Positions 1 to 64,000 of a DNA stretch of 64,000 nucleotides are shown piece after piece. Every line of letters starts with the position of its first letter. The first letter of the stretch is position 1. The notes under the pieces are model-generated. The model searched no databases. It had not been told where the DNA came from and was given only the letters and a program-made list of their open reading frames with translations. Where the stretch lies: positions 868,001-932,000 of the forward strand of contig NZ_AP012547.1 in assembly GCF_000828635.1 (NCBI RefSeq). Direction: 5' to 3'. The translations under genes were made by a program, and so were the position numbers. Source of the DNA: Sulfuritalea hydrogenivorans sk43H (GTDB lineage Bacteria > Pseudomonadota > Gammaproteobacteria > Burkholderiales > Rhodocyclaceae).

Positions 1-456
1 GGCACGGCACAGGCCGTTGCTCACGAAGCCGGCATTGAACATTTCGAGGCCGAGGTATTGCCCGGCGACAAGGCGGCAGCGGTAAATAAGCTCAAGGGTG
101 CGGGTCGCCTGGTCGGCATGGCCGGCGACGGCATCAACGATGCGCCGGCACTCGCCGCCGCCGACGTCAGCTTCGCCATGGCGGCGGGGTCGGACGTCGC
201 GATGCAGGCCGCCGACGTGACGCTGATGCGCGACGACCTCACCGGCGTGGCCGACGCGATTTCGCTGTCGCGCGCGACGCTCTCCAAGATACGGCAGAAT
301 CTGTTCTTCGCCTTCATCTACAACGTGCTCGGCATTCCGCTCGCGGCGCTGGGTATGCTGAACCCGGTGATCGCCGGCGCGGCGATGGCGATGAGTTCGG
401 TGTCGGTGGTGAGCAATTCCCTGCTGCTGCGCCGCTGGCAATCAAACAAGGACTGA
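1..456 (+). CDS. copA: Copper-exporting P1B-type ATPase, C-terminal part (5' end outside window)
   Basis: This is the last ~151 residues of a heavy-metal P-type ATPase; the reading frame is open from base 1. The hinge motif [10 protein letters not shown] is present. The last two membrane helices carry the YN and [10 protein letters not shown] signatures that are typical of Cu(I)-transporting P1B-1 pumps in the inner membrane. The protein ends RRWQSNKD. A CopZ-like chaperone gene follows after 4 bases, which supports a copper role. The metal assignment rests on the helix motifs alone because the CPC motif lies outside the window. Confidence 0.88.
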
Positions 457-460
457 TGAC

Positions 461-667
461 ATGGAAACGACGACAATCAAGGTGGACGGCATGTCCTGCG
501 GCGGCTGCGTGAAAAGCGTGACTGGTGTGTTGACCGCGCTCGACGGCGTGGCGAAAGCCGAGGTTTCGCTGGAGCAGAAACAGGCGGTGGTCGAGTTCGA
601 CGCGGCGAAAGTGACGCGCGACCAGCTCAAGGCCGTGATCGAAGACGCGGGTTTCGACGCCGCCTGA
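461..667 (+). CDS. copZ: Small heavy-metal-associated (HMA) domain protein, CopZ-like
   Basis: A 68-residue single HMA domain. The metal-binding loop is GMSCGGCVKSV (CxxC) near residue 13, and the rest fits the ferredoxin-like fold of copper chaperones. It begins 4 bases after the copper ATPase and is surely cotranscribed with it. Such proteins bind Cu(I) in the cytoplasm and hand it to the ATPase. A mercury (MerP-like) role is unlikely because there is no signal peptide. The transcript runs into a perfect hairpin at 693-726. Confidence 0.85.
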   Translation: METTTIKVDGMSCGGCVKSVTGVLTALDGVAKAEVSLEQKQAVVEFDAAKVTRDQLKAVIEDAGFDAA

Positions 668-692
668 GACGATCGGGAATATCAAGAGTCGG

Positions 693-726
693 CGCTGGCG
701 ATACGGCGATTGCCGTATCGCCAGCG
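693..726 (+). repeat. Perfect 15-bp hairpin containing one copy of the dispersed 27-bp repeat
   Basis: Arms at 693-707 and 712-726 are perfectly complementary with a 4-base loop (GATT). The left arm is part of a longer copy (684-710) of the dispersed repeat with core AGTCGGCGCTGGC. It lies 17 bases after the copZ-like stop and could end that transcript, but no T-run follows, so Rho-independent termination is uncertain. The 24 bases 687-710 recur exactly at 4338-4361. Confidence 0.75.
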
Positions 727-733
727 GCCCGCG

Positions 734-772
734 TCACTCTTCGAGCAGGCTGCGCAACATCCACGCGGTCTT
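734..772 (-). pseudogene. Remnant of a second dps 3' end
   Basis: Read on the minus strand, these 39 bases encode KTAWMLRSLLEE and a stop. This is identical to the C-terminus of the intact dps gene at 865-1362, but the codons differ only at synonymous positions. Nothing dps-like is found upstream of it (773-864), where two small hairpins occur instead (785-797 and 800-820). The synonymous divergence suggests an old paralogue or diverged duplicate that was deleted down to its tail. Confidence 0.6.
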
Positions 773-864
773 GTAGTTTCGGCCGCCGCTTCGCGGCTTG
801 ACCTGCAGACTGCGCAGGTCAGCCTTCACTGAAAGACCGCCGCGCCGTAGATGCTTCCACGCGG

Positions 865-1362
865 TCATTCTTCCAACAGGCTGCGCAGCATCCAGGCGGT
901 CTTTTCATGCACCTCGATGCGCTGCGTCAGCAAATCGGCCGAGGGCTGGTCGTTGGCCTTTTCCACCAGCGGGAACAGCTTGCGCGCGGTGCGCGCCGTG
1001 GCTTCCTGCGCGGCGACGAGGTGGCGCACCATGTCCAGCGCCTTCGGTTGGCCGTCGACTTCCTTGATGGTGGCCAGCTTGACGAACTCCTTGTAGGTGC
1101 CGGGCGCGGGGTGGCCCAAGGCGCGGATGCGTTCGGCGATCAGGTCGAGCGCGTTCCACTGCTCGGTGTATTGGCCCATGAACATCAGGTGCAGGGTGTT
1201 GAACATCGGTCCGGTGACGTTCCAGTGGAAGTTGTGCGTCATCTGGTAGAGCGTGTAGCTGTCGGCCAGCAGGCCGGAGAGGCCTTGCGCGATGGCGGCG
1301 CGGTCCTTGTCGGCAATGCCGATGTCGAGTTTGGCGACTTTGACGGGCTTCTTCGTTTTCAT
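865..1362 (-). CDS. dps: Dps-family DNA-binding ferritin-like protein
   Basis: A 165-residue ferritin-like protein of the starvation/peroxide protection family. It forms dodecamers that oxidise and store iron using H2O2 and can coat DNA. The signature MTHNFHWNVTGPMF supplies the intersubunit ferroxidase His, and downstream acidic residues (YTEQWNALDLIAERI) match the family. The N-terminus is Lys-rich (MKTKKPVKVAK), as in DNA-binding Dps. The start at 1362 was chosen because GGAGGAAAC stands just upstream; an in-frame ATG further upstream (1449) would run back into ahpF. It follows ahpF on the same strand by 64 bases and may share the ahpCF transcript. Confidence 0.93.
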   Translation of the reverse strand: MKTKKPVKVAKLDIGIADKDRAAIAQGLSGLLADSYTLYQMTHNFHWNVTGPMFNTLHLMFMGQYTEQWNALDLIAERIRALGHPAPGTYKEFVKLATIKEVDGQPKALDMVRHLVAAQEATARTARKLFPLVEKANDQPSADLLTQRIEVHEKTAWMLRSLLEE

Positions 1363-1426
1363 GATGTTTCCTCCGGTCATTGGGTCAAGTGGATCAGTCG
1401 AAACAGGCAGCGTAATCCCGTTTGCA

Positions 1427-3031
1427 TCAGGCAGGTTGACCCAGATCAACGCCAGATTTCGTCGCGGCCGGCGCGGGCGCCGGACTGCGGATCAGGTGAT
1501 CGAACGCGGAGAGCGATGCCTTGGCGCCTTCACCCATGGCGATGATGATCTGCTTGTAGGGCGTGGTCGTCGCGTCGCCGGCGGCGAAGACGCCGGGCAG
1601 CGAAGTCTGGCCGCGCGCATCGATCTCGATCTCGCCGCGCGGTGAGAGGTTCACGGTGCCCTTCAGCCAATCCGTGTTGGGCAGCAGGCCGATCTGGACG
1701 AAGATGCCTTCGAGCTCGACCCGCTTGGTCTGTCCGCCGATGCGATCCTGAAACACGATGCCATTCACCTTCTCGCCGTCGCCGGTGACCTCGGTGGTCA
1801 GCGCACTGGTGACGATGGTGACATTGGGCAGGCTGCCGAGCTTGGCCTGCAACACGGCGTCGGCGCGCAGCTTGCTGTCGAATTCGAGCAGCGTGACATG
1901 GCTGACGATGCCGGCGAGGTCAATCGCCGCCTCGACTCCCGAGTTGCCGCCGCCGATCACCGCCACGCGCTTGCCCTTGAACAGCGGGCCGTCGCAGTGC
2001 GGGCAGAAGCAGACGCCCCTGGCCTTGTATTCCTTTTCGCCGGGCACGTTCATTTCGCGCCAGCGCGCGCCGGTGGCGAGGATCACGCTCTTTGCTTTCA
2101 GCGTGGCGCCGTTGGCGAGCCTGACCTGGGCCAGTCCGTCATCGCCGGCCGGGATCAAGGCCTCGGCGCGCTGCAAATTCATGATGTCGACCTCGTACTG
2201 CTTGACGTGCTGTTCCAGCGCCATGGCGAGCTTCGGCCCTTCGGTATGCGGCACCGAGATCAGGTTCTCGATCGACAGGGTGTCGAGCACCTGGCCGCCG
2301 AAGCGCTCGGCCACCACGCCGGTGCGGATGCCCTTGCGCGCGGCGTAGATCGCCGCCGCCGAACCGGCCGGGCCACCGCCGACGACGAGGACGTCGTAGG
2401 CGTCTTTGGCGTTCAGCTTCTCGGCATCGCGGGCAGAAGCGCCGGTATCCACCCTGGCGAGGATTTCCTCGATGGTCATGCGGCCCTGGCCGAAGGGCTC
2501 GCCATTCAGCATCACGGTCGGCACGGCCATGATTTTGCGTGCGCTCACTTCGTCCTGATACAAGGCGCCGTCGATCATCACGCTCTCGACGCCGGGGTTG
2601 AGCACGGCCATCAGGTTGAGTGCCTGCACCACGTCCGGGCAGTTGTGGCAGGAGAGCGAGATGTAGGTTTCGAAGCGAAACTTGCCACTGAGACCCTTGA
2701 TCTGCTCGGTCACGGCGGCATCCACCTTGGGCGGGTGGCCGCCGGTCTGCAACAGCGCGAGCACCAATGAAGTGAATTCGTGGCCCATCGGGATTCCGGC
2801 GAAGCGGATGCGCGCGGCCTCATTCGGGCGGCCGACGGAGAAGGACGGCTTGCGGGCATCTGTGCCGTCTTCGCGCACGCTGACCTTGGGCGAGAGCGCG
2901 GCGATGTCGGCCAGCAGCTCGCGCATCTGGCGCGCGGCATCGCTGGCGTCGAGCGAGGCGACGAGTTCGATGGGCGTCTGGAGCTTTTCGAGATAGGCGG
3001 AAAGCTGGGTCTTGATCGCGGCGTCGAGCAT
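1427..3031 (-). CDS. ahpF: Alkyl hydroperoxide reductase subunit F
   Basis: A 534-residue flavoprotein disulfide reductase that passes electrons from NADH to AhpC. The N-terminal double thioredoxin fold has the CHNC redox motif near residue 130. The C-terminal part is thioredoxin-reductase-like, with an FAD motif ([17 protein letters not shown]), the CPHC redox pair in [10 protein letters not shown], an NAD motif ([10 protein letters not shown]) and the GVFAAGD flavin motif. Its length is close to the usual ~520, with a short Ala/Pro tail added. It lies downstream of ahpC on the minus strand with a structured 116-base gap. Confidence 0.96.
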
Positions 3032-3047
3032 GATGTTCTCCTGGTGT

Positions 3048-3099
3048 GGATTGCAATGGAAAGGCAGCCGTTGTGTGATCTGCCTTGCCGCTGCAATCC
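3048..3099 (-). promoter_or_regulatory. Imperfect hairpin between ahpC and ahpF
   Basis: Outer arms GGATTGCA (3048-3055) and TGCAATCC (3092-3099) and inner arms AAGGCAG (3061-3067) and CTGCCTT (3080-3086) pair, with a symmetric 5x5 internal loop and a 12-base terminal loop. The position between ahpC and ahpF suggests an attenuator or mRNA-stability element that would yield more ahpC than ahpF message. The function is inferred. Confidence 0.5.
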
Positions 3100-3147
3100 C
3101 GGCCCCGGGGTCACTGGGGCGGGATGGTTGGGGTCAGGGGCTTGTTG

Positions 3148-3717
3148 TCAGATCTTGCCGACCAGGTCCAGCGAAGGCGCCAGGGTGGCTTCGCCTTCCT
3201 TCCACTTGGCCGGGCAGACTTCACCCGGGTGGCTGGCGACGTACTGGGCGGCCTGCACCTTGCGCAGCAGTTCGGTGGCGTCGCGGCCGATGCCGCCGGC
3301 GTTGATCTCGATGATCTGGATCTTGCCCGCCGGGTCCATGACGAAGGTGCCGCGCTCGGCCAGGCCGGCTTCCTCGATCATCACGCCGAAGTTGCGGGTG
3401 ATGGTGCCGGTCGGATCGCCGATCATCGGGTACTTGATCTTGCCGATGGTCTCGGAGGTGTCGTGCCAGGCCTTGTGCGTGAAGTGGGTGTCGGTCGATA
3501 CGGCGTAGATCTCGACGCCCAGCGACTTGAAGGTGGCGTAGTGGTCGGCCAGGTCGCCCAACTCGGTCGGGCAGACGAAGGTGAAGTCGGCCGGGTAGAA
3601 GAACACGACGGACCACTTGCCCTTGAGGTCGTCCTGGGTGACGGGAACGAACTTGCCGTTGTGGAAGGCGGTGGCCTTGAAGGGGAGGATTTCGGTGTTG
3701 ATCAGCGATGCGTTCAT
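3148..3717 (-). CDS. ahpC: Alkyl hydroperoxide reductase subunit C (peroxiredoxin)
   Basis: A 189-residue typical 2-Cys peroxiredoxin of the AhpC/Prx1 class that reduces H2O2, organic peroxides and peroxynitrite in the cytoplasm. The peroxidatic cysteine lies in [12 protein letters not shown] (about residue 49) and the resolving cysteine in GEVCPAKW near residue 168. The length matches E. coli AhpC (187). The ATG is preceded by AAGGAG. ahpF, its reductase, is next on the same strand, and an OxyR-like operator lies upstream. Confidence 0.97.
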
Positions 3718-3793
3718 GGTGTGGCTCCTTGGGGTGGTTGAGATGATTTGCTGCGATGGAGTGAATATTAAATATTACGATCGCTATCGTCTA

Positions 3794-3830
3794 ATTGATT
3801 GTTGAAATCGATTGGATAGGCGTGGGCTAT
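3794..3830 (-). promoter_or_regulatory. OxyR-like operator upstream of ahpC
   Basis: OxyR contacts four tetranucleotides in an ATAG-N7-CTAT-N7-ATAG-N7-CTAT array. Here the spacing is exact: ATTG (3794), AAAT (3805), ATAG (3816), CTAT (3827). The last two elements are perfect, the first matches 3 of 4 and the second 2 of 4. The site is 77-113 bases upstream of the ahpC start, next to an AT-rich stretch (TAATATTTAATATT on the minus strand) that could hold the promoter. Peroxide induction by OxyR is inferred. Confidence 0.5.
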
Positions 3831-3959
3831 CGGTGCCGATCGGATCGTCCAATCGGGCTTTTTGCGACGTGGAGAGCGCCGTGCCGCCGGTTATGTGACG
3901 AGCTTGCTCGTGCGGCTGGCTCGCCGGTCACACCGATTGCAGGCAGGATTAAACCGCAC

Positions 3960-4139
3960 CTAGTCGGCGCGGCGAATGCTTGATTGGTCGCGCTTGCCCT
4001 TGTTGCCGCGCACGACAACGCGGCCGACGCGCAAGCGGTATTCCTCGAAGAGCTGCGACTGGCGATCCCACCCCGCCTTCTCCAGTGCCGGCAGGATGAA
4101 CTTGGTGCAGATGTCGCGCTCTGAAAGTCCCTGGGTCAT
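3960..4139 (-). pseudogene. Truncated N-terminus of a type I restriction enzyme R subunit (hsdR remnant)
   Basis: A 59-codon open frame starting ATG at 4139. Its first ~50 residues ([20 protein letters not shown], then ending [12 protein letters not shown]) follow the start of HsdR proteins, which normally continue through a nuclease core and helicase motor for about 800-1000 residues. After residue ~50 the similarity ends and a stop follows. No hsdS or hsdM is nearby. I read it as a deletion remnant of a lost type I restriction-modification locus. It is recognised from memory of the family, so an alignment is the deciding test. Confidence 0.6.
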
Positions 4140-4267
4140 TTATCCGTGGCGGATCGCATAAACACATCGGCATGATACGGGATGGACTGTCGTTCGGAGC
4201 GATTTCCTCGGCGGGAGCAGTGTCTGTTCCGGAGTATTGTGGGGCTTCTATATCGCGAATACCTCAG

Positions 4268-4310
4268 TGACCATGAAAATCGAAAGACTACCTTTGGATA
4301 TTCATGGTCA
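4268..4310. repeat. Inverted repeat, 14-bp arms with one mismatch
   Basis: Arms at 4268-4281 and 4297-4310 start and end with TGACCATGAA / TTCATGGTCA, with 15 bases between them. The repeat lies between the hsdR remnant and a copy of the dispersed repeat. A 20-codon open frame (4274-4336, MKIERLPLDIHGQ...) runs through it and stops just before that repeat copy. It may be an operator, a transposon-end scar or a truncated gene start; nothing in the sequence decides. The rest of 4140-4360 holds no other gene that I can see. Confidence 0.5.
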
Positions 4311-4334
4311 GGCATGGCGGCGACGCTCGCCGTG

Positions 4335-4361
4335 AAAAGTCGGCGCTGGCGATACGGCGAT
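4335..4361 (+). repeat. Copy of the dispersed 27-bp repeat (core AGTCGGCGCTGGC)
   Basis: Bases 4338-4361 are identical over 24 positions to 687-710, and the 27-base alignment has one mismatch. The copy abuts the stop codon of the minus-strand gene at 4361-4666, overlapping it by one base. Unlike the first copy, no complementary right arm follows. Exact reuse of 24 bases in non-coding DNA 3.6 kb apart shows it is a repeat rather than shared codon usage. Confidence 0.85.
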
Positions 4362-4666
4362 CAAGTCAAAGGATACTGGCGCGAGGCCGCCTGGCGCTCT
4401 TGCATTGGCGAAGAAGCGGTGGCGGACGTTTGCGGATCGCGTTCGAGAATCTCGACCAGTTCGCGGGCGTGGCTGCGCAGGTGGCTGTCGGCATCGGGAT
4501 CGGTGGCCACGCGTTCCAGCAGCATCGCGGCGAGCATGGCGGCACGCGGGCAGCCGGTCGACATGTGGGTGGCGAGATGGGCCAGAGCGCCAGCGACCAT
4601 GCGGGCCGGGGGTTGTTCGGTGGCGTAGTCGGTGGCGAGTGGGTGGTTGATGGTCATGTGAGTCAA
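4361..4666 (-). CDS. Conserved-looking small protein of unknown function
   Basis: A 101-residue protein, probably cytoplasmic: no signal peptide or membrane helix. The middle (GCPRAAMLAAMLLERVATD, then DADSHLRSHARELVEILERD) looks like two or three amphipathic helices. The tail is Ser/Ala/Gln-rich. A second ATG three codons in is possible (MTINHPLATDY). It lies 102 bases downstream of the iron-operon polyferredoxin on the same strand, with a small hairpin (4697-4714) in the gap, so it may be the last gene of that operon. I do not recognise the family. Confidence 0.6.
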   Translation of the reverse strand: MTHMTINHPLATDYATEQPPARMVAGALAHLATHMSTGCPRAAMLAAMLLERVATDPDADSHLRSHARELVEILERDPQTSATASSPMQERQAASRQYPLT

Positions 4667-4768
4667 TCTCCAGGTCGATGATTGGCTGGCTGCCTTTGGT
4701 TCGCAGGGGAACCATGGGTGGCTGGCTGACAGGAAAAGCGGAAGTTCAGCGGGTGATGCGTATTTCCC

Positions 4769-6265
4769 TTACCAGACAAAGAAGGTCAGCCACCAGCTGG
4801 CGCCGACTGCGGCCAGCGGAAGCAGCCAGAGCAGGCCGGCGATACCGCGCGCCGCCGTACCGCTGGCGCCGACTCTCACCAGTTGCCAGCCGAGCGAGGC
4901 CGACCAGCCGAGGCCGATGACAAGCAGCGCCGCGCGCAGCGGGGTCAGCCAGCCCAGATGGACGCCTTCGGCGCGCAGATGGGTGGCGCTCATCATCGAC
5001 AAGCCGAGGAAGAGGCCGATGCCGGCCAGCGGCACGAGGCCCAGCGCCAGTCGACGCCAGTCGACGCCGGCGAGATGTGCGGCGGCGCGCACCGTCAGCC
5101 AGGCGAAGCCGCCCAGCACAATCGCATACATGGAAATCCAGATCAGGATCGCGGCACCGTCGAGCCAGGTGAACACGTCGCCGGCTTCGGGGTAGCGCGT
5201 GAGCAGCCACCAGGCCGGGCTGTCGCCCAGCGGCCAGAGGATATCGCGCGCCACCAGCCAGTCGGCAGCGGCCTGTTTGCCTCGCACGAACCACGGGTTG
5301 ACGGTCCACTGGAAGGCGCCCATGGCGACGCCGAGCATGCCGAACAGCAGTAGCACGGCCTCGTTGGTGCGCGGCATGTCGCCGCCGGCGTCGAGAATCT
5401 CGGCATTGGGCGAGCGCACGGCGAGCGTCACGGCATCGCGGTGGCCGCTGCAGCGGCCGCAAGCGTGGCACTGTCCGGCGCCCTTCATGTGCTTGACGTC
5501 GAGCAGCGGCGCGCAATCGACGGCGGCGCTGCGTTGTGGATGGGCGTCCCAGGCCGCGCGGTCGATGCGGAAATGCACCGGCGCGATACGCGCCAGCAGG
5601 CTGAAAACACCGGAGACCGGGCACAGGTAGCGGCACCAGACGCGTTTGCCCTTGCCATACATCCAGCCGACGCCGACGGCGGCGACGGTGGAGCCGCCGA
5701 GGATCAGCAGCGCGGCCTGCGGGTAGTCATAGACGCTGACGAGCTGGCCATAGACCGTGGTGAGGATGAAGGCCACCACCGGCCAGCCGCCCCAGCGCAT
5801 CCATTTCGGGATGGCGCCGCCGCGCCCGTGGCGGCTGGCGAACTCGGCCAGCGCGCCTTCCGGGCAGAGCACGCCGCACCAGACGCGGCCCATGAGCATG
5901 ATGGAGAGGATCACGAAGGGCCACCAGACGCCCCAGAACAGGTATTGCGCGAGCAGCACCAGCCGGTCCTGCCAGCAGGCGAGGTAGGCGGCCTTTTCTG
6001 TAGGGGTCGGGTTCAGTGCGCCGGTGGTGCATACGCTGCGATCGATCGCCGAGGTGGCGCCGAAATCAGAGGAGAACAGCCGCGCTTCCGGATGCGGATG
6101 CGGCAGGAAGGCGGGCAGGGCCACCAGTACCAGATAGAAGACCACGATCACCCACTGCACGGCGAGGATGGCGCGCCGGTGCCGCGCCATCCAGTCGCCG
6201 AGTCGCGCCAGTCGCGTGCGGCGTTGGGGCAGGCGCGGATGGAGGATGATGGTCGCGGTTTGCAT
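4769..6265 (-). CDS. ftrD: Membrane polyferredoxin of a P19-type iron-uptake system (FtrD-like)
   Basis: A 498-residue inner-membrane 4Fe-4S protein related to NapH, NosR and CcoG. The N-terminal half has membrane helices (one near IVVFYLVLVALPAFL). Two CxxxCP motifs of the NosR/NapH type follow (WCGVLCPEG and WCRYLCPVSG), then a cysteine cluster GQCHACGRCSGH, and several more helices at the C-terminus. FtrD-like proteins are thought to feed electrons to imported iron. The start at 6265 was chosen because it begins 5 bases after the cupredoxin stop; an in-frame extension to 6649 would overlap the upstream genes. FtrC, the FTR1 permease expected beside it, is absent. Confidence 0.85.
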   Translation of the reverse strand: MQTATIILHPRLPQRRTRLARLGDWMARHRRAILAVQWVIVVFYLVLVALPAFLPHPHPEARLFSSDFGATSAIDRSVCTTGALNPTPTEKAAYLACWQDRLVLLAQYLFWGVWWPFVILSIMLMGRVWCGVLCPEGALAEFASRHGRGGAIPKWMRWGGWPVVAFILTTVYGQLVSVYDYPQAALLILGGSTVAAVGVGWMYGKGKRVWCRYLCPVSGVFSLLARIAPVHFRIDRAAWDAHPQRSAAVDCAPLLDVKHMKGAGQCHACGRCSGHRDAVTLAVRSPNAEILDAGGDMPRTNEAVLLLFGMLGVAMGAFQWTVNPWFVRGKQAAADWLVARDILWPLGDSPAWWLLTRYPEAGDVFTWLDGAAILIWISMYAIVLGGFAWLTVRAAAHLAGVDWRRLALGLVPLAGIGLFLGLSMMSATHLRAEGVHLGWLTPLRAALLVIGLGWSASLGWQLVRVGASGTAARGIAGLLWLLPLAAVGASWWLTFFVW

Positions 6266-6270
6266 TATTT

Positions 6271-6627
6271 CTACTTGGCAATGACCAGCAGCTCGCCGGT
6301 GGCGATGTTGAATTCGTCGACGAACATGTGTTCGCCCGCCGGCAGCTTGACGACGACGAAGGATTCGGCCTTGGCGGCGAGGATCTTCTCGACGTGCAGG
6401 TCGGCGTTCTCGAATTCCAGCGGCCCCGGACCTTCGTTCTTGAGGATGAGCTTGATGCGCTGCCCGGCCGGTACTTCGAGCCGCTTCGGTGTGAACACGC
6501 CGTCCTTGACGATGATGGTCCAGGTCGGCAGGGCGGCCGGCGCCGCCTGCGCATGGGCGCCCGTCGCCCAGCCGAGACCCAGCCAGAGCGCGAGGACGAA
6601 TAATCCGTGCGAGAGTGGCGCCGGCAT
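6271..6627 (-). CDS. ftrB: Periplasmic cupredoxin-like protein (FtrB-like)
   Basis: A 118-residue secreted protein: signal peptide ending GAHA, then a single cupredoxin-type beta sandwich (FTPKRLEVPAGQRIKLILKN...GPLEFENADLHVEK...LPAGEHMF). In ftrABCD systems this family is proposed to oxidise or transfer Fe(II) next to the P19 protein. The classical blue-copper Cys ligand is not seen, and candidate ligands are His, Glu and Met residues. The start overlaps the porin stop in a TGATCATG junction, so translation is probably coupled. Confidence 0.82.
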   Translation of the reverse strand: MPAPLSHGLFVLALWLGLGWATGAHAQAAPAALPTWTIIVKDGVFTPKRLEVPAGQRIKLILKNEGPGPLEFENADLHVEKILAAKAESFVVVKLPAGEHMFVDEFNIATGELLVIAK

Positions 6628-6629
6628 GA

Positions 6630-8045
6630 TCAGAACCCCACCTTGGCACGCAGGCCGAACACCTTGACCGTCGGCGCGGCGGCGTTGCCTCCGGGCTGGC
6701 GAATCAACTGGAAGTCGGGCGTCAGTTCAACCTTGCTGTTGAGCTTGACGCGGTAGTAGAGCTCCAGTTGCTTTTCCGACCCGCTCGCCTGATAGCCGAA
6801 GTCGGCGTTGCCGTCGGCATCGGCGTCGATGGCCAGCGAGTCGCGGCGGAAGTTGGCGCTGGTGCGCAAGGCGCCGAGCGCCAGGCCGAGGCTGTCGGCG
6901 GCGCGTCCCCACGGGCTGCCGGCCAGTTCGGCGCCGAGCGTCAGCGCACGGTCGAAGCGCACCTGACCCTTCAGCTGGTGGCCATAGCGGCCGAACAGCG
7001 TTATGTCGTCGGCGACCTTCTGGTCGGCGGAGAAGCCGATTCCGGCGTGCTTGCGCTCGATCTGGTCGTAGGTCGCGCCGCGGCCGCGGCCGTTGTGCCA
7101 CAGGTAGGCGCGGTAGGTGCCCGGCAGATAATTGAAGCGTGCGTGGGTCTCGGCCTGGGCGATGACGAAGGGCATAGCCAGCGAGCCGGAGAAATTGGCG
7201 CCGGGGCCGGAGCCGAACATGCCCAGCGAAAGGCTCCACTCGGAACCTTTCTGCTTTTCATTGACGTATTGCGCGATTACGCCGGGCGCGAAGCCGTAGG
7301 CATCGGCGCGGATGTCGCCGCCGGAATCCAGCAGGGGGTTATGCACGAAGGCGTTGTTCATGAATTTCGCCGATTCGTCATCGGCCGCGCCGTTCTGGTC
7401 GAAGAAGACGAAGGGGTCGATCTTGCCGGCTGTGAGGTGCAGGTGTTCGCGGGCATTGGCCTTCGTTCCTCCATCCAGCAAGGGGATCTTGAGCTGATAC
7501 CAAGCCTGGGCCAGGATGCCGAAGGAATCGTCGCTGCCGGCGGCGGTCTGGAAGGCGGTGGTGTTGGCGCCGCTGGTGTAGGTTGGGCGCAGGCCGATGC
7601 CGCTGCCCTGGCCGAAGCGGAAGTGGGCGAAGATCTTGCCTTCGGTATCACCCATTTCGCCGCCGGGCAGCGTCACCGAAATGTCGCCGCGATAGTTGGC
7701 GCGGGGTTCATCGGCGCCACTCGCCGTGTGCGCAGCGCCGACCTTCTGCATCACGCCGGTCAGGCTGGCGCCGACCGTGATGCCTTCCAGCGATTCGATC
7801 TGGCGCGCCTGCTTCTGCATCGACAGGGTCTGGAATTCCACGGCCTTGAGGCGCGTAACGAGTTCCGGCTCTTTTTCGGAAAGGCGCTGGGTATCCAGCG
7901 CCTTTTCCATCTCCTTGTTCTGTTTTTCCAGCATCTCGATGCGCGCCGCGAGCCGTTTCAATTCGGCCAGCACCGCATCGTCGGCGGCCAGCACGGGCGC
8001 CGCGAACCCCGCCGCCAGCAGGGCGGCGATTAGCGTTCTGCGCAT
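6630..8045 (-). CDS. Outer-membrane porin with N-terminal coiled coil, in iron operon
   Basis: A 471-residue protein with a cleavable signal peptide (ending APVLA), then a short heptad-rich coiled coil (LKRLAARIEMLEKQNKEMEK) and a beta-strand-rich barrel ending in VGF with a C-terminal Phe, as expected for outer-membrane porins. The coiled coil probably trimerises or anchors to peptidoglycan. The start at 8045 was chosen because it encodes the signal peptide and couples to the P19 stop (TGATCATG). The location inside the P19/cupredoxin operon suggests passage of iron or an iron chelate; the substrate is inferred. A porin is not part of the textbook ftrABCD set. Confidence 0.82.
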   Translation of the reverse strand: MRRTLIAALLAAGFAAPVLAADDAVLAELKRLAARIEMLEKQNKEMEKALDTQRLSEKEPELVTRLKAVEFQTLSMQKQARQIESLEGITVGASLTGVMQKVGAAHTASGADEPRANYRGDISVTLPGGEMGDTEGKIFAHFRFGQGSGIGLRPTYTSGANTTAFQTAAGSDDSFGILAQAWYQLKIPLLDGGTKANAREHLHLTAGKIDPFVFFDQNGAADDESAKFMNNAFVHNPLLDSGGDIRADAYGFAPGVIAQYVNEKQKGSEWSLSLGMFGSGPGANFSGSLAMPFVIAQAETHARFNYLPGTYRAYLWHNGRGRGATYDQIERKHAGIGFSADQKVADDITLFGRYGHQLKGQVRFDRALTLGAELAGSPWGRAADSLGLALGALRTSANFRRDSLAIDADADGNADFGYQASGSEKQLELYYRVKLNSKVELTPDFQLIRQPGGNAAAPTVKVFGLRAKVGF

Positions 8046-8047
8046 GA

Positions 8048-8599
8048 TCAGTACCCGCCCTTCTTGCCGATGCCGGCGTAGGTGAATTCCCACTCGGTCT
8101 CGACCGGCTTGAACCACGGACGTACGCCGGTGGCGCGGTCGGTGTGGCGGCCGAAATGATTGCCGTGGGGGTTCTCTTTGGCGTTGGGCGGATAGATGAT
8201 GAACTTGACCTTGTACTTGCCGGGGCCGCGCAACTTGACGTTGTCGCCATAGTGCGGGCCGTCGCTGGCGACCATCGGCATCATGTCGCCGCGGATTGTT
8301 TCATTGCTGCCGGCCTTGGTCAGTTCGTACTTGACCAGCAGGTGCGGAATCCACATGCCTTCGGCGAAGCCGTTGGCATTGCTGGAAAGGGCGTGGATGT
8401 CGGCTTCGAGATGGATGTCGGATTCGGAGGCCTTGCGCATGTGGCCCTCCGGCTCCATTTCGACGGCCTGCAGATAGACCGCGGCGACTTCCATGCCGGC
8501 GACGTTCTGCGGCACGCCGATGGGGTATTCAAGGGCGGCGGCGGAGAAGGACGCCGCGGCGAGGGCGGTGATGACGAGGGAACGCAGGGGAAACAGCAT
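8048..8599 (-). CDS. ftrA: Periplasmic P19/Tpd-family iron-binding protein (FtrA-like)
   Basis: A 183-residue secreted protein with a signal peptide ending SAAALEYP. The body has the P19 (Tp34/FetP) family features: EYPIG near the mature start, a Met/Glu-rich stretch (VEMEPEGHMRKASESDIHLEADIHA) and a conserved C-terminal region (GKYKVKFIIYPP, then HFGRHTD). Family members bind Cu and Fe at a dimer interface and deliver iron to an inner-membrane transporter. The ATG is preceded by TTTGGAGG. It follows hemP by 133 bases and leads the tightly packed P19-porin-cupredoxin-polyferredoxin genes. Confidence 0.9.
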   Translation of the reverse strand: MLFPLRSLVITALAAASFSAAALEYPIGVPQNVAGMEVAAVYLQAVEMEPEGHMRKASESDIHLEADIHALSSNANGFAEGMWIPHLLVKYELTKAGSNETIRGDMMPMVASDGPHYGDNVKLRGPGKYKVKFIIYPPNAKENPHGNHFGRHTDRATGVRPWFKPVETEWEFTYAGIGKKGGY

Positions 8600-8617
8600 G
8601 GCAAACCTCCAAAGGAT

Positions 8618-8631
8618 AAAGACATGTCTTT
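8618..8631. promoter_or_regulatory. Perfect 14-bp palindrome between hemP and the P19 gene
   Basis: AAAGACATGTCTTT reads the same on both strands and lies 19 bases upstream of the P19 start codon, just ahead of its Shine-Dalgarno sequence. It could be a protein-binding site or a small mRNA hairpin. No regulator can be named from the sequence. Confidence 0.4.
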
Positions 8632-8732
8632 GGCTGGCTTGCCGATGATCTGGCTGGCTGGCTGTTGAGGCTGCGCGAGTTGCGTTGCCTGTGTTTCGGT
8701 TGCTACAGGATGTTCAGAGCGATTGTTCGAAC

Positions 8733-8915
8733 CTATTTTGTCAGGATCAGCTTGCCCTGCCGGGTGCGGCGCAAGCGGTAGGTTTCGCCCTGATGGGTGA
8801 TCTCGACTTCGCCTTTGGTGCCGAGCAGGGCGACGCTGTCCAGGGGGCGCGGGATAACGGCCGGCGTGCGCGACATTTCCGGCTTTGTGGTCGGGGGCTG
8901 AGGGTCGTTCTTCAT
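8733..8915 (-). CDS. hemP: Hemin uptake protein HemP
   Basis: A 60-residue protein. The C-terminal half (LLGTKGEVEITHQGETYRLR, then RTRQGKLILTK) is the HemP signature. HemP is a small cytoplasmic protein; in several betaproteobacteria it is needed for expression of haem/iron receptor genes, possibly as a DNA-binding activator. The start at 8915 is chosen over one at 8981 because it leaves the Fur box (8943-8961) upstream. It is first in line before the P19 operon. Confidence 0.88.
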   Translation of the reverse strand: MKNDPQPPTTKPEMSRTPAVIPRPLDSVALLGTKGEVEITHQGETYRLRRTRQGKLILTK

Positions 8916-8942
8916 GGCAAATTGCAGGTCAATCCAAAACGT

Positions 8943-8961
8943 AATGAGAATGATTCTCAAT
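8943..8961. promoter_or_regulatory. Fur box upstream of hemP
   Basis: AATGAGAATGATTCTCAAT is a near-perfect palindrome (8 of 9 paired positions around a central G) and closely matches the Fur consensus of GATAAT-type hexamers. It lies 28 bases upstream of the hemP start, where bound Fe-Fur would block transcription. It predicts iron repression of hemP and probably of the P19 operon behind it. Confidence 0.85.
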
Positions 8962-9050
8962 GATCTGAACCATTTTGTCAACGGGGAATTGCACTTCCTG
9001 GAGCCGGCCGTTCTTCGCGTTCAGTCAGGAAGGCGAAATCTTCGCAGCGC

Positions 9051-9056
9051 TATAAT
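9051..9056 (+). promoter_or_regulatory. -10 box of the ppa promoter
   Basis: A consensus TATAAT is 28 bases before the ppa start codon. I see no good TTGACA at 16-18 bases upstream, so the promoter is supported by the -10 element and its position only. Confidence 0.45.
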
Positions 9057-9084
9057 TCAAGCCTTTAGCAAATAGGAGCCAGCC

Positions 9085-9633
9085 ATGGGCCTGGATCGCG
9101 TTCCTTCCGGCAAGGATTTGCCGAACGATTTCAACGTGGTGATCGAGATTTCGATGCACTCCGAGCCGATCAAATACGAGGTGGACAAGGAGTCCGGCGC
9201 GATATTCGTCGATCGCTTCATGTGCACGGCGATGCATTACCCCTGCAACTATGGCTATATCCCGCACACGATTGCCGGCGACGGCGATCCGGTGGATGTC
9301 CTGGTGCTTTCGCAGTTCGCCCTGCCGCCCGGCGTGGTGGTGCGCTGCCGTCCGATCGGCATGCTCAAGATGACGGATGAAGCCGGAGAGGACGCCAAAC
9401 TGCTGGCGGTGCCGGTGGACAAGCTGACGCCGATGTACCGCGATATCGCCGGTCCGCGCGACCTGCCGCAGATCATGCTGGACCAGATATCGCATTTCTT
9501 CCAGCACTACAAGGATCTCGAGCCCGGCAAGTTCGTCAAGATACAGGGCTGGGTCGGCATCGAAGAGGCCAAGAAGGAAATCATGGATGGCGTTGCCGCC
9601 TTTGAGAGCGCCAAGGACAAGCCGGCGTTCTGA
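9085..9633 (+). CDS. ppa: Inorganic pyrophosphatase
   Basis: A 182-residue family I soluble pyrophosphatase that hydrolyses PPi to two phosphates in the cytoplasm. It has the metal-binding signature DGDPVDVLV and the substrate-binding segments [14 protein letters not shown] and [11 protein letters not shown], as expected for the prokaryotic hexameric form (about 175 residues). The ATG is preceded by AGGAG (AATAGGAGCCAGCC). It stands alone between a putative promoter and a clear terminator. Confidence 0.97.
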
Positions 9634-9651
9634 GTTTCGTCGCATCAAGCG

Positions 9652-9676
9652 GCCCGCCGTGAGGCGGGCTTATTAT
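9652..9676 (+). terminator. Rho-independent terminator after ppa
   Basis: GCCCGCC (9652-9658) and GGCGGGC (9663-9669) form a perfect 7-bp GC stem with a GTGA loop, followed by TTATTATTATG. It lies 19 bases after the ppa stop. Confidence 0.8.
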
Positions 9677-9747
9677 TATGTCTGCGGCATGTGCCGCGGA
9701 CGGTATCCCCTGGTGGGATGCCTTGTTGATCCGCTATAGTTGATGCC

Positions 9748-11754
<2,007 letters not shown>

Positions 11755-11831
11755 TTGGCAGCAAATTGGTGAGCCTATCCCCCGGCCCCTTTTCCACGGA
11801 AAGGGGTGACCAAGTCAGGCGCTTTGCGCGA

Positions 11832-12380
11832 TTATTTTTTGGCGGCGAGTAACACGATCACCGCGCCCGCGCCGCCCTCGGCGGCGCGCGCTTGGCAGAA
11901 GGCCAGCACTTCGCTGCGCTGGGTCAGCCAGCCCAAAACCAGCTTCTTCAGCACCGGCTCGCGGCCGGGCGAACTCAGGCCCTTGCCGTGCACGATGCGC
12001 ACGCAGCGATAGCCATGACTTCGGCATTCCGCCAGAAACGTGACCACCGCGATTCGCGCCTGCTCGCGGTTCATGCCGTGCAGATCGAGCTTGCTCTGGG
12101 TTACCCAGCGCCCGCGCCGCAGATCGCGCAGCCAGGCCTTCGGCAGGCTGTCGCGGCGCCAGGCGGCTTCGTCGCCGCCTTCCAGATACAGGTCGATCAG
12201 CGCCGGGCCGTGCAGCGACTCGCCCAGAACGGCGGCCTCATCGCGCAAATGCTGGCGCGGAATGGCTGGTGGCAGGGGTGGTTCGTGGTGGACGCGATCC
12301 CAGGCCAGTGGCTGCACATCCGCCACCGCCTCCTGAAATACGGCGCGTTCTTCCGGTGACGGTGTGACGCGCTTGGGCAC
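11832..12380 (-). CDS. Smr-domain protein (putative DNA/RNA endonuclease)
   Basis: The C-terminal half is a Smr domain as in the MutS2 C-terminus and SmrA: LDLHGMNREQARIAVVTFL (LDxHG motif), VRIVHGKGLSS (HGxG) and a terminal AGAVIVLL strand. Family members nick DNA or cleave RNA. The preceding ~80 residues (PSPEERAVFQEAVADVQPL) are the usual helical N-terminus of this proteobacterial group. The start is uncertain: GTG at 12380 gives a compact protein of 182 residues, while an ATG at 12473 lies inside trxB and would add 31. It is directly downstream of trxB and probably cotranscribed. Confidence 0.85.
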   Translation of the reverse strand: MPKRVTPSPEERAVFQEAVADVQPLAWDRVHHEPPLPPAIPRQHLRDEAAVLGESLHGPALIDLYLEGGDEAAWRRDSLPKAWLRDLRRGRWVTQSKLDLHGMNREQARIAVVTFLAECRSHGYRCVRIVHGKGLSSPGREPVLKKLVLGWLTQRSEVLAFCQARAAEGGAGAVIVLLAAKK

Positions 12381-12424
12381 GATTCGCGGCTGCGCCGGGT
12401 TCGAAAGCCGCGATTTGCGCCGGA

Positions 12425-13435
<1,011 letters not shown>

Positions 13436-13553
13436 CTAAGCGGCGACTATCACTCAAGAATTGCCAAATACTGCACAGACACAATCAGTTAGGTGCATTT
13501 TGCATCTTGCAACATGCTAGACTGATTAACTGTCAAGTACTCTTGGGGAAGCT

Positions 13554-15242
13554 GTGTTCTGGCTTGCGCAAAGAATATCGACTTTGCTTCTTTCAGCCTT
13601 TGCGACAAGGTGTCGCGGGTGGGTGCCGGTATTTTTCGTCCTGATTCCGGCGGGCCTCGTGTGGGCTCAGTCGGCACAGCCAATTTCCCGGGTAGCAGAA
13701 GCTGCCGGCAACTCTCCCTCTGCGGCCGAAGGCGGGGCGTTGCGCTTCGATATTACCCACTATGTTGCTCACGGCAACACGCTTATTCCGCAGTCGACCG
13801 TCGATGAACTGCTGGCACCCTACACGGGATCCGGGCGCGATTTCGGCTCCGTGCAGCAGGCTTTGGAAACGCTCGAGAAAGCCTATGCCGCGAGGGGGTT
13901 CAATGCCATACAGGTGATTCTTCCGGAGCAGACGCTTGAGTCCGGCACGGTTCACTTTCTTGTAGTCGAAAACCGGCTGGCGAAAATCCGGGTCGAGGGC
14001 AATCGACATTTCAGCAGCGAGAACTATCAGCGTTCGCTGGTTGCCCTTGAGTCCGGCAAGACGCCCAATTTTGACGAGATGGTCGACAACCTGCGGCTGC
14101 TGAACGAGAACCCGGCGAAGCAGGCAACCGTGGTGATGCGCGCAGGAGAAAATGAAGGCGAGGTGGATGCCGCGGTACGGGCCAGCGATCAGCCACCGAT
14201 TCGCTATGCCGTCACGTTCGACAACACCGGCAACGCTCAGACCGGGCCGTTCCGCATCGGAGCGGCGGTGCAGCATGCCAACTTGTTCGACAGCGACCAT
14301 GTCGTCAGCTTCCAGGCGATCACCTCGCCGCTGAGAGCGCGACAGGTGAAGATCTACGGCCTTGGCTACCAGGCACCGCTGTACTCGAGCAAGGGTACCC
14401 TCGGCATGTTCCTCGGCTATTCCAACGTCAATTCCGGAACGGTCAATACCGTCGGCGGCAACTTCAACATCGCGGGCAGCGGCATCATCGTCGGCCTGCG
14501 CTACACGCAGTTGATTCCCAAGCGCGGCGATTGGGAACACAAGCTTGCTCTCGGCTGGGATTGGCGCGCCTATCAGAGTAACGTAACCATTGTCGGTGGC
14601 AGCACCAAGCTGGTACCGGATGTCACGGTGCATCCGCTCAGCCTTACCTGGCAGAGCACGCTGAGGAAGGCCGACTCGGAGCTTTCAGGCTATGTGAGCC
14701 TGATACAAAACCTGCCGGGCGGCAACGACGGCAATGACTCGCAATTCCAGAAGGTCGGCTCCCGGCCGGGTGCCAATGCCCTGTATCAACTATGGCGCTA
14801 CGGGGTGAATTTTCAAAAGGCGCTTGGAAGCGATTGGGCATTTCGCGCCAATCTCACTGGTCAGCATACCCGCCAGAGCCTGGTGACAGGCGAGATGTTC
14901 GGCATCGGCGGCGCCGATTCGGTGCGTGGCTTCCTGGAGCGCGAGCACTCGAACGACAAGGGACATCGCGGCAGCCTTGAACTCTATTCGCCCGAACTCG
15001 GTGCTCGTCTCTTGGACAATCTTAAGCTCAGAGTGCTTGGCTTCTATGATTTCGGCTGGGTCAAACGCGTGCATCCGACGCCAGCGGAGATCTACTCCAC
15101 CGGGATTGCCAGTATGGGGATCGGCGTTCGGGCCAGTCTGGGCAAAGACATTACAGCGCGTCTCGATTACGCCAGCGTAGTGGATAGCTCCCATACATCC
15201 CGCGGCACGCGCCTGCACGGATCGGTGTCCTATGTTTTCTAA
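13554..15242 (+). CDS. Two-partner secretion outer-membrane transporter (ShlB/FhaC/HecB family)
   Basis: A 562-residue Omp85-superfamily TpsB protein starting with GTG. The signal peptide ends at GLVWAQ. Two POTRA domains follow (LRFDITHYVAHGNTLIPQST... and LAKIRVEGNRHFSSENYQ...), then a 16-strand barrel. The barrel-lumen motif appears as GADSVRGFLERE, matching the conserved VRGF/Y tip of loop L6, and the protein ends SVSYVF with a C-terminal Phe. It exports the exoprotein encoded immediately downstream, whose ATG overlaps this gene by 11 bases. Confidence 0.93.
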   Translation: MFWLAQRISTLLLSAFATRCRGWVPVFFVLIPAGLVWAQSAQPISRVAEAAGNSPSAAEGGALRFDITHYVAHGNTLIPQSTVDELLAPYTGSGRDFGSVQQALETLEKAYAARGFNAIQVILPEQTLESGTVHFLVVENRLAKIRVEGNRHFSSENYQRSLVALESGKTPNFDEMVDNLRLLNENPAKQATVVMRAGENEGEVDAAVRASDQPPIRYAVTFDNTGNAQTGPFRIGAAVQHANLFDSDHVVSFQAITSPLRARQVKIYGLGYQAPLYSSKGTLGMFLGYSNVNSGTVNTVGGNFNIAGSGIIVGLRYTQLIPKRGDWEHKLALGWDWRAYQSNVTIVGGSTKLVPDVTVHPLSLTWQSTLRKADSELSGYVSLIQNLPGGNDGNDSQFQKVGSRPGANALYQLWRYGVNFQKALGSDWAFRANLTGQHTRQSLVTGEMFGIGGADSVRGFLEREHSNDKGHRGSLELYSPELGARLLDNLKLRVLGFYDFGWVKRVHPTPAEIYSTGIASMGIGVRASLGKDITARLDYASVVDSSHTSRGTRLHGSVSYVF

Positions 15243-18200
15243 GGCCGACTCGATCAACATGGCACTGGGGCGCTCTCGGCGGTGGCCACGCTGTTCTGGC
15301 GCCTTGGCGCACATCCGGCAACTGCCCCTGAAGCGGATTTCCGTTGCCCTGGCGGCGGGTTTCTCTTCGCTGGTGCTCGCCAATCCCCTCGATCCAACCG
15401 TGGTGGCGGGCAGCGCCACATTCCAGAACGCCGGCAATACGCTTACCGTAACCAATGCAAACGGCACGGTAATCGACTGGAAAGGATTCTCGATCGGGCA
15501 GGGCGAGATCACCCGTTTCATTCAGGCCAATGCTGCAAGCCAGGTGCTGAACCGCGTCACCAGCGGCGATCCAAGCGTGATCCTGGGCGCTCTCCAATCC
15601 AACGGACGAGTATTCCTGATCAACCAGAACGGCATCGCTTTTGGCCCGAATGCACAAATCGACGTGGGTGGATTTGTCGTGTCGTCGCTGGGCTTGTCCA
15701 ACGCCGACTTTCTGGCGGGCCGGCTCAATTTCACCGAGCAGGCCGGTGCCGGAAACATTGTCAATCAGGGATTGATCCGAACCGCAAGCGGCGGTCTGGT
15801 CGCCCTCATTGCGCCAACCATTGAAAACCACGGAATCATTCAGGCGCCCAACGGCGATGTGATTCTCGCTGCTGGCAAGAGCGCAAATCTGGTCGATTTG
15901 CAGCGCCCCTCGATCCAGGTGGAAGTGAATGCGGCCGACAACCAGGCACTCAATGTCGGGCAGCTGGTGGGTCGCAACATCGGCATATATGCAGGTGCCA
16001 TCCGGCATTCCGGTATAGCCAGTGCCAACACCGCGGCGCTTGATGAAACGGGTCGCGTCGTTTTCAAGGCGGTGGGCGACACGCTGGTGTCGGGCAAGGT
16101 GTCGGCGCGCAATGAGGCTGGTTCTGGCGGCCGAATCGAAGTGCTGGGCGATCGCGTCGGTCTGTTTGATGGCGCTGACATTGATGCGTCCGGCAAGACT
16201 GGCGGCGGGACTGTTCTAGTCGGTGGTGACTTCCAGGGCAAAAATCCGGACGTGCAGAACGCACAACGCACCTACGTTGCCCGGACGGCAAAAATCAGCG
16301 CTGATGCAATTGAGCAGGGCGATGGCGGCAAGGTGGTCGTTTGGGCGGATGACACGACGGTTTTCCACGGCTCGATTGACGCTCGGGGCGGGGCAGAGAG
16401 TGGCGACGGCGGAAATGTGGAGGTATCCGGGAAGCAGAATTTGGGCTTTACGGGAACTGTTGCTACTGGTGCCGCAAAAGGCAAGACAGGTTCTTTGCTG
16501 CTCGATCCAAATGATCTGTATGTCGGTCAGGATCCGAGTAACGGAGCACTGCTCGAGCCAAACGCTGATGCGGATGCAACGACATTTTTTGCGCAGACCA
16601 ATCCCAATGACTATTTCGTTTTGGCGGCAAGCCTTGCAGGGGATACGAATTACACTCTTCAAGCCAACCACGATGTGATCTTCAATGCCAACGTCGGCTT
16701 TGGTTCGGCGGCGGGCAAAACGGTATTGATCACGGCGACCAACAACATCTTCTCTACCGGATTTGCCATCACTACCGCAGGTGGCGCCCTGACCATGAAT
16801 TCGGCCACGATGTCGTTGGGAGGCATCGATACAGGTGCCGGCTTGCTGACGCTCAACAATTCCGGCGCGGCTTCGCAGTCTGGGGTATTTGCCGGCTCTG
16901 GTGGTCTGACCAAAACAGGTGGCGGGACGCTGACCCTATCGCAGATCAACACCTACACGGGCACGACCAACGTAACGGCGGGGACGCTGAGCGTAAGCGA
17001 CGCAGCGGCGCTGAACACGGCATCGTCGGTGGTGGTCAATGGAGGCACGCTGGACATCAACAACATCACGCTCAACACGCTGGCGGGGATGACGGTGCAG
17101 GGCACGGGCGCGGGAGGCGTGGGAGCGCTGACCGGCACGGGAGCCGGAGCGCGCTACGACGGCGCGGTGACGCTGGCGGCGGCGACGACAGTCGGCGGTG
17201 GCGGCACGCTGACGCTGAGCGGGATCATTGGCGATGGTGGCAGTGCCTACAAACTGAGCAAGGAAGGCGCGGGCACACTGGTCCTGGGTGGGGCCAACAG
17301 CTACACGGGCTTAACTACGGTGAGCGCGGGCACATTGGCCTACGGCGCGGCTGACGTGATTGCCACTGGCGGAGTGACGGTAGATGGCGCGTCCGCAATA
17401 TTGGCGCTTGGCCTCAACCATAGCGACTCCGTAGGCACGGTGACCGTGGCAAACGGGGGCAGCATCACAGGCACCGGTACCTCGGCACTGACGAGCACCG
17501 GCAGCTTTGAGATGCAGTCTGGTTCGGTGAGCGCGATCCTGGCCGGCAGCGGCATTGCACTGAACAAGACCACGGCGGGCACGGTGACGCTTTCAGGCGC
17601 GAATACCTACACCGGGATAACCACGGTGAGCGCAGGAACATTGGTTGTCGGGGCCGCTGCGCCTTCTGGGTCGGCTGGCGCGTTGGGTAATGCGACCAGT
17701 GCGGTGCTATTGGGAGACACGGCCGGTAGTGCGAACGCAGCGTTGTTGATTGGCGGCGCCTTTACGGTTGGACGTGATGTCACCGTTCAAGCGGGCAGCA
17801 GCGGCACGGCGACAATTGGCGGGAGTACCGCAAATAGTTCGACGTTCTCGGGCTCGGTGACGTTGAACAAGAACGCGACATTTACGGCGGCCAACGGCGG
17901 TACCACTATATTCTCGGGGATCATAAGCGATGGCGGGGCTCAAACGCTGACACTGGATGGAGCCAACGGCAGCACGATCAACCTCGCCAACAACGTAACG
18001 GTGAATGCATTGACTGTTTCGGCAACGACGCAGAATATTTCGCTGGTCGGGCGCGAGCAACAGCATCGCGGGAGCGACGACCTTCAACAACACGGGCACG
18101 ACGACGCTGGGCGACCAGAACACGGACAGCACCACCTTTACCGGAGGGCTGGTGGCGACGGCGGGGGCGAAGAACATCGCGGGCGCGATCAACACCACCA

Positions 18201-18492
18201 ACACGGCGATGGACCTGGGCACGACGACGGTAGCGGTGACGGACAACGCCACGCTCAACGCTGGATCGAACACCATCACACTGGGCGCGGCGACGCTGGC
18301 CGACGGCAAGAGCCTGACGCTGGGCACGGGCGGGGCGACCACCATCAACACCGGCAGCATCACTGGCAACGCGGGCGCGGGCGCGGAGAACCTGACGATC
18401 AACACCACGGGCGTGGCGACGATCGGCGGCGCGGTCGGCGCGGTGCCGCTGGGCACGATCACCATCACGCAATCCGGTGGCACGAGCTTTAA
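15232..18492 (+). CDS. Two-partner secretion exoprotein (FhaB-type), 5' part before a frameshift
   Basis: This frame encodes a signal peptide (cleavage near residue 50, before NPLDPTVVAGS) and a TPS secretion domain (IDWKGFSIGQGEITRF, FLINQNGIAFGPNAQIDVGG). A Gly/Val-rich beta-helix stem follows, then three autotransporter-type repeats near residues 560, 675 and 778 (GGGTLTLSQINTYTGTTNV, GAGTLVLGGANSYTGLTTV, TAGTVTLSGANTYTGITTV). Sense stops at base ~18049: beyond it this frame becomes His/Gly/Asp-rich nonsense, while the +1 frame carries the natural continuation. The product would be a large secreted adhesin or filamentous protein. A second possible start is ATG 15259. Confidence 0.85.
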   Translation: MFSKADSINMALGRSRRWPRCSGALAHIRQLPLKRISVALAAGFSSLVLANPLDPTVVAGSATFQNAGNTLTVTNANGTVIDWKGFSIGQGEITRFIQANAASQVLNRVTSGDPSVILGALQSNGRVFLINQNGIAFGPNAQIDVGGFVVSSLGLSNADFLAGRLNFTEQAGAGNIVNQGLIRTASGGLVALIAPTIENHGIIQAPNGDVILAAGKSANLVDLQRPSIQVEVNAADNQALNVGQLVGRNIGIYAGAIRHSGIASANTAALDETGRVVFKAVGDTLVSGKVSARNEAGSGGRIEVLGDRVGLFDGADIDASGKTGGGTVLVGGDFQGKNPDVQNAQRTYVARTAKISADAIEQGDGGKVVVWADDTTVFHGSIDARGGAESGDGGNVEVSGKQNLGFTGTVATGAAKGKTGSLLLDPNDLYVGQDPSNGALLEPNADADATTFFAQTNPNDYFVLAASLAGDTNYTLQANHDVIFNANVGFGSAAGKTVLITATNNIFSTGFAITTAGGALTMNSATMSLGGIDTGAGLLTLNNSGAASQSGVFAGSGGLTKTGGGTLTLSQINTYTGTTNVTAGTLSVSDAAALNTASSVVVNGGTLDINNITLNTLAGMTVQGTGAGGVGALTGTGAGARYDGAVTLAAATTVGGGGTLTLSGIIGDGGSAYKLSKEGAGTLVLGGANSYTGLTTVSAGTLAYGAADVIATGGVTVDGASAILALGLNHSDSVGTVTVANGGSITGTGTSALTSTGSFEMQSGSVSAILAGSGIALNKTTAGTVTLSGANTYTGITTVSAGTLVVGAAAPSGSAGALGNATSAVLLGDTAGSANAALLIGGAFTVGRDVTVQAGSSGTATIGGSTANSSTFSGSVTLNKNATFTAANGGTTIFSGIISDGGAQTLTLDGANGSTINLANNVTVNALTVSATTQNISLVGREQQHRGSDDLQQHGHDDAGRPEHGQHHLYRRAGGDGGGEEHRGRDQHHQHGDGPGHDDGSGDGQRHAQRWIEHHHTGRGDAGRRQEPDAGHGRGDHHQHRQHHWQRGRGRGEPDDQHHGRGDDRRRGRRGAAGHDHHHAIRWHEL

Positions 18493-20758
18493 CGGCACGG
18501 TAGCTGCGGCAAGTCTGACCCAGAGCGCAGGCACCGGCACCACCACGCTGAATGGCTCCGTGAGTACCAGTGGAGTATCCGGCGTTAGCCTTACCGGTAC
18601 CAATCTGGTCGTTAACGCGGGCATCACCACTACTGGTGGCGGAGGGGTGATGTTCAACGAGTCCGGCACCATAGGGACGGCGGCAGCGGGTGATATCGCT
18701 GCTAGCGGCGCGGTGAGCATTACCGCTGGCGGCGGGCTTACGACGGCGGGAGATGTTGGCGGTACAACGGTGAGCCTCAGCGGCGTCGGCATTGCCAACA
18801 CTGGCATAATTTCCGGCACGACCGGTGTGACTGTGAGCGCCGGTACTGGCGCGCTGAACAATGCTGGCGGAACCATAACCAACGGCGGTGGCGTCAGTAC
18901 TGCTCCCATCGTGCTCAAGGGCGACAGCATGACCCTTGTCGGCGGTACTGTTACCGGCGGTTCCGGGCAGGTGACGCTGACCTCGGGAACCGTGGGCAGG
19001 GCGATTCGGATCGGTGCGGCGGCGGTTGGCGGTGAGCTTGAACTGTTGCAGGCAACGCTGAATGTGCCGACCACCACTGGCGGCCTGGTGATTGGAGACC
19101 CGGCCCACACGGGGGATATCACCGTCGCAGGAACGATCACAACACTGACCGGGGCAAGTGGCGGCTTCACCATCAACAACGGCTACGATCTTGGCGGCGG
19201 GCCGACGTCAGGGCGAATCGTGGACAACGGTTCCGGCTTGATCAACGTGGCGGACCACGTGAAGTTCCGGGCCTATGGAAATATCGGTGACAGCGTCAAT
19301 CCGATCCATGTCGGGGCGAATGCCCTTTCACTGATGAGCAGTTCGGAGTTGAGTTCCGCCTCGACCTACATCAACAAGACCGGGGCGCTGGTGGTGTCCG
19401 GAATCAACGGTGGTGGCGGACAGGTCTTCTTGACGGCGAGCGGGGCAATTACCCAGACGGGTGACATCGTGAATGTCGGCACACTCAAAGCCACCACCAC
19501 GGTGGGCGGGATCACCTTGCAAAATCTCGGAAACACTGTCACCAATTTGTATCTCACTGCTCCCGGGGCGCTGGCCTACAAACAGACGGCGGGCTATACG
19601 GTGGTGGAGGCATCCGGAAACGGAATGGATTTCGCTTCCGGCGGGAATCTCAATCTCGCGGCGGTAATCGCGGGTGGGCCGCTGAACATCGATGCTGGCT
19701 CGGGTGATGTGTCCTTGAGTACGACGGGCGCCATTTCGATTTCGGGTCCGGGCAAGGTGCTGGGTCGAAACCTCAATTTCAACTTTGCGAATTCCGTGAC
19801 GTTCAGTGGTGGCAGCACGGCCGGGCAGTCGAACGACCTCACCATCAAGGCCGGCGGTAATCTAACGCTCAACGCGGCGAGCCTGACTATTTCGGGCGGC
19901 ACGACCGCCGCGGGAGCCGGCCAGAATCTGAAAAATGATGTAGTCATCGAGGCCGGCGGATTGCTGTCCATTACCACCACCGGCAATTTCACCATGGGTG
20001 GTGGCACGGCAACTTCGAACGCTTCGACGGCACAGGCACAGGCCAACGCCTTCCTGACCGCGGGCGAACTCAAGCTGAAGGTCGGCGGGAATTTCCGCGT
20101 CAACGGTGGAACGGCCAACCTGACGGGTGGTGGCGAGGCCAACGCAAGCGCCATTGTGCTGGTCAAGTCGGGCAAGACCGTCGATGTCACCGGCGATTTC
20201 ATCCTGACAGGCGGAAAAATTACGGGAGCCGGAACCAAGGCTACCGCGATGGCGGTGTTTGATCCGGAATTGCCGCTGGAGATCAAGACCGGAGGCAATG
20301 TGGCCGTGGTTGCGGGCAGTACGCCGTCATCTTCCCCGACCCTGCTGGCGACAGCCAGCATCCTTAACGCCGGGCCGATCAAGTTCACCATCGGCGGCTC
20401 CGGCACCTTCACCCATCCCGATGGCGCCATCGCCGCGGTGCTGGGCTCGGGCATCGACGGCGGCCTGATCATCGCCGGCGGCAAGGGGTCGGGCATTTAC
20501 GACGTGTTCGACAATCCCGTGACCACCAATGACTATCCCATCAGCTACAAGTTCACCAATGGCGGAGCCCTGACGCTGATTACCGACATGACGGGCTATG
20601 CAGATGCGCTGGTCAAGTCGCGGGCGCCGATGGGGATCGACGAGTCGCTGCTGGGCTATATCAATTTCTCGATCAATACCGAGACGATTACCAAGAGCCG
20701 GCGCGGCGCCGCTGATCAGGGCAACTTCAAGCGCAGGACCGCAGGACAATGCAGCTAA
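18152..20758 (+). CDS. Two-partner secretion exoprotein, 3' part after a frameshift
   Basis: An open frame of 868 residues from its first ATG. The same frame is meaningful back to base 18050 (GASNSIAGATTFNNTGTTT), so the true join is at a GGG run at 18049-18051. If one G is removed, the two parts form one protein of about 1,840 residues. The content is repetitive beta-helix sequence rich in Gly, Thr, Ser and Val; the C-terminus (ESLLGYINFSINTETITK...) has no recognisable toxin, protease or anchor. With the frameshift this part is translated only if frameshifting or internal initiation occurs. The region from 18050 to 18450 is more GC-rich than its flanks. Confidence 0.75.
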   Translation: MATAGAKNIAGAINTTNTAMDLGTTTVAVTDNATLNAGSNTITLGAATLADGKSLTLGTGGATTINTGSITGNAGAGAENLTINTTGVATIGGAVGAVPLGTITITQSGGTSFNGTVAAASLTQSAGTGTTTLNGSVSTSGVSGVSLTGTNLVVNAGITTTGGGGVMFNESGTIGTAAAGDIAASGAVSITAGGGLTTAGDVGGTTVSLSGVGIANTGIISGTTGVTVSAGTGALNNAGGTITNGGGVSTAPIVLKGDSMTLVGGTVTGGSGQVTLTSGTVGRAIRIGAAAVGGELELLQATLNVPTTTGGLVIGDPAHTGDITVAGTITTLTGASGGFTINNGYDLGGGPTSGRIVDNGSGLINVADHVKFRAYGNIGDSVNPIHVGANALSLMSSSELSSASTYINKTGALVVSGINGGGGQVFLTASGAITQTGDIVNVGTLKATTTVGGITLQNLGNTVTNLYLTAPGALAYKQTAGYTVVEASGNGMDFASGGNLNLAAVIAGGPLNIDAGSGDVSLSTTGAISISGPGKVLGRNLNFNFANSVTFSGGSTAGQSNDLTIKAGGNLTLNAASLTISGGTTAAGAGQNLKNDVVIEAGGLLSITTTGNFTMGGGTATSNASTAQAQANAFLTAGELKLKVGGNFRVNGGTANLTGGGEANASAIVLVKSGKTVDVTGDFILTGGKITGAGTKATAMAVFDPELPLEIKTGGNVAVVAGSTPSSSPTLLATASILNAGPIKFTIGGSGTFTHPDGAIAAVLGSGIDGGLIIAGGKGSGIYDVFDNPVTTNDYPISYKFTNGGALTLITDMTGYADALVKSRAPMGIDESLLGYINFSINTETITKSRRGAADQGNFKRRTAGQCS

Positions 20759-20768
20759 GGAGATCATC

Positions 20769-21464
20769 GTGAAAACCATTCGCACCATTCTTGCGACACT
20801 GGCTTGCCTGATTGCAGGCAGCGCTTTCGCCAACGGCACGATTATCCAGCTTTCGGGAACGCTTTCGGTCAAGCGGGCCGACGGTTCGACGCGGATCCTT
20901 TCGATGAAGTCGGAGGTCATCCCCGGCGACACGCTGGAAACGCAGAAGGACAGCTACGCGCAAATCAAGTTCAAGGACGGCGCGACCATTACCTTGAAGC
21001 CGAGTACCCAGTTCACCGTGGCCGCCTATACCTTTGTTGAAGCCAGGCCGCAGGAGGACAACGCGGTATTCAGCTTGTTGAAGGGTGGCATTCGCGCCGT
21101 ATCGGGCCTCATCAGCAAGCGCGGCGACCAGGATGCCTACAAGATGAACACGACGACGGCGACGATCGGCATTCGCGGCACGATATTCGACGTGGATGAC
21201 TGCAAGACCGGCCGTTGCAAGAAGGAGGGCGGCGAAGACGACAGCCAGGAGCCCGGCGTCTATGTCAGCGTGCGCGATGGCGAAGTACTGGTCGCCAACG
21301 GTGCAGGTTCCCTGTCCCTCTCGGCCGGGCAGTTCGGCTTCATTGCCGCCGCCAATCTGATGCCCAAACTGCTGCCGGGCGATCCCGGCCTGGGCTCGAT
21401 TCCGCAGGCGTCCCTGGTTGAAACCGTCACCTCGGGCGGCAAGAACAGGGGAGTCTGCGACTGA
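20769..21464 (+). CDS. Periplasmic FecR-domain protein
   Basis: A 231-residue protein starting GTG 5-6 bases after AAGGAG. The signal peptide ends AGSAFA. The body is a FecR-type beta domain: TIIQLSGTLSVKRADGSTR, a DGATITLKPSTQFTV core and a TTTATIGIRGTIFDV motif. An acidic/Cys segment (DDCKTGRCKKEGGEDD) is inserted. It lacks the N-terminal anti-sigma region and membrane helix of true FecR, so it is probably a periplasmic structural or ligand-binding domain. It follows the exoprotein by 10 bases and belongs to the same operon. A small hairpin (21465-21482) follows the stop. Confidence 0.8.
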   Translation: MKTIRTILATLACLIAGSAFANGTIIQLSGTLSVKRADGSTRILSMKSEVIPGDTLETQKDSYAQIKFKDGATITLKPSTQFTVAAYTFVEARPQEDNAVFSLLKGGIRAVSGLISKRGDQDAYKMNTTTATIGIRGTIFDVDDCKTGRCKKEGGEDDSQEPGVYVSVRDGEVLVANGAGSLSLSAGQFGFIAAANLMPKLLPGDPGLGSIPQASLVETVTSGGKNRGVCD

Positions 21465-21595
21465 CACCCTGTCGCAAGGGTGGAACAGGACCCGACTTGG
21501 GCGGCTTTTTGCGGTTTGGGCGCCCCGACGGGCAGCCATAATTTGGCAGTGTCCGTCATTCCGGTCCGGCTTGAATCGAGGCCTGGCCCCCTGCC

Positions 21596-23923
21596 ATGAG
21601 TGCTATCAGCGCGCCTGAATCCGTTTCGACTCCGCTGCCCGAAAAGATCGCCTTGCTGGTGCATGAGGCGCGCTGGCTGCTGGTCGGCCTCGTCGGCCTC
21701 TATCTGGGGTTGGTCTTGTGGGGTTTCGAGCGGACCGACCCCGGCTGGTCGCATGCCGCCACGGTTGAGCGCATCGCCAATCCGGGCGGGAAATTTGGCG
21801 CCTGGCTGAGCGATCTTCTGCTGTACTTGTTCGGGCTCTCCGCCTGGTGGTGGGTGGCGTTGCCGTTCTTCCTGCTGATGTGGGGCTACCATCGACTGAG
21901 CCACCTGTTTGGCGGTGACAGACGTCCCCTGTTGATTGCCCTGTCTGGCTTCGCCCTGCTCCTGCTGGCCAGTTGCGGCCTTGAGGCCATGCGCTTCTGG
22001 AGCCTGAAGATAGCGCTGCCCCTGATGCCCGGCGGCATGCTCGGCGTCGAGGTCAGTCGCCAGATCACACAGTATCTGGGTTATACCGGCGGTACACTGG
22101 TTCTGCTGGCGTTGGCGATGATCGGTTTCAGTTTGTTCACGGGCGCTTCGTGGATAACGATTGCCGAGAAGTGCGGTACCTTGCTCGAAGGCGTCTATGT
22201 CGGCGTGCGCAGCTTGTGGGACGGCTGGCAGGATCGTCGTTACGGGCGCGCGGTGGCCGAGCAGCGCGAAGTGGTGGTTGAAACGGAACGCCGCAAGGTC
22301 GAGGAAAATCCGCCGCCGCCGATCCGGATCGAGCCGGTGGAAGCGATGGTGCCGGTCGCCGCCAAGGCCGTGGCCCGTGCGGACAAGGAGCGCCAGGCGC
22401 CGCTGTTTTTCGATGCGCCGGGCGGCGCGCTGCCGCCGCTGCATTTGCTGGCCGAGCCCTCGCACAATCCGGCGGATCTGCCGTCAGCCGAGACACTGGA
22501 ATTCACCTCGCGCCTGATCGAACGCAAGCTGGCCGACTTCAACGTCGAGGCCAAGGTGCTGACCGCGCATCCCGGCCCAGTGGTGACGCGCTACGAGATC
22601 GAGCCGGCGGTGGGCGTCAAGGGCAGCCAGATCGTCGGCCTCGCCAAGGACCTGGCACGCGCGCTCTCCTTGGTATCGATCCGCGTGGTCGAGACCGTGC
22701 CCGGCAAATCCTGCATGGCGCTGGAACTGCCCAACCCGAAGCGGCAGATCGTGCGCCTGTCGGAGATCATCGGCTCGCAGGCCTATCACGGCATGCATTC
22801 GCCGCTGTCGATGGCCATGGGCAAGGATATCGGCGGCCAGCCGGTGGTGGTCGATCTGGCGAAGATGCCGCACCTGCTCGTGGCGGGCACCACGGGCTCG
22901 GGGAAATCGGTCGGGGTCAATGCGATGATCCTCTCGCTGATCTACAAGTCCGAGCCGAAGGACGTGCGCATGATCATGGTCGACCCGAAGATGCTCGAGT
23001 TGTCGATCTACGAAGGCATTCCGCACCTGCTGGCGCCGGTGGTGACCGACATGACCAAGGCCGCCAACGCGCTGCACTGGTGCGTCGGCGAAATGGAGCG
23101 GCGCTACAAACTGATGTCGGCGCTCGGCGTGCGCAACCTCTCCGGCTTCAACAGCAAGATCAACGAAGCGAAGAAGGCCGGCGAGTCCATCCCGAATCCC
23201 TTCTCGCTGACGGCCAATACCGAGATCGGCCCCGAGCCGCTGGAGCCCATGCCCTATATCGTGGTGGTGATCGACGAGCTGGCCGACCTGATGATGGTGG
23301 TGGGCAAGAAGATCGAGGAACTCATCGCGCGCCTGGCGCAGAAGGCGCGGGCCTCGGGCATCCACCTGATCCTCGCCACGCAGCGGCCCAGCGTCGACGT
23401 GATCACCGGCCTGATCAAGGCCAACATTCCGACGCGGATCGCCTTCCAGGTATCGAGCAAGATCGATTCGCGCACCATCCTCGACCAGATGGGCGCGGAG
23501 GCGCTGCTCGGCCAGGGCGACATGCTCTACCTCGCGCCGGGCACCGGCCTGCCGATCCGCGTGCATGGGGCCTTTGTCGCCGACGATGAAGTGCATCACG
23601 TCGTCGATCACCTGAAGAAGGTCGGGCCACCCGACTATGTCGAGGGCTTGCTCGACGGTCCGGCCGGCGAGGACTCGGGAGTCGGCGCTGGCCAAGGTAA
23701 CGACACGGCGGCCGGCGATGCCGAAGCCGACCCGATGTACGACCAGGCCGTCGAAGTCGTGCTGAAAACGCGGCGGCCCTCGATCTCGCTGGTACAGCGC
23801 AATTTGCGCATCGGCTACAACCGCGCCGCACGGCTGATCGAAGCCATGGAAAAGGCCGGCTTGGTCACGCCCATGAATGGCGCGGGCGGCCGCGAGGTGA
23901 TTGCGCCAAATCGTCAGGAGTGA
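21596..23923 (+). CDS. ftsK: DNA translocase FtsK
   Basis: A 775-residue septal DNA pump that sorts chromosome termini at division and activates XerCD. It has four N-terminal membrane helices (to about residue 180), a short Pro/charged linker, and the RecA-like motor with Walker A GTTGSGKS (near residue 430) and [14 protein letters not shown]-terminal winged-helix gamma domain reads KOPS ([20 protein letters not shown], then [13 protein letters not shown]). The linker before gamma ([12 protein letters not shown]) contains an exact copy of the 13-base core of the dispersed repeat at 23680-23692. The overall length is short for FtsK because the linker is short. Confidence 0.96.
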
Positions 23924-23956
23924 GCACGGCAAGCGTGGGGCTGCGATAATCCCCGG

Positions 23957-24557
23957 ATGAAGGTTTTCCGCTCCGTCCTCCTTGCCCTCTGCGGCTATGG
24001 GTTTTTGACTCCCGTCCAGGCTACCGGCCTCGACCAGCTCAAGAACTTTCTCGAAACCAACCGCAGCGCGCGCGGCGTGTTTGCGCAAACAGTGATTGCC
24101 AAGTCGGGGCGCAAGCCGCAACAATCTGCGGGAATCTTCGCCCTGCAGCGCCCCGGAAAGTTCCGCTGGTCCTACGAAAAGCCCTACAAGCAGCTGCTGG
24201 TCAGCGACGGCAACAAGCTATGGAGTTACGATCCGGAACTCAACCAGGTCGCGGTGAAGAAGCTCGGCTCGGCCTTTGGCGCCAGCCCGGCTGCGCTGCT
24301 GGCGGGGCAGGATCTCGACAAGCATTTCGAACTCAAGGAGGGCATCGCGGCGGATGGCCTCGAATTCGTGGAGGCCAGGCCGAAGGGCGGCGACGCGAGC
24401 TTCGAGCGAATGAAAATCGGTTTCGCCGCCAACCGGCCGATGAGCATGGAAATCCACGACAGCTTCGGTCAGGTGACGGTGCTGCGCTTCACCCAGTTCG
24501 AGGCCAACCCCGTGCTGGGGGCCGGGCTGTTCCGCTTCGTCGCACCGGCCGGGGCCG

Positions 24558-24574
<17 letters not shown>
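23957..24574 (+). CDS. lolA: Outer-membrane lipoprotein carrier protein LolA
   Basis: A 205-residue periplasmic chaperone that ferries lipoproteins from LolCDE to LolB. A signal peptide (to about PVQAT) precedes an open beta-barrel fold with the family segments ARGVFAQTV, GIFALQRPGKFRWSYEKPY and DGNKLWSYDPELNQV. The order ftsK-lolA-rarA-serS is a classic proteobacterial arrangement and supports the call. The 3' end overlaps rarA by 17 bases. Confidence 0.95.
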
Positions 24575-27166
<2,592 letters not shown>

Positions 27167-27172
27167 TGCGGA

Positions 27173-28543
27173 TCAGCGCGGGCTTGCGTTGACGCTGAGC
27201 GCCGACTGCACCGGGTAGGGCGAGGAGTAGGCAGGTTCGAAGCGGCTCAGGATGTCGTAGTAGCTGCGGATGTTTTCCACCATGATCACGGCTTCACCAC
27301 CGCGCGCGGCGCCGCTTTTCAGCCGCGCGTAGATTTCCGGCCGCGCCAGCTGCGGCAGCACCTGCTTCATGTCGTACCAGACGTCCGGGTCGCGCTTCAT
27401 GCTCTTGGCGATCGATCGCGCGCCGCGAAAGTGGCCCATGCCGAGGTTGTAGGCCGACAGTGCGAGCCACAGGCGGTCCGGGTCCTTTGCGTCGGGTATC
27501 TGCTCCATCAGTTCCGCCAGATAGCGCGCCCCGGCGCGAATGCTCTCATTCGCGTCGAGGCGGTTCTTGACGCGCAGGTAATCGGCCGTGTCCTCCGTCA
27601 GCATCATCATGCCGCGCACGTTGGTGGGCGAGGTGGCCAGCGGATCCCAATGCGATTCCTGATAGGCCAGTGCGGCCAGCAGGCGCCAGTCGATGCCGGA
27701 GAGATCCTGCGCCGACTGGAAATGGCGGCGCCAGTTGGGAAGCTTGCTGCGGGTGTCGTCGAGGAATTTTGCAATTCCTTCGGCATTGATGCGCTTGATG
27801 TGGCCGAAGTAGCGGTCATGGATGCGCGCCAGGGTGCCGTCGGCGCGGGTCGCGGCAATGAAGGCATCGGCCCTGGCGCGCAGTTCGCCGGCCTTTTCGC
27901 CGCCGAAGGCCCAGCCGAATTCCAGCTTGCCCGGCAGTTGCAGCAGGGGCTCCAATTCCGGATGGAAGTTGACGCCCAGATCGAGATGGATGCCATGCAC
28001 GGCGACCAGCGCCGTCTTGCGCCCGGCAACACGTTCGAGCAGTTCCATTTCGTTGACGCCGGGCACTTCGACGACGATCGGGCGTGATTTCTCGTCCAGT
28101 CCGCGCAGGGTGTCCGCCAGCGGCGAACCGGCGATGACCTCGACGGTCTGGCCGGCCAGGTCGGACATTTTTTCGGGTCCGAGGGCATCGCTGTGGCCGA
28201 CAATCCACTGGTTGAGACTGCGGATCGGCGTCGAATACTGCAACTGGCTGTTGCCCAGCGGCATCGATGCCGCCAGATGCACCCGTCCGGCAAGCGCCAG
28301 GTCGTTCAGCTCCTGGGAGTCCGCGGCCTTGATGAAGCGCACCTTGAGCCCGAGGCTGTCGGCAAAGGCCGTAACCAGATCATGCTCGAAGCCGCTCGCC
28401 GTCTCGCCTTCCTGCCGGAAAAATGCCGGCGTTTCGCGCACTGCAACGACCAGCCGGCCTTCGGCTTCGGGCGGATCAATGCGCGTGCAGGCCGCCAGAC
28501 AGGCCAAGGCAAGACAACAGATCAGGCGAAGCAGTGTCGACAA
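27173..28543 (-). CDS. mltF: Membrane-bound lytic murein transglycosylase F
   Basis: About 456 residues. A lipoprotein signal (LALACLAAC with the lipobox Cys) precedes an ABC-type solute-binding-like domain (LVVAVRETPAFFRQ... to ~250), then a Slt/goose-type lysozyme catalytic domain with the active Glu in AYQESHWDP, followed by SPTNVRGMMMLT and YLAELMEQIPD. It cleaves peptidoglycan to 1,6-anhydro products at the outer membrane. I prefer TTG at 28543 because GGAGGG lies 6 bases upstream; an ATG at 28561 is the alternative. It is convergent with serS, with only 6 bases between stops. Confidence 0.93.
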   Translation of the reverse strand: MSTLLRLICCLALACLAACTRIDPPEAEGRLVVAVRETPAFFRQEGETASGFEHDLVTAFADSLGLKVRFIKAADSQELNDLALAGRVHLAASMPLGNSQLQYSTPIRSLNQWIVGHSDALGPEKMSDLAGQTVEVIAGSPLADTLRGLDEKSRPIVVEVPGVNEMELLERVAGRKTALVAVHGIHLDLGVNFHPELEPLLQLPGKLEFGWAFGGEKAGELRARADAFIAATRADGTLARIHDRYFGHIKRINAEGIAKFLDDTRSKLPNWRRHFQSAQDLSGIDWRLLAALAYQESHWDPLATSPTNVRGMMMLTEDTADYLRVKNRLDANESIRAGARYLAELMEQIPDAKDPDRLWLALSAYNLGMGHFRGARSIAKSMKRDPDVWYDMKQVLPQLARPEIYARLKSGAARGGEAVIMVENIRSYYDILSRFEPAYSSPYPVQSALSVNASPR

Positions 28544-28587
28544 CGCTTTCCCTCCGTGCATCCTGTGCCCGACGGCCGCTTCGCGGG

Positions 28588-28593
28588 TATAAT
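28588..28593 (+). promoter_or_regulatory. -10 box of the tRNA-Ser promoter
   Basis: TATAAT is 12 bases before the tRNA 5' end and is followed by a GC-rich discriminator (CCGCGCC), as expected for stable RNA promoters under stringent control. No clear -35 box is seen. It lies within the divergent leader of mltF. Confidence 0.55.
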
Positions 28594-28604
28594 CCGCGCC
28601 TCGC

Positions 28605-28694
28605 GGAGAGGTGGCAGAGTGGTCGAATGTACCTGACTCGAAATCAGGCGATGTCGCAAGGCATCCGTGGGTTCGAATCCCACCCTCTCCGCCA
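28605..28694 (+). tRNA. tRNA-Ser (anticodon CGA)
   Basis: A 90-base class II tRNA with encoded CCA. The acceptor stem is GGAGAGG / CCTCTCC. The anticodon arm is CCTGA-CTCGAAA-TCAGG, giving anticodon CGA for UCG codons. A long variable arm follows (GCGATGTCGCAAGGCATCCG), then a standard T arm GTGGG-TTCGAAT-CCCAC. The long variable arm is diagnostic of tRNA-Ser. A YgiQ gene ends 52 bases beyond it on the other strand. Confidence 0.97.
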
Positions 28695-28746
28695 CCTGAT
28701 TCTACCCCCGGTAATTCCCCTCGGTATGCAGACGCAAAGTCCGCCT

Positions 28747-31032
<2,286 letters not shown>

Positions 31033-31042
31033 GTCGGGAGAA

Positions 31043-31618
31043 TCAGGCCGCGCGGACGCGGCTTTGGGATGGAACGTGGCGGGCCAGGAAGTCCATCTGG
31101 TCGGCCAGGATGTTGCGGTTGCAGAGGATCAGGTATTCCGCCTTGTTGGGTACATAAGGCGCATAGACCAGCTCCATGCGAGCCTGTTCCGGGGTGCGTC
31201 CGCTCTTGGTCTGGTTGCAATGCCGGCAGGCGGTGACCACGTTCATCCAGGTGTCGCGTCCGCCCTGCGAGACCGGCAGGATGTGGTCGCGGGTGAGTCG
31301 CTGCGAGGTGAACTCGCGCGCGCAGTAGGCGCAGATGTGTCGGTCGCGATGGAACAGTTCGCGGTTGGACAGCGGCGGGGTCGGATGCAGGGACTTGCCC
31401 GAGAGGGCCTTGCCGCGAATCGCGATGATGCTGCTGGTGGCCAGTTCGGAACGCTCGCCGGTGACGCGATTGGTGCCGCCGTAGAAGGTGAAATGAGTAT
31501 CCCCCGCGTCCCAGGCGACCAGATCGCGCGCGACGTAAATGCAGGCGTGCTGCCAACTCACCCAGCGGTGGGGAACTCCGTGCTGGTCGAGGGTAAGGAT
31601 CAGCGGATGGCGATTCAT
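31043..31618 (-). CDS. HNH endonuclease domain protein
   Basis: A 191-residue protein with a C-terminal HNH nuclease domain: two zinc-binding CxxC pairs (CAYC and [10 protein letters not shown]) flank the catalytic [10 protein letters not shown]. The N-terminal half ([20 protein letters not shown]) is the usual partner of this stand-alone proteobacterial HNH family. The substrate is unknown; it is not obviously part of a restriction or homing system. The start at 31618 was chosen because longer in-frame versions run into the divergent TonB-like gene. It lies 10 bases upstream of the YgiQ start on the same strand. Confidence 0.87.
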
Positions 31619-31659
31619 CTCTATAGAATCCTGTATTGGCGAGAATTTAGCAGAGCGCG

Positions 31660-32403
31660 ATGACTTTTGATAGCTCGGATACGAGGGAATTAGCAGCGCG
31701 GCGGCTACGCTATTCCATCGTTGCCTCGCTGCTGGTTCACCTGGCGATACTCTGGCCCGGCAACACGCGCGTGCTGACCCGGGATGCACCTGCGATTCTG
31801 CACGCCACGCTGAAACCGCCGCCGCGGAGGCCGATGGAGCCCATACCGACGGAAAAGCCGGCACCGCGCGCCGTGGCGCCAGCGCCGACTCCTGGCGCGC
31901 CGGCAAGCAAACAGCGGCAACCAGTATTAGAGCAGGCCAGCCAGGATTCGGTTCCGCCGGTGGCTGCGCCGACGGCTCCGCCGGTGAAATCGCAGGCCGA
32001 GCCCGAGTCCGCCGCTGCCACAAACCTGCCGCCGTCGCTTTCGGCCGCGGCGGGAGCGGCCGAGGGCGCCCTGATGACGGAAGCCAGCGCGTCCGGCGAA
32101 GCGGTGGACGGCCTGCGCGGCTATCGCCTCGCGGTGGCCACCCAGGCCAGGCGCTTCAAGCGCTATCCGGCGCAGGCGATGGCTTCCGGCTGGGCCGGAA
32201 CCGCCGACATCCGCGTCGAAGTCGGCCGCGACGGCCGGCCGCGTGCCGCCACCGTTGTCCGTTCCAGCGGGCATGAACTGCTGGATCGGGCGGCGCTGGC
32301 CATGATTGACGCCGGCGCCCTGCGCGCGCGCCTGCCCGAAAGCTTGCGTGGCAAGGCGTTCGCGATAGTGCTGCCGGTGGTTTTCAATCTGGACGACGGG
32401 TAA
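31660..32403 (+). CDS. TonB-like energy transducer
   Basis: A 247-residue protein: one N-terminal membrane helix (YSIVASLLVHLAILW, with the SxxxH-like motif of TonB), then a long Pro/Ala-rich periplasm-spanning linker and a TonB C-terminal domain (FKRYPAQAMASGWAGTADIR, then VVRSSGHELLDRAALAMI). It could couple ExbB-ExbD to an outer-membrane receptor, but neither ExbBD nor a receptor is nearby. The linker PRAVAPAPTPGAP overlaps a copy of the dispersed repeat (31867-31893). The stop touches the convergent Nudix gene. Confidence 0.85.
   Translation: MTFDSSDTRELAARRLRYSIVASLLVHLAILWPGNTRVLTRDAPAILHATLKPPPRRPMEPIPTEKPAPRAVAPAPTPGAPASKQRQPVLEQASQDSVPPVAAPTAPPVKSQAEPESAAATNLPPSLSAAAGAAEGALMTEASASGEAVDGLRGYRLAVATQARRFKRYPAQAMASGWAGTADIRVEVGRDGRPRAATVVRSSGHELLDRAALAMIDAGALRARLPESLRGKAFAIVLPVVFNLDDG
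31867..31893 (-). repeat. Dispersed 27-bp repeat copy inside the TonB-like gene
   Basis: It contains the exact 13-base core on the minus strand (31878-31890) and matches 22 of 27 positions overall. Read in this gene it encodes AVAPAPTP in the Pro-rich linker, so it is tolerated in frame. Confidence 0.65.
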
Positions 32404-32973
32404 TCAGGCAATCCGTGTCGGGTGCCTGGGCGCAACGGTCAGGTCTTCGGTATGAAACCGGAACTGGCCGGCGCGACGATCCGCAAAGTAGTGCTTGAGG
32501 GTGATGCCGATGGTGCGGAAGGCAATTTCGTCCCACGGGACCTCGTCTTCCCGGAACAGCCGCAGCTCAAGGGTTTCCACCCCGGGGGCAAAGTCGAGGT
32601 CGAGCAGTCGCGAGCGATAGACCACATGCACCTGGTGAATGTGCGGCACGCTGATCAGCGTGTACATGTCGCCCAGCTCGATGCGGGCGCAGGCCTCTTC
32701 CAGGGTTTCCCGCATGGCCGCGCCGGCAACGGTTTCGCCGTTCTCCATGAAGCCGGCTGGCAAGGTCCATTTGCCGTAGCGCGGCTCGATGGCGCGGCGG
32801 CAAAGCAGGATGGAATCCTCCCATTCGGGAATGGCCCCGACGACCAGGCGGGGATTGCGGTAGTGGATCGCCCCGCACGAATCGCACACATGGCGCGGTA
32901 GCGAATCGCCGGCCGGCACCTTCAGCGCAACGGGGGCGCCGCAAACGCTGCAGAAGTTCATTGCCGGATCCAT
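32404..32973 (-). CDS. Nudix hydrolase with N-terminal zinc ribbon
   Basis: A 189-residue protein. The N-terminus carries a zinc ribbon (CSVCGAP, CDSCGAIHYRNP) as in NudC-like and ADP-ribose pyrophosphatase-like Nudix enzymes. The Nudix box is GFMENGETVAGAAMRETLEEACARI, in which the usual EExG ends with EEAC. It probably hydrolyses a nucleotide-sugar or dinucleotide diphosphate; the substrate is not readable. Start at 32973, or four codons later at 32961. It is convergent with the TonB-like gene with no spacer. Confidence 0.9.
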   Translation of the reverse strand: MDPAMNFCSVCGAPVALKVPAGDSLPRHVCDSCGAIHYRNPRLVVGAIPEWEDSILLCRRAIEPRYGKWTLPAGFMENGETVAGAAMRETLEEACARIELGDMYTLISVPHIHQVHVVYRSRLLDLDFAPGVETLELRLFREDEVPWDEIAFRTIGITLKHYFADRRAGQFRFHTEDLTVAPRHPTRIA

Positions 32974-33346
32974 GCGGCCATTCTAGCGTGCGACGCACGC
33001 ACTCTTGCGACGAAAACCACGGGCACGCCGACTCGGGCCTGCGCCTGTCACAATAAACCTGAGACTTCACTGAAGCTCAGCCCTCTACCTTGTTGTTTAG
33101 CGGATATTTATTTTTTCAGGTTAATAGTGGCAGATCTTCTCGGAGTGCTTGTTTTGTTGGATTATATTGTTCATAAACAATAAGTTATTCTACCTTTGTA
33201 AGGTTTTTACTTACAAAGGTGTTCTATCTAATTCTTACAACAGATTGGTTTTTCCATTGATTTCTTTGTTGTCATGCCCTGTGTGATCATGCATCTGCCG
33301 TGATTCGGGCTCCAATTCGGGTCTGACCGGCGCTCACAAGGAGTGC
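32974..33346 (+). promoter_or_regulatory. AT-rich control region upstream of flhDC
   Basis: A 373-base non-coding stretch. From about 33080 to 33270 it is far richer in A+T than anything else in the window, with T-runs and TATA-like words. It contains an inverted repeat ATTGTT-CATA-AACAAT (33166-33181) and the strong dyad at 33192-33220. Such regions commonly collect regulators of the flagellar master operon (nucleoid proteins, CRP, response regulators). No single promoter stands out. Confidence 0.6.
33192..33220. promoter_or_regulatory. Perfect 11-bp dyad upstream of flhD
   Basis: ACCTTTGTAAG (33192-33202) and CTTACAAAGGT (33210-33220) are perfectly complementary, with loop GTTTTTA. It is 127 bases before the flhD ATG. 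As DNA it could bind a dimeric regulator. As RNA it would be a stable hairpin in the flhDC leader. Confidence 0.6.
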
Positions 33347-33667
33347 ATGATGAAATCGACCGACACCTACAACGACATAAAGGAAGTCAATCTCTCCTAT
33401 CTGATGCTGGCGCAGAATATGGTTCGTTCGGATCGCGAAGCGGCCATTTTCCGTCTGGGCATCAGCGAAGAGATTGCCGATGTGCTTGGGCGCCTCACGC
33501 CGGGCCAGGTTCTGAAAATGGCCAGCTCCGACATGCTGCTGTGCAACTTCCGTTTTGAAGACACCCTGCTGCTCGATCTCCTTGCCAACCACGAGCGCGA
33601 TCGCGGCGTGGGGCATCTGCATGCGGCGATTCTCGCCGCCGGCAGGCCGGTCGCGACGATAGCCTGA
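33347..33667 (+). CDS. flhD: Flagellar master transcriptional activator FlhD
   Basis: A 106-residue FlhD. The family core is clear (IKEVNLSYLMLAQNMVRSDR, REAAIFRLGISEEIADVLGR, TPGQVLKMASS). With FlhC it forms the D4C2 complex that activates class II flagellar promoters together with sigma-70. There are two adjacent ATGs (33347 and 33350), and AAGGAG lies just upstream. flhC follows after 44 bases. Confidence 0.95.
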   Translation: MMKSTDTYNDIKEVNLSYLMLAQNMVRSDREAAIFRLGISEEIADVLGRLTPGQVLKMASSDMLLCNFRFEDTLLLDLLANHERDRGVGHLHAAILAAGRPVATIA

Positions 33668-33711
33668 CAAGGCTGCCATTCGATTCAAGTGTCACGCTGC
33701 GGAGGTTCTCC

Positions 33712-34266
33712 ATGCGCAACAAATCAGTCATCATAGAAGCGAAAGATATTGGCCTGGCGATCGAGTTGATCGAACTGGGTGCCCGCCTGCAATTGCTGGA
33801 GGCCGAGACCAATCTCTCCCGTGAGCGCCTGCTCAAGCTCTACAAGGAGGTTCGTCACGAGTCGCCGCCCAAGGGCATGCTGCCGTTCTCGACCGACTGG
33901 TTCATGACCTGGCAGCCGAACATCCACGCCTCGCTGTTCATGGCCTACTACCGTTTCCTCAAGTCGCATACCAAGCTGACGGGTCTGGAGCTGATCATCA
34001 AGTCGTACCGGATGTACCTTGACCAGATCAAGCGCGGCGGCATGGACACGGTGCTTTCGCTGACGCGGGCGTGGACCATGGTGCGGTTTTTCGATGCCAG
34101 CATGCTGCAGATGGCGACGTGTCGCGAATGCGGCGGCGAATTCGTCGCCCACGCCTACGATCCCACCCGTGGCTATGTTTGCGGCCTGTGCCACATGCCG
34201 GCGCGCGCCGGCAAGACGCGCCGCGCCGCCGAAGCGGCAGCCAGCGCGGCAATTGCCGCGGCTTGA
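33712..34266 (+). CDS. flhC: Flagellar master transcriptional activator FlhC
   Basis: A 184-residue FlhC. The DNA-contacting zinc site uses four cysteines in TCRECGGEF and CGLCHMP, and the N-terminal core (LIELGARLQLLEAETNLSRE) and STDWFMTW segment are typical. The FlhD partner is immediately upstream. The C-terminus ends in an Ala-rich tail. Confidence 0.95.
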   Translation: MRNKSVIIEAKDIGLAIELIELGARLQLLEAETNLSRERLLKLYKEVRHESPPKGMLPFSTDWFMTWQPNIHASLFMAYYRFLKSHTKLTGLELIIKSYRMYLDQIKRGGMDTVLSLTRAWTMVRFFDASMLQMATCRECGGEFVAHAYDPTRGYVCGLCHMPARAGKTRRAAEAAASAAIAAA

Positions 34267-34565
34267 GGTCGGCAGCAGAACCCGCTCTCCACTAGTTCGT
34301 TAGTTATATCCGACGCGCTCCTCCGGCAAGCCGGCAGGGGCGCGTTCCATTTAGCATAGTCTCGACGGGAATTTTTTCGGCGTGGTTTCAGCGCCGACTT
34401 TCGATTCATGTTTCGCCCCGGCATCCTCTGCCAAGGGCCTCGACCTGTGTTGAAACTTGGCTTTGATTGCCGCGAGCCCTCTGTTTGCCGTTATGATTGC
34501 ATTTCAGGCAGGCTCCGAGATAGCATCGTTTCGCAAAAGAACAACAGTTCAGGGTAGGGTCCAAG
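34267..34565 (+). promoter_or_regulatory. flhC-motA intergenic region
   Basis: A 299-base stretch without a convincing gene. After flhC, bases ~34314-34344 can form an imperfect GC-rich hairpin (CGCGCTCCTCCGG...CAGGGGCGCG type) that might end the flhDC transcript. A short partial match to the dispersed repeat core (TCAGCGCCGACTT) is at 34388-34400. The motA promoter should lie in the last 150 bases. GCCGTTAT at 34487-34494 resembles a sigma-28 -10 element but lacks a -35 at the right distance. Confidence 0.45.
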
Positions 34566-35423
34566 ATGTTGCTGATCGTTGGGTACGTGATCATTCTGGT
34601 GGCTTCTCTCGGCACCTACGCAGTCCATGGCAGCCTGGCTGCTTTATGGGTACCGATGGAGTATCTGGCGATCGTCGGCCTGACGATAGGCGGATTCGTC
34701 GCCGGAAATGGCGGCAAGGCAGTCAAGGCGACCCTGAAGGCCTTGCCGACCGTGCTGAAGGGATCGCATCTCAACAAATCGCTGTACATGGACTTGCTGG
34801 CGATGCTCTACGAGATTCTCTCCAAGGTGCGCAAGGAGGGCCTGATGTCGGTCGAGAACGACATCGAGAATCCCGAGGGCAGTGCGATTTTTTCGAAATA
34901 CCCTGGGGTTCAGCATGACCACCATGTCATGGAATTCATCTGCGACTACCTGCGCATGATGGTGGGCGGCAACTTGAATGCCTTTGAAATTGAAAACCTG
35001 ATGGATATCGAAATCGAGACCCATCACCAGGAGGCGCATCTGCCCGCGCACGTGATGTCGAAGGTGGCGGATGCGGTGCCCGCCTTCGGCATCATCGTGG
35101 CCGTGATGGGGGTGGTGAACGTCATGGGCTCGGTCGGCCAGCCGCCGGCGATACTCGGCAAGATGATCGGCGGGGCGCTGGTCGGCACCTTCCTCGGCAT
35201 TCTGATTTCCTACGGCTTCGTGGCGCCGATTGCCAGCCAGCTGGAGCAGAAGTGCGAAGAAGACGGCAAGATATTCCAGGTGATCAAGTCCGTTTTGCTC
35301 GCCAGCATGAATGGCTACGCGCCGCAGGTGGCCGTAGAGTTCGGGCGCAAGGTACTGTACTCCGGCGACCGGCCGTCCTTCCTCGAACTCGAAGAAGACC
35401 TCAAGGCACGCAAGGGCAAGTGA
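34566..35423 (+). CDS. motA: Flagellar motor stator protein MotA
   Basis: A 285-residue inner-membrane stator subunit with four membrane helices. Helices 3 and 4 contain VADAVPAFGIIVAVMGVVNV and GALVGTFLGILISYGFVAPI. The large cytoplasmic loop carries the charged residues that contact FliG. With MotB it forms the proton channel. The size matches E. coli MotA (295). motB follows after 29 bases. Confidence 0.95.
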   Translation: MLLIVGYVIILVASLGTYAVHGSLAALWVPMEYLAIVGLTIGGFVAGNGGKAVKATLKALPTVLKGSHLNKSLYMDLLAMLYEILSKVRKEGLMSVENDIENPEGSAIFSKYPGVQHDHHVMEFICDYLRMMVGGNLNAFEIENLMDIEIETHHQEAHLPAHVMSKVADAVPAFGIIVAVMGVVNVMGSVGQPPAILGKMIGGALVGTFLGILISYGFVAPIASQLEQKCEEDGKIFQVIKSVLLASMNGYAPQVAVEFGRKVLYSGDRPSFLELEEDLKARKGK

Positions 35424-35452
35424 AGGCTGTTTCTTGGCGCGAGTGACCGACA

Positions 35453-36391
35453 ATGAGTGACGATACCCAGCAGCCCATTGTCGTCAAGAAGATCAAGAAG
35501 GGTGGCGGCGCCGCGCACGGCGGCGCATGGAAGATCGCCTACGCCGACTTCGTGACGGCGATGATGGCCTTCTTCCTGCTGATGTGGCTGTTGGGATCCA
35601 CCTCTCAGGGCGACCTCAAGGGCATTGCGGAGTTCTTCCAGAATCCGCTCAAGGTTTCGATGGGCGGTGGCTCCGGCTCGGGTGACTCGTCATCGGTGAT
35701 CACGGGTGGCGGCCGGGATCTGACGTCAACGCACGGCCAGGTAAAAAAGGGCACGATCGAGGCGGAAAAGAAGACCCTCAATCTGCAACGGCTCAAGGCC
35801 GATTACGAGCGGGCTGAAAAGACCCGGCTGGAGACCTTGAAGGGCGAACTCGAGAAATTGATCGAGGCCAGCCCCGCGCTCAGCCAGTTCAAGAACCAGT
35901 TGCTGCTCGATATCACGACCGAGGGCTTGCGCATCCAGATCATGGACGACAAGAATCGGCCCATGTTCGATTCGGCGAGCTCCGATGTGAAGCCCTATAC
36001 CCGGGTCATTCTGCGGGAGATCGGCCTGGCGCTGAACAAGGTCGAGAATCGCATCAGTCTTTCCGGTCACACCGACGCGCAGCCCTATGCGGGTGGCGAT
36101 CGGGGATTCGGCAACTGGGAACTATCCACCAATCGCGCCAACGCTTCCCGTCGCGAGATGGTCGCGGGCGGCATGGATGACGCCAAGATCATGCGCGTGG
36201 TGGGCCTGGCGTCGACCGTGCTGTACGACAAGGTGGATACCTACAATCCGCAAAATCGCCGCATCAACATCATTGTGCTGAACAAGCGGACTGAAGAGGC
36301 CATTCTCGCCGATGGTCGTCAGGAGGATGCGGAGGCCGGGCAGGATGCCAATGCGCCAGGCATCAATGTCCCCGCTGCGACAGGCAGATAA
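35453..36391 (+). CDS. motB: Flagellar motor stator protein MotB
   Basis: A 312-residue protein with one membrane helix (YADFVTAMMAFFLLMWLLG) whose Asp32 is the proton-binding residue. A periplasmic plug/linker and an OmpA-like peptidoglycan-binding domain (ISLSGHTDAQPYAGGDRG, NWELSTNRANASRREMVAGG) follow. The basic N-terminus (VVKKIKKGGG) is typical of MotB. Confidence 0.95.
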   Translation: MSDDTQQPIVVKKIKKGGGAAHGGAWKIAYADFVTAMMAFFLLMWLLGSTSQGDLKGIAEFFQNPLKVSMGGGSGSGDSSSVITGGGRDLTSTHGQVKKGTIEAEKKTLNLQRLKADYERAEKTRLETLKGELEKLIEASPALSQFKNQLLLDITTEGLRIQIMDDKNRPMFDSASSDVKPYTRVILREIGLALNKVENRISLSGHTDAQPYAGGDRGFGNWELSTNRANASRREMVAGGMDDAKIMRVVGLASTVLYDKVDTYNPQNRRINIIVLNKRTEEAILADGRQEDAEAGQDANAPGINVPAATGR

Positions 36392-36413
36392 ACGTGAGTA
36401 GAATCGGGCGTCT

Positions 36414-37634
36414 ATGAATTTCATCAACAAGAATCTCGGGTTCGGGCTGGTCTGGGTCGTCCTCGTCGGTAGCGGTGCATCGCTCGTCTCGGGTTCCGGT
36501 CTCAGCCTGTCGGCATGGGTCGCTCTTCTGCTGACGGGACTTGGCTGGCAGCTCATTTCGGTGCTTTCAGGTAGCGGCGACACAAGTGACGCCGCGGGCC
36601 AGCAGCGCCTGAAAGAGGAAGAGCGGGCGCTTCTGGACGAATTTCGCCACCTGCTGGAGGAGTGCTCGAACCAGTTTTCGCGACAGCTGGACATGGCGCG
36701 CGGCGAGATCGGGCAGGTACTTAACTTGTTGGCCGAGGCCATCGTCAAGCTGACCGACAGCTTCCACAGCATGCACGAACATACCCGTCGTCAGCGCGAC
36801 GTGACGATTTCGGTCACGGCCGGTGGCGACAGCGACAAGAGCGCTCACCAGTTTGACAGTTTCGTCAAGGATACATCCGACGTCATGCAGCAGGTGGTGG
36901 ACAGCATTGTTGGCAACAGCAAGCTGGGCATGGAACTGGTCGAGCTGACCGAGAACATTTCCGCGCGAACGCAGGACGTGCAGTCGATCCTTTCCGAAAT
37001 CGGAGCGATCGCCAAGCAGACCAACCTGCTGGCGCTGAATGCCGCCATCGAGGCGGCACGCGCAGGAGAGGCCGGGAGAGGTTTCGCCGTCGTGGCCGAC
37101 GAGGTGCGCGATCTTTCCGGACGCACCTCGCAGTTCAGCCAGCAGATCAACAAGGTGATCGAGAACATGCAGATCACCGTGAAGCAGACGGAAGTGGCGA
37201 TTCAGCGCATGGCCAGTCAGGATCTCGGTTTTGCCTTCGAGTCGAAGCAGCGGGTCGAGGAGATCGTTGCCACCATGGAAACGCAGAACCAGTCGCGCAT
37301 CGTTGCCCTGGGGCAGCTTGGCGGCATTGCCGACAACGTCGATGAGCAGGTTGGTCGCGCGGTTACCGCTTTGCAGTTCCAGGATATCGTGTCGCAATTG
37401 CTCGGACATGTCGGGCGGCGGGTAGATGCCATTGACGAAACGTCGCGGCATCTGGGCGAGTTGGCGCAGGTTTTGCAGCGTGACGCCGTGAATCTCGATA
37501 CAGCCGACGCCATGCAATCCCTCCAGTCGGAAACCCGCCGCGTTTCGGAGCGGCTGAAGGATTTGGCGCAGATGGCGACAAACAATCCGGTCAGTCAGCA
37601 AGAACTGAATCAGGGCGGGGTCGAACTGTTTTGA
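36414..37634 (+). CDS. Short methyl-accepting chemotaxis protein without ligand domain
   Basis: A 406-residue receptor-like protein. Two close N-terminal hydrophobic segments with only a few residues between them leave no periplasmic sensor. The signalling hairpin tip is present ([20 protein letters not shown], then [20 protein letters not shown]). The region after the tip is unusual for a receptor ([20 protein letters not shown]), a segment also seen in chemotaxis phosphatase-related proteins. The last residues GGVELF resemble the CheD C-terminus (GDIELF) encoded in the same cluster. It sits between motB and cheY, so it may signal from the motor or cytoplasm rather than from a chemical ligand. 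Confidence 0.85.
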
Positions 37635-37684
37635 TTTAAACTACCTGAGTTAAGCTTCGCCTCGTTCCTTGATGGAGTTCCCTT

Positions 37685-38050
37685 ATGCCAAAAACCATTC
37701 TTGCCGTCGATGATTCCGCCTCCATTCGCCAGATGGTCGCCTTTACCCTGAAGAGCTCCGGCTATGAAGTGGTCGAAGCGGTCGATGGCATGGATGGGCT
37801 GGAAAAGGCCAAGTCGAAGAGCTTCAACCTGATTCTCACCGACCAGAACATGCCGCGCATGGACGGACTGACGCTGGTCAAGAACCTGCGTGCGCTGGCG
37901 CAATACTCGACCACGCCGATCCTGATGCTGACCACCGAATCGTCCGATGCGATGAAGGCGCAGGGCAAGGCTTCGGGAGCAACAGGCTGGCTGGTAAAAC
38001 CCTTCGATCCGCAAAAGCTGATCGAAGTGGTGAAAAAGGTCATCGGCTAA
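37685..38050 (+). CDS. cheY: Chemotaxis response regulator CheY
   Basis: A 121-residue single REC domain. The acidic pocket DDSA, the phospho-acceptor Asp in LTDQNMPRMDG, the switch Thr in LMLTTES and the Lys in WLVKPFDP are all present. Phosphorylated CheY binds the flagellar switch. It lies immediately before cheA. A second CheY is encoded at 50894. Confidence 0.93.
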   Translation: MPKTILAVDDSASIRQMVAFTLKSSGYEVVEAVDGMDGLEKAKSKSFNLILTDQNMPRMDGLTLVKNLRALAQYSTTPILMLTTESSDAMKAQGKASGATGWLVKPFDPQKLIEVVKKVIG

Positions 38051-38079
38051 AAACAAACAGACCATGACCGGGAGGCAGC

Positions 38080-40389
38080 ATGTCCATTGACATGAGCCAG
38101 TTCTATCAGGTGTTCTTCGAGGAAGCTCAGGAACATCTGAACAGCATGGAATCCTTGCTGCTGGAACTGGATATCAGCGATCCTGATGCAGAGCAGCTCA
38201 ATGCGATCTTTCGCGCTGCACATTCGATCAAGGGGTCGGCCGGCACGTTCGGGTTTACCGATCTGGCCGAAGTCACCCATGTCCTCGAGAACCTCCTCGA
38301 TCGCATCCGCAAGGGCGAGCTGGCCTTGCGTCCGGAGATGATCGATGCATTCCTGGATGCCGGCGATGTCCTGAAAGACCTGTTGGCCGCGCACCGTGGC
38401 GATGGCGTGGCGGATCATTCGCAGGTTGAAGCGATGTGCAAGCGACTTTCCGAGCTGACGGTGAGCACTGCCACGACGGTCCAGGCTCCGGCACCGGCCT
38501 CGGCGGTGGTCACGGAAGTCGCCGGCCAGACGTCGCCCGGCGATCTCGATGTCAGTTTCGTGCTGGACATGGATGCAGCGGAAGCGGCGAACGCGGTCGA
38601 AAATCTGGTCGCGGAGCTGGGTCAGCGTTGGACCGTTGAAGTGGTCGAGCGGGCAAGCGCCGCGGACGATCCGTGGCGCTTGCGTCTTGCCGCGGAGGCC
38701 GATCCGGAAATCGTGCGCGGCATGCTCGAATTTGTTGCGCGCAGCGACAGCATTCGCATCGGGCCGGCCGGTTCCATGGGAAGCATCGCGGATGGCAGCG
38801 ACGGCGCCTACGGTTTCTTTGATGACGACGCAGCGGTTGTCACGAAGGCTGCAACGGATGATTCATGGGGGCTCTTCGGCGACGAGCCCGAGCTTGCGCC
38901 AGCAGGGACGCAGGCGACAGCGGCTGCAGCCGATGATTCCTACGGACTTTTTACGGACTTTCCTGCCCCGGCAGTGGCTGCCGCCGTGTCGCCAGCGCCG
39001 TCCCTGGATACCGCCCCCGGCTCCGCCGGAGGCATAACTCTTGCCGCTGCGGCGGGAAGCGAAGGCGAAGGCTTTGGTTTCTTCGTCGACGTGCCGGCCG
39101 CTCCAGTGAACGCAACGCCGGTCGCGGCTACGCCCAAGCCTGAAGCTCCGACGCCGCCGGATAAGCCGGGAACCGCCAAGCGCCCTGCGCCGAAGCCTGC
39201 CGCCGGCGGCGAAACCTCGATCCGCGTCGATGTGGACAAGGTCGATCAGTTGATCAACCTGATCGGCGAACTGGTGATTACCCAGGCCATGCTGGCGCAG
39301 TCCGCCTCGACGCTCGATCCGGTCGAGTTCGAGCGCCTGCACAACGGGCTGGCCCAGCTGGAGCGCAACACGCGGGACATGCAGGAATCCGTCATGTCGA
39401 TTCGCATGATGCCGATCTCGGTGGTGTTCTCGCGCTTCCCGCGCGTGGTGCGCGATCTCGCCCAGAAGCTGGGCAAGCAGATCGAGCTCAAGACCACCGG
39501 TGAAGGCACGGAACTCGACAAGAGCCTGATCGAGCGCATCAGCGATCCCTTGACCCATCTGGTGCGCAACAGCCTCGATCACGGCGTTGAAATGCCGGCG
39601 GACCGTGTCGCCAAGGGCAAGTCGCCCGTCGGCACGATCACGCTCAAGGCCTATCACCAAAGCGGCAATATCGTCATCGAAGTGGGTGACGACGGCGCCG
39701 GGCTGAATCGCGAGAAGATTCTTGCCAAGGCTCGGGAAAAGGGCCTGCCGGCGCATGACCAGATGACCGACAATGAGGTCTGGCTGCTGATTTTCGAGCC
39801 CGGCTTCTCCACCGCGGATCAGGTGACCGAGGTTTCCGGGCGCGGCGTCGGCATGGATGTGGTCAAGCGCAACATCACTGCCATGGGCGGCCGGGTCGAG
39901 ATCGAATCGATGACCGGCATCGGCACCCGCATGACCGTGCGTCTGCCACTGACGCTGGCGATCCTCGATGGCATGTCGGTCGCCGCCGGCAAGGAAACCT
40001 ACATCATTCCGCTCGGCTATGTCATCGAATCGCTGCAGGCGGATCGCAGCATGATCAAGAGCGTGTCCGGTGTCGAGCGCCTGATCCAGGTCCGCGGCGA
40101 GTATCTGCCGGTGGTGGCCTTGTACGAGATTTTCAGGATTCCCGGTACCGTCACGCAACTTGACAAGGGCATCATGGTGGTGCTTGAAGCGGATGGCGTG
40201 AAAGCGGCGCTGTTCATCGATGCTTTGGTGGGGCAGCATCAGGTGGTGATCAAGAGTCTGGAATCCAATTACCGCAAAGTTCCCGGCGTGTCCGGCGCGA
40301 CGATCATGGGCGATGGCCATGTCGCCCTGATTCTGGATGTGGGGGCCCTTGTGCATATGGCGAAGAGTGCCCTGCCCGCCGCTGCCTGA
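38080..40389 (+). CDS. cheA: Chemotaxis histidine kinase CheA (first copy)
   Basis: A 769-residue kinase. The HPt domain has His48 in AAHSIKGSAGTFG; residues ~150-225 form an alpha/beta segment that may stand in for P2. A long Ala/Pro linker (about 230-385) follows, then dimerisation, the ATP-binding HATPase (NSLDHGVEMP, GDDGAGL, GRGVGMDVV) and a CheW-like P5 domain. The linker holds four copies of a [YWF]G[LF]F motif near residues 244, 263, 288 and 332, and a degenerate copy of the dispersed repeat at 38980-39006. It phosphorylates CheY and CheB. Confidence 0.95.
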   Translation: MSIDMSQFYQVFFEEAQEHLNSMESLLLELDISDPDAEQLNAIFRAAHSIKGSAGTFGFTDLAEVTHVLENLLDRIRKGELALRPEMIDAFLDAGDVLKDLLAAHRGDGVADHSQVEAMCKRLSELTVSTATTVQAPAPASAVVTEVAGQTSPGDLDVSFVLDMDAAEAANAVENLVAELGQRWTVEVVERASAADDPWRLRLAAEADPEIVRGMLEFVARSDSIRIGPAGSMGSIADGSDGAYGFFDDDAAVVTKAATDDSWGLFGDEPELAPAGTQATAAAADDSYGLFTDFPAPAVAAAVSPAPSLDTAPGSAGGITLAAAAGSEGEGFGFFVDVPAAPVNATPVAATPKPEAPTPPDKPGTAKRPAPKPAAGGETSIRVDVDKVDQLINLIGELVITQAMLAQSASTLDPVEFERLHNGLAQLERNTRDMQESVMSIRMMPISVVFSRFPRVVRDLAQKLGKQIELKTTGEGTELDKSLIERISDPLTHLVRNSLDHGVEMPADRVAKGKSPVGTITLKAYHQSGNIVIEVGDDGAGLNREKILAKAREKGLPAHDQMTDNEVWLLIFEPGFSTADQVTEVSGRGVGMDVVKRNITAMGGRVEIESMTGIGTRMTVRLPLTLAILDGMSVAAGKETYIIPLGYVIESLQADRSMIKSVSGVERLIQVRGEYLPVVALYEIFRIPGTVTQLDKGIMVVLEADGVKAALFIDALVGQHQVVIKSLESNYRKVPGVSGATIMGDGHVALILDVGALVHMAKSALPAAA
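38980..39006 (-). repeat. Degenerate dispersed-repeat copy in the cheA linker
   Basis: It matches the 27-base repeat at about 21 positions, including an unbroken CGCCAGCGCCG. In cheA it encodes AVSPAPSL between two of the [YWF]G[LF]F motifs. On its own it would not be convincing; it is listed because of the better copies elsewhere. Confidence 0.4.
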
Positions 40390-40422
40390 GAACCACTTGG
40401 CGAACAAGGAAGCGAGGAGCGA

Positions 40423-40938
40423 ATGATGGTTCAGGAACAACATGCAACCAAGGGCAAGGCTGCCGGCGACGAGGGTGGCCACGCCCAGGAATACCTGACC
40501 TACACCCTGGGGCCGGAGGAGTATGCGATCGACATCCTCAAGGTCCAGGAGATACGCGGCTACGAGCCGCCCACCACCATCGCCAATGCACCCGATTTTC
40601 TCAAGGGTGTGATCAACCTGCGCGGCACGATAGTGCCGATCGTCGATCTGCGCATCAAGTTCAATGTCGGCAAGGCCGACTACACGCCGTTTACGGTGGT
40701 GATCATTCTCAACATCGGCTCGCGCGTGGTCGGCATCGTGGTCGATAGCGTGTCCGATGTCACCATGCTGCGCCAGGAGCAGATCCGCCCCGCGCCGGAA
40801 TTTGCGGCGACGGTCGATACCAAGTACATCAATGGACTATGCACCCTCGATGAGCGCATGCTCATCGTGGTCGACATCGAACGCCTGATGCTGTCGAGCG
40901 AGATGGCACTGGTCGACGCCGCCCAGCACGCACAATAA
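40423..40938 (+). CDS. cheW: Chemotaxis coupling protein CheW
   Basis: A 171-residue CheW that links receptors to CheA. The SH3-like double barrel segments are [38 protein letters not shown] and [18 protein letters not shown]. The first ~20 residues are a polar extension. It is placed between cheA and a receptor, as in many beta- and gammaproteobacteria. Confidence 0.95.
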
Positions 40939-40969
40939 ACAAGCCAGCACCCAGCAAGGAGCACCTAGG

Positions 40970-43795
40970 ATGAGAAGCAACCTGCCCGTGACCCAGAACG
41001 AGATCGTGCTTCGCGACGACCAGATGATCGTTTCCAAGACCGACCTCAAGGGCCAGATTACCTTTATCAACAAGGATTTTCTGGATATCAGCGGTTTCAC
41101 CGAAGCCGAACTGATGGGGCAGCCGCACAACATCGTGCGCCATCCGGACATGCCCGAAGCGGCCTTTGCCGACCTGTGGCGGACACTCAAGGATGGCCGG
41201 CCATGGATCGGCATGGTCAAGAACCGCTGCAAGAATGGCGATTTCTACTGGGTCGAGGCCCACGCCACGCCGCTGTACGAAAACAATCAGGTTGTCGGTT
41301 ACATGTCGGTTCGCAAGAAGCCTACCCGTCAGCAGATAGATGCCACAGAGCCGGTCTATCGGCAGTTCCGCGAGAACAGGGCGGGCGGCATGCGCATCGA
41401 ACTCGGAGGCGTGGTTTCCGGTGGTGGCATGAAGCAGAAGCTGGTCGATATGAGCATCAAGGCCAAGCTGGGCAGTGTGATGACCCTCATGGCGCTGTTG
41501 TTGCTGGCGATCGGCGCACTGGGCCTGTATGGCATCAACACTTCGAACCACGGCCTGCAGACGGTCTATGAGGACCGCACGGTTCCCCTGATGGATCTGG
41601 GGAAGATCATCGACAAAATAAATCTGGTACGGCTGAATGCAGTTGCCGCAGCCAATGCGACCAACCAGGACATCGTAAAGGATGCCACGGCGAAGACAAA
41701 AGAACGGGACAAGGAAATCGCCGAACTCTGGACAAAGTACGTGGCGACCACCCTTACGCCTGAAGAAAAGCTGTTGGCTGACGCTTTTAGCAAGCAATTC
41801 AAGGCCTATCAGGAATCGCGTGACATCACGATGAAAGCTGCCGCCGACGGCAATTTCGAGGCCTCCAGGGCGAATGCTGCTAAAGATGCCGGCCCCAAAT
41901 ACGCCGCGGCACGGGAAACCATCTTCAAGCTGATCGAGCTTCAGGGAGCGGTGGCAAAGGAGGAGTTCGTCAAGGCGCAGGCCCAGTTTGAATTGATCCT
42001 CAAGATTTCCATCGGTGCCATGGTCGTCGGACTGTTGCTGGCAGTAAGCGCCGCCGTGGTGCTGATCCGGGCCATTACCGGGCCCCTGAATCAGGCCAGC
42101 GACATCTTTGCGAAGATCGGCCAGGGCATGTACAGCAACTTCGTTGACATCACCAAAAACGACGAGACGGGCAAGTTCCTGCAAAACCTGGAGGTCATGC
42201 AGATCAAGCTTGGTTTCGACGTGTCCGAGGCGAAACGAATCGCCGACGAAAACCTGCGCATCAAGATCGCGCTGGACAACGTCAGCACCGGCGTGATGAT
42301 CGCCGACAACGAACGCAGCATCATCTACGCCAACAAGTCGGTACAAAAAATCCTCAAGGGCGCCGAGTCGGCGATTCGCCAGCAGTTGCCGCAATTCGAC
42401 GCAGACCGCATGGTGGGCGTGAATATCGACAGCTTCCACAAGAATCCCGCCCATCAGGCCAACCTGCTGGCGACATTTACCAGCACCTATGTCGCCAATC
42501 TGGAAATCGGCGGACGCTATCTGCGTGTCTCGGCCAGTCCGGTGATGAATGCACGCAACGAGCGCCTCGGCGCGGTGGCCGAGTGGCTGGATCGCACCCC
42601 CGAAGTTCTGGTCGAGAAGGAGGTGGCGGGCATCGTCGAGGGTGCCTTGCGCGGCGACTTCGTCACGCGCCTGAGCCTGGAAGGCAAGGAGGGTTTCTTC
42701 AGGCAATTGGCCGAGGGCCTCAACCAGTTGTCCAATGTTACCCAGACCGGCCTTTCCGACGTTGCGCGGGTCTTGCAACTGGTCGCCGCGGGCGACCTGA
42801 CGCAGAAAATCGAGACCGACTATCAGGGCATCTTCGGCCAGTTGAAGGACGATACCAACACCACCATCGAGCGCTTGCGCGAAGTGGTCGGGCGCATCAA
42901 GGAAGCCACCGAGGCAATCAACATTGCGTCGCAGGAAATCGCTGCCGGCAATCAGGATCTGTCGAGTCGCACCGAGGAGCAGGCCAGCAGTCTCGAAGAG
43001 ACATCTTCTTCCATGGAGGAACTCAACGCCACGGTCAAGCAGAATGCCGAGAACGCCAAGCAGGCCAACGAACTGGCCAAGACCTCCAATGCCGGCGTGG
43101 TGCGCGGCGGCGAAGTCGTGAAGCAGGTGGTGGTCACCATGGGCGAGATTCAGGCGAGTTCGAAGAAGATCTCGGACATCATCGGCGTCATCGACAGCAT
43201 CGCTTTCCAGACCAATATCCTGGCCCTGAATGCCGCGGTGGAAGCCGCGCGCGCGGGCGAGCAGGGACGCGGGTTTGCCGTGGTGGCGACGGAAGTGCGC
43301 AATCTGGCGCAACGCAGCGCCACGGCGGCGAAGGAGATCAAGACGCTGATCGCCGAGTCGGTAGACAAGGTCGAAAGCGGTGCCAAGCTGGTGCAGCAGG
43401 CGGGAACCACCATGGACGAGGTGGTGACCAGCTTCCAGCAGGTAGCCAGCCTGGTGACGGAAATTGCATCCGCCTCACGCGAGCAGAGTTCGGGCATCGA
43501 GCAGACTACCCAGGCGGTGTCGCAGATGGATGAGGTAACCCAGCAGAATGCCGCACTGGTGGAAGAAGCCGCGGCGGCGGCCGAGAGCCTGGAAGAGCAG
43601 GCGCGCGGCCTGGTACAGACGGTGAGCATGTTCAAGCTGGCAGAAGGTGGCGGGCGTACGATGCCGGCCTCTGCGTTGCGTGACGCGACACCAAGACAAC
43701 TGGCGGGAGGCCGTCCGCAGGCCAAGCCGACGACGTCGAAGAAGGTCGCGCCGCCTCATCTGGCGGATGCCGGAGAGCAATGGGAGGAATTCTGA
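40970..43795 (+). CDS. PAS-containing methyl-accepting chemotaxis protein (Aer-like N-terminus)
   Basis: A 941-residue receptor. An Aer-type PAS domain comes first ([38 protein letters not shown]). Then come a membrane helix near 168-190, a periplasmic four-helix-bundle sensor, a second helix near 345-367 and HAMP. A second PAS ([20 protein letters not shown]) and a full signalling domain (tip [20 protein letters not shown] near residue 740) follow. The C-terminus ends WEEF, which fits the xWxxF tether for CheR and CheB. Dual cytoplasmic PAS plus a periplasmic sensor suggests combined energy/redox and ligand sensing. FAD binding is not proven from sequence. Confidence 0.93.
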
Positions 43796-43807
43796 TCATC
43801 GATTGCT

Positions 43808-43849
43808 GAATTCCGGGTGACGGGTGCCACGGCAACCGTCACCCGATTC
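43808..43849 (+). terminator. Strong hairpin between receptor gene and cheR
   Basis: Arms CGGGTGACGG (43814-43823) and CCGTCACCCG (43836-43845) pair perfectly; an inner TGCC/GGCA and outer GAAT/ATTC extend the stem. It occupies most of the 103-base gap before cheR. There is no T-run, so it may be a processing or partial-termination site. It also covers the GTG that would otherwise extend cheR upstream. Confidence 0.6.
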
Positions 43850-43898
43850 ATCCGATCAGTTCCTCTGCTGCACGGCAACCCACTTGATCAACGAAAAC

Positions 43899-44750
43899 AT
43901 GGAACAGCGCGACCGCGAATTTCACTTTACATCCGCTGATTTCGAGCGGGTGCGCACGCTGATCTACAAGCATGCGGGAATTTCCCTTGCGCCGATCAAG
44001 CAGGACATGGTGTATAGCCGGCTGGCGAGGCGTTTGCGAGCCCTTGGCTACAGCACTTTCGAGCAGTATCTGGCGCATCTCGAATCGAACGACGAAGCGG
44101 AATGGGAGACTTTCGTCAATTCGCTGACGACCAATCTCACATCGTTCTTTCGTGAAGCGCACCACTTTGAAATTCTGACTCGCCATCTGCGCACCTTGAA
44201 GCAGCGTCCCATTCGCATCTGGTGTTCGGCCGCGTCCACCGGTGAAGAACCTTATACCCTGGCCATGACCGCCTGCGAGGCTTTCGACACGCTGACGCCG
44301 CCGGTGTCGATCGTCGCCAGTGACATTGATACCAATGTGCTGGCTACGGCGGAAAAGGGTGTCTATCCCATGGAGCGGGTGGAAAAGCTCAGCGCCGATC
44401 GCTTGCGCCGCTTCTTCCTCAAGGGTAGCGGGGCGCAGGCCGGCTACGTACGGGTACGGCCGGAGTTGCAGAAATTGCTCAGTTTTACCCGCATCAACCT
44501 GCTCGATGCGCGTTTGCCGCTGCAAGGTCCTTTCGATGTCATGTTCTGTCGCAATGTAATGATCTATTTTGACAAGCCGACACAGCGCACCATCCTGCAA
44601 AAGTTTGCACCCTTGCTGCGCGAAGACGGCTTGTTGTTTGCCGGCCACTCCGAGAGTTTCCTGCATGCCGCCGACGTGTTCCGCTCCCTGGGACGCACCG
44701 TGTACGAGCGGGCAGATCGGCCGGCGTCGACGCCGGCGACAAGGATTTGA
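43899..44750 (+). CDS. cheR: Chemotaxis protein methyltransferase CheR
   Basis: A 283-residue SAM-dependent methyltransferase that methylates receptor glutamates. It has an N-terminal helical domain (YKHAGISLAPIKQDMVYSRL), the SAM-binding motif RIWCSAASTGEEPYTLAM and VMFCRNVMIYF. The beta-subdomain that docks to the receptor C-terminal pentapeptide is present, and the upstream receptor supplies WEEF. The ATG at 43899 was chosen over a GTG at 43824 because the longer version starts inside a hairpin. cheD follows. Confidence 0.95.
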   Translation: MEQRDREFHFTSADFERVRTLIYKHAGISLAPIKQDMVYSRLARRLRALGYSTFEQYLAHLESNDEAEWETFVNSLTTNLTSFFREAHHFEILTRHLRTLKQRPIRIWCSAASTGEEPYTLAMTACEAFDTLTPPVSIVASDIDTNVLATAEKGVYPMERVEKLSADRLRRFFLKGSGAQAGYVRVRPELQKLLSFTRINLLDARLPLQGPFDVMFCRNVMIYFDKPTQRTILQKFAPLLREDGLLFAGHSESFLHAADVFRSLGRTVYERADRPASTPATRI

Positions 44751-44752
44751 CG

Positions 44753-45355
44753 ATGGAGGCGGGGTTTGTCGAACATCTTGCCGGGAATCGGTACTTCGAC
44801 CCGACTTTTGGCGCCGAAGCGGTCAAGGTGCTGCCGGGCGAATATTTCGTCACGACGACCGACATGCTGCTGGTGACGGTGCTCGGTTCCTGCGTCTCTG
44901 CCTGTATCCGTGACAAGGAAAAGGGCATTGGCGGCATGAATCATTTCATGCTGGCCGATTCCGGCGAGCAATCTCCGTTTTCGGCGTCGGCCCGCTATGG
45001 CACCTACGCCATGGAAATCCTGATCAACCATTTACTCAAGCTCGGCGCCCGCCGCGGCAGCCTGGAGGCCAAGGTATTCGGCGGCGGCCGGGTAATGGCT
45101 GCCCTGTCCAGTTCGAATGTCGGCGAGCGCAATTGCAGCTTCGTGCTCGATTTTCTGCGTACTGAAGGTATTTTCGTTTCCGCGCAGGATCTGCTCGATG
45201 TCCATCCGCGCAAGGTGTATTTCTTTCCGGCAACCGGGCGTGTCCTGGTCAAGAAGCTTACCCGCCTGCATAACGACACCCTGCTGCGGCGCGAAAGTGA
45301 ATACGCTGCGCGCCTCACCGAAGCGCCGGTATCGGGTGACATCGAGTTGTTCTAG
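44753..45355 (+). CDS. cheD: Chemoreceptor glutamine deamidase CheD
   Basis: A 200-residue deamidase that converts receptor Gln to Glu. The catalytic Cys and His are in LGSCVSACIRD and GGMNHFML, and a third motif is KVFGGGRVM. The start ATG at 44753 is 2 bases after the cheR stop, so translation is coupled. The C-terminus SGDIELF resembles the tail of the short receptor upstream (QGGVELF). The order cheR-cheD-cheB forms the adaptation module. Confidence 0.94.
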   Translation: MEAGFVEHLAGNRYFDPTFGAEAVKVLPGEYFVTTTDMLLVTVLGSCVSACIRDKEKGIGGMNHFMLADSGEQSPFSASARYGTYAMEILINHLLKLGARRGSLEAKVFGGGRVMAALSSSNVGERNCSFVLDFLRTEGIFVSAQDLLDVHPRKVYFFPATGRVLVKKLTRLHNDTLLRRESEYAARLTEAPVSGDIELF

Positions 45356-45363
45356 AGGAAGTC

Positions 45364-46437
45364 ATGCCAATCAAGGTGCTTATTGTCGACGACTCCGCGC
45401 TGATGCGCGCATTGCTGACTGAAATCATCAATGGTGCGGCGGATCTCAAGGTGGTGGGTGCTGCCCCGGATCCCATCGCCGCGCGCGAAATGATCAAGAC
45501 CTTGAACCCCGACGTGCTGACCCTTGATGTCGAAATGCCGCGCATGGATGGACTGGAGTTTCTTGACCGGCTGATGCGCTTGCGGCCGATGCCGGTGATC
45601 ATGATTTCCTCATTTACCGCCGCGGGCTCCGAGGTTACCCTGAAGGCCCTCGAACTCGGCGCGGTCGATTACCTGGCCAAGCCGCGGGCCGAGAATATCT
45701 CCATGTTGCAGGGCTATGCGGAAGATATTCGCGACAAGATCCGCGCTGCGAGCGGCGCTCGCCTGAAGTCGACCGCGGTGCGCGCCGCCGTGCCGCCAGC
45801 GCCGACTCTTGTGCCGCAGAAAAGCAGTTTCTCGCCGCGTCTGCTGGCGGAGAAAGTCATTGCCATCGGCGCTTCGACGGGAGGCACGGAGGCCATCAAG
45901 GAAGTACTCAGTTCGCTGCCGGGAGAAATGCCGCCCATCGTCATGGTGCAGCATATGCCGGAAAGCTTTACGCCGTCATTCGCACAGCGTTTGAACAGCT
46001 TGTCCAAACTGACGGTCATCGAGGCCCAGGGAGGCGAGCGGCTGCAGCCGGGCACTGCCTATCTGGCGCCGGGCCATTCGCACATGAGGGTGCGCAAGAG
46101 CGGCGGTGGTCTTGTGCTGGAACTGTCCCGGGAGGAACCGGTGAACCGTCATCGGCCGGCCGCCGATGTGCTGTTCCGCTCGGTGGCCGAGCAGGTCGGG
46201 AAGAACGCCATCGGAGTGATCCTCACCGGTATGGGCAAGGATGGCGCGCAGGGTTTGCTGGCCATGCATCAGGCCGGGGCCTGGAACATCGGCCAGGACC
46301 AGATGTCCTGCGTTGTTTACGGAATGCCGCGAGAAGCAGCCGAGATCGGCGCGCTGGATGAGGTTGCCGGCCTCGCTGATATTTCGGCAAGCATCGTGGC
46401 AAAGTTGCGCGCGCTGGACAAGCGCGCTGGAGGCTGA
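45364..46437 (+). CDS. cheB: Chemotaxis protein-glutamate methylesterase CheB
   Basis: A 357-residue protein with an N-terminal REC domain (DDSALMRALL, phospho-Asp in LTLDVEMPRMDG) and a C-terminal methylesterase. The esterase has the Ser-His-Asp triad in IGASTGGTEAI, VMVQHMPESFTPSFAQRL and GMGKDGAQGLL. It removes receptor methyl groups after phosphorylation by CheA. The linker (AAVPPAPTLVPQ) overlaps a copy of the dispersed repeat at 45784-45810. Confidence 0.96.
   Translation: MPIKVLIVDDSALMRALLTEIINGAADLKVVGAAPDPIAAREMIKTLNPDVLTLDVEMPRMDGLEFLDRLMRLRPMPVIMISSFTAAGSEVTLKALELGAVDYLAKPRAENISMLQGYAEDIRDKIRAASGARLKSTAVRAAVPPAPTLVPQKSSFSPRLLAEKVIAIGASTGGTEAIKEVLSSLPGEMPPIVMVQHMPESFTPSFAQRLNSLSKLTVIEAQGGERLQPGTAYLAPGHSHMRVRKSGGGLVLELSREEPVNRHRPAADVLFRSVAEQVGKNAIGVILTGMGKDGAQGLLAMHQAGAWNIGQDQMSCVVYGMPREAAEIGALDEVAGLADISASIVAKLRALDKRAGG
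45784..45810 (-). repeat. Dispersed 27-bp repeat copy in the cheB linker
   Basis: It carries the exact 13-base core (45795-45807) plus CTT and matches 23 of 27 positions. The following bases GTGCCGCAG match the flank of the YgiQ copy with one indel, so similarity extends beyond the core. It is read in frame as AVPPAPTL between the REC and esterase domains. Confidence 0.7.
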
Positions 46438-46501
46438 GTCGGGTGGCCCCAATCCGGGCTATACTCGACGCGTCAGCCCCTGTTTGAGCGAGGATTATTG
46501 T

Positions 46502-46804
46502 ATGCAGGCTTCTGTCACTGTCACCGAAGGTCACGCCGCCATTCGACTCCAGGGACGTTTCGATTTCAATTCGCATCGGGATTTTCGCGAAGCGGTTGAT
46601 GCGGCTTTGGCGAGCCCTGCGACAGCCATTACTGTGGACTTGGCGGGTGTCGAATATCTTGACAGTTCCGCTCTGGGCATGCTGCTGATGTTGCGCGACA
46701 GGGCCAAGGGCGCTGCGCGTGAAGTCAAGCTGGCCGGTTGTCGCAATGCAGTAAAGCAGATTCTTGATATTGCCAACTTCGGTAAGCTGTTCACCATCGA
46801 TTGA
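46502..46804 (+). CDS. STAS-domain protein (anti-sigma-factor-antagonist-like)
   Basis: A 100-residue single STAS domain. The conserved segment VDLAGVEYLDSSALGMLLML contains the serine pair normally phosphorylated in SpoIIAA-type antagonists, and IANFGKLFTID is the C-terminal helix and strand. It lies 64 bases after cheB. No partner kinase or phosphatase is visible nearby, so the target is unknown; it may regulate the cluster or respond to general stress. Confidence 0.85.
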   Translation: MQASVTVTEGHAAIRLQGRFDFNSHRDFREAVDAALASPATAITVDLAGVEYLDSSALGMLLMLRDRAKGAAREVKLAGCRNAVKQILDIANFGKLFTID

Positions 46805-47055
46805 TGGCGGCGCGTTGGTAGCGCGCATCCGTCGACTTGGGTGTTGCCCATATCGAGCTCCGTCAGTTGCTTGTGGCAAACGCCGACTCACGCCTCCGGC
46901 TTTGAGTTCGGCCGCAGTTTTGCTAGAGTGAACCAATAAAACAATGACGCGCCAGCTCGCAAATCGCTTCCCTCCCGGTTTCGGAAGAGACATACAAGAC
47001 CAAATCGCGGGTTATCGCTTAAGCTATAAAAAGCCTCAAGAGGAGGAGTGGAAAA

Positions 47056-48756
47056 ATGGCTGACTCAGAATCTCGTGCGCCGTTGGTGCATATTGTTGCC
47101 GGGTTGATTGTTGCTGTTGGCGGGGCGGGAGTCGTCAGTTATGCGGGAGGCGCGCTCGGCATGGATGTCATGGTGTTGCTGGGAGTGCTGGGCCTTCTGG
47201 TTGCCGTGGTGCCTTCGATGCACTTCAATTCCGCTGTCGCTGGTCCGATAAACCACCTGCGGGAAGTGCTCTACACCACCCGCAACGATGGCGATCTGGC
47301 TCGCCGCGCAGTTGTGCCGCCGTCATCGAGCGTGGCCCCGGCGGCCACCGCCTACAATGAATTGATGGCGAGCATTCAGGGCATCATCACGCGGGTGTTG
47401 TTCAATTCCAATCAGTTGGCAGACGCCGCGGAGAAACTGATTGCCGAGGCGCGGGAAACGGCGTCAAGTTCGGAGCAGCAAAGCGCTGCCGCCAACGCCG
47501 CCGCGACCGAGGTCGCGGCCATGGCGGAGGGCATGACCCATGCCGCGCAGAGCGCCGAGGAGACCGCGCGCATTGCCCTTGCGGCACGCGAGAATTCGGC
47601 ACGCGGCGCGGCCATTGTTCATGATGCCGCTGCCGAGATCGCGCGCATTGCGTCCTCTGTCGAGCAGTCGGCACAGGTCGTCGCAGCCCTGGGAGAGCGC
47701 TCATCGCAGATTTCCGGCATCGTCAAGGTGATCCACGATATCGCGGACCAAACCAATCTGCTGGCTCTGAATGCCGCGATCGAGGCGGCGCGGGCGGGTG
47801 AGCAGGGTCGCGGATTTGCCGTTGTGGCCGATGAAGTGCGCAAACTTGCAGAGCGCACGACCGCTGCCACCAGTGAAATCAGTTCGGTGATTGCGGCAAT
47901 CCAGAGCGAGACCAGCCACGCCATCTCGACCATCAAGGCCGGATCCTTGCAAGCAGCGAACGGAGCCCAATTGGCGAACCAGGCCGCCGAGGCGCTGGAG
48001 CAAATCAAGTCGGGTGCGCAGGAGACGCTGGACAAGGTTTCTACCATTGCCCAGACAATGCACGGGCAGAGTCAGGAAACCAAAACCATTGTTGAGCACG
48101 TAAGCAGTATCATGAGTCTGGCCGACCGCAATGCGCAGTGTTCAAAAAATACCCTGGCTGAGGCAAATCAGCTCGACTACCTCGCCATGAATCTTGAGGA
48201 AGTGGGCACGATTTTCAAACTTGGGGCGGCCGGTGATCAGGCACTCAAGGTGCACGAACGCATGCCGAGTGTTGTTCAGGGCATGGCAAAGGCCATGTCG
48301 AAGGCTTTCTCCGATGCGATTGACCGGGGGCAGATCAAGCTTGACGATCTGTTCGATCCGAATTACGTGCCGATCGCGAATACCAAGCCGCAGAAGTTCC
48401 ACACCAAGTTCGACGGTTTCTGTGACAAGTTGTTGCCGGCAATCCAGGAGCCCGTACTGGATGGCAACAAGGAGGTAGCCTACGCGATCGGCTGTGACCG
48501 GCGCGGCTATGTACCGACGCACAACAATCGTTTCTGCCAGCCGCTTACCGGCGACGAGAAGAAGGATTTCGTTGGTAACCGCACCAAGCGCGTTTTTGGC
48601 GATCCGGTCGGCAAGCGTTGTGGCGACCACGAACTTCCATTTCTGCTGCAAACCTACAGGCGGGACACTGGCGAGATCATGCATGACATTTCGGCACCGG
48701 TTTATGTCAAGGGCCGTCATTGGGGCGGTGTGCGAATCGGGTATCGCACCGAGTGA
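47056..48756 (+). CDS. Methyl-accepting chemotaxis protein with C-terminal sensor-like domain
   Basis: A 566-residue protein. Two N-terminal membrane helices with almost no periplasmic loop are followed by a HAMP-like stretch and a complete signalling domain ([20 protein letters not shown], then [20 protein letters not shown]). After it comes an unusual ~170-residue C-terminal domain containing [39 protein letters not shown] and [14 protein letters not shown]. That part looks like a PAS/Cache-type fold placed in the cytoplasm. It is preceded by GGAGGAG. A clear terminator follows, so the gene is probably its own transcript. Confidence 0.88.
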
Positions 48757-48801
48757 TGTTCTTGTCCGGGAAAAGGTCTGAAGCCTTGGGCGACTCCTTT
48801 T

Positions 48802-48826
48802 GCGACCAGCGAAGCTGGCGCTTTTT
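48802..48826 (+). terminator. Rho-independent terminator after the receptor gene
   Basis: GCG-A-CCAGC (48802-48810), GAA loop, GCTGG-CGC (48814-48821), then TTTTT (48822-48826). It lies 46 bases after the receptor stop and separates it from the cheV genes. Confidence 0.85.
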
Positions 48827-48913
48827 GCCCATGCCGCAACTAAAAGTGGCGTACTATTGGCTGTCGCGCGCGAAGGCTCGCTTGTGTAGTTGCCAGCGCT
48901 GAAAGGCTCGCAA

Positions 48914-49885
48914 ATGTCTGAATTGTTTAACAGTATCGACGCCCGGACTCGTTTGGCCGGCACCAACAAGCTGGAGATATTGCTGTTCGCGCTTGGCGTG
49001 GATAGCCGCACGGGACGTCGCGAAACCTTCGGCATCAATGTGTTCAAGGTTCGCGAGGTCATGCGTACGCCGCCGATTACGGCTGCGCCCGACATGCCTC
49101 CAGCCGTCAAGGGCATGGTCAGCCTGCGCGGCGCCCTGGTTCCCGTGGTCGATCTGGCCGATTACATCGGCATGCAGCCGGACAGTCCGCGCGACATCAT
49201 GATCGTGACCGAATACAACGGCAAAACCCAGGGCTTTCTGGTCGAGTCCGTGGACACCATCCTGCGCCTCGATTGGGAGCAAATGCGCGTTCCTCCGCAA
49301 ATGCTGACTTCCAACCTGGGCGGCCTGGTGACGGCCGTTACCGAGTTGCAGGATGAACGCCTGGTGATGATGCTGGACGTCGAGCGGGTACTTGCAGAGA
49401 CTGCCAAGGAAGACGACGCGATGATATTCAGCGGAATATCGTCGCTCGGGCGTGACGATTTGACCATACTCTTCGCTGACGACTCTTCCGTCGCGCGTAA
49501 CCAGATTGAGCGCACCCTGGCTGTTCTGGGAGTCAAGCACATCAGCGCGGTGAATGGTCGGGCCGCATGGGAGGAGATGCTGCGGGTTGCATCCCTTGCC
49601 GAAAGTACGGGCAAGCATGCCAAGGACTATGTGCAGCTGGTGTTGACCGATGTCGAAATGCCGGAAATGGATGGCTATCTCCTGACCAAGAACATCAAGT
49701 CCGATCCGCGCTTTGCCGGCATCCCGATCATCATGCATTCCTCTCTGTCGTCGATGTCCAACCAGCAACTGGGCCGCTCGGTGGGCGTCGATGAATATGT
49801 GCCGAAGTTTGAACCCCACCGCTTGTCGGAAACGCTTGGGCGCCTGCTGCTTGGTCACAAGCCCGCGGCCGCAACCACAAACTGA
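48914..49885 (+). CDS. cheV: Chemotaxis protein CheV (first of two)
   Basis: A 323-residue fusion of a CheW-like coupling domain (ETFGINVFKVREVMRTPPIT, GMVSLRGALVPVVDLADYI) and a REC domain with DDSS, phospho-Asp in LTDVEMPEMDGY and a C-terminal K. CheV couples receptors to CheA and may act as a phosphate sink for adaptation. A start 24 bases upstream (TTG 48890) is possible, but ATG 48914 fits the family (MSELFNSIDARTRLAG). Confidence 0.95.
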   Translation: MSELFNSIDARTRLAGTNKLEILLFALGVDSRTGRRETFGINVFKVREVMRTPPITAAPDMPPAVKGMVSLRGALVPVVDLADYIGMQPDSPRDIMIVTEYNGKTQGFLVESVDTILRLDWEQMRVPPQMLTSNLGGLVTAVTELQDERLVMMLDVERVLAETAKEDDAMIFSGISSLGRDDLTILFADDSSVARNQIERTLAVLGVKHISAVNGRAAWEEMLRVASLAESTGKHAKDYVQLVLTDVEMPEMDGYLLTKNIKSDPRFAGIPIIMHSSLSSMSNQQLGRSVGVDEYVPKFEPHRLSETLGRLLLGHKPAAATTN

Positions 49886-49903
49886 TCGAGAGAGTTGTTC
49901 GCC

Positions 49904-50878
49904 ATGAATTCCACCCAGACTTACGCGGGCACCAATTCGAACGGCAACTCGCTGCTGGAAAACGTCGATGCGCGTACCAAGCTTGCGGGTTCCAACCGGA
50001 TGGAGATTCTGCTGTTCTCGCTGGGGACCCACGAAACCTTCGGCATCAATGTATTCAAGGTGCGCGAGGTCAGCCAGACGCCAAGCATCACCAAGGCGCC
50101 GAACATGCCGGGCGGAGTTGAAGGCCTCATCAGCTTGCGCGGCAATGTGATTCCGGTGCTTTCCCTGTCGAAAGTCATGAATCTGGCCGATGCACCGACG
50201 ACCCGGGGTGGCTCGATGATGGTCACCGAATACAGCAAGCGCACGCTGGGCTTTCTGGTGCATGGGGTCGACCGGATCATTCGCGTCGAATGGGACAAGG
50301 TGCGCGCCCCGGACTCCGTGACCACCGGCTCGCATGCCTACATCACGGCCATAACCGAGCTGCCCAATGGAAAACTGGTGTCGATAGTCGATGTCGAGCA
50401 GATCATGGCCAATACCTTTGGCGAGGCGGTGATTGGTCAGATTGAGCGTGTTCACGACGCTGAAAACATGAACGTTTTCTTTGTCGACGATTCCGCCATT
50501 GCGCGCAAGAAGATTGCCGAGGTTCTGGACAAGCTCGGCGTCAAGCACAAGCATGCGCAGAATGGCCTGGAGGCCTGGACACGACTTTCAGGCATGGCGG
50601 CCCATGCCCAGCAGACCGGACAAAGCCTGCGCGACGAGGTCAACCTGATTCTGGTCGATGCCGAGATGCCGGAAATGGACGGCTATGTGCTGACCAAGAA
50701 TATCAAGTCCGACGCGCGCTTTACCGGAATTCCGGTGGTGATGCATTCATCGCTTTCGTCGGAAGCCAATCGGGCGATGGGCAAGAGTGTGGGCGTCGAT
50801 GCCTACGTGGCAAAGTTCGACGCGGATGCGCTGGCGGAAACCATGCGTCCGATGTTGATCAAGTCTGCTCGCGATTGA
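49904..50878 (+). CDS. cheV: Chemotaxis protein CheV (second of two)
   Basis: A 324-residue tandem paralogue of the preceding CheV, with the same CheW-REC layout (ETFGINVFKVREVSQTPSIT, then EMPEMDGYVLTKNIKSDARF). The coupling domain is more diverged than the REC domain. The N-terminus has a Ser/Asn/Thr-rich extension (MNSTQTYAGTNSNGN). It starts 18 bases after the first cheV stop. The two copies probably pair with different receptors. Confidence 0.94.
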   Translation: MNSTQTYAGTNSNGNSLLENVDARTKLAGSNRMEILLFSLGTHETFGINVFKVREVSQTPSITKAPNMPGGVEGLISLRGNVIPVLSLSKVMNLADAPTTRGGSMMVTEYSKRTLGFLVHGVDRIIRVEWDKVRAPDSVTTGSHAYITAITELPNGKLVSIVDVEQIMANTFGEAVIGQIERVHDAENMNVFFVDDSAIARKKIAEVLDKLGVKHKHAQNGLEAWTRLSGMAAHAQQTGQSLRDEVNLILVDAEMPEMDGYVLTKNIKSDARFTGIPVVMHSSLSSEANRAMGKSVGVDAYVAKFDADALAETMRPMLIKSARD

Positions 50879-50893
50879 TGGAGCGGGGAAAAC

Positions 50894-51295
50894 ATGGCAA
50901 TTGATCCAGGCAAGCTGAAGATTCTGGTGGTCGATGACTTTTCGACCATGCGAAGGATTGTGCGCAATTTGCTCAAGGAACTCGGCTTTACCAATGTCGA
51001 TGAGGCGGAGGACGGTGCGGTGGCCCTGGCCAAACTGCAGGGTGGGGGCTTCGAGTTTGTCGTATCAGACTGGAATATGCCCAACATGGATGGGCTGACC
51101 CTGTTGCAGTCGGTGCGCGCGGATCCGGCATTGCGGAGTTTGCCGTTTCTCATGATTACGGCCGAGGCGAAGAAGGAAAACATCATTGCTGCCGCTCAGG
51201 CAGGGGCATCCGGCTACATCGTCAAACCCTTTACAGCGGCCACCTTGAACGAGAAGTTGGCAAAAATTTTTGAAAAGATGGGGCAGGGCGCCTGA
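50894..51295 (+). CDS. cheY: Chemotaxis response regulator CheY (second copy, next to cheZ)
   Basis: A 133-residue REC domain with strong similarity to E. coli Che[43 protein letters not shown] and [12 protein letters not shown]. Adjacent cheZ encodes its phosphatase, which suggests that this is the CheY that controls motor switching, while the copy at 37685 may be a phosphate sink or serve another output. Confidence 0.95.
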
Positions 51296-51324
51296 GGGCG
51301 CCAGGCGATCAGGAAAAGAGCGCG

Positions 51325-52164
51325 ATGGCAAATCCGATCAAACCAGACGACGGCAGCGATTCCGACGACCTCCAAGCCTTGTTCGACAGTATTGCAGCAG
51401 GTGCACCACCGGCTCCACCGCCCCCACCGGCGCGGGCCGACTCGTCGGGCGACTCGGATGACCTGCAGGCGTTGTTCGATAGTGTCGCCCAGGCGCAGCC
51501 AACCGAGGCCGCCGTATCGTCAGCGCCGACTGTTGCGAGCTCGGATGGTGCTCCGCAGGAGGAAGTGGTATTCAATCGCCTGGGGCATCTGGCGCGACAA
51601 TTGCACGACAGCCTGCGCGGGCTGGGGGCCGACAAATTGCTGGAAGATGCCGCGCACAAGGCGATTCCGGACGCTCGCCAGCGACTGACCTACATTGCGC
51701 AGATGACGGAACAGGCTGCCTCCAAGGTGCTGAATGCAGCCGATATCGCCAAGCCGGTGCAGGACGAGTTGATGGCGCGCTCCGAAGCGATGTCTAAACG
51801 CTGGGACAAGATGTTCGCCAACCAGTTGTCGGTCGATGAGTTCAAACTGCTGGCGGCCGATACGCGTACCTATTTTGCCGAGGCACCGCCCAAGCTCAAG
51901 ATCACCAACGATCAGTTGATGGAAATCATGCTGGCACAGGATTTTCAGGACCTGACGGGGCAGGTGATCAAGAAGATAGTGGATGTCGTGCAGAACATGG
52001 AGACTCAGCTACTGGCCCTGTTGATCGAGGCCATGCCGGAGCAGCGCAAAGCCGAGGCTCCGGAAGGCCTGCTGAATGGGCCGGTGATCAATGCGGCAGG
52101 GCGTAGCGACGTGGTGACGAATCAGTCGCAAGTCGATGACCTGTTGGAGAGTCTGGGGTTCTGA
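51325..52164 (+). CDS. cheZ: CheY-phosphate phosphatase CheZ
   Basis: A 279-residue CheZ. The long helical hairpin contains the catalytic region AQDFQDLTGQVIKKIVDVVQ (with the active Asp/Gln), and the C-terminal CheY-binding tail VDDLLESLGF is complete. The N-terminal ~70 residues are unusual: SDDLQALFDS occurs twice (residues 13-22 and 44-53), separated by a Pro-rich stretch. A copy of the dispersed repeat lies just behind them. It ends before a structured cheA2 leader. Confidence 0.95.
   Translation: MANPIKPDDGSDSDDLQALFDSIAAGAPPAPPPPPARADSSGDSDDLQALFDSVAQAQPTEAAVSSAPTVASSDGAPQEEVVFNRLGHLARQLHDSLRGLGADKLLEDAAHKAIPDARQRLTYIAQMTEQAASKVLNAADIAKPVQDELMARSEAMSKRWDKMFANQLSVDEFKLLAADTRTYFAEAPPKLKITNDQLMEIMLAQDFQDLTGQVIKKIVDVVQNMETQLLALLIEAMPEQRKAEAPEGLLNGPVINAAGRSDVVTNQSQVDDLLESLGF
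51508..51534 (-). repeat. Dispersed 27-bp repeat copy in the cheZ linker
   Basis: GCCGTATCG, one mismatch, then CAGCGCCGACT: 23 of 27 positions match, and the outer GCCGTATCG half is better preserved here than in most copies. It encodes AAVSSAPTV in the linker between the N-terminal LF motifs and the CheZ helical core. Confidence 0.6.
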
Positions 52165-52197
52165 TCCGGAATCCTGCGGCTTGCCAAGGAGACAGTA

Positions 52198-52278
52198 ATG
52201 AGCGATTTCAGTTTTGGCATAAGGTGCGCTGCGCGCGCATCAGCCTGCACCGAGGTTGCTTCAAGGAGATTGATATGA
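52198..52278 (+). CDS. Small leader reading frame coupled to the second cheA
   Basis: A 26-codon frame with a strong AAGGAG-type ribosome site (6 bases of spacer), starting MSDFSFGIRC and rich in Ala, Arg and Cys. Its stop overlaps the cheA2 start as ATGA. It begins with the same four residues as CheA2 (MSDF), so the initiation region may have been duplicated. Ribosomes finishing it would be placed to start cheA2. Whether the peptide itself matters is unknown. Confidence 0.45.
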   Translation: MSDFSFGIRCAARASACTEVASRRLI

Positions 52279-54206
52279 GCGACTTTCAAGGAATGGAAGA
52301 CCTGCTCCAGGATTTTCTGGTTGAGGCCGGCGACCTTTTGTCCGGGGTCGATAACAAGCTGGTCGATCTCGAGCAGAATCCGGAAGACCATGCCCTGCTC
52401 AACGAGATTTTCCGAGGCTTTCACACCATCAAGGGTGGTGCCGGTTTTCTCAATGCGGCTGAATTGGTCACGCTCTGTCATCTGACGGAAAATCTTTTCG
52501 ACCGTTTGCGCAATGGTGAGCTCAGCATCACCGGCGAGCTCATGGATGTGATCATGGCGGCAACGGCCGGCGTGCGAGACATGTTTGGCGTACTGGAGCA
52601 CGGTACGCAGCCCGAGCCCGCCGATCCCGTTGTTCTTGCGAGACTCAAGGCGGCGCTGGCAGGTGAACCATTGAGCTCCGTTGCCGTGCCCGCCGCGCCA
52701 ACTGCCGCTGCGCCTGTTGTGGCTGTCGCTGCGTCTGCAGCCGCGGCCCAGACGCCCGCGGCTGCCGGCCCTGACTGGGGCAACCTCTTCAATGCCGTGA
52801 CGGGTGCCGCCGCACCGGCGGCGGCAATTGCCACCACGGGGGTGACAGCCGCCGGAGTTCACCTTAGCCACGATGTTGCCGGCGAGTCACCGGAGCAGAT
52901 CATCCACGCCGCTGTCGGCCGCCGTGCCAGCGACAAGCCGGGGGCGCAGGTTCCGGTGGGTCGTCGCGACACAGAGAAAACTCGCGACAACTCGATCCGG
53001 GTAGACACCACGCGACTGGACCAAGTGCTCAATCTGTCGGGCGAAATCGGTTTGACCAAGAACCGTCTGAATGCATTGCGCTCGGATATTCTCAATGGTC
53101 GCTCGGACACCGAGACCTTGCATGCCCTTGATCAGGCGGTGAGCCAGCTCGATTTGCTGGTTTCCGATCTGCAGAACGCGGTGATGAAAACCCGCATGCA
53201 GCCAGTCGGCCGATTGTTCCAGAAATATCCGCGGATCGCCCGGGATCTGGCGCGCAGCCTGGGCAAGGATGTCGAGCTTGTGCTGGTTGGCGAAGAGACG
53301 GAAATCGACAAGACCATGATCGAGGACCTGTCTGATCCGATCATTCACCTGATCCGCAATGCCGTTGATCACGGTGTCGAGTCGACCGACGAACGGCGTG
53401 CGGCAGGCAAGCCGGAGAAGTCCCAGGTACGGCTTGAGGCGCGCCAGGAAGGCGACCATATCGTTCTCATTGTCTCCGATGATGGCCGCGGCATGAATGC
53501 GGAACGCTTGCGTGCAAAGGCCCTGGCGAAGGGCATCATCACCGACGAAGAAGCCAACACGATGGACGAGCGGCAGAGCTTCAATCTCGTCATGCTGCCG
53601 GGCTTCTCGACCAAGGATGTGGCATCCGATGTATCCGGGCGTGGCGTTGGCATGGATGTGGTCAAAACCAACATCCAGAAGCTCAATGGCTCGATCGAGA
53701 TCAAGAGCGTGCTGGGGAAGGGATCAACTTTCATCATTTCCCTGCCGCTGACACTGGCGATCCTGCCGGTGCTGCTGGTGAAGCTTGGCGAACAGCCATT
53801 TGCCGTGCCGCTGTCCATGGTCAGGGAAATCCTGCCGATCAAGATCGAGGCGGTGCAAGAGGTGGGCGGCTGCGCCACCATGGTCGTGCGCGGCGAGGTC
53901 ATGCAGATGTATCCGCTAAGCCATTTGCTCGGATGGGAGTCTGACGTGATCCCCGAGTATGGCGTATTGATGCAGATTGCAGAGCACGCATTCATTCTCG
54001 CCATCGATGGCTTCATGGGGCGTGAAGATGCCGTAATCAAGTCGCTTGACGATTTCCGTCCCAAGGGTGTCGCTGGAGTCACCACGTTGTCGAATGGACA
54101 GATCGTGCTGATTCTTGACATGAAGGAAGTCCTTGGAGCTTTCGGCGAAGGCCGGGGCGTTCCGCGTTCCGCCTTCATTCCGCTGGAGAAGCTGGCGGCA
54201 GCCTGA
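52275..54206 (+). CDS. cheA: Chemotaxis histidine kinase CheA (second copy)
   Basis: A 643-residue CheA. The HPt domain has His50 in GFHTIKGGAGFLN; there is no recognisable P2, only an Ala/Pro/Val linker (about residues 125-235). Then come dimerisation, HATPase (NAVDHGVEST, VSDDGRGMN, GRGVGMDVVKTN) and the CheW-like P5. It is clearly different from the CheA at 38080. Its own weak AAGGAG site is preceded by a coupled leader frame. Location after cheY2-cheZ suggests that it is the main kinase for motor control. The start at 52275 fits the family (MSDFQGMEDLLQDFLVEA). Confidence 0.95.
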   Translation: MSDFQGMEDLLQDFLVEAGDLLSGVDNKLVDLEQNPEDHALLNEIFRGFHTIKGGAGFLNAAELVTLCHLTENLFDRLRNGELSITGELMDVIMAATAGVRDMFGVLEHGTQPEPADPVVLARLKAALAGEPLSSVAVPAAPTAAAPVVAVAASAAAAQTPAAAGPDWGNLFNAVTGAAAPAAAIATTGVTAAGVHLSHDVAGESPEQIIHAAVGRRASDKPGAQVPVGRRDTEKTRDNSIRVDTTRLDQVLNLSGEIGLTKNRLNALRSDILNGRSDTETLHALDQAVSQLDLLVSDLQNAVMKTRMQPVGRLFQKYPRIARDLARSLGKDVELVLVGEETEIDKTMIEDLSDPIIHLIRNAVDHGVESTDERRAAGKPEKSQVRLEARQEGDHIVLIVSDDGRGMNAERLRAKALAKGIITDEEANTMDERQSFNLVMLPGFSTKDVASDVSGRGVGMDVVKTNIQKLNGSIEIKSVLGKGSTFIISLPLTLAILPVLLVKLGEQPFAVPLSMVREILPIKIEAVQEVGGCATMVVRGEVMQMYPLSHLLGWESDVIPEYGVLMQIAEHAFILAIDGFMGREDAVIKSLDDFRPKGVAGVTTLSNGQIVLILDMKEVLGAFGEGRGVPRSAFIPLEKLAAA

Positions 54207-54380
54207 GGTTCGGCCCCGGCCTTCGCTTCCGGGGACATGAAGCAGTAATCCGGGTGTGCAACATCACGAAGCGCCAAGCGTTGCAAATGCGGTCTTCGGC
54301 AGGAATTTCGGTTTCATCGGACGTTGGTTTTAAATAACGGGCGTTTCGGCGCTTGTTCACAGGTTCTCCGTGGGTGCCGG

Positions 54381-54395
54381 CGGCAATAATTGCCG
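54381..54395. promoter_or_regulatory. 15-bp palindrome just upstream of flhB
   Basis: CGGCAATAATTGCCG is a perfect palindrome around a central A, 18 bases before the flhB GTG. It is either an operator for a regulator of this operon or a small leader hairpin near the ribosome site. The remaining gap 54207-54380 shows no clear promoter. Confidence 0.45.
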
Positions 54396-54413
54396 GTATG
54401 AGTGAGGACCTCC

Positions 54414-55559
54414 GTGGCTGAAGAAAGCGATCTCGAACGAACTGAACCCGCGTCAACGCGGCGCCTTGAACAGGCGCGCGAAGAGGGTAACGTTCCGCAG
54501 TCACGCGAGCTGATGGCCTTCATGGTGCTGGCTGCGGGCGCGGGTGTATTCTGGGTTCTCGGCGGCTGGCTCTCGCAACGTGCGTCCGGCCTGTTGCGGC
54601 AGGGCTTGAGTTTCAGTCGTGAAGCCGCTTTTGATACCGCCTTGATGAAGGGTTCGGCGCTCTCGCTGACGGTCGACGCCTTCGTTATTGCCGGACCTGT
54701 TTTCCTTCTCGCCATAGTCGCAGCCGTTGTTACGCCTTTGATGATCGGAGGCGGGGTGATTTCTCCCAAGGCTTTCCAGCTGGATCTGAACCGGATGGAT
54801 CCGATCAAGGGTCTGGGACGGATGTTCTCCTGGCAAAGTGTCGCCGAACTGGTCAAGGCAGTGCTCAAGGCGTTGTTGATTGGCGGTGTCTTGTACTGGG
54901 TGGTGAGGCATGAGCAGGATCGGCTGTTCGCACTGCTCGGCCAGCCCATTGAAACCGCGCTGATTTCCTTTGCGCGGGTCCTGCTCTACAGCTTCCTCGC
55001 GCTGGTTGGCGGCCTTGCCATCATTGCTGCGATCGATGTGCCATTTCAGCTCTGGCAATACCATGATCGGCTGAAAATGACTTACGAGGAGCTGAAGCGG
55101 GAAGCCCGTGAGAGCGAGGGCGATCCCCACCTCAAGGCACGCATCCGCAGCCAGCAGCGGGAATTGGCGCGCAGCCGGATGATGTCGGCAGTACCCCGGG
55201 CGGATGTCGTGGTGACCAACCCGACGCATTTCGCCGTTGCCCTGAAATACGAGAGCGGCACGATGGGCGCGCCGACGGTCGTGGCCAAGGGCATGAATCT
55301 GATTGCCCAGCGCATCCGCGAACTGGCGGGTGAAAACCAGGTGCCCGTTCTGGAGGCGCCGCCACTGGCGCGGGCGTTGTATCGCCACACGGATGTCGGC
55401 GAGCAGATTCCGGCGCCGCTGTACACCGCGGTGGCCGAGGTCATGGCTTATGTCTACCAACTGAACCAGTTCGCGCTCTCCGCCGGAGACCTGCTGCCTC
55501 CCGTTGCGCCGGAAGCGATTGCGGTACCTGCAGGGATGGATCCGGGGGTACCTGAATGA
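54414..55559 (+). CDS. flhB: Flagellar type III export protein FlhB
   Basis: A 381-residue export-gate protein with four membrane helices and a cytoplasmic domain that self-cleaves between Asn and Pro of NPTH (residues 269-272). This cleavage controls the switch from rod/hook to filament substrates. The N-terminus EESDLERTEPASTRRLEQAR is standard. GTG at 54414, after GAGGACC, is preferred to a GTG at 54402. The stop overlaps flhA in ATGA. Confidence 0.96.
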   Translation: MAEESDLERTEPASTRRLEQAREEGNVPQSRELMAFMVLAAGAGVFWVLGGWLSQRASGLLRQGLSFSREAAFDTALMKGSALSLTVDAFVIAGPVFLLAIVAAVVTPLMIGGGVISPKAFQLDLNRMDPIKGLGRMFSWQSVAELVKAVLKALLIGGVLYWVVRHEQDRLFALLGQPIETALISFARVLLYSFLALVGGLAIIAAIDVPFQLWQYHDRLKMTYEELKREARESEGDPHLKARIRSQQRELARSRMMSAVPRADVVVTNPTHFAVALKYESGTMGAPTVVAKGMNLIAQRIRELAGENQVPVLEAPPLARALYRHTDVGEQIPAPLYTAVAEVMAYVYQLNQFALSAGDLLPPVAPEAIAVPAGMDPGVPE

Positions 55560-57652
55560 ATGACGCACTGACACTGCAGGGCTTCCTTGGACGGCTGAAT
55601 ATCCGCCAGATGCTGGCGCCGCTGCTCATCATCCTCATCCTGTCGATGATGGTGCTGCCGCTGCCGCCGTTCGTGCTGGACGTATTTTTCACGTTCAACA
55701 TCGCAATCTCGGTCATGGTCCTGCTGGTGGCGATGTACACCATGAAGCCGCTCGATTTCTCGATTTTCCCGACCGTGTTGCTGGTGACGACCCTGTTGCG
55801 CCTGTCGCTCAACGTGGCATCGACGCGAATCGTTCTGCTGCAAGGTCATACCGGCCCCGATGCCGCCGGCAAGGTCATTGAGGCCTTCGGCCACTTCCTG
55901 GTCGGCGGCAACTATGCGGTAGGCATAGTAGTATTCATCATCCTGACCCTGATCAACTTCATCGTCATCACCAAGGGCGCTGGCCGCATCGCCGAGGTTA
56001 CGGCACGCTTTACCCTGGATGCGATGCCGGGCAAGCAGATGGCGATCGACGCCGACCTGAATGCCGGCCTGATCGGGGAAGACGAGGCCCGCAAGCGGCG
56101 TGCCACTGTTGCCCAGGAGGCCGATTTCTATGGCTCCATGGACGGTGCCTCGAAGTTTGTTCGCGGCGACGCGGTTGCCGGAATACTTATCCTGTTCATC
56201 AACATAATCGGCGGCTTGATCATCGGCGTCATCCAGCACGACATGTCGGCGGGCGATGCGGCCAGGACCTACACCTTGCTGACCATCGGCGATGGCCTGG
56301 TGGCGCAGATTCCGGCGCTGATCATCTCGACGGCGGCGGGCCTGGTGGTGACGCGTGTCGCCACGGGGCAGGACATCGGCCAGCAACTGGTTGCGCAATT
56401 GTTCGGCAATCCGATGATCCTTGCCATCACCGCCGCCATTCTGGGAATCCTCGGGTTGGTTCCCGGCATGCCCAATTTCGTATTCCTCATGCTTGGATCG
56501 ATGTTGGGTTTTCTGGCATGGAAGATGATGAGGAAGTCCGCGGTATCCGAGCAGGCGGCCGAAGCCGCCGCGGCGGAGCAACTGCCTGCCGCCGTCCCGG
56601 AAAGCGTCGAGGCGAGCTGGGCCGATGTTGCGCCGGTGGATGTTCTTGGGCTTGAGGTCGGCTACCGGCTGATTCCCCTGGTCGACAGGGGGCAGGATGG
56701 TGAATTGCTCAAGCGCATTCGCGGCCTGCGCAAGAAGTTTGCCCAGGAGATCGGCTTCCTTTCGGCGCCGGTGCACATCCGCGACAATCTCGAACTCCGC
56801 CCCAACGCCTATCGCCTGACACTGAAGGGGGTGGCCATTGGCGATGGTGAGGCCTATCCGGGGATGTATCTGGCCATCAATCCGGGGCGCGTTTCCGGTC
56901 AGCTGGCCGGCACGCCAACGCAGGACCCGGCTTTTGGGCTGCCTGCGGTGTGGATCGAAGCAGGGTTGCGGGAGCAGGCCCATGTCTTTGGCTACACGGT
57001 GGTCGACGCCAGTACGGTGGTGGCGACCCACCTGAATCACATCATCCTTTCGCATGCCGCGGAACTGCTCGGCCGCCAGGAAACCCAGGCCTTGCTCGAC
57101 CACATCGCGACCGAATTGCCCAAGCTGGTCGAGGATCTGGTGCCCAAGCAACTGCCCCTGTCCACGTTGCAGCGCGTGTTGCAGAACCTGCTGGAAGAAG
57201 GCGTAAATATCCGCGACATGCGAACCATCATCGAAACCCTGGCCGAGCATGCACCACGGAATCAGGATCCCCTGGTGCTGACCTCGCTGGTGCGTATCGC
57301 GCTGGGTCGGGCCATCGTCCAGCAACTGTATCCAGGCAGCAACGAGATGCAGGTCATGGCCCTCGAACCGGGCCTTGAGCGGATACTCGGGCAGGCGCTG
57401 CAGGGTGGCGGTGAAGATGCGTCGGGGATCGAGCCGGGGCTTGCCGACACGCTGATGCGCGAGACCGCTACCGCATCGCAGCGGCAGGAAGACCTCGGGC
57501 TGCCGGCTGTTCTGCTGGTGCCGGGCAATGTGCGCTGGCTGCTGTCGCGGTTCCTGCGGCGCGTGGTTCCCCAGCTGAAGGTAATCGCCAACGCCGAAGT
57601 GCCGGATTCAAAAACAATCAAGGTGACGACCATCATCGGAGCAACTAAATGA
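55556..57652 (+). CDS. flhA: Flagellar type III export protein FlhA
   Basis: A 698-residue export-gate protein. About eight N-terminal membrane helices carry the FHIPEP-family signature in LRLSLNVASTRIVLLQG, and the conserved cytoplasmic loop GKQMAIDADLNAGLIGEDEA follows. The C-terminal cytoplasmic domain forms the nonameric docking ring for chaperone-substrate complexes. It is translationally coupled to flhB before it and flhF after it by 4-base overlaps. Confidence 0.97.
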   Translation: MNDALTLQGFLGRLNIRQMLAPLLIILILSMMVLPLPPFVLDVFFTFNIAISVMVLLVAMYTMKPLDFSIFPTVLLVTTLLRLSLNVASTRIVLLQGHTGPDAAGKVIEAFGHFLVGGNYAVGIVVFIILTLINFIVITKGAGRIAEVTARFTLDAMPGKQMAIDADLNAGLIGEDEARKRRATVAQEADFYGSMDGASKFVRGDAVAGILILFINIIGGLIIGVIQHDMSAGDAARTYTLLTIGDGLVAQIPALIISTAAGLVVTRVATGQDIGQQLVAQLFGNPMILAITAAILGILGLVPGMPNFVFLMLGSMLGFLAWKMMRKSAVSEQAAEAAAAEQLPAAVPESVEASWADVAPVDVLGLEVGYRLIPLVDRGQDGELLKRIRGLRKKFAQEIGFLSAPVHIRDNLELRPNAYRLTLKGVAIGDGEAYPGMYLAINPGRVSGQLAGTPTQDPAFGLPAVWIEAGLREQAHVFGYTVVDASTVVATHLNHIILSHAAELLGRQETQALLDHIATELPKLVEDLVPKQLPLSTLQRVLQNLLEEGVNIRDMRTIIETLAEHAPRNQDPLVLTSLVRIALGRAIVQQLYPGSNEMQVMALEPGLERILGQALQGGGEDASGIEPGLADTLMRETATASQRQEDLGLPAVLLVPGNVRWLLSRFLRRVVPQLKVIANAEVPDSKTIKVTTIIGATK

Positions 57653-59070
57653 CCGTAAAACGATTCGTCGGCGCATCTGCGCGGGAATGTCTGCGTCGCG
57701 TAAAGGATGAACTCGGACCCGACGCCGTGGTGATTTCAAACAAGCCGCTGGACAACGGCGTCGAGATCGTCGCAATGACGCCGGACAGCCTTGATGCGAT
57801 CTCGCAGCAGGCTGCCGCTCCACGCGCCGCCGCGGCGAGACCCGCGGTGGCGGCATCTGCCTCGCCAAAGCCGAAAGCGGACGACGAGGACTACACCGTA
57901 ACCCTGTCTTCGGCGGTGCGCAAAGCTCCTGTGGTGCGTCCGTGGATACCCTACGAGGCGGCTCCCGCCGTCGACCCGGTCAAGGAAAATCGTTCGAGCT
58001 TGCGGCCATTGCCGCCGCGTGGTGCGGTAGAAACCGATGTGTTGTCACCATCCCAGGTTGCGACTTCATTGCGTTCTGCCACCGAGCAGGCTTTGCCGTC
58101 GGCTGCCGAGGCGCCGCCCGAGGTCGCCGAGCTGCGGGACGAAATGCGCCTGATCAAGGGCCTGCTTGAGCGCCAGCTGGCCGGCTTTGCCTGGAGTGAA
58201 ATGTCGCGCAACACGCCGGTGCGCGCGCTGCTGCTCGGCGAGATGATCGAGGCCGGATTCTCGGGCCAGCTTGCGCGACGCCTGGTGCAGGAGATGCCTG
58301 AAGACATGAATCAGGAGGATGGGCGCAAGTGGCTGAAGGCGGCTGTGAATCGGCGCCTGCGCACCTTGCCGACGGAATCGGATTTCATCGACCGCGGCGG
58401 TGTATATGCCATCGTCGGGCCCACCGGTGTCGGCAAGACCACCACTACGGCGAAACTGGCCGCACGTTGCGTGGTGCGCTACGGAGCCGATCGCCTTGCG
58501 CTGCTGACCACCGACGGTTACCGGATCGGCGCTCAGGAACAATTGAGAATCTACGGACGCATTCTTGGCGTTCCGGTGTTCGTGGTACGCGACGGCGAGG
58601 ATCTGCGGCGCACGCTGGCCGACCTGCGCGACAAGCACATGGTGCTGATCGACACGGTGGGCATGAGTCAGCGCGATCGCATGGTGGCCGAGCAGGCGGC
58701 GATGCTGATGCGTTCCGGAGAGGTGAATCGACTGTTGCTGCTCAACGCCGGCAGTCGCGGCGACACTCTGGATGACGTGGTCCGTGCCTACGCCGGGGAA
58801 GACCTGGCCGGCTGCATCATGACCAAGGTCGATGAAGCGACGGCGCTGGCTCCGGCGCTGGATTGCATCGTGCGGCATGGCTTGACGCTCAGCTATGTAG
58901 CCAACGGTCAGCGGGTTCCCGAGGATCTGCATCTGCCCAATCGGAACTACCTGTTGCATCGGGCCTTCAAAGTCGGCGCTGGCGAGACGGCGCACAGCCT
59001 GCGTGAAGAAGAAGTTGCCATGGCAATCAGTTCGCGCAACTCCTCCCCGCTCGGAGCTTCCTTTGCTTGA
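57649..59070 (+). CDS. flhF: Flagellar placement GTPase FlhF
   Basis: A 473-residue SRP-type GTPase that directs flagellum assembly to the cell pole. An N-terminal basic region (MTVKRFVGASARECLRRVKD) and a variable linker precede the NG domain with GPTGVGKTTTTAKLAARC (near residue 256), LLTTDGYRIGAQEQL and LIDTVGMSQRDRM. A copy of the dispersed repeat falls near the C-terminus (FKVGAGETA). The start overlaps flhA by 4 bases. Confidence 0.95.
   Translation: MTVKRFVGASARECLRRVKDELGPDAVVISNKPLDNGVEIVAMTPDSLDAISQQAAAPRAAAARPAVAASASPKPKADDEDYTVTLSSAVRKAPVVRPWIPYEAAPAVDPVKENRSSLRPLPPRGAVETDVLSPSQVATSLRSATEQALPSAAEAPPEVAELRDEMRLIKGLLERQLAGFAWSEMSRNTPVRALLLGEMIEAGFSGQLARRLVQEMPEDMNQEDGRKWLKAAVNRRLRTLPTESDFIDRGGVYAIVGPTGVGKTTTTAKLAARCVVRYGADRLALLTTDGYRIGAQEQLRIYGRILGVPVFVVRDGEDLRRTLADLRDKHMVLIDTVGMSQRDRMVAEQAAMLMRSGEVNRLLLLNAGSRGDTLDDVVRAYAGEDLAGCIMTKVDEATALAPALDCIVRHGLTLSYVANGQRVPEDLHLPNRNYLLHRAFKVGAGETAHSLREEEVAMAISSRNSSPLGASFA
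58968..58994 (+). repeat. Dispersed 27-bp repeat copy near the flhF 3' end
   Basis: It contains the exact core AGTCGGCGCTGGC (58971-58983) and continues GAgACGGCG, matching 22 of 27 positions. It encodes KVGAGETA in the C-terminal tail of FlhF, beyond the GTPase core. Confidence 0.65.
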
Positions 59071-59911
59071 GGCGCTGCATTCGACCGCGGGAGACCAGGC
59101 CGCCGGATTGCGCCGCCTCTTCGGCGCCCGCCCGCCACAGGTGATAGCGTTTGTTTCCGGTCGGGATGCCTGCGGGCGCACCACACTGCTGGTCCAGACT
59201 GCCGCTGCTCTGGCGCAGGCCGGCCACGGCGTGGTCATCATCGACGAAAATCCGGGACCCAACAATGCGCTCTCGGCCTTCGGCACGACATCGCGCCATG
59301 ACCTGATGGACTTAGTGCAGGGTACCCGCTCGGTGCAGCAGGTCATGCGACCCGCCGCACCTTTGGTGAGGGCTGTTGCGGCGTCGCGGTTTGCCGACGA
59401 ACTGCTTCATGTCGACGCCGTTGCGGCGGATCATTTGAGCGCGGGCCTGCGGCAGATTCAGCAGGGCGCATCCTTCGTGATGGTCGATTGCGCCGCAAGG
59501 CGCGGCGGGCAGATTTCACCGCTGGCCCTCGCTGCCCGGCACATTGTGGTCGTGGTCGCGGCCCAGAGCGTGGCGATCACGCATGCCTACGCCTTGATCA
59601 AACGATTGGCACGGGAGCGCGGGCGCGATGCCTTTCAGGTAGTGGTTACCCGCGCCCGTTCCGGCGAAGAGGCTCAGGCGATATTTGACAACCTGCGCCG
59701 TACCGCACGCGAGCACCTTGGAGTCCGGCTCGATCATCTTGGCAGCTCGTGCGTGCCGGTGACCGATCATCTGGCTGATGCCCTGCAAAGCCGGCTGCCG
59801 GTGGGTACGGGAGATGCCGAAGGCGGCGGATTTCTTCCGTTCGAGGTACGGCCGGCCCAGCGTCGGGGAGCCTCCGGGCATGCGCCGAAGCACCTGGAAT
59901 CGGTGTTATAG
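59063..59911 (+). CDS. flhG: MinD-like flagellar number regulator FlhG (FleN)
   Basis: A 282-residue MinD/ParA-type protein placed between flhF and fliA, where FlhG belongs. The deviant Walker A is strongly degenerate: SGRDACGRTTL replaces the KGGxGKT consensus, so both key lysines are lost. Later segments (GHGVVIIDENPG, VMVDCAARRGG) keep the fold. FlhG normally limits flagellar number by stimulating FlhF. A TTG start at 59063 with GGAG 6 bases upstream is the best start and overlaps flhF by 8 bases; an ATG at 59003 would overlap by 68. Confidence 0.85.
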   Translation: MLEALHSTAGDQAAGLRRLFGARPPQVIAFVSGRDACGRTTLLVQTAAALAQAGHGVVIIDENPGPNNALSAFGTTSRHDLMDLVQGTRSVQQVMRPAAPLVRAVAASRFADELLHVDAVAADHLSAGLRQIQQGASFVMVDCAARRGGQISPLALAARHIVVVVAAQSVAITHAYALIKRLARERGRDAFQVVVTRARSGEEAQAIFDNLRRTAREHLGVRLDHLGSSCVPVTDHLADALQSRLPVGTGDAEGGGFLPFEVRPAQRRGASGHAPKHLESVL

Positions 59912-59946
59912 TCATTCCGTCATAGATGGCCTGATCGACTGGATCG

Positions 59947-60711
59947 ATGTACACCGCGCAGGGCGTGCTCGCCAAAGAGCAGCTCGTTTCCAAGTATGCC
60001 CCCCTCGTCAAGCGCATCGCCTTTCATTTGATGGCGAAGCTGCCGGCGAGTGTCGAAGTTGACGACCTGATTCAAAACGGGACGATCGGCTTGCTCGACG
60101 CCATGAGTCGCTACGAGGAAGGCTTGGGCGCCCAGTTTGAGACCTATGCCGTGCAGCGGATCCGTGGCGCCATGCTTGACGGGTTGCGTGACAACGATTG
60201 GCTGCCGCGTGGCGCGCGACGCGAAATGCGGCGCGTCGAGGCGGCAATCCATAAACTGGAACACGAGAACGGACGCCAGCCGTCGGAGAGCGAGTTGGCG
60301 GCTGCGTTGGACCTGAGCCTGGCCGATTACCAGAAACTGCTGCAGGAAGCGCGCGGTCACCAGCTGGTTTATCTGGAAGACCTGTCAGAAGGGCAGGACA
60401 GCGATTTTCTCGAGCGCCATGGGGCGGCTCCGGGACTTGATCCGCTGGCCATGCTCGAAGAGGCGGATACCCGCCAGGCACTGGTAAAAGCCATCGAAGA
60501 TCTGCCGGAACGCGAAAAAATGATGATGGCGTTGTATTATGAACAGGATCTGAATCTTCGGGAGATTGGCGAAGTGCTGGGGGTGACCGAATCACGGGTA
60601 TGCCAGTTGCACAGCCAGGCAATTGCCCGTCTGCGCGCCACGGTGGTTGGCGAAGGCAAGCCGGTGAGCAAGGCCCGCCGGGGCCGCAAGCCGGCGAAGG
60701 CCGCTACCTGA
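59947..60711 (+). CDS. fliA: Flagellar sigma factor FliA (sigma-28)
   Basis: A 254-residue sigma-70-family factor. It has region 2 (KYAPLVKRIAFHLMAKLPAS, VEVDDLIQNGTIGLLDAM, FETYAVQRIRGAMLDGLR), region 3 and region 4 (LNLREIGEVLGVTESRVCQL). It directs late flagellar and chemotaxis genes and is held by FlgM, whose gene lies 2 kb away on the opposite strand. The C-terminus is a basic Lys/Arg/Ala tail. Confidence 0.97.
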   Translation: MYTAQGVLAKEQLVSKYAPLVKRIAFHLMAKLPASVEVDDLIQNGTIGLLDAMSRYEEGLGAQFETYAVQRIRGAMLDGLRDNDWLPRGARREMRRVEAAIHKLEHENGRQPSESELAAALDLSLADYQKLLQEARGHQLVYLEDLSEGQDSDFLERHGAAPGLDPLAMLEEADTRQALVKAIEDLPEREKMMMALYYEQDLNLREIGEVLGVTESRVCQLHSQAIARLRATVVGEGKPVSKARRGRKPAKAAT

Positions 60712-60716
60712 ACCCC

Positions 60717-61457
60717 ATGGACAAGATAAGTTTTGCCGGCCTGGCCTTGGGAGTTGCCGCGATTGTCGGCGGCCAGGTGCTGGAGGGCGGGCATGTCGGG
60801 TCGTTGATTCAACCCACTGCTTTTCTGATCGTGCTCGGCGGCACCTTGGGCGCCGTAATGTTGCAAAGCCCCCTGCCGGTGTTCATGGCCGGAATGCGAA
60901 TGGGCGTCTGGGTATTCTTCCCGCCGGTGGTGGACTCGGAGAAGCTGATCAGCGACATTGGGCGCTGGAGCCAGGTTGCACGCAAGGAAGGTTTGCTTGC
61001 ACTCGAAGCGCAGATCGTGTCCCTGCCGGATCCGTTTGTCAGGAAGGGTCTGCAACTGCTGGTCGATGGCGCCGAGCCGGAGCGCTTGCGGGAAGTGCTG
61101 GAAGTCGAAATCGGGGCCTATGAGGCCAAGCTCAAGCTGGCCTCGAAGGTATGGGAGTCTGCCGGCGGCTATTCGCCCACCATCGGCATTCTCGGCGCCG
61201 TGATGGGCCTGATCCATGTGATGGAGAACCTGTCCGATCCGGCCAAGCTGGGCAGTGGAATTGCGGTCGCGTTTGTCGCGACGATCTACGGGGTCGGGGC
61301 CGCCAACCTGGTATTTCTCCCCGTCGCCAAGAAATTGATGGCGAACGTGACGCGTCTGGTCACCTTGCGCGAGATGCTGGTCGATGGCTTGGTCGGCATC
61401 GCCAACGGCGACAACCCGCGGATCGTCGAAAGCCGGTTGCAGGGCTATCTCTCCTGA
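60717..61457 (+). CDS. motC: Second stator subunit, MotA family (MotC-like)
   Basis: A 246-residue four-helix MotA/PomA-family protein, shorter than the MotA at 34566. The helix 3/4 segments are SPTIGILGAVMGLIHVMENL and IAVAFVATIYGVGAANLVFL. It lies between fliA and a MotB-family gene, as motCD does in Pseudomonas. A second stator set usually changes torque or supports swarming. The ATG at 60717 is 5 bases after the fliA stop. Confidence 0.93.
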   Translation: MDKISFAGLALGVAAIVGGQVLEGGHVGSLIQPTAFLIVLGGTLGAVMLQSPLPVFMAGMRMGVWVFFPPVVDSEKLISDIGRWSQVARKEGLLALEAQIVSLPDPFVRKGLQLLVDGAEPERLREVLEVEIGAYEAKLKLASKVWESAGGYSPTIGILGAVMGLIHVMENLSDPAKLGSGIAVAFVATIYGVGAANLVFLPVAKKLMANVTRLVTLREMLVDGLVGIANGDNPRIVESRLQGYLS

Positions 61458-62251
61458 TGTCGCGCTCGGGCCGACGCCATCAGGAAGAGGAGCACGAGAA
61501 CCACGAACGCTGGCTGGTGTCATACGCCGACTTCATCACCTTGCTGTTCGCCTTCTTTGTGGTGATGTACGCCCTCTCGTCGATCAACGAGGGTAAGTAT
61601 CGGATCATGTCGGACTCGATCAGTTCGGCCTTCCGCAGCATTCCGGGCAGCAGTTCGGGAGCCCAGGTTGCGGTCAATACCATCAATTCGCAGTTGTCGA
61701 TCGCCATTCCGGCGAAGCGCCTGCCGCCCAACGTCAAGACCGATACGGCTCAGGCAGCGAAAAGGGACCGTCTGCGAAATACGGCCAAGGATATCAACAA
61801 GGCCCTGGCGCCGCTGGTCGATGAAGGCAAGGTTACGGTCACCGAAGGGGCGCTGGGAATCACGGTCGATATCAACGCCAGCGTACTGTTTGCCCCCGGC
61901 GATGCGCGTCTTGATCTTGGTGCCGTGAGAGCCCTGGCCGCAGTTGCACAAATTCTGGCTCCGACCGACTTTCCCATCATCGTCGAAGGACATACCGACA
62001 ATACGCCGATCAGCACGCCACAGTTTCCCTCCAATTGGGAGCTCTCGGGGATGCGGGCATCGAGTGTGGTGCGCCTGTTCATCGAGAGCGGCGTGGATGG
62101 ACGCCGCCTGACCGCGACCGGCTATGCCGACCAGCGGCCTTTGGCCGATAACGCGACGCCGGATGGGCGCCAACGCAACCGCCGGGTGGCGATCACGATC
62201 GAGTCGCGCAACCCGGACAATGCGGTGGAAGTACAGATTTCCGACAACTGA
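61457..62251 (+). CDS. motD: Second stator subunit, MotB family (MotD-like)
   Basis: A 264-residue protein with the proton-binding Asp25 in SYADFITLLFAFFVVMYALS and a C-terminal OmpA-like peptidoglycan-binding domain (IIVEGHTDNTPISTPQFPSN, then NWELSGMRASSVVRLFIESG). The acidic/His N-terminus (RHQEEEHENHERW) differs from the basic one of MotB at 35453, as expected for MotD. The ATG overlaps the motC stop (TGATG). Confidence 0.93.
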   Translation: MSRSGRRHQEEEHENHERWLVSYADFITLLFAFFVVMYALSSINEGKYRIMSDSISSAFRSIPGSSSGAQVAVNTINSQLSIAIPAKRLPPNVKTDTAQAAKRDRLRNTAKDINKALAPLVDEGKVTVTEGALGITVDINASVLFAPGDARLDLGAVRALAAVAQILAPTDFPIIVEGHTDNTPISTPQFPSNWELSGMRASSVVRLFIESGVDGRRLTATGYADQRPLADNATPDGRQRNRRVAITIESRNPDNAVEVQISDN

Positions 62252-62302
62252 GGAGATCGCTGCGGCTCGCCGCGCCGGGGCTGTTCCCCGACCGTTTGCG
62301 CT

Positions 62303-62776
62303 TCAAACAGCGCCGAAAGATCGTTTCCCCGCAGCCAGGCCGCGTTGTTGCCCGTCGGCACCATAGATCGAGTCGGTTCCGCCTGACAGCAATACGGAAA
62401 GCGCGTCCTGATTCTGCTTGAGCAGGATATTGATCAGCTTGCCGTTGGTTTCGTTACCGTCGCGTGCCTGTGCGGCGAGTTTCAGCAATTCTGTCCAGCG
62501 ATGTCTGTCGGAAGAGGCATTCGGCAGGCTTGCCAGCCATGCTTCAATGCCGGAACGCCCTTTGGCGAAACCGTTCTTGACCAGAAGCGTATCGCGCCGT
62601 GTTTCAAGCTGGTTGAGTTGGCCGACAAGCGCCGCCTTCTCTTTCGCGATATCCGGCAGGCGATCTGCCTGGGTTCCGGTGAGGGCTTTGCGCTCCTCTT
62701 CCAGCAAATCGCAAAAGCGTTTCAGGTCGGACAGTTCCCTGACCAGCAAGTCTGACAAGGATTCCACGGCGGCCAA
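62303..62776 (-). CDS. flgN: Flagellar export chaperone FlgN
   Basis: A 157-residue helical protein that escorts hook-filament junction proteins FlgK and FlgL to the export gate. The N-terminal helix LLVRELSDLKRFCDLLEEER is typical. It starts with TTG at 62776 (AGG 8 bases upstream); a GTG three codons later is possible. It is last in the flgA-flgM-flgN set and convergent with motD across 51 bases that hold a small GCGGC-TC-GCCGC hairpin. Confidence 0.9.
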   Translation of the reverse strand: MAAVESLSDLLVRELSDLKRFCDLLEEERKALTGTQADRLPDIAKEKAALVGQLNQLETRRDTLLVKNGFAKGRSGIEAWLASLPNASSDRHRWTELLKLAAQARDGNETNGKLINILLKQNQDALSVLLSGGTDSIYGADGQQRGLAAGKRSFGAV

Positions 62777-62809
62777 CGAGCTTGCCTGCAGGCAGTCAGG
62801 ATTTCACCG

Positions 62810-63121
62810 TCAGGGATTGCGGCGATTTTGTCCCAGCATTTCGCGTACGCTGGAGATCAGGCCGTCGGCAATCCGTTCCGGATTGATCTGAAAGCGCCCT
62901 TCACTGATGGCCTGGCGGATTTCGGCGACTTTTTGCGAATTGAAGGCGGGTTCGGAACCGGATACCGAATGGAAGGCCGTGGCGGCCACTGTGGTCGACT
63001 CGCCTGCCGAGGAGGGGCTTCCTGCCTTGACGCCGGGGGCCGCCGAACGGGTCGCGGGCGCACGGGAACCTGCCGTGTTTTGCACGGTTCCGATGGTTTT
63101 GGCAGAGTTGTCGATCTTCAT
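62810..63121 (-). CDS. flgM: Anti-sigma-28 factor FlgM
   Basis: A 103-residue FlgM. An unstructured Ser/Ala/Thr-rich N-terminal half carries the export signal, and the C-terminal helices FNSQKVAEIRQAISEGRFQI and RIADGLISSVREML bind FliA. The start at 63121 (MKIDNSAKT) fits the family; a longer in-frame version would run through the sigma-28 promoter. FlgN is 33 bases downstream. Confidence 0.93.
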   Translation of the reverse strand: MKIDNSAKTIGTVQNTAGSRAPATRSAAPGVKAGSPSSAGESTTVAATAFHSVSGSEPAFNSQKVAEIRQAISEGRFQINPERIADGLISSVREMLGQNRRNP

Positions 63122-63160
63122 GGATGGAGTCTTCCGTCGTTTATGCGGCGTCTGCTTGCG

Positions 63161-63187
63161 TTTACGGCATATCTGCAAATAACTTTA
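63161..63187 (-). promoter_or_regulatory. Sigma-28 (FliA) promoter of flgM
   Basis: On the minus strand, TAAAGTTA (63187-63180), an 11-base spacer and GCCGTAAA (63168-63161) match the sigma-28 consensus TAAAGTTT-N11-GCCGATAA at 13 of 16 positions with exact spacing. The -10 lies 40 bases upstream of the flgM start. This gives FlgM the usual autoregulatory expression by FliA. Confidence 0.8.
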
Positions 63188-63231
63188 TGCCGTTCGGGAG
63201 TATTCTTTCGTAGGGGGTAGTTTCAAGAAAA

Positions 63232-63915
63232 TCAAAACCTTATCTCTACTGTGCCATCCGCCCGGACGACCCCGCTCAAAATCTGACCGGAGTTTAGCCG
63301 TACCTGGGTGACTTGTCCAACTACCGCGTTGGTGAGCGCTCGCCCTTCGTTGGTGACTTGAAATCCGCTGCCCTTGCCGACGATCTTCACACTCTGGCCC
63401 GCTTGCACTACGGTGGGCTGCCGGAGCATGTCGGCCCGCAGCGGGCGACCGGCGGCGAGGGAAGCAATCGCTGCGCGACCGATAGCCTGGTCCTTGTTCA
63501 TCAGGACGCCATTCGGCAGATCGGAAAGCTCGCCCAGCTGTGGGCGGATGTCTGCATCCGTGAGATTCTGGCCTGCATTTATGGGTCGGGCAATAACCAG
63601 GTATTCGGCAACGACGCGAATCTGGACCGGAACCCAGAGACTCCAGGTACCGCCGCGACAGCGCACGACGACCTGGGTCCTGCCCCAGGGGCGCGCCCCA
63701 TTTCCCATCGATACGTCGAAGCCCTCGCAAGCGCCTGCCAGCCGTTCTGCATCGATGTTCCCGATGCTGTAGCTGGCGGTTCCCGGCAAGCCCTTGATCT
63801 GGACGAGCAGGAATTCATCAACCGCGCGCCTGATTGCCGAAGAATCGGCTGCAAGAACGGACGGACCGGAGACGCACAGCACCAAGGCTGCCAGGAGGGA
63901 AGGAAGCGCACGCAT
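63232..63915 (-). CDS. flgA: Flagella basal body P-ring formation protein FlgA
   Basis: A 227-residue periplasmic chaperone for FlgI. A signal peptide (to about SVLAAD) precedes an N-terminal domain and a C-terminal SAF domain (VIARPINAGQNLTDADIRPQ, then NKDQAIGRAAIASLAAGRPL and VRADGTVEIRF). It is first in a minus-strand set with flgM and flgN; flgB and the rod genes are expected divergently just beyond the right end. Bases 63916-64000 hold only its upstream region. Confidence 0.94.
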   Translation of the reverse strand: MRALPSLLAALVLCVSGPSVLAADSSAIRRAVDEFLLVQIKGLPGTASYSIGNIDAERLAGACEGFDVSMGNGARPWGRTQVVVRCRGGTWSLWVPVQIRVVAEYLVIARPINAGQNLTDADIRPQLGELSDLPNGVLMNKDQAIGRAAIASLAAGRPLRADMLRQPTVVQAGQSVKIVGKGSGFQVTNEGRALTNAVVGQVTQVRLNSGQILSGVVRADGTVEIRF

Positions 63916-64000
63916 AAGCAGCTATTCAATCACGACTTTCGTTGCGCGTATGCGCTCAGCAGCATCTCAGTCCCCCCTCAATTCCTGATGAACCTGCGCA

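What the first reader, a model, noticed from the sequence alone, without database searches (positions are those of the whole stretch)
684..710. Previously unnamed 27-bp dispersed repeat with at least eight copies in 64 kb
The exact 13-mer AGTCGGCGCTGGC occurs at 687-699, 4338-4350, 23680-23692 and 58971-58983 on the plus strand, and at 30229-30241, 31878-31890 and 45795-45807 on the minus strand. Chance expectation in 64 kb is well under one. Two intergenic copies share 24 identical bases (687-710, 4338-4361). Longer alignments (27 positions) hold at 25, 23, 23, 22, 22 and 21 matches in YgiQ, cheB, cheZ, flhF, the TonB-like gene and cheA. All coding copies fall in linkers or tails, in either orientation, read as VGAG or APAPT. 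It behaves like a tolerated mobile mini-element, a REP-like unit, or possibly a DNA uptake or processing signal.
Basis: seen in the sequence. Interest (0 to 1): 0.72.

Follow-up and report, generated by a model that had tools for sequence, protein, structure and literature searches.

The report
Self-DNA watermark in freshwater Betaproteobacteria
A 22-letter DNA word is scattered hundreds of times through the genomes of one group of environmental bacteria, spelled differently in different species, and it looks like a tag by which cells recognise and take up DNA of their own kind, which is known so far from only two other bacterial families.

Summary
The repeat is real and far larger than reported. 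The window holds 15 weight-matrix matches (12 strong, 3 weak) plus one interrupted copy. The genome (3.80 Mb) holds 406 exact 13-mers against 0 in the reversed control, and about 750 copies by extrapolation. The unit is a sharp, bipartite, non-palindromic 22-bp word, AGTCGGCG-CTGGCGnn-ACGGCG, with a fixed spacer. It lies on both strands, in genes and between them. It is abundant only in some genera of Rhodocyclaceae, and there it occurs in different spellings of the same geometry: genus g10 reads AGTCAGTCCC...ACGGCG, and one species of the window's own genus reads AGTT instead of AGTC at about 400 sites. Such coordinated respelling is what DUS/USS uptake sequences do, under a changing receptor plus molecular drive. 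Mobile-element, REP, Chi/KOPS and terminator readings fit less well. I conclude that it is most likely an uptake-sequence system in a third family, unlike DUS and USS in sequence. Uptake itself is inferred, not shown; the receptor is unidentified; and the substitution-not-insertion evidence rests largely on three genes.

The parts
687..708 (+). motif copy, intergenic; a 15-nt inverted arm follows it, so a hairpin is possible
   Evidence: score 43.3; inverted arm
4338..4359 (+). motif copy, intergenic
   Evidence: score 43.2
4853..4874 (-). motif copy in gene 4769-6649(-) with a Fer4_5 domain; reads RVGASGTA
   Evidence: score 30.4; Pfam
7722..7743 (-). weak motif copy in OprB-type porin gene 6630-8117(-); reads KVGAAHTA
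   Evidence: score 21.1; Pfam
10788..10809 (-). motif copy antisense in NAD synthase gene 9748-11370(+)
   Evidence: score 31.8; Pfam
12905..12926 (-). motif copy over VVGGGNTA of a thioredoxin-reductase-like gene 12425-13384(-)
   Evidence: score 28.0; Pfam Pyr_redox_2
17190..17211 (+). weak motif copy; my rough gene caller left the spot uncalled, but ORF 15232-18492 covers it
   Evidence: score 25.3
23680..23710 (+). interrupted copy in ftsK: first 13 bases, 9 extra in-frame bases, then the remaining 9; reads [10 protein letters not shown]
   Evidence: FtsK domains
25224..25245 (-). motif copy antisense in MgsA-type ATPase gene 24558-25877(+)
   Evidence: score 36.3; Pfam
30220..30241 (-). 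motif copy in radical SAM (YgiQ-type) gene 28747-31032(-); reads RVGAGATA
   Evidence: score 38.8; Pfam
31869..31890 (-). motif copy antisense in TonB_C gene 31660-32403(+); reads RAVAPAPT
   Evidence: score 31.2; Pfam
34378..34399 (-). weak motif copy, intergenic
   Evidence: score 23.8
38982..39003 (-). motif copy antisense in cheA-type gene 38080-40389(+)
45786..45807 (-). motif copy antisense between the two domains of CheB, gene 45364-46437(+); reads AAVPPAPT
   Evidence: score 37.2; Pfam; same place in G001 and G101, absent in G126
51510..51531 (-). motif copy antisense in cheZ 51325-52164(+); reads AAVSSAPT
   Evidence: score 36.2; Pfam
58971..58992 (+). motif copy in flhF-type gene 57649-59070(+); reads KVGAGETA

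Best explanation
The repeat is an uptake sequence, a self-DNA watermark in the sense of the Neisseria DUS and Haemophilus USS. A receptor on the type IV pilus or competence machinery binds the two outer blocks (AGTCGGCG and ACGGCG, starts 16 bp apart) and favours import of DNA that carries the word. Imported fragments recombine into the chromosome. Because fragments with the word are imported more often, chance near-matches are pulled towards consensus and kept (molecular drive) wherever the protein tolerates it. When receptor specificity drifts, the set of sites is respelled, giving dialects. Shown here: abundance, sharp bipartite consensus, both strands, codon-level constraint, confinement to some genera of one family, dialects of fixed geometry, and a one-letter species dialect. 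Partly shown: origin by substitution. Inferred: binding, uptake, recombination, and the receptor; the PilE/ComP-like and FimT-like minor pilins are only candidates.
For: (1) 406 exact 13-mers in the genome, 206 forward and 200 reverse, reversed control 0; 92 matrix sites in a 464-kb sample (12% of the genome), control 0 at 12 bits or more; about 754 copies extrapolated. (2) AGTCGGCG and ACGGCG are 8 bases apart in 69 of 74 pairings found for spacers 0-59. (3) Dialects: g10 genomes have AAAGTCAG...ACGGCG, up to 439 scaffold copies; G080 ends in ACGGCACC; G628, of the window's genus, has AGTT 404 and AGTC 52 times, while the other 8 genomes of that genus that I held have AGTT 0-3 and AGTC 12-438. 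(4) In a ComEC tree of 40 chosen genomes, the 20 motif-rich and 5 motif-poor genomes of bearing genera lie on one side of a branch (93/92) and the 15 motif-free on the other. (5) In 386 genomes of other families of the order the scaffold never exceeds 14 copies. (6) Codon test 19/19 and 10/10. (7) Genic copies keep to few reading frames: sense 24 of 27 in one, antisense 19 and 9 of 29 in two. (8) Two perfect closely spaced inverted pairs, both between called genes, an arrangement described for DUS (PMC2397512, passages). (9) Balanced strands (41/51, p 0.35) with no tie to GC skew by inspection. (10) The most AT-rich stretch (L161, GC 0.551) has 0 sites where 3.85 is the mean, Poisson 0.02, picked after the fact. 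(11) ComEC in 40 of 40 genomes examined.
Against: No uptake experiment exists, and no paper listed by my searches reports competence in this family. Density (about 2 per 10 kb) is below Neisseria's (about 1900 10-mers per genome, PMC3630211). The competence genes tested do not discriminate: ComEC is also in all 15 motif-free genomes tried; a FimT-like match is in 38 of 40 and missing in G010 and G138, which carry the motif; ComP_DUS is in 138 of 150 with or without the motif, and not in G138. Two genomes of bearing genera nearly lack the word (G611: 12; G543: 3 scaffold copies) yet keep ComEC and a FimT-like match. The evidence for substitution is narrow: 33 of 41 comparisons are from three che genes, elsewhere 5 of 8 are gapless, and gaps are in excess at sites (0.20 against 0.057). 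Known uptake sequences show an orientation bias within genes (PMC2346458); here sense and antisense are equal, 27 and 29, and there is no bias to gene ends (23 of 56 in the terminal fifths). Few positions of the AGTT species could be compared: of 5 sites in aligned stretches, 1 pairs AGTT with AGTC cleanly.
Confidence: 0.8

Rival explanations
1. Mobile mini-element or REP/RAYT-type repeat that spreads as a small unit and is tolerated in linkers.
For: Dispersed; enriched between genes (36 of 92 sites in 14.8% of sequence by a rough gene caller); gap excess at sites; 3 of 8 comparisons outside the che genes show gaps; one Y1_Tnp gene in the genome.
Against: Not palindromic; 32 of 41 comparisons gapless; some copies overlap conserved-looking motifs such as VVGGGNTA; no conserved flanks beyond about three bases (target duplications were not tested); only one copy in the 3.3-kb locus of the transposase; respelling of hundreds of sites at fixed spacing is not how transposition is known to work.
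Confidence: 0.05
2. Binding site of a chromosome-organising or DNA-processing protein (Chi, KOPS, matS or nucleoid-protein type), without uptake.
For: Genome-wide spread close to random (dispersion index 1.27 over 20 stretches); dialects could follow a coevolving cytoplasmic protein.
Against: Chi and KOPS are strand-biased (recall); here strands are balanced (206/200) and do not follow GC skew. 22 bp at hundreds of copies, inside genes, is longer than any such site I recall.
Confidence: 0.09
3. Biased gene conversion driven by a recombination protein during ordinary exchange, with no selection at uptake.
For: Would also give drive and dialects.
Against: No example at this scale that I recall; uptake sequences explain the same data with a known mechanism.
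Confidence: 0.05
4. Transcription terminators or RNA hairpins.
For: Two perfect inverted pairs and a 15-nt arm at 687.
Against: Only 10 of 92 sites have any inverted arm of 9 nt or more within 70 bp, 5 of them with 15-22 nt arms; 56 of 92 sites lie inside called genes; in the window only a tRNA reaches an Rfam threshold.
Confidence: 0.01

Closest known systems
DNA uptake sequence (DUS) of Neisseriaceae and its dialects
   Same: Hundreds to thousands of copies, closely spaced inverted pairs, clade-specific dialects that share a core (PMC3630211: abstract, Introduction and dialect section read; PMC2397512 passages); also Betaproteobacteria
   Different: DUS is a 10-12-mer (ATGCCGTCTGAA) with CTG core; this is a 22-bp bipartite word at lower density in another family; function untested
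Uptake signal sequence (USS) of Pasteurellaceae
   Same: Two spellings within one family (AAGTGCGGT, ACAAGCGGT; PMC3630211 Introduction)
   Different: Different sequence and class of bacteria. The look-alike starts AAAGTGCGG and AAAGTCGG were noticed, not tested; probably coincidence
REP/RAYT repeats (recalled)
   Same: Dispersed, partly between genes
   Different: No palindrome, little sign of insertion, coordinated dialects
HIP1, Chi, KOPS (recalled)
   Same: Genome-wide over-represented short words
   Different: Shorter; Chi and KOPS strand-biased; no comparable dialect switching that I recall

Membership tests
Uptake sequences as a functional class (DUS/USS) | Extreme genome-wide over-representation of one word | tested here: met
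   406 exact 13-mers, reversed control 0
Uptake sequences as a functional class (DUS/USS) | Both strands, no general orientation bias in the genome | tested here: met
   206/200
Uptake sequences as a functional class (DUS/USS) | Copies both inside and between genes | tested here: met
   56 in called genes, 36 between
Uptake sequences as a functional class (DUS/USS) | One orientation favoured within genes (PMC2346458) | tested here: not met
   27 sense, 29 antisense in the sample; reported as a bias of known systems, not as a requirement
Uptake sequences as a functional class (DUS/USS) | Dialects that follow phylogeny and share a core | tested here: met
Uptake sequences as a functional class (DUS/USS) | Depleted in recently acquired DNA | tested here: inconclusive
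   one AT-rich stretch with 0 sites, p 0.02, picked after the fact; viral stretches 0.66 per 10 kb after removing one site each, own genome about 2
Uptake sequences as a functional class (DUS/USS) | Competence machinery present | tested here: inconclusive
   ComEC 40/40 and a minor-pilin operon, but the same in motif-free genomes; other competence genes not searched
Uptake sequences as a functional class (DUS/USS) | The word raises DNA uptake and transformation | not testable with these tools
   needs an uptake assay
Neisseriaceae DUS proper | ATGCCGTCTGAA or a dialect with the conserved CTG core | tested here: not met
   consensus AGTCGGCGCTGGCGnnACGGCG; it contains a CTG, but the g10 consensus AGTCAGTCcCcgC...ACGGCG does not
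Neisseriaceae DUS proper | ComP as receptor | tested here: inconclusive
   ComP_DUS family in 138 of 150 genomes regardless of motif
Pasteurellaceae USS proper | AAGTGCGGT or ACAAGCGGT core | tested here: not met
   consensus differs
REP/RAYT | Palindromic unit | tested here: not met
   longest hairpin arm in the consensus 3 bp; 10 of 92 sites have a nearby inverted arm
REP/RAYT | Spread by insertion | tested here: inconclusive
   32 of 41 comparisons gapless, but 33 of 41 from three genes and gaps in excess at sites

The most novel reading that the evidence does not exclude
A third, independently evolved uptake-sequence system, in Rhodocyclaceae, with a long bipartite word, at least four clear spellings of one fixed geometry (AGTC type, AGTT type, g10 type, G080 type), and one species caught after a one-letter switch at about 400 sites with about 50 old-spelling sites still present. 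This would let receptor-watermark coevolution be followed in free-living bacteria.
Probability: 0.73. Interest if true: 0.92.

Novelty: new variant of a known kind. Interest (0 to 1): 0.86.

Why it matters
[quoted passage not shown] Both are tied to mucosal surfaces of people and animals (PMC2397512, passage). A third system in lake and groundwater bacteria would show that sequence-guided bacterial sex is not a host-associated oddity. It gives many species and dialects with which to find the receptor by coevolution, and the AGTC/AGTT species pair is a clean test of how a genome's watermark is rewritten.

Tried and rejected
Chance or codon bias: rejected. Mobile element or REP: thought unlikely. 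Strand-biased replication motif: rejected. Terminators as the general role: rejected. ComP_DUS, ComEC and FimT as presence/absence markers of the motif: no correlation. The first ComEC tree is void: rows were translated in a wrong frame; redone. De novo word search in 80-kb samples showed no uptake-like word in G005, G034, G042, G057, G067, G083 or G112, nor in G611 (152 kb) and G543 (100 kb). That search is insensitive: it also missed G023, which has 76 scaffold copies genome-wide. The automatic logo drifted for G046, G148 and G023, so none is claimed for them. Literature: GTCGGCGCTGGC in 0 papers; four other core strings gave 26 papers, 15 listed, none about uptake sequences by title; searches listed no paper on uptake sequences in this family (listings only). 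The library lacks most subscription papers, so absence from print is not proven.

Full report
Observation. In the whole genome (one contig, 3,802,648 bp; the window is 868001-932000) the 13-mer occurs 406 times, 206 forward and 200 reverse; the same word read backwards occurs 0 times. Thirty copies aligned without gaps give a sharp word with no conserved flanks beyond about three bases: (A/G)A(A/G)-AGTCGGCGCTGGCG-nn-ACGGCG-A.

I sampled the genome: 20 evenly spaced 20-kb stretches plus the window, 464 kb, 12%. A weight matrix finds 92 sites at 14 bits or more and only 18 further ones between 4 and 14; the reversed control has none at 12 or more. This extrapolates to about 754 copies. Every base of the two outer blocks is at least 90% conserved; the middle is looser. 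The spacer between the outer blocks is 8 in 69 of 74 pairings. One exception is the ftsK copy at 23680, a complete motif split by 9 in-frame bases.

Setting. By a rough codon-usage gene caller of my own, 56 of 92 sites are inside genes and 36 between (14.8% of sequence is between genes; binomial p 1e-8). The caller is crude: the site at 17190 counted as intergenic lies in an ORF, so the enrichment is an upper value. Sense copies share one frame, typically (K/R)VGAGDTA, in 24 of 27; antisense copies one frame, typically AVSPAPT, in 19 of 29, and another, typically RR(I/P)ASAD, in 9. Every VGA[GD]xT peptide (19 of 19) and every [SP]PAPT peptide (10 of 10) in the called genes is written with the motif; codon usage predicts 0.155 and 0.0074 per peptide. 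So the constraint is on DNA, not protein. Spread over the 20 stretches is near random (dispersion 1.27) and strand does not follow GC skew by inspection. The most AT-rich stretch (L161) has none.

Substitution or insertion. For 17 of the 56 genic sites I held relatives' DNA, giving 54 comparisons, 36 of them in cheA, cheB and cheZ. In 13 the relative has the motif at the same place, but only 3 of these are in loci not fetched for carrying the motif. In 41 the relative lacks it: 32 gapless at the site, 7 with 1-5 gap characters, 2 with 6 or more; outside the che genes 5 of 8 are gapless. Gaps are commoner at sites (0.20) than in other windows of the same alignments (0.057), and identity lower (0.32 against 0.63). 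The data favour base changes in place, in poorly conserved spots, for many copies; some came with segment replacement, as argued for Neisseria (PMC2397512, passages). In sister genome G611, which has nearly lost the word, the FlhF copy is replaced without a gap, the CheB copy with a 2-base gap.

Distribution. In 150 family genomes the 14-mer reaches 47-393 copies in 15 and 0-14 in the other 135. A looser scaffold, AAAGTCRG-N10-ACGGCG, reaches 76-637 copies in 31 of 249 family genomes, from 8 of 68 genera; the other 218 have 0-32, the reversed control 0-4. Among 386 genomes of other families in the order the maximum is 14. A named scan of genome contigs with a 26-mer gave 90 stretches; the 80 listed all have MAG titles naming Sulfuritalea, Sulfurisoma, Rugosibacter, Rhodocyclaceae, Rhodocyclales, or more vaguely Burkholderiaceae, beta- or gammaproteobacteria (the window's own genome may be left out there). 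The window is therefore probably Sulfuritalea; that name is inferred.

Dialects. Genus g10 hardly has the 14-mer but has AAAAGTCAGTCcCcgC...ACGGCG with the same spacing, up to 439 scaffold copies. G080 (g19) keeps the first half and ends ACGGCACC. In G148 (g64) 4 of 8 sampled sites have CTGGT for CTGGC. G628, of the window's genus, has AGTTGGCGCTGRCG 404 times and AGTCGGCGCTGRCG 52 times; the other eight genomes of the genus that I held have 0-3 and 12-438. Only small stretches of G628 and my sample overlap, with five sites: one intergenic AGTT site faces AGTC at the same place, one AGTT site faces a GGAC-spelled copy, one faces no copy, one own site faces a copy with changes, one own site faces none. 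A ComEC tree of 40 chosen genomes puts the 25 genomes of bearing genera on one side of a branch (93/92) and the 15 motif-free ones on the other (midpoint root; genera with intermediate counts such as g66 were not included). The simplest reading is one origin, then respelling, with losses in G611, G543 and perhaps the incomplete G633 and G084.

Mechanism. A word kept for its DNA spelling, on both strands, in genes, respelled in concert with constant geometry, and inherited in one group needs a trans-acting reader and a force that spreads matches. Uptake bias with recombination supplies both and is the only mechanism I know that has produced such patterns. Receptor: unidentified. The genome has ComEC and a minor-pilin operon with PilE/ComP-like, FimT-like and further pilin-like genes (names beyond PF16732 by sequence look and recall). 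Compared with four genus-mates, ComEC is 85.5-86.7% identical but PilE-like 36-51% and FimT-like 27-41%: these pilins evolve fast, as a specificity determinant might, but fast pilins have other causes.

Known systems. It works like DUS and USS and meets most of their sequence-level hallmarks; it lacks the within-gene orientation bias reported for them (27 sense, 29 antisense; PMC2346458, abstract and Findings). It is not a member of either by sequence. The decisive feature, word-dependent uptake, is untested.

Noticed in passing
window 23680-23710: The ftsK copy is a complete motif split by 9 in-frame bases ([10 protein letters not shown]).
   Followed up: partly
L246 13785-17296 (G000 about 3023785-3027296): Minor-pilin operon whose PilE-like and FimT-like proteins are only 27-51% identical between congeners although ComEC is 85.5-86.7% identical. 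The FimT-like protein contains the peptide AVSPAPR, like the motif's antisense reading, but no matrix site falls in that gene.
   Followed up: partly
150 family genomes: ComP_DUS (PF16732) matches range from about 40 to 100 bits; motif-bearing genomes mostly have only matches near 42-52 bits (exceptions G126, G038, G113).
   Followed up: no
G230, G183, G160, G345 and others; G018 closed genome: A few near-perfect motif copies in genomes outside the bearing genera: import from them, or contamination of draft genomes; G018 is one contig, so import is likelier there.
   Followed up: no
Phages of these hosts, or host flanks.
   Followed up: partly
L161 (G000 1900001-1920000): AT-rich (GC 0.551), sparsely coding stretch with no motif; looks acquired.
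   Followed up: partly
L442, L450 (G611): Another repeat, CGCAGAGGCGCAGAGG-like, 9 hits of its 11-mer in two of the ten contig stretches sampled of a genome that nearly lacks the uptake-like word.
   Followed up: no
G628: 52 AGTC-spelled sites beside 404 AGTT sites: an unfinished switch, or imports from AGTC species.
   Followed up: no
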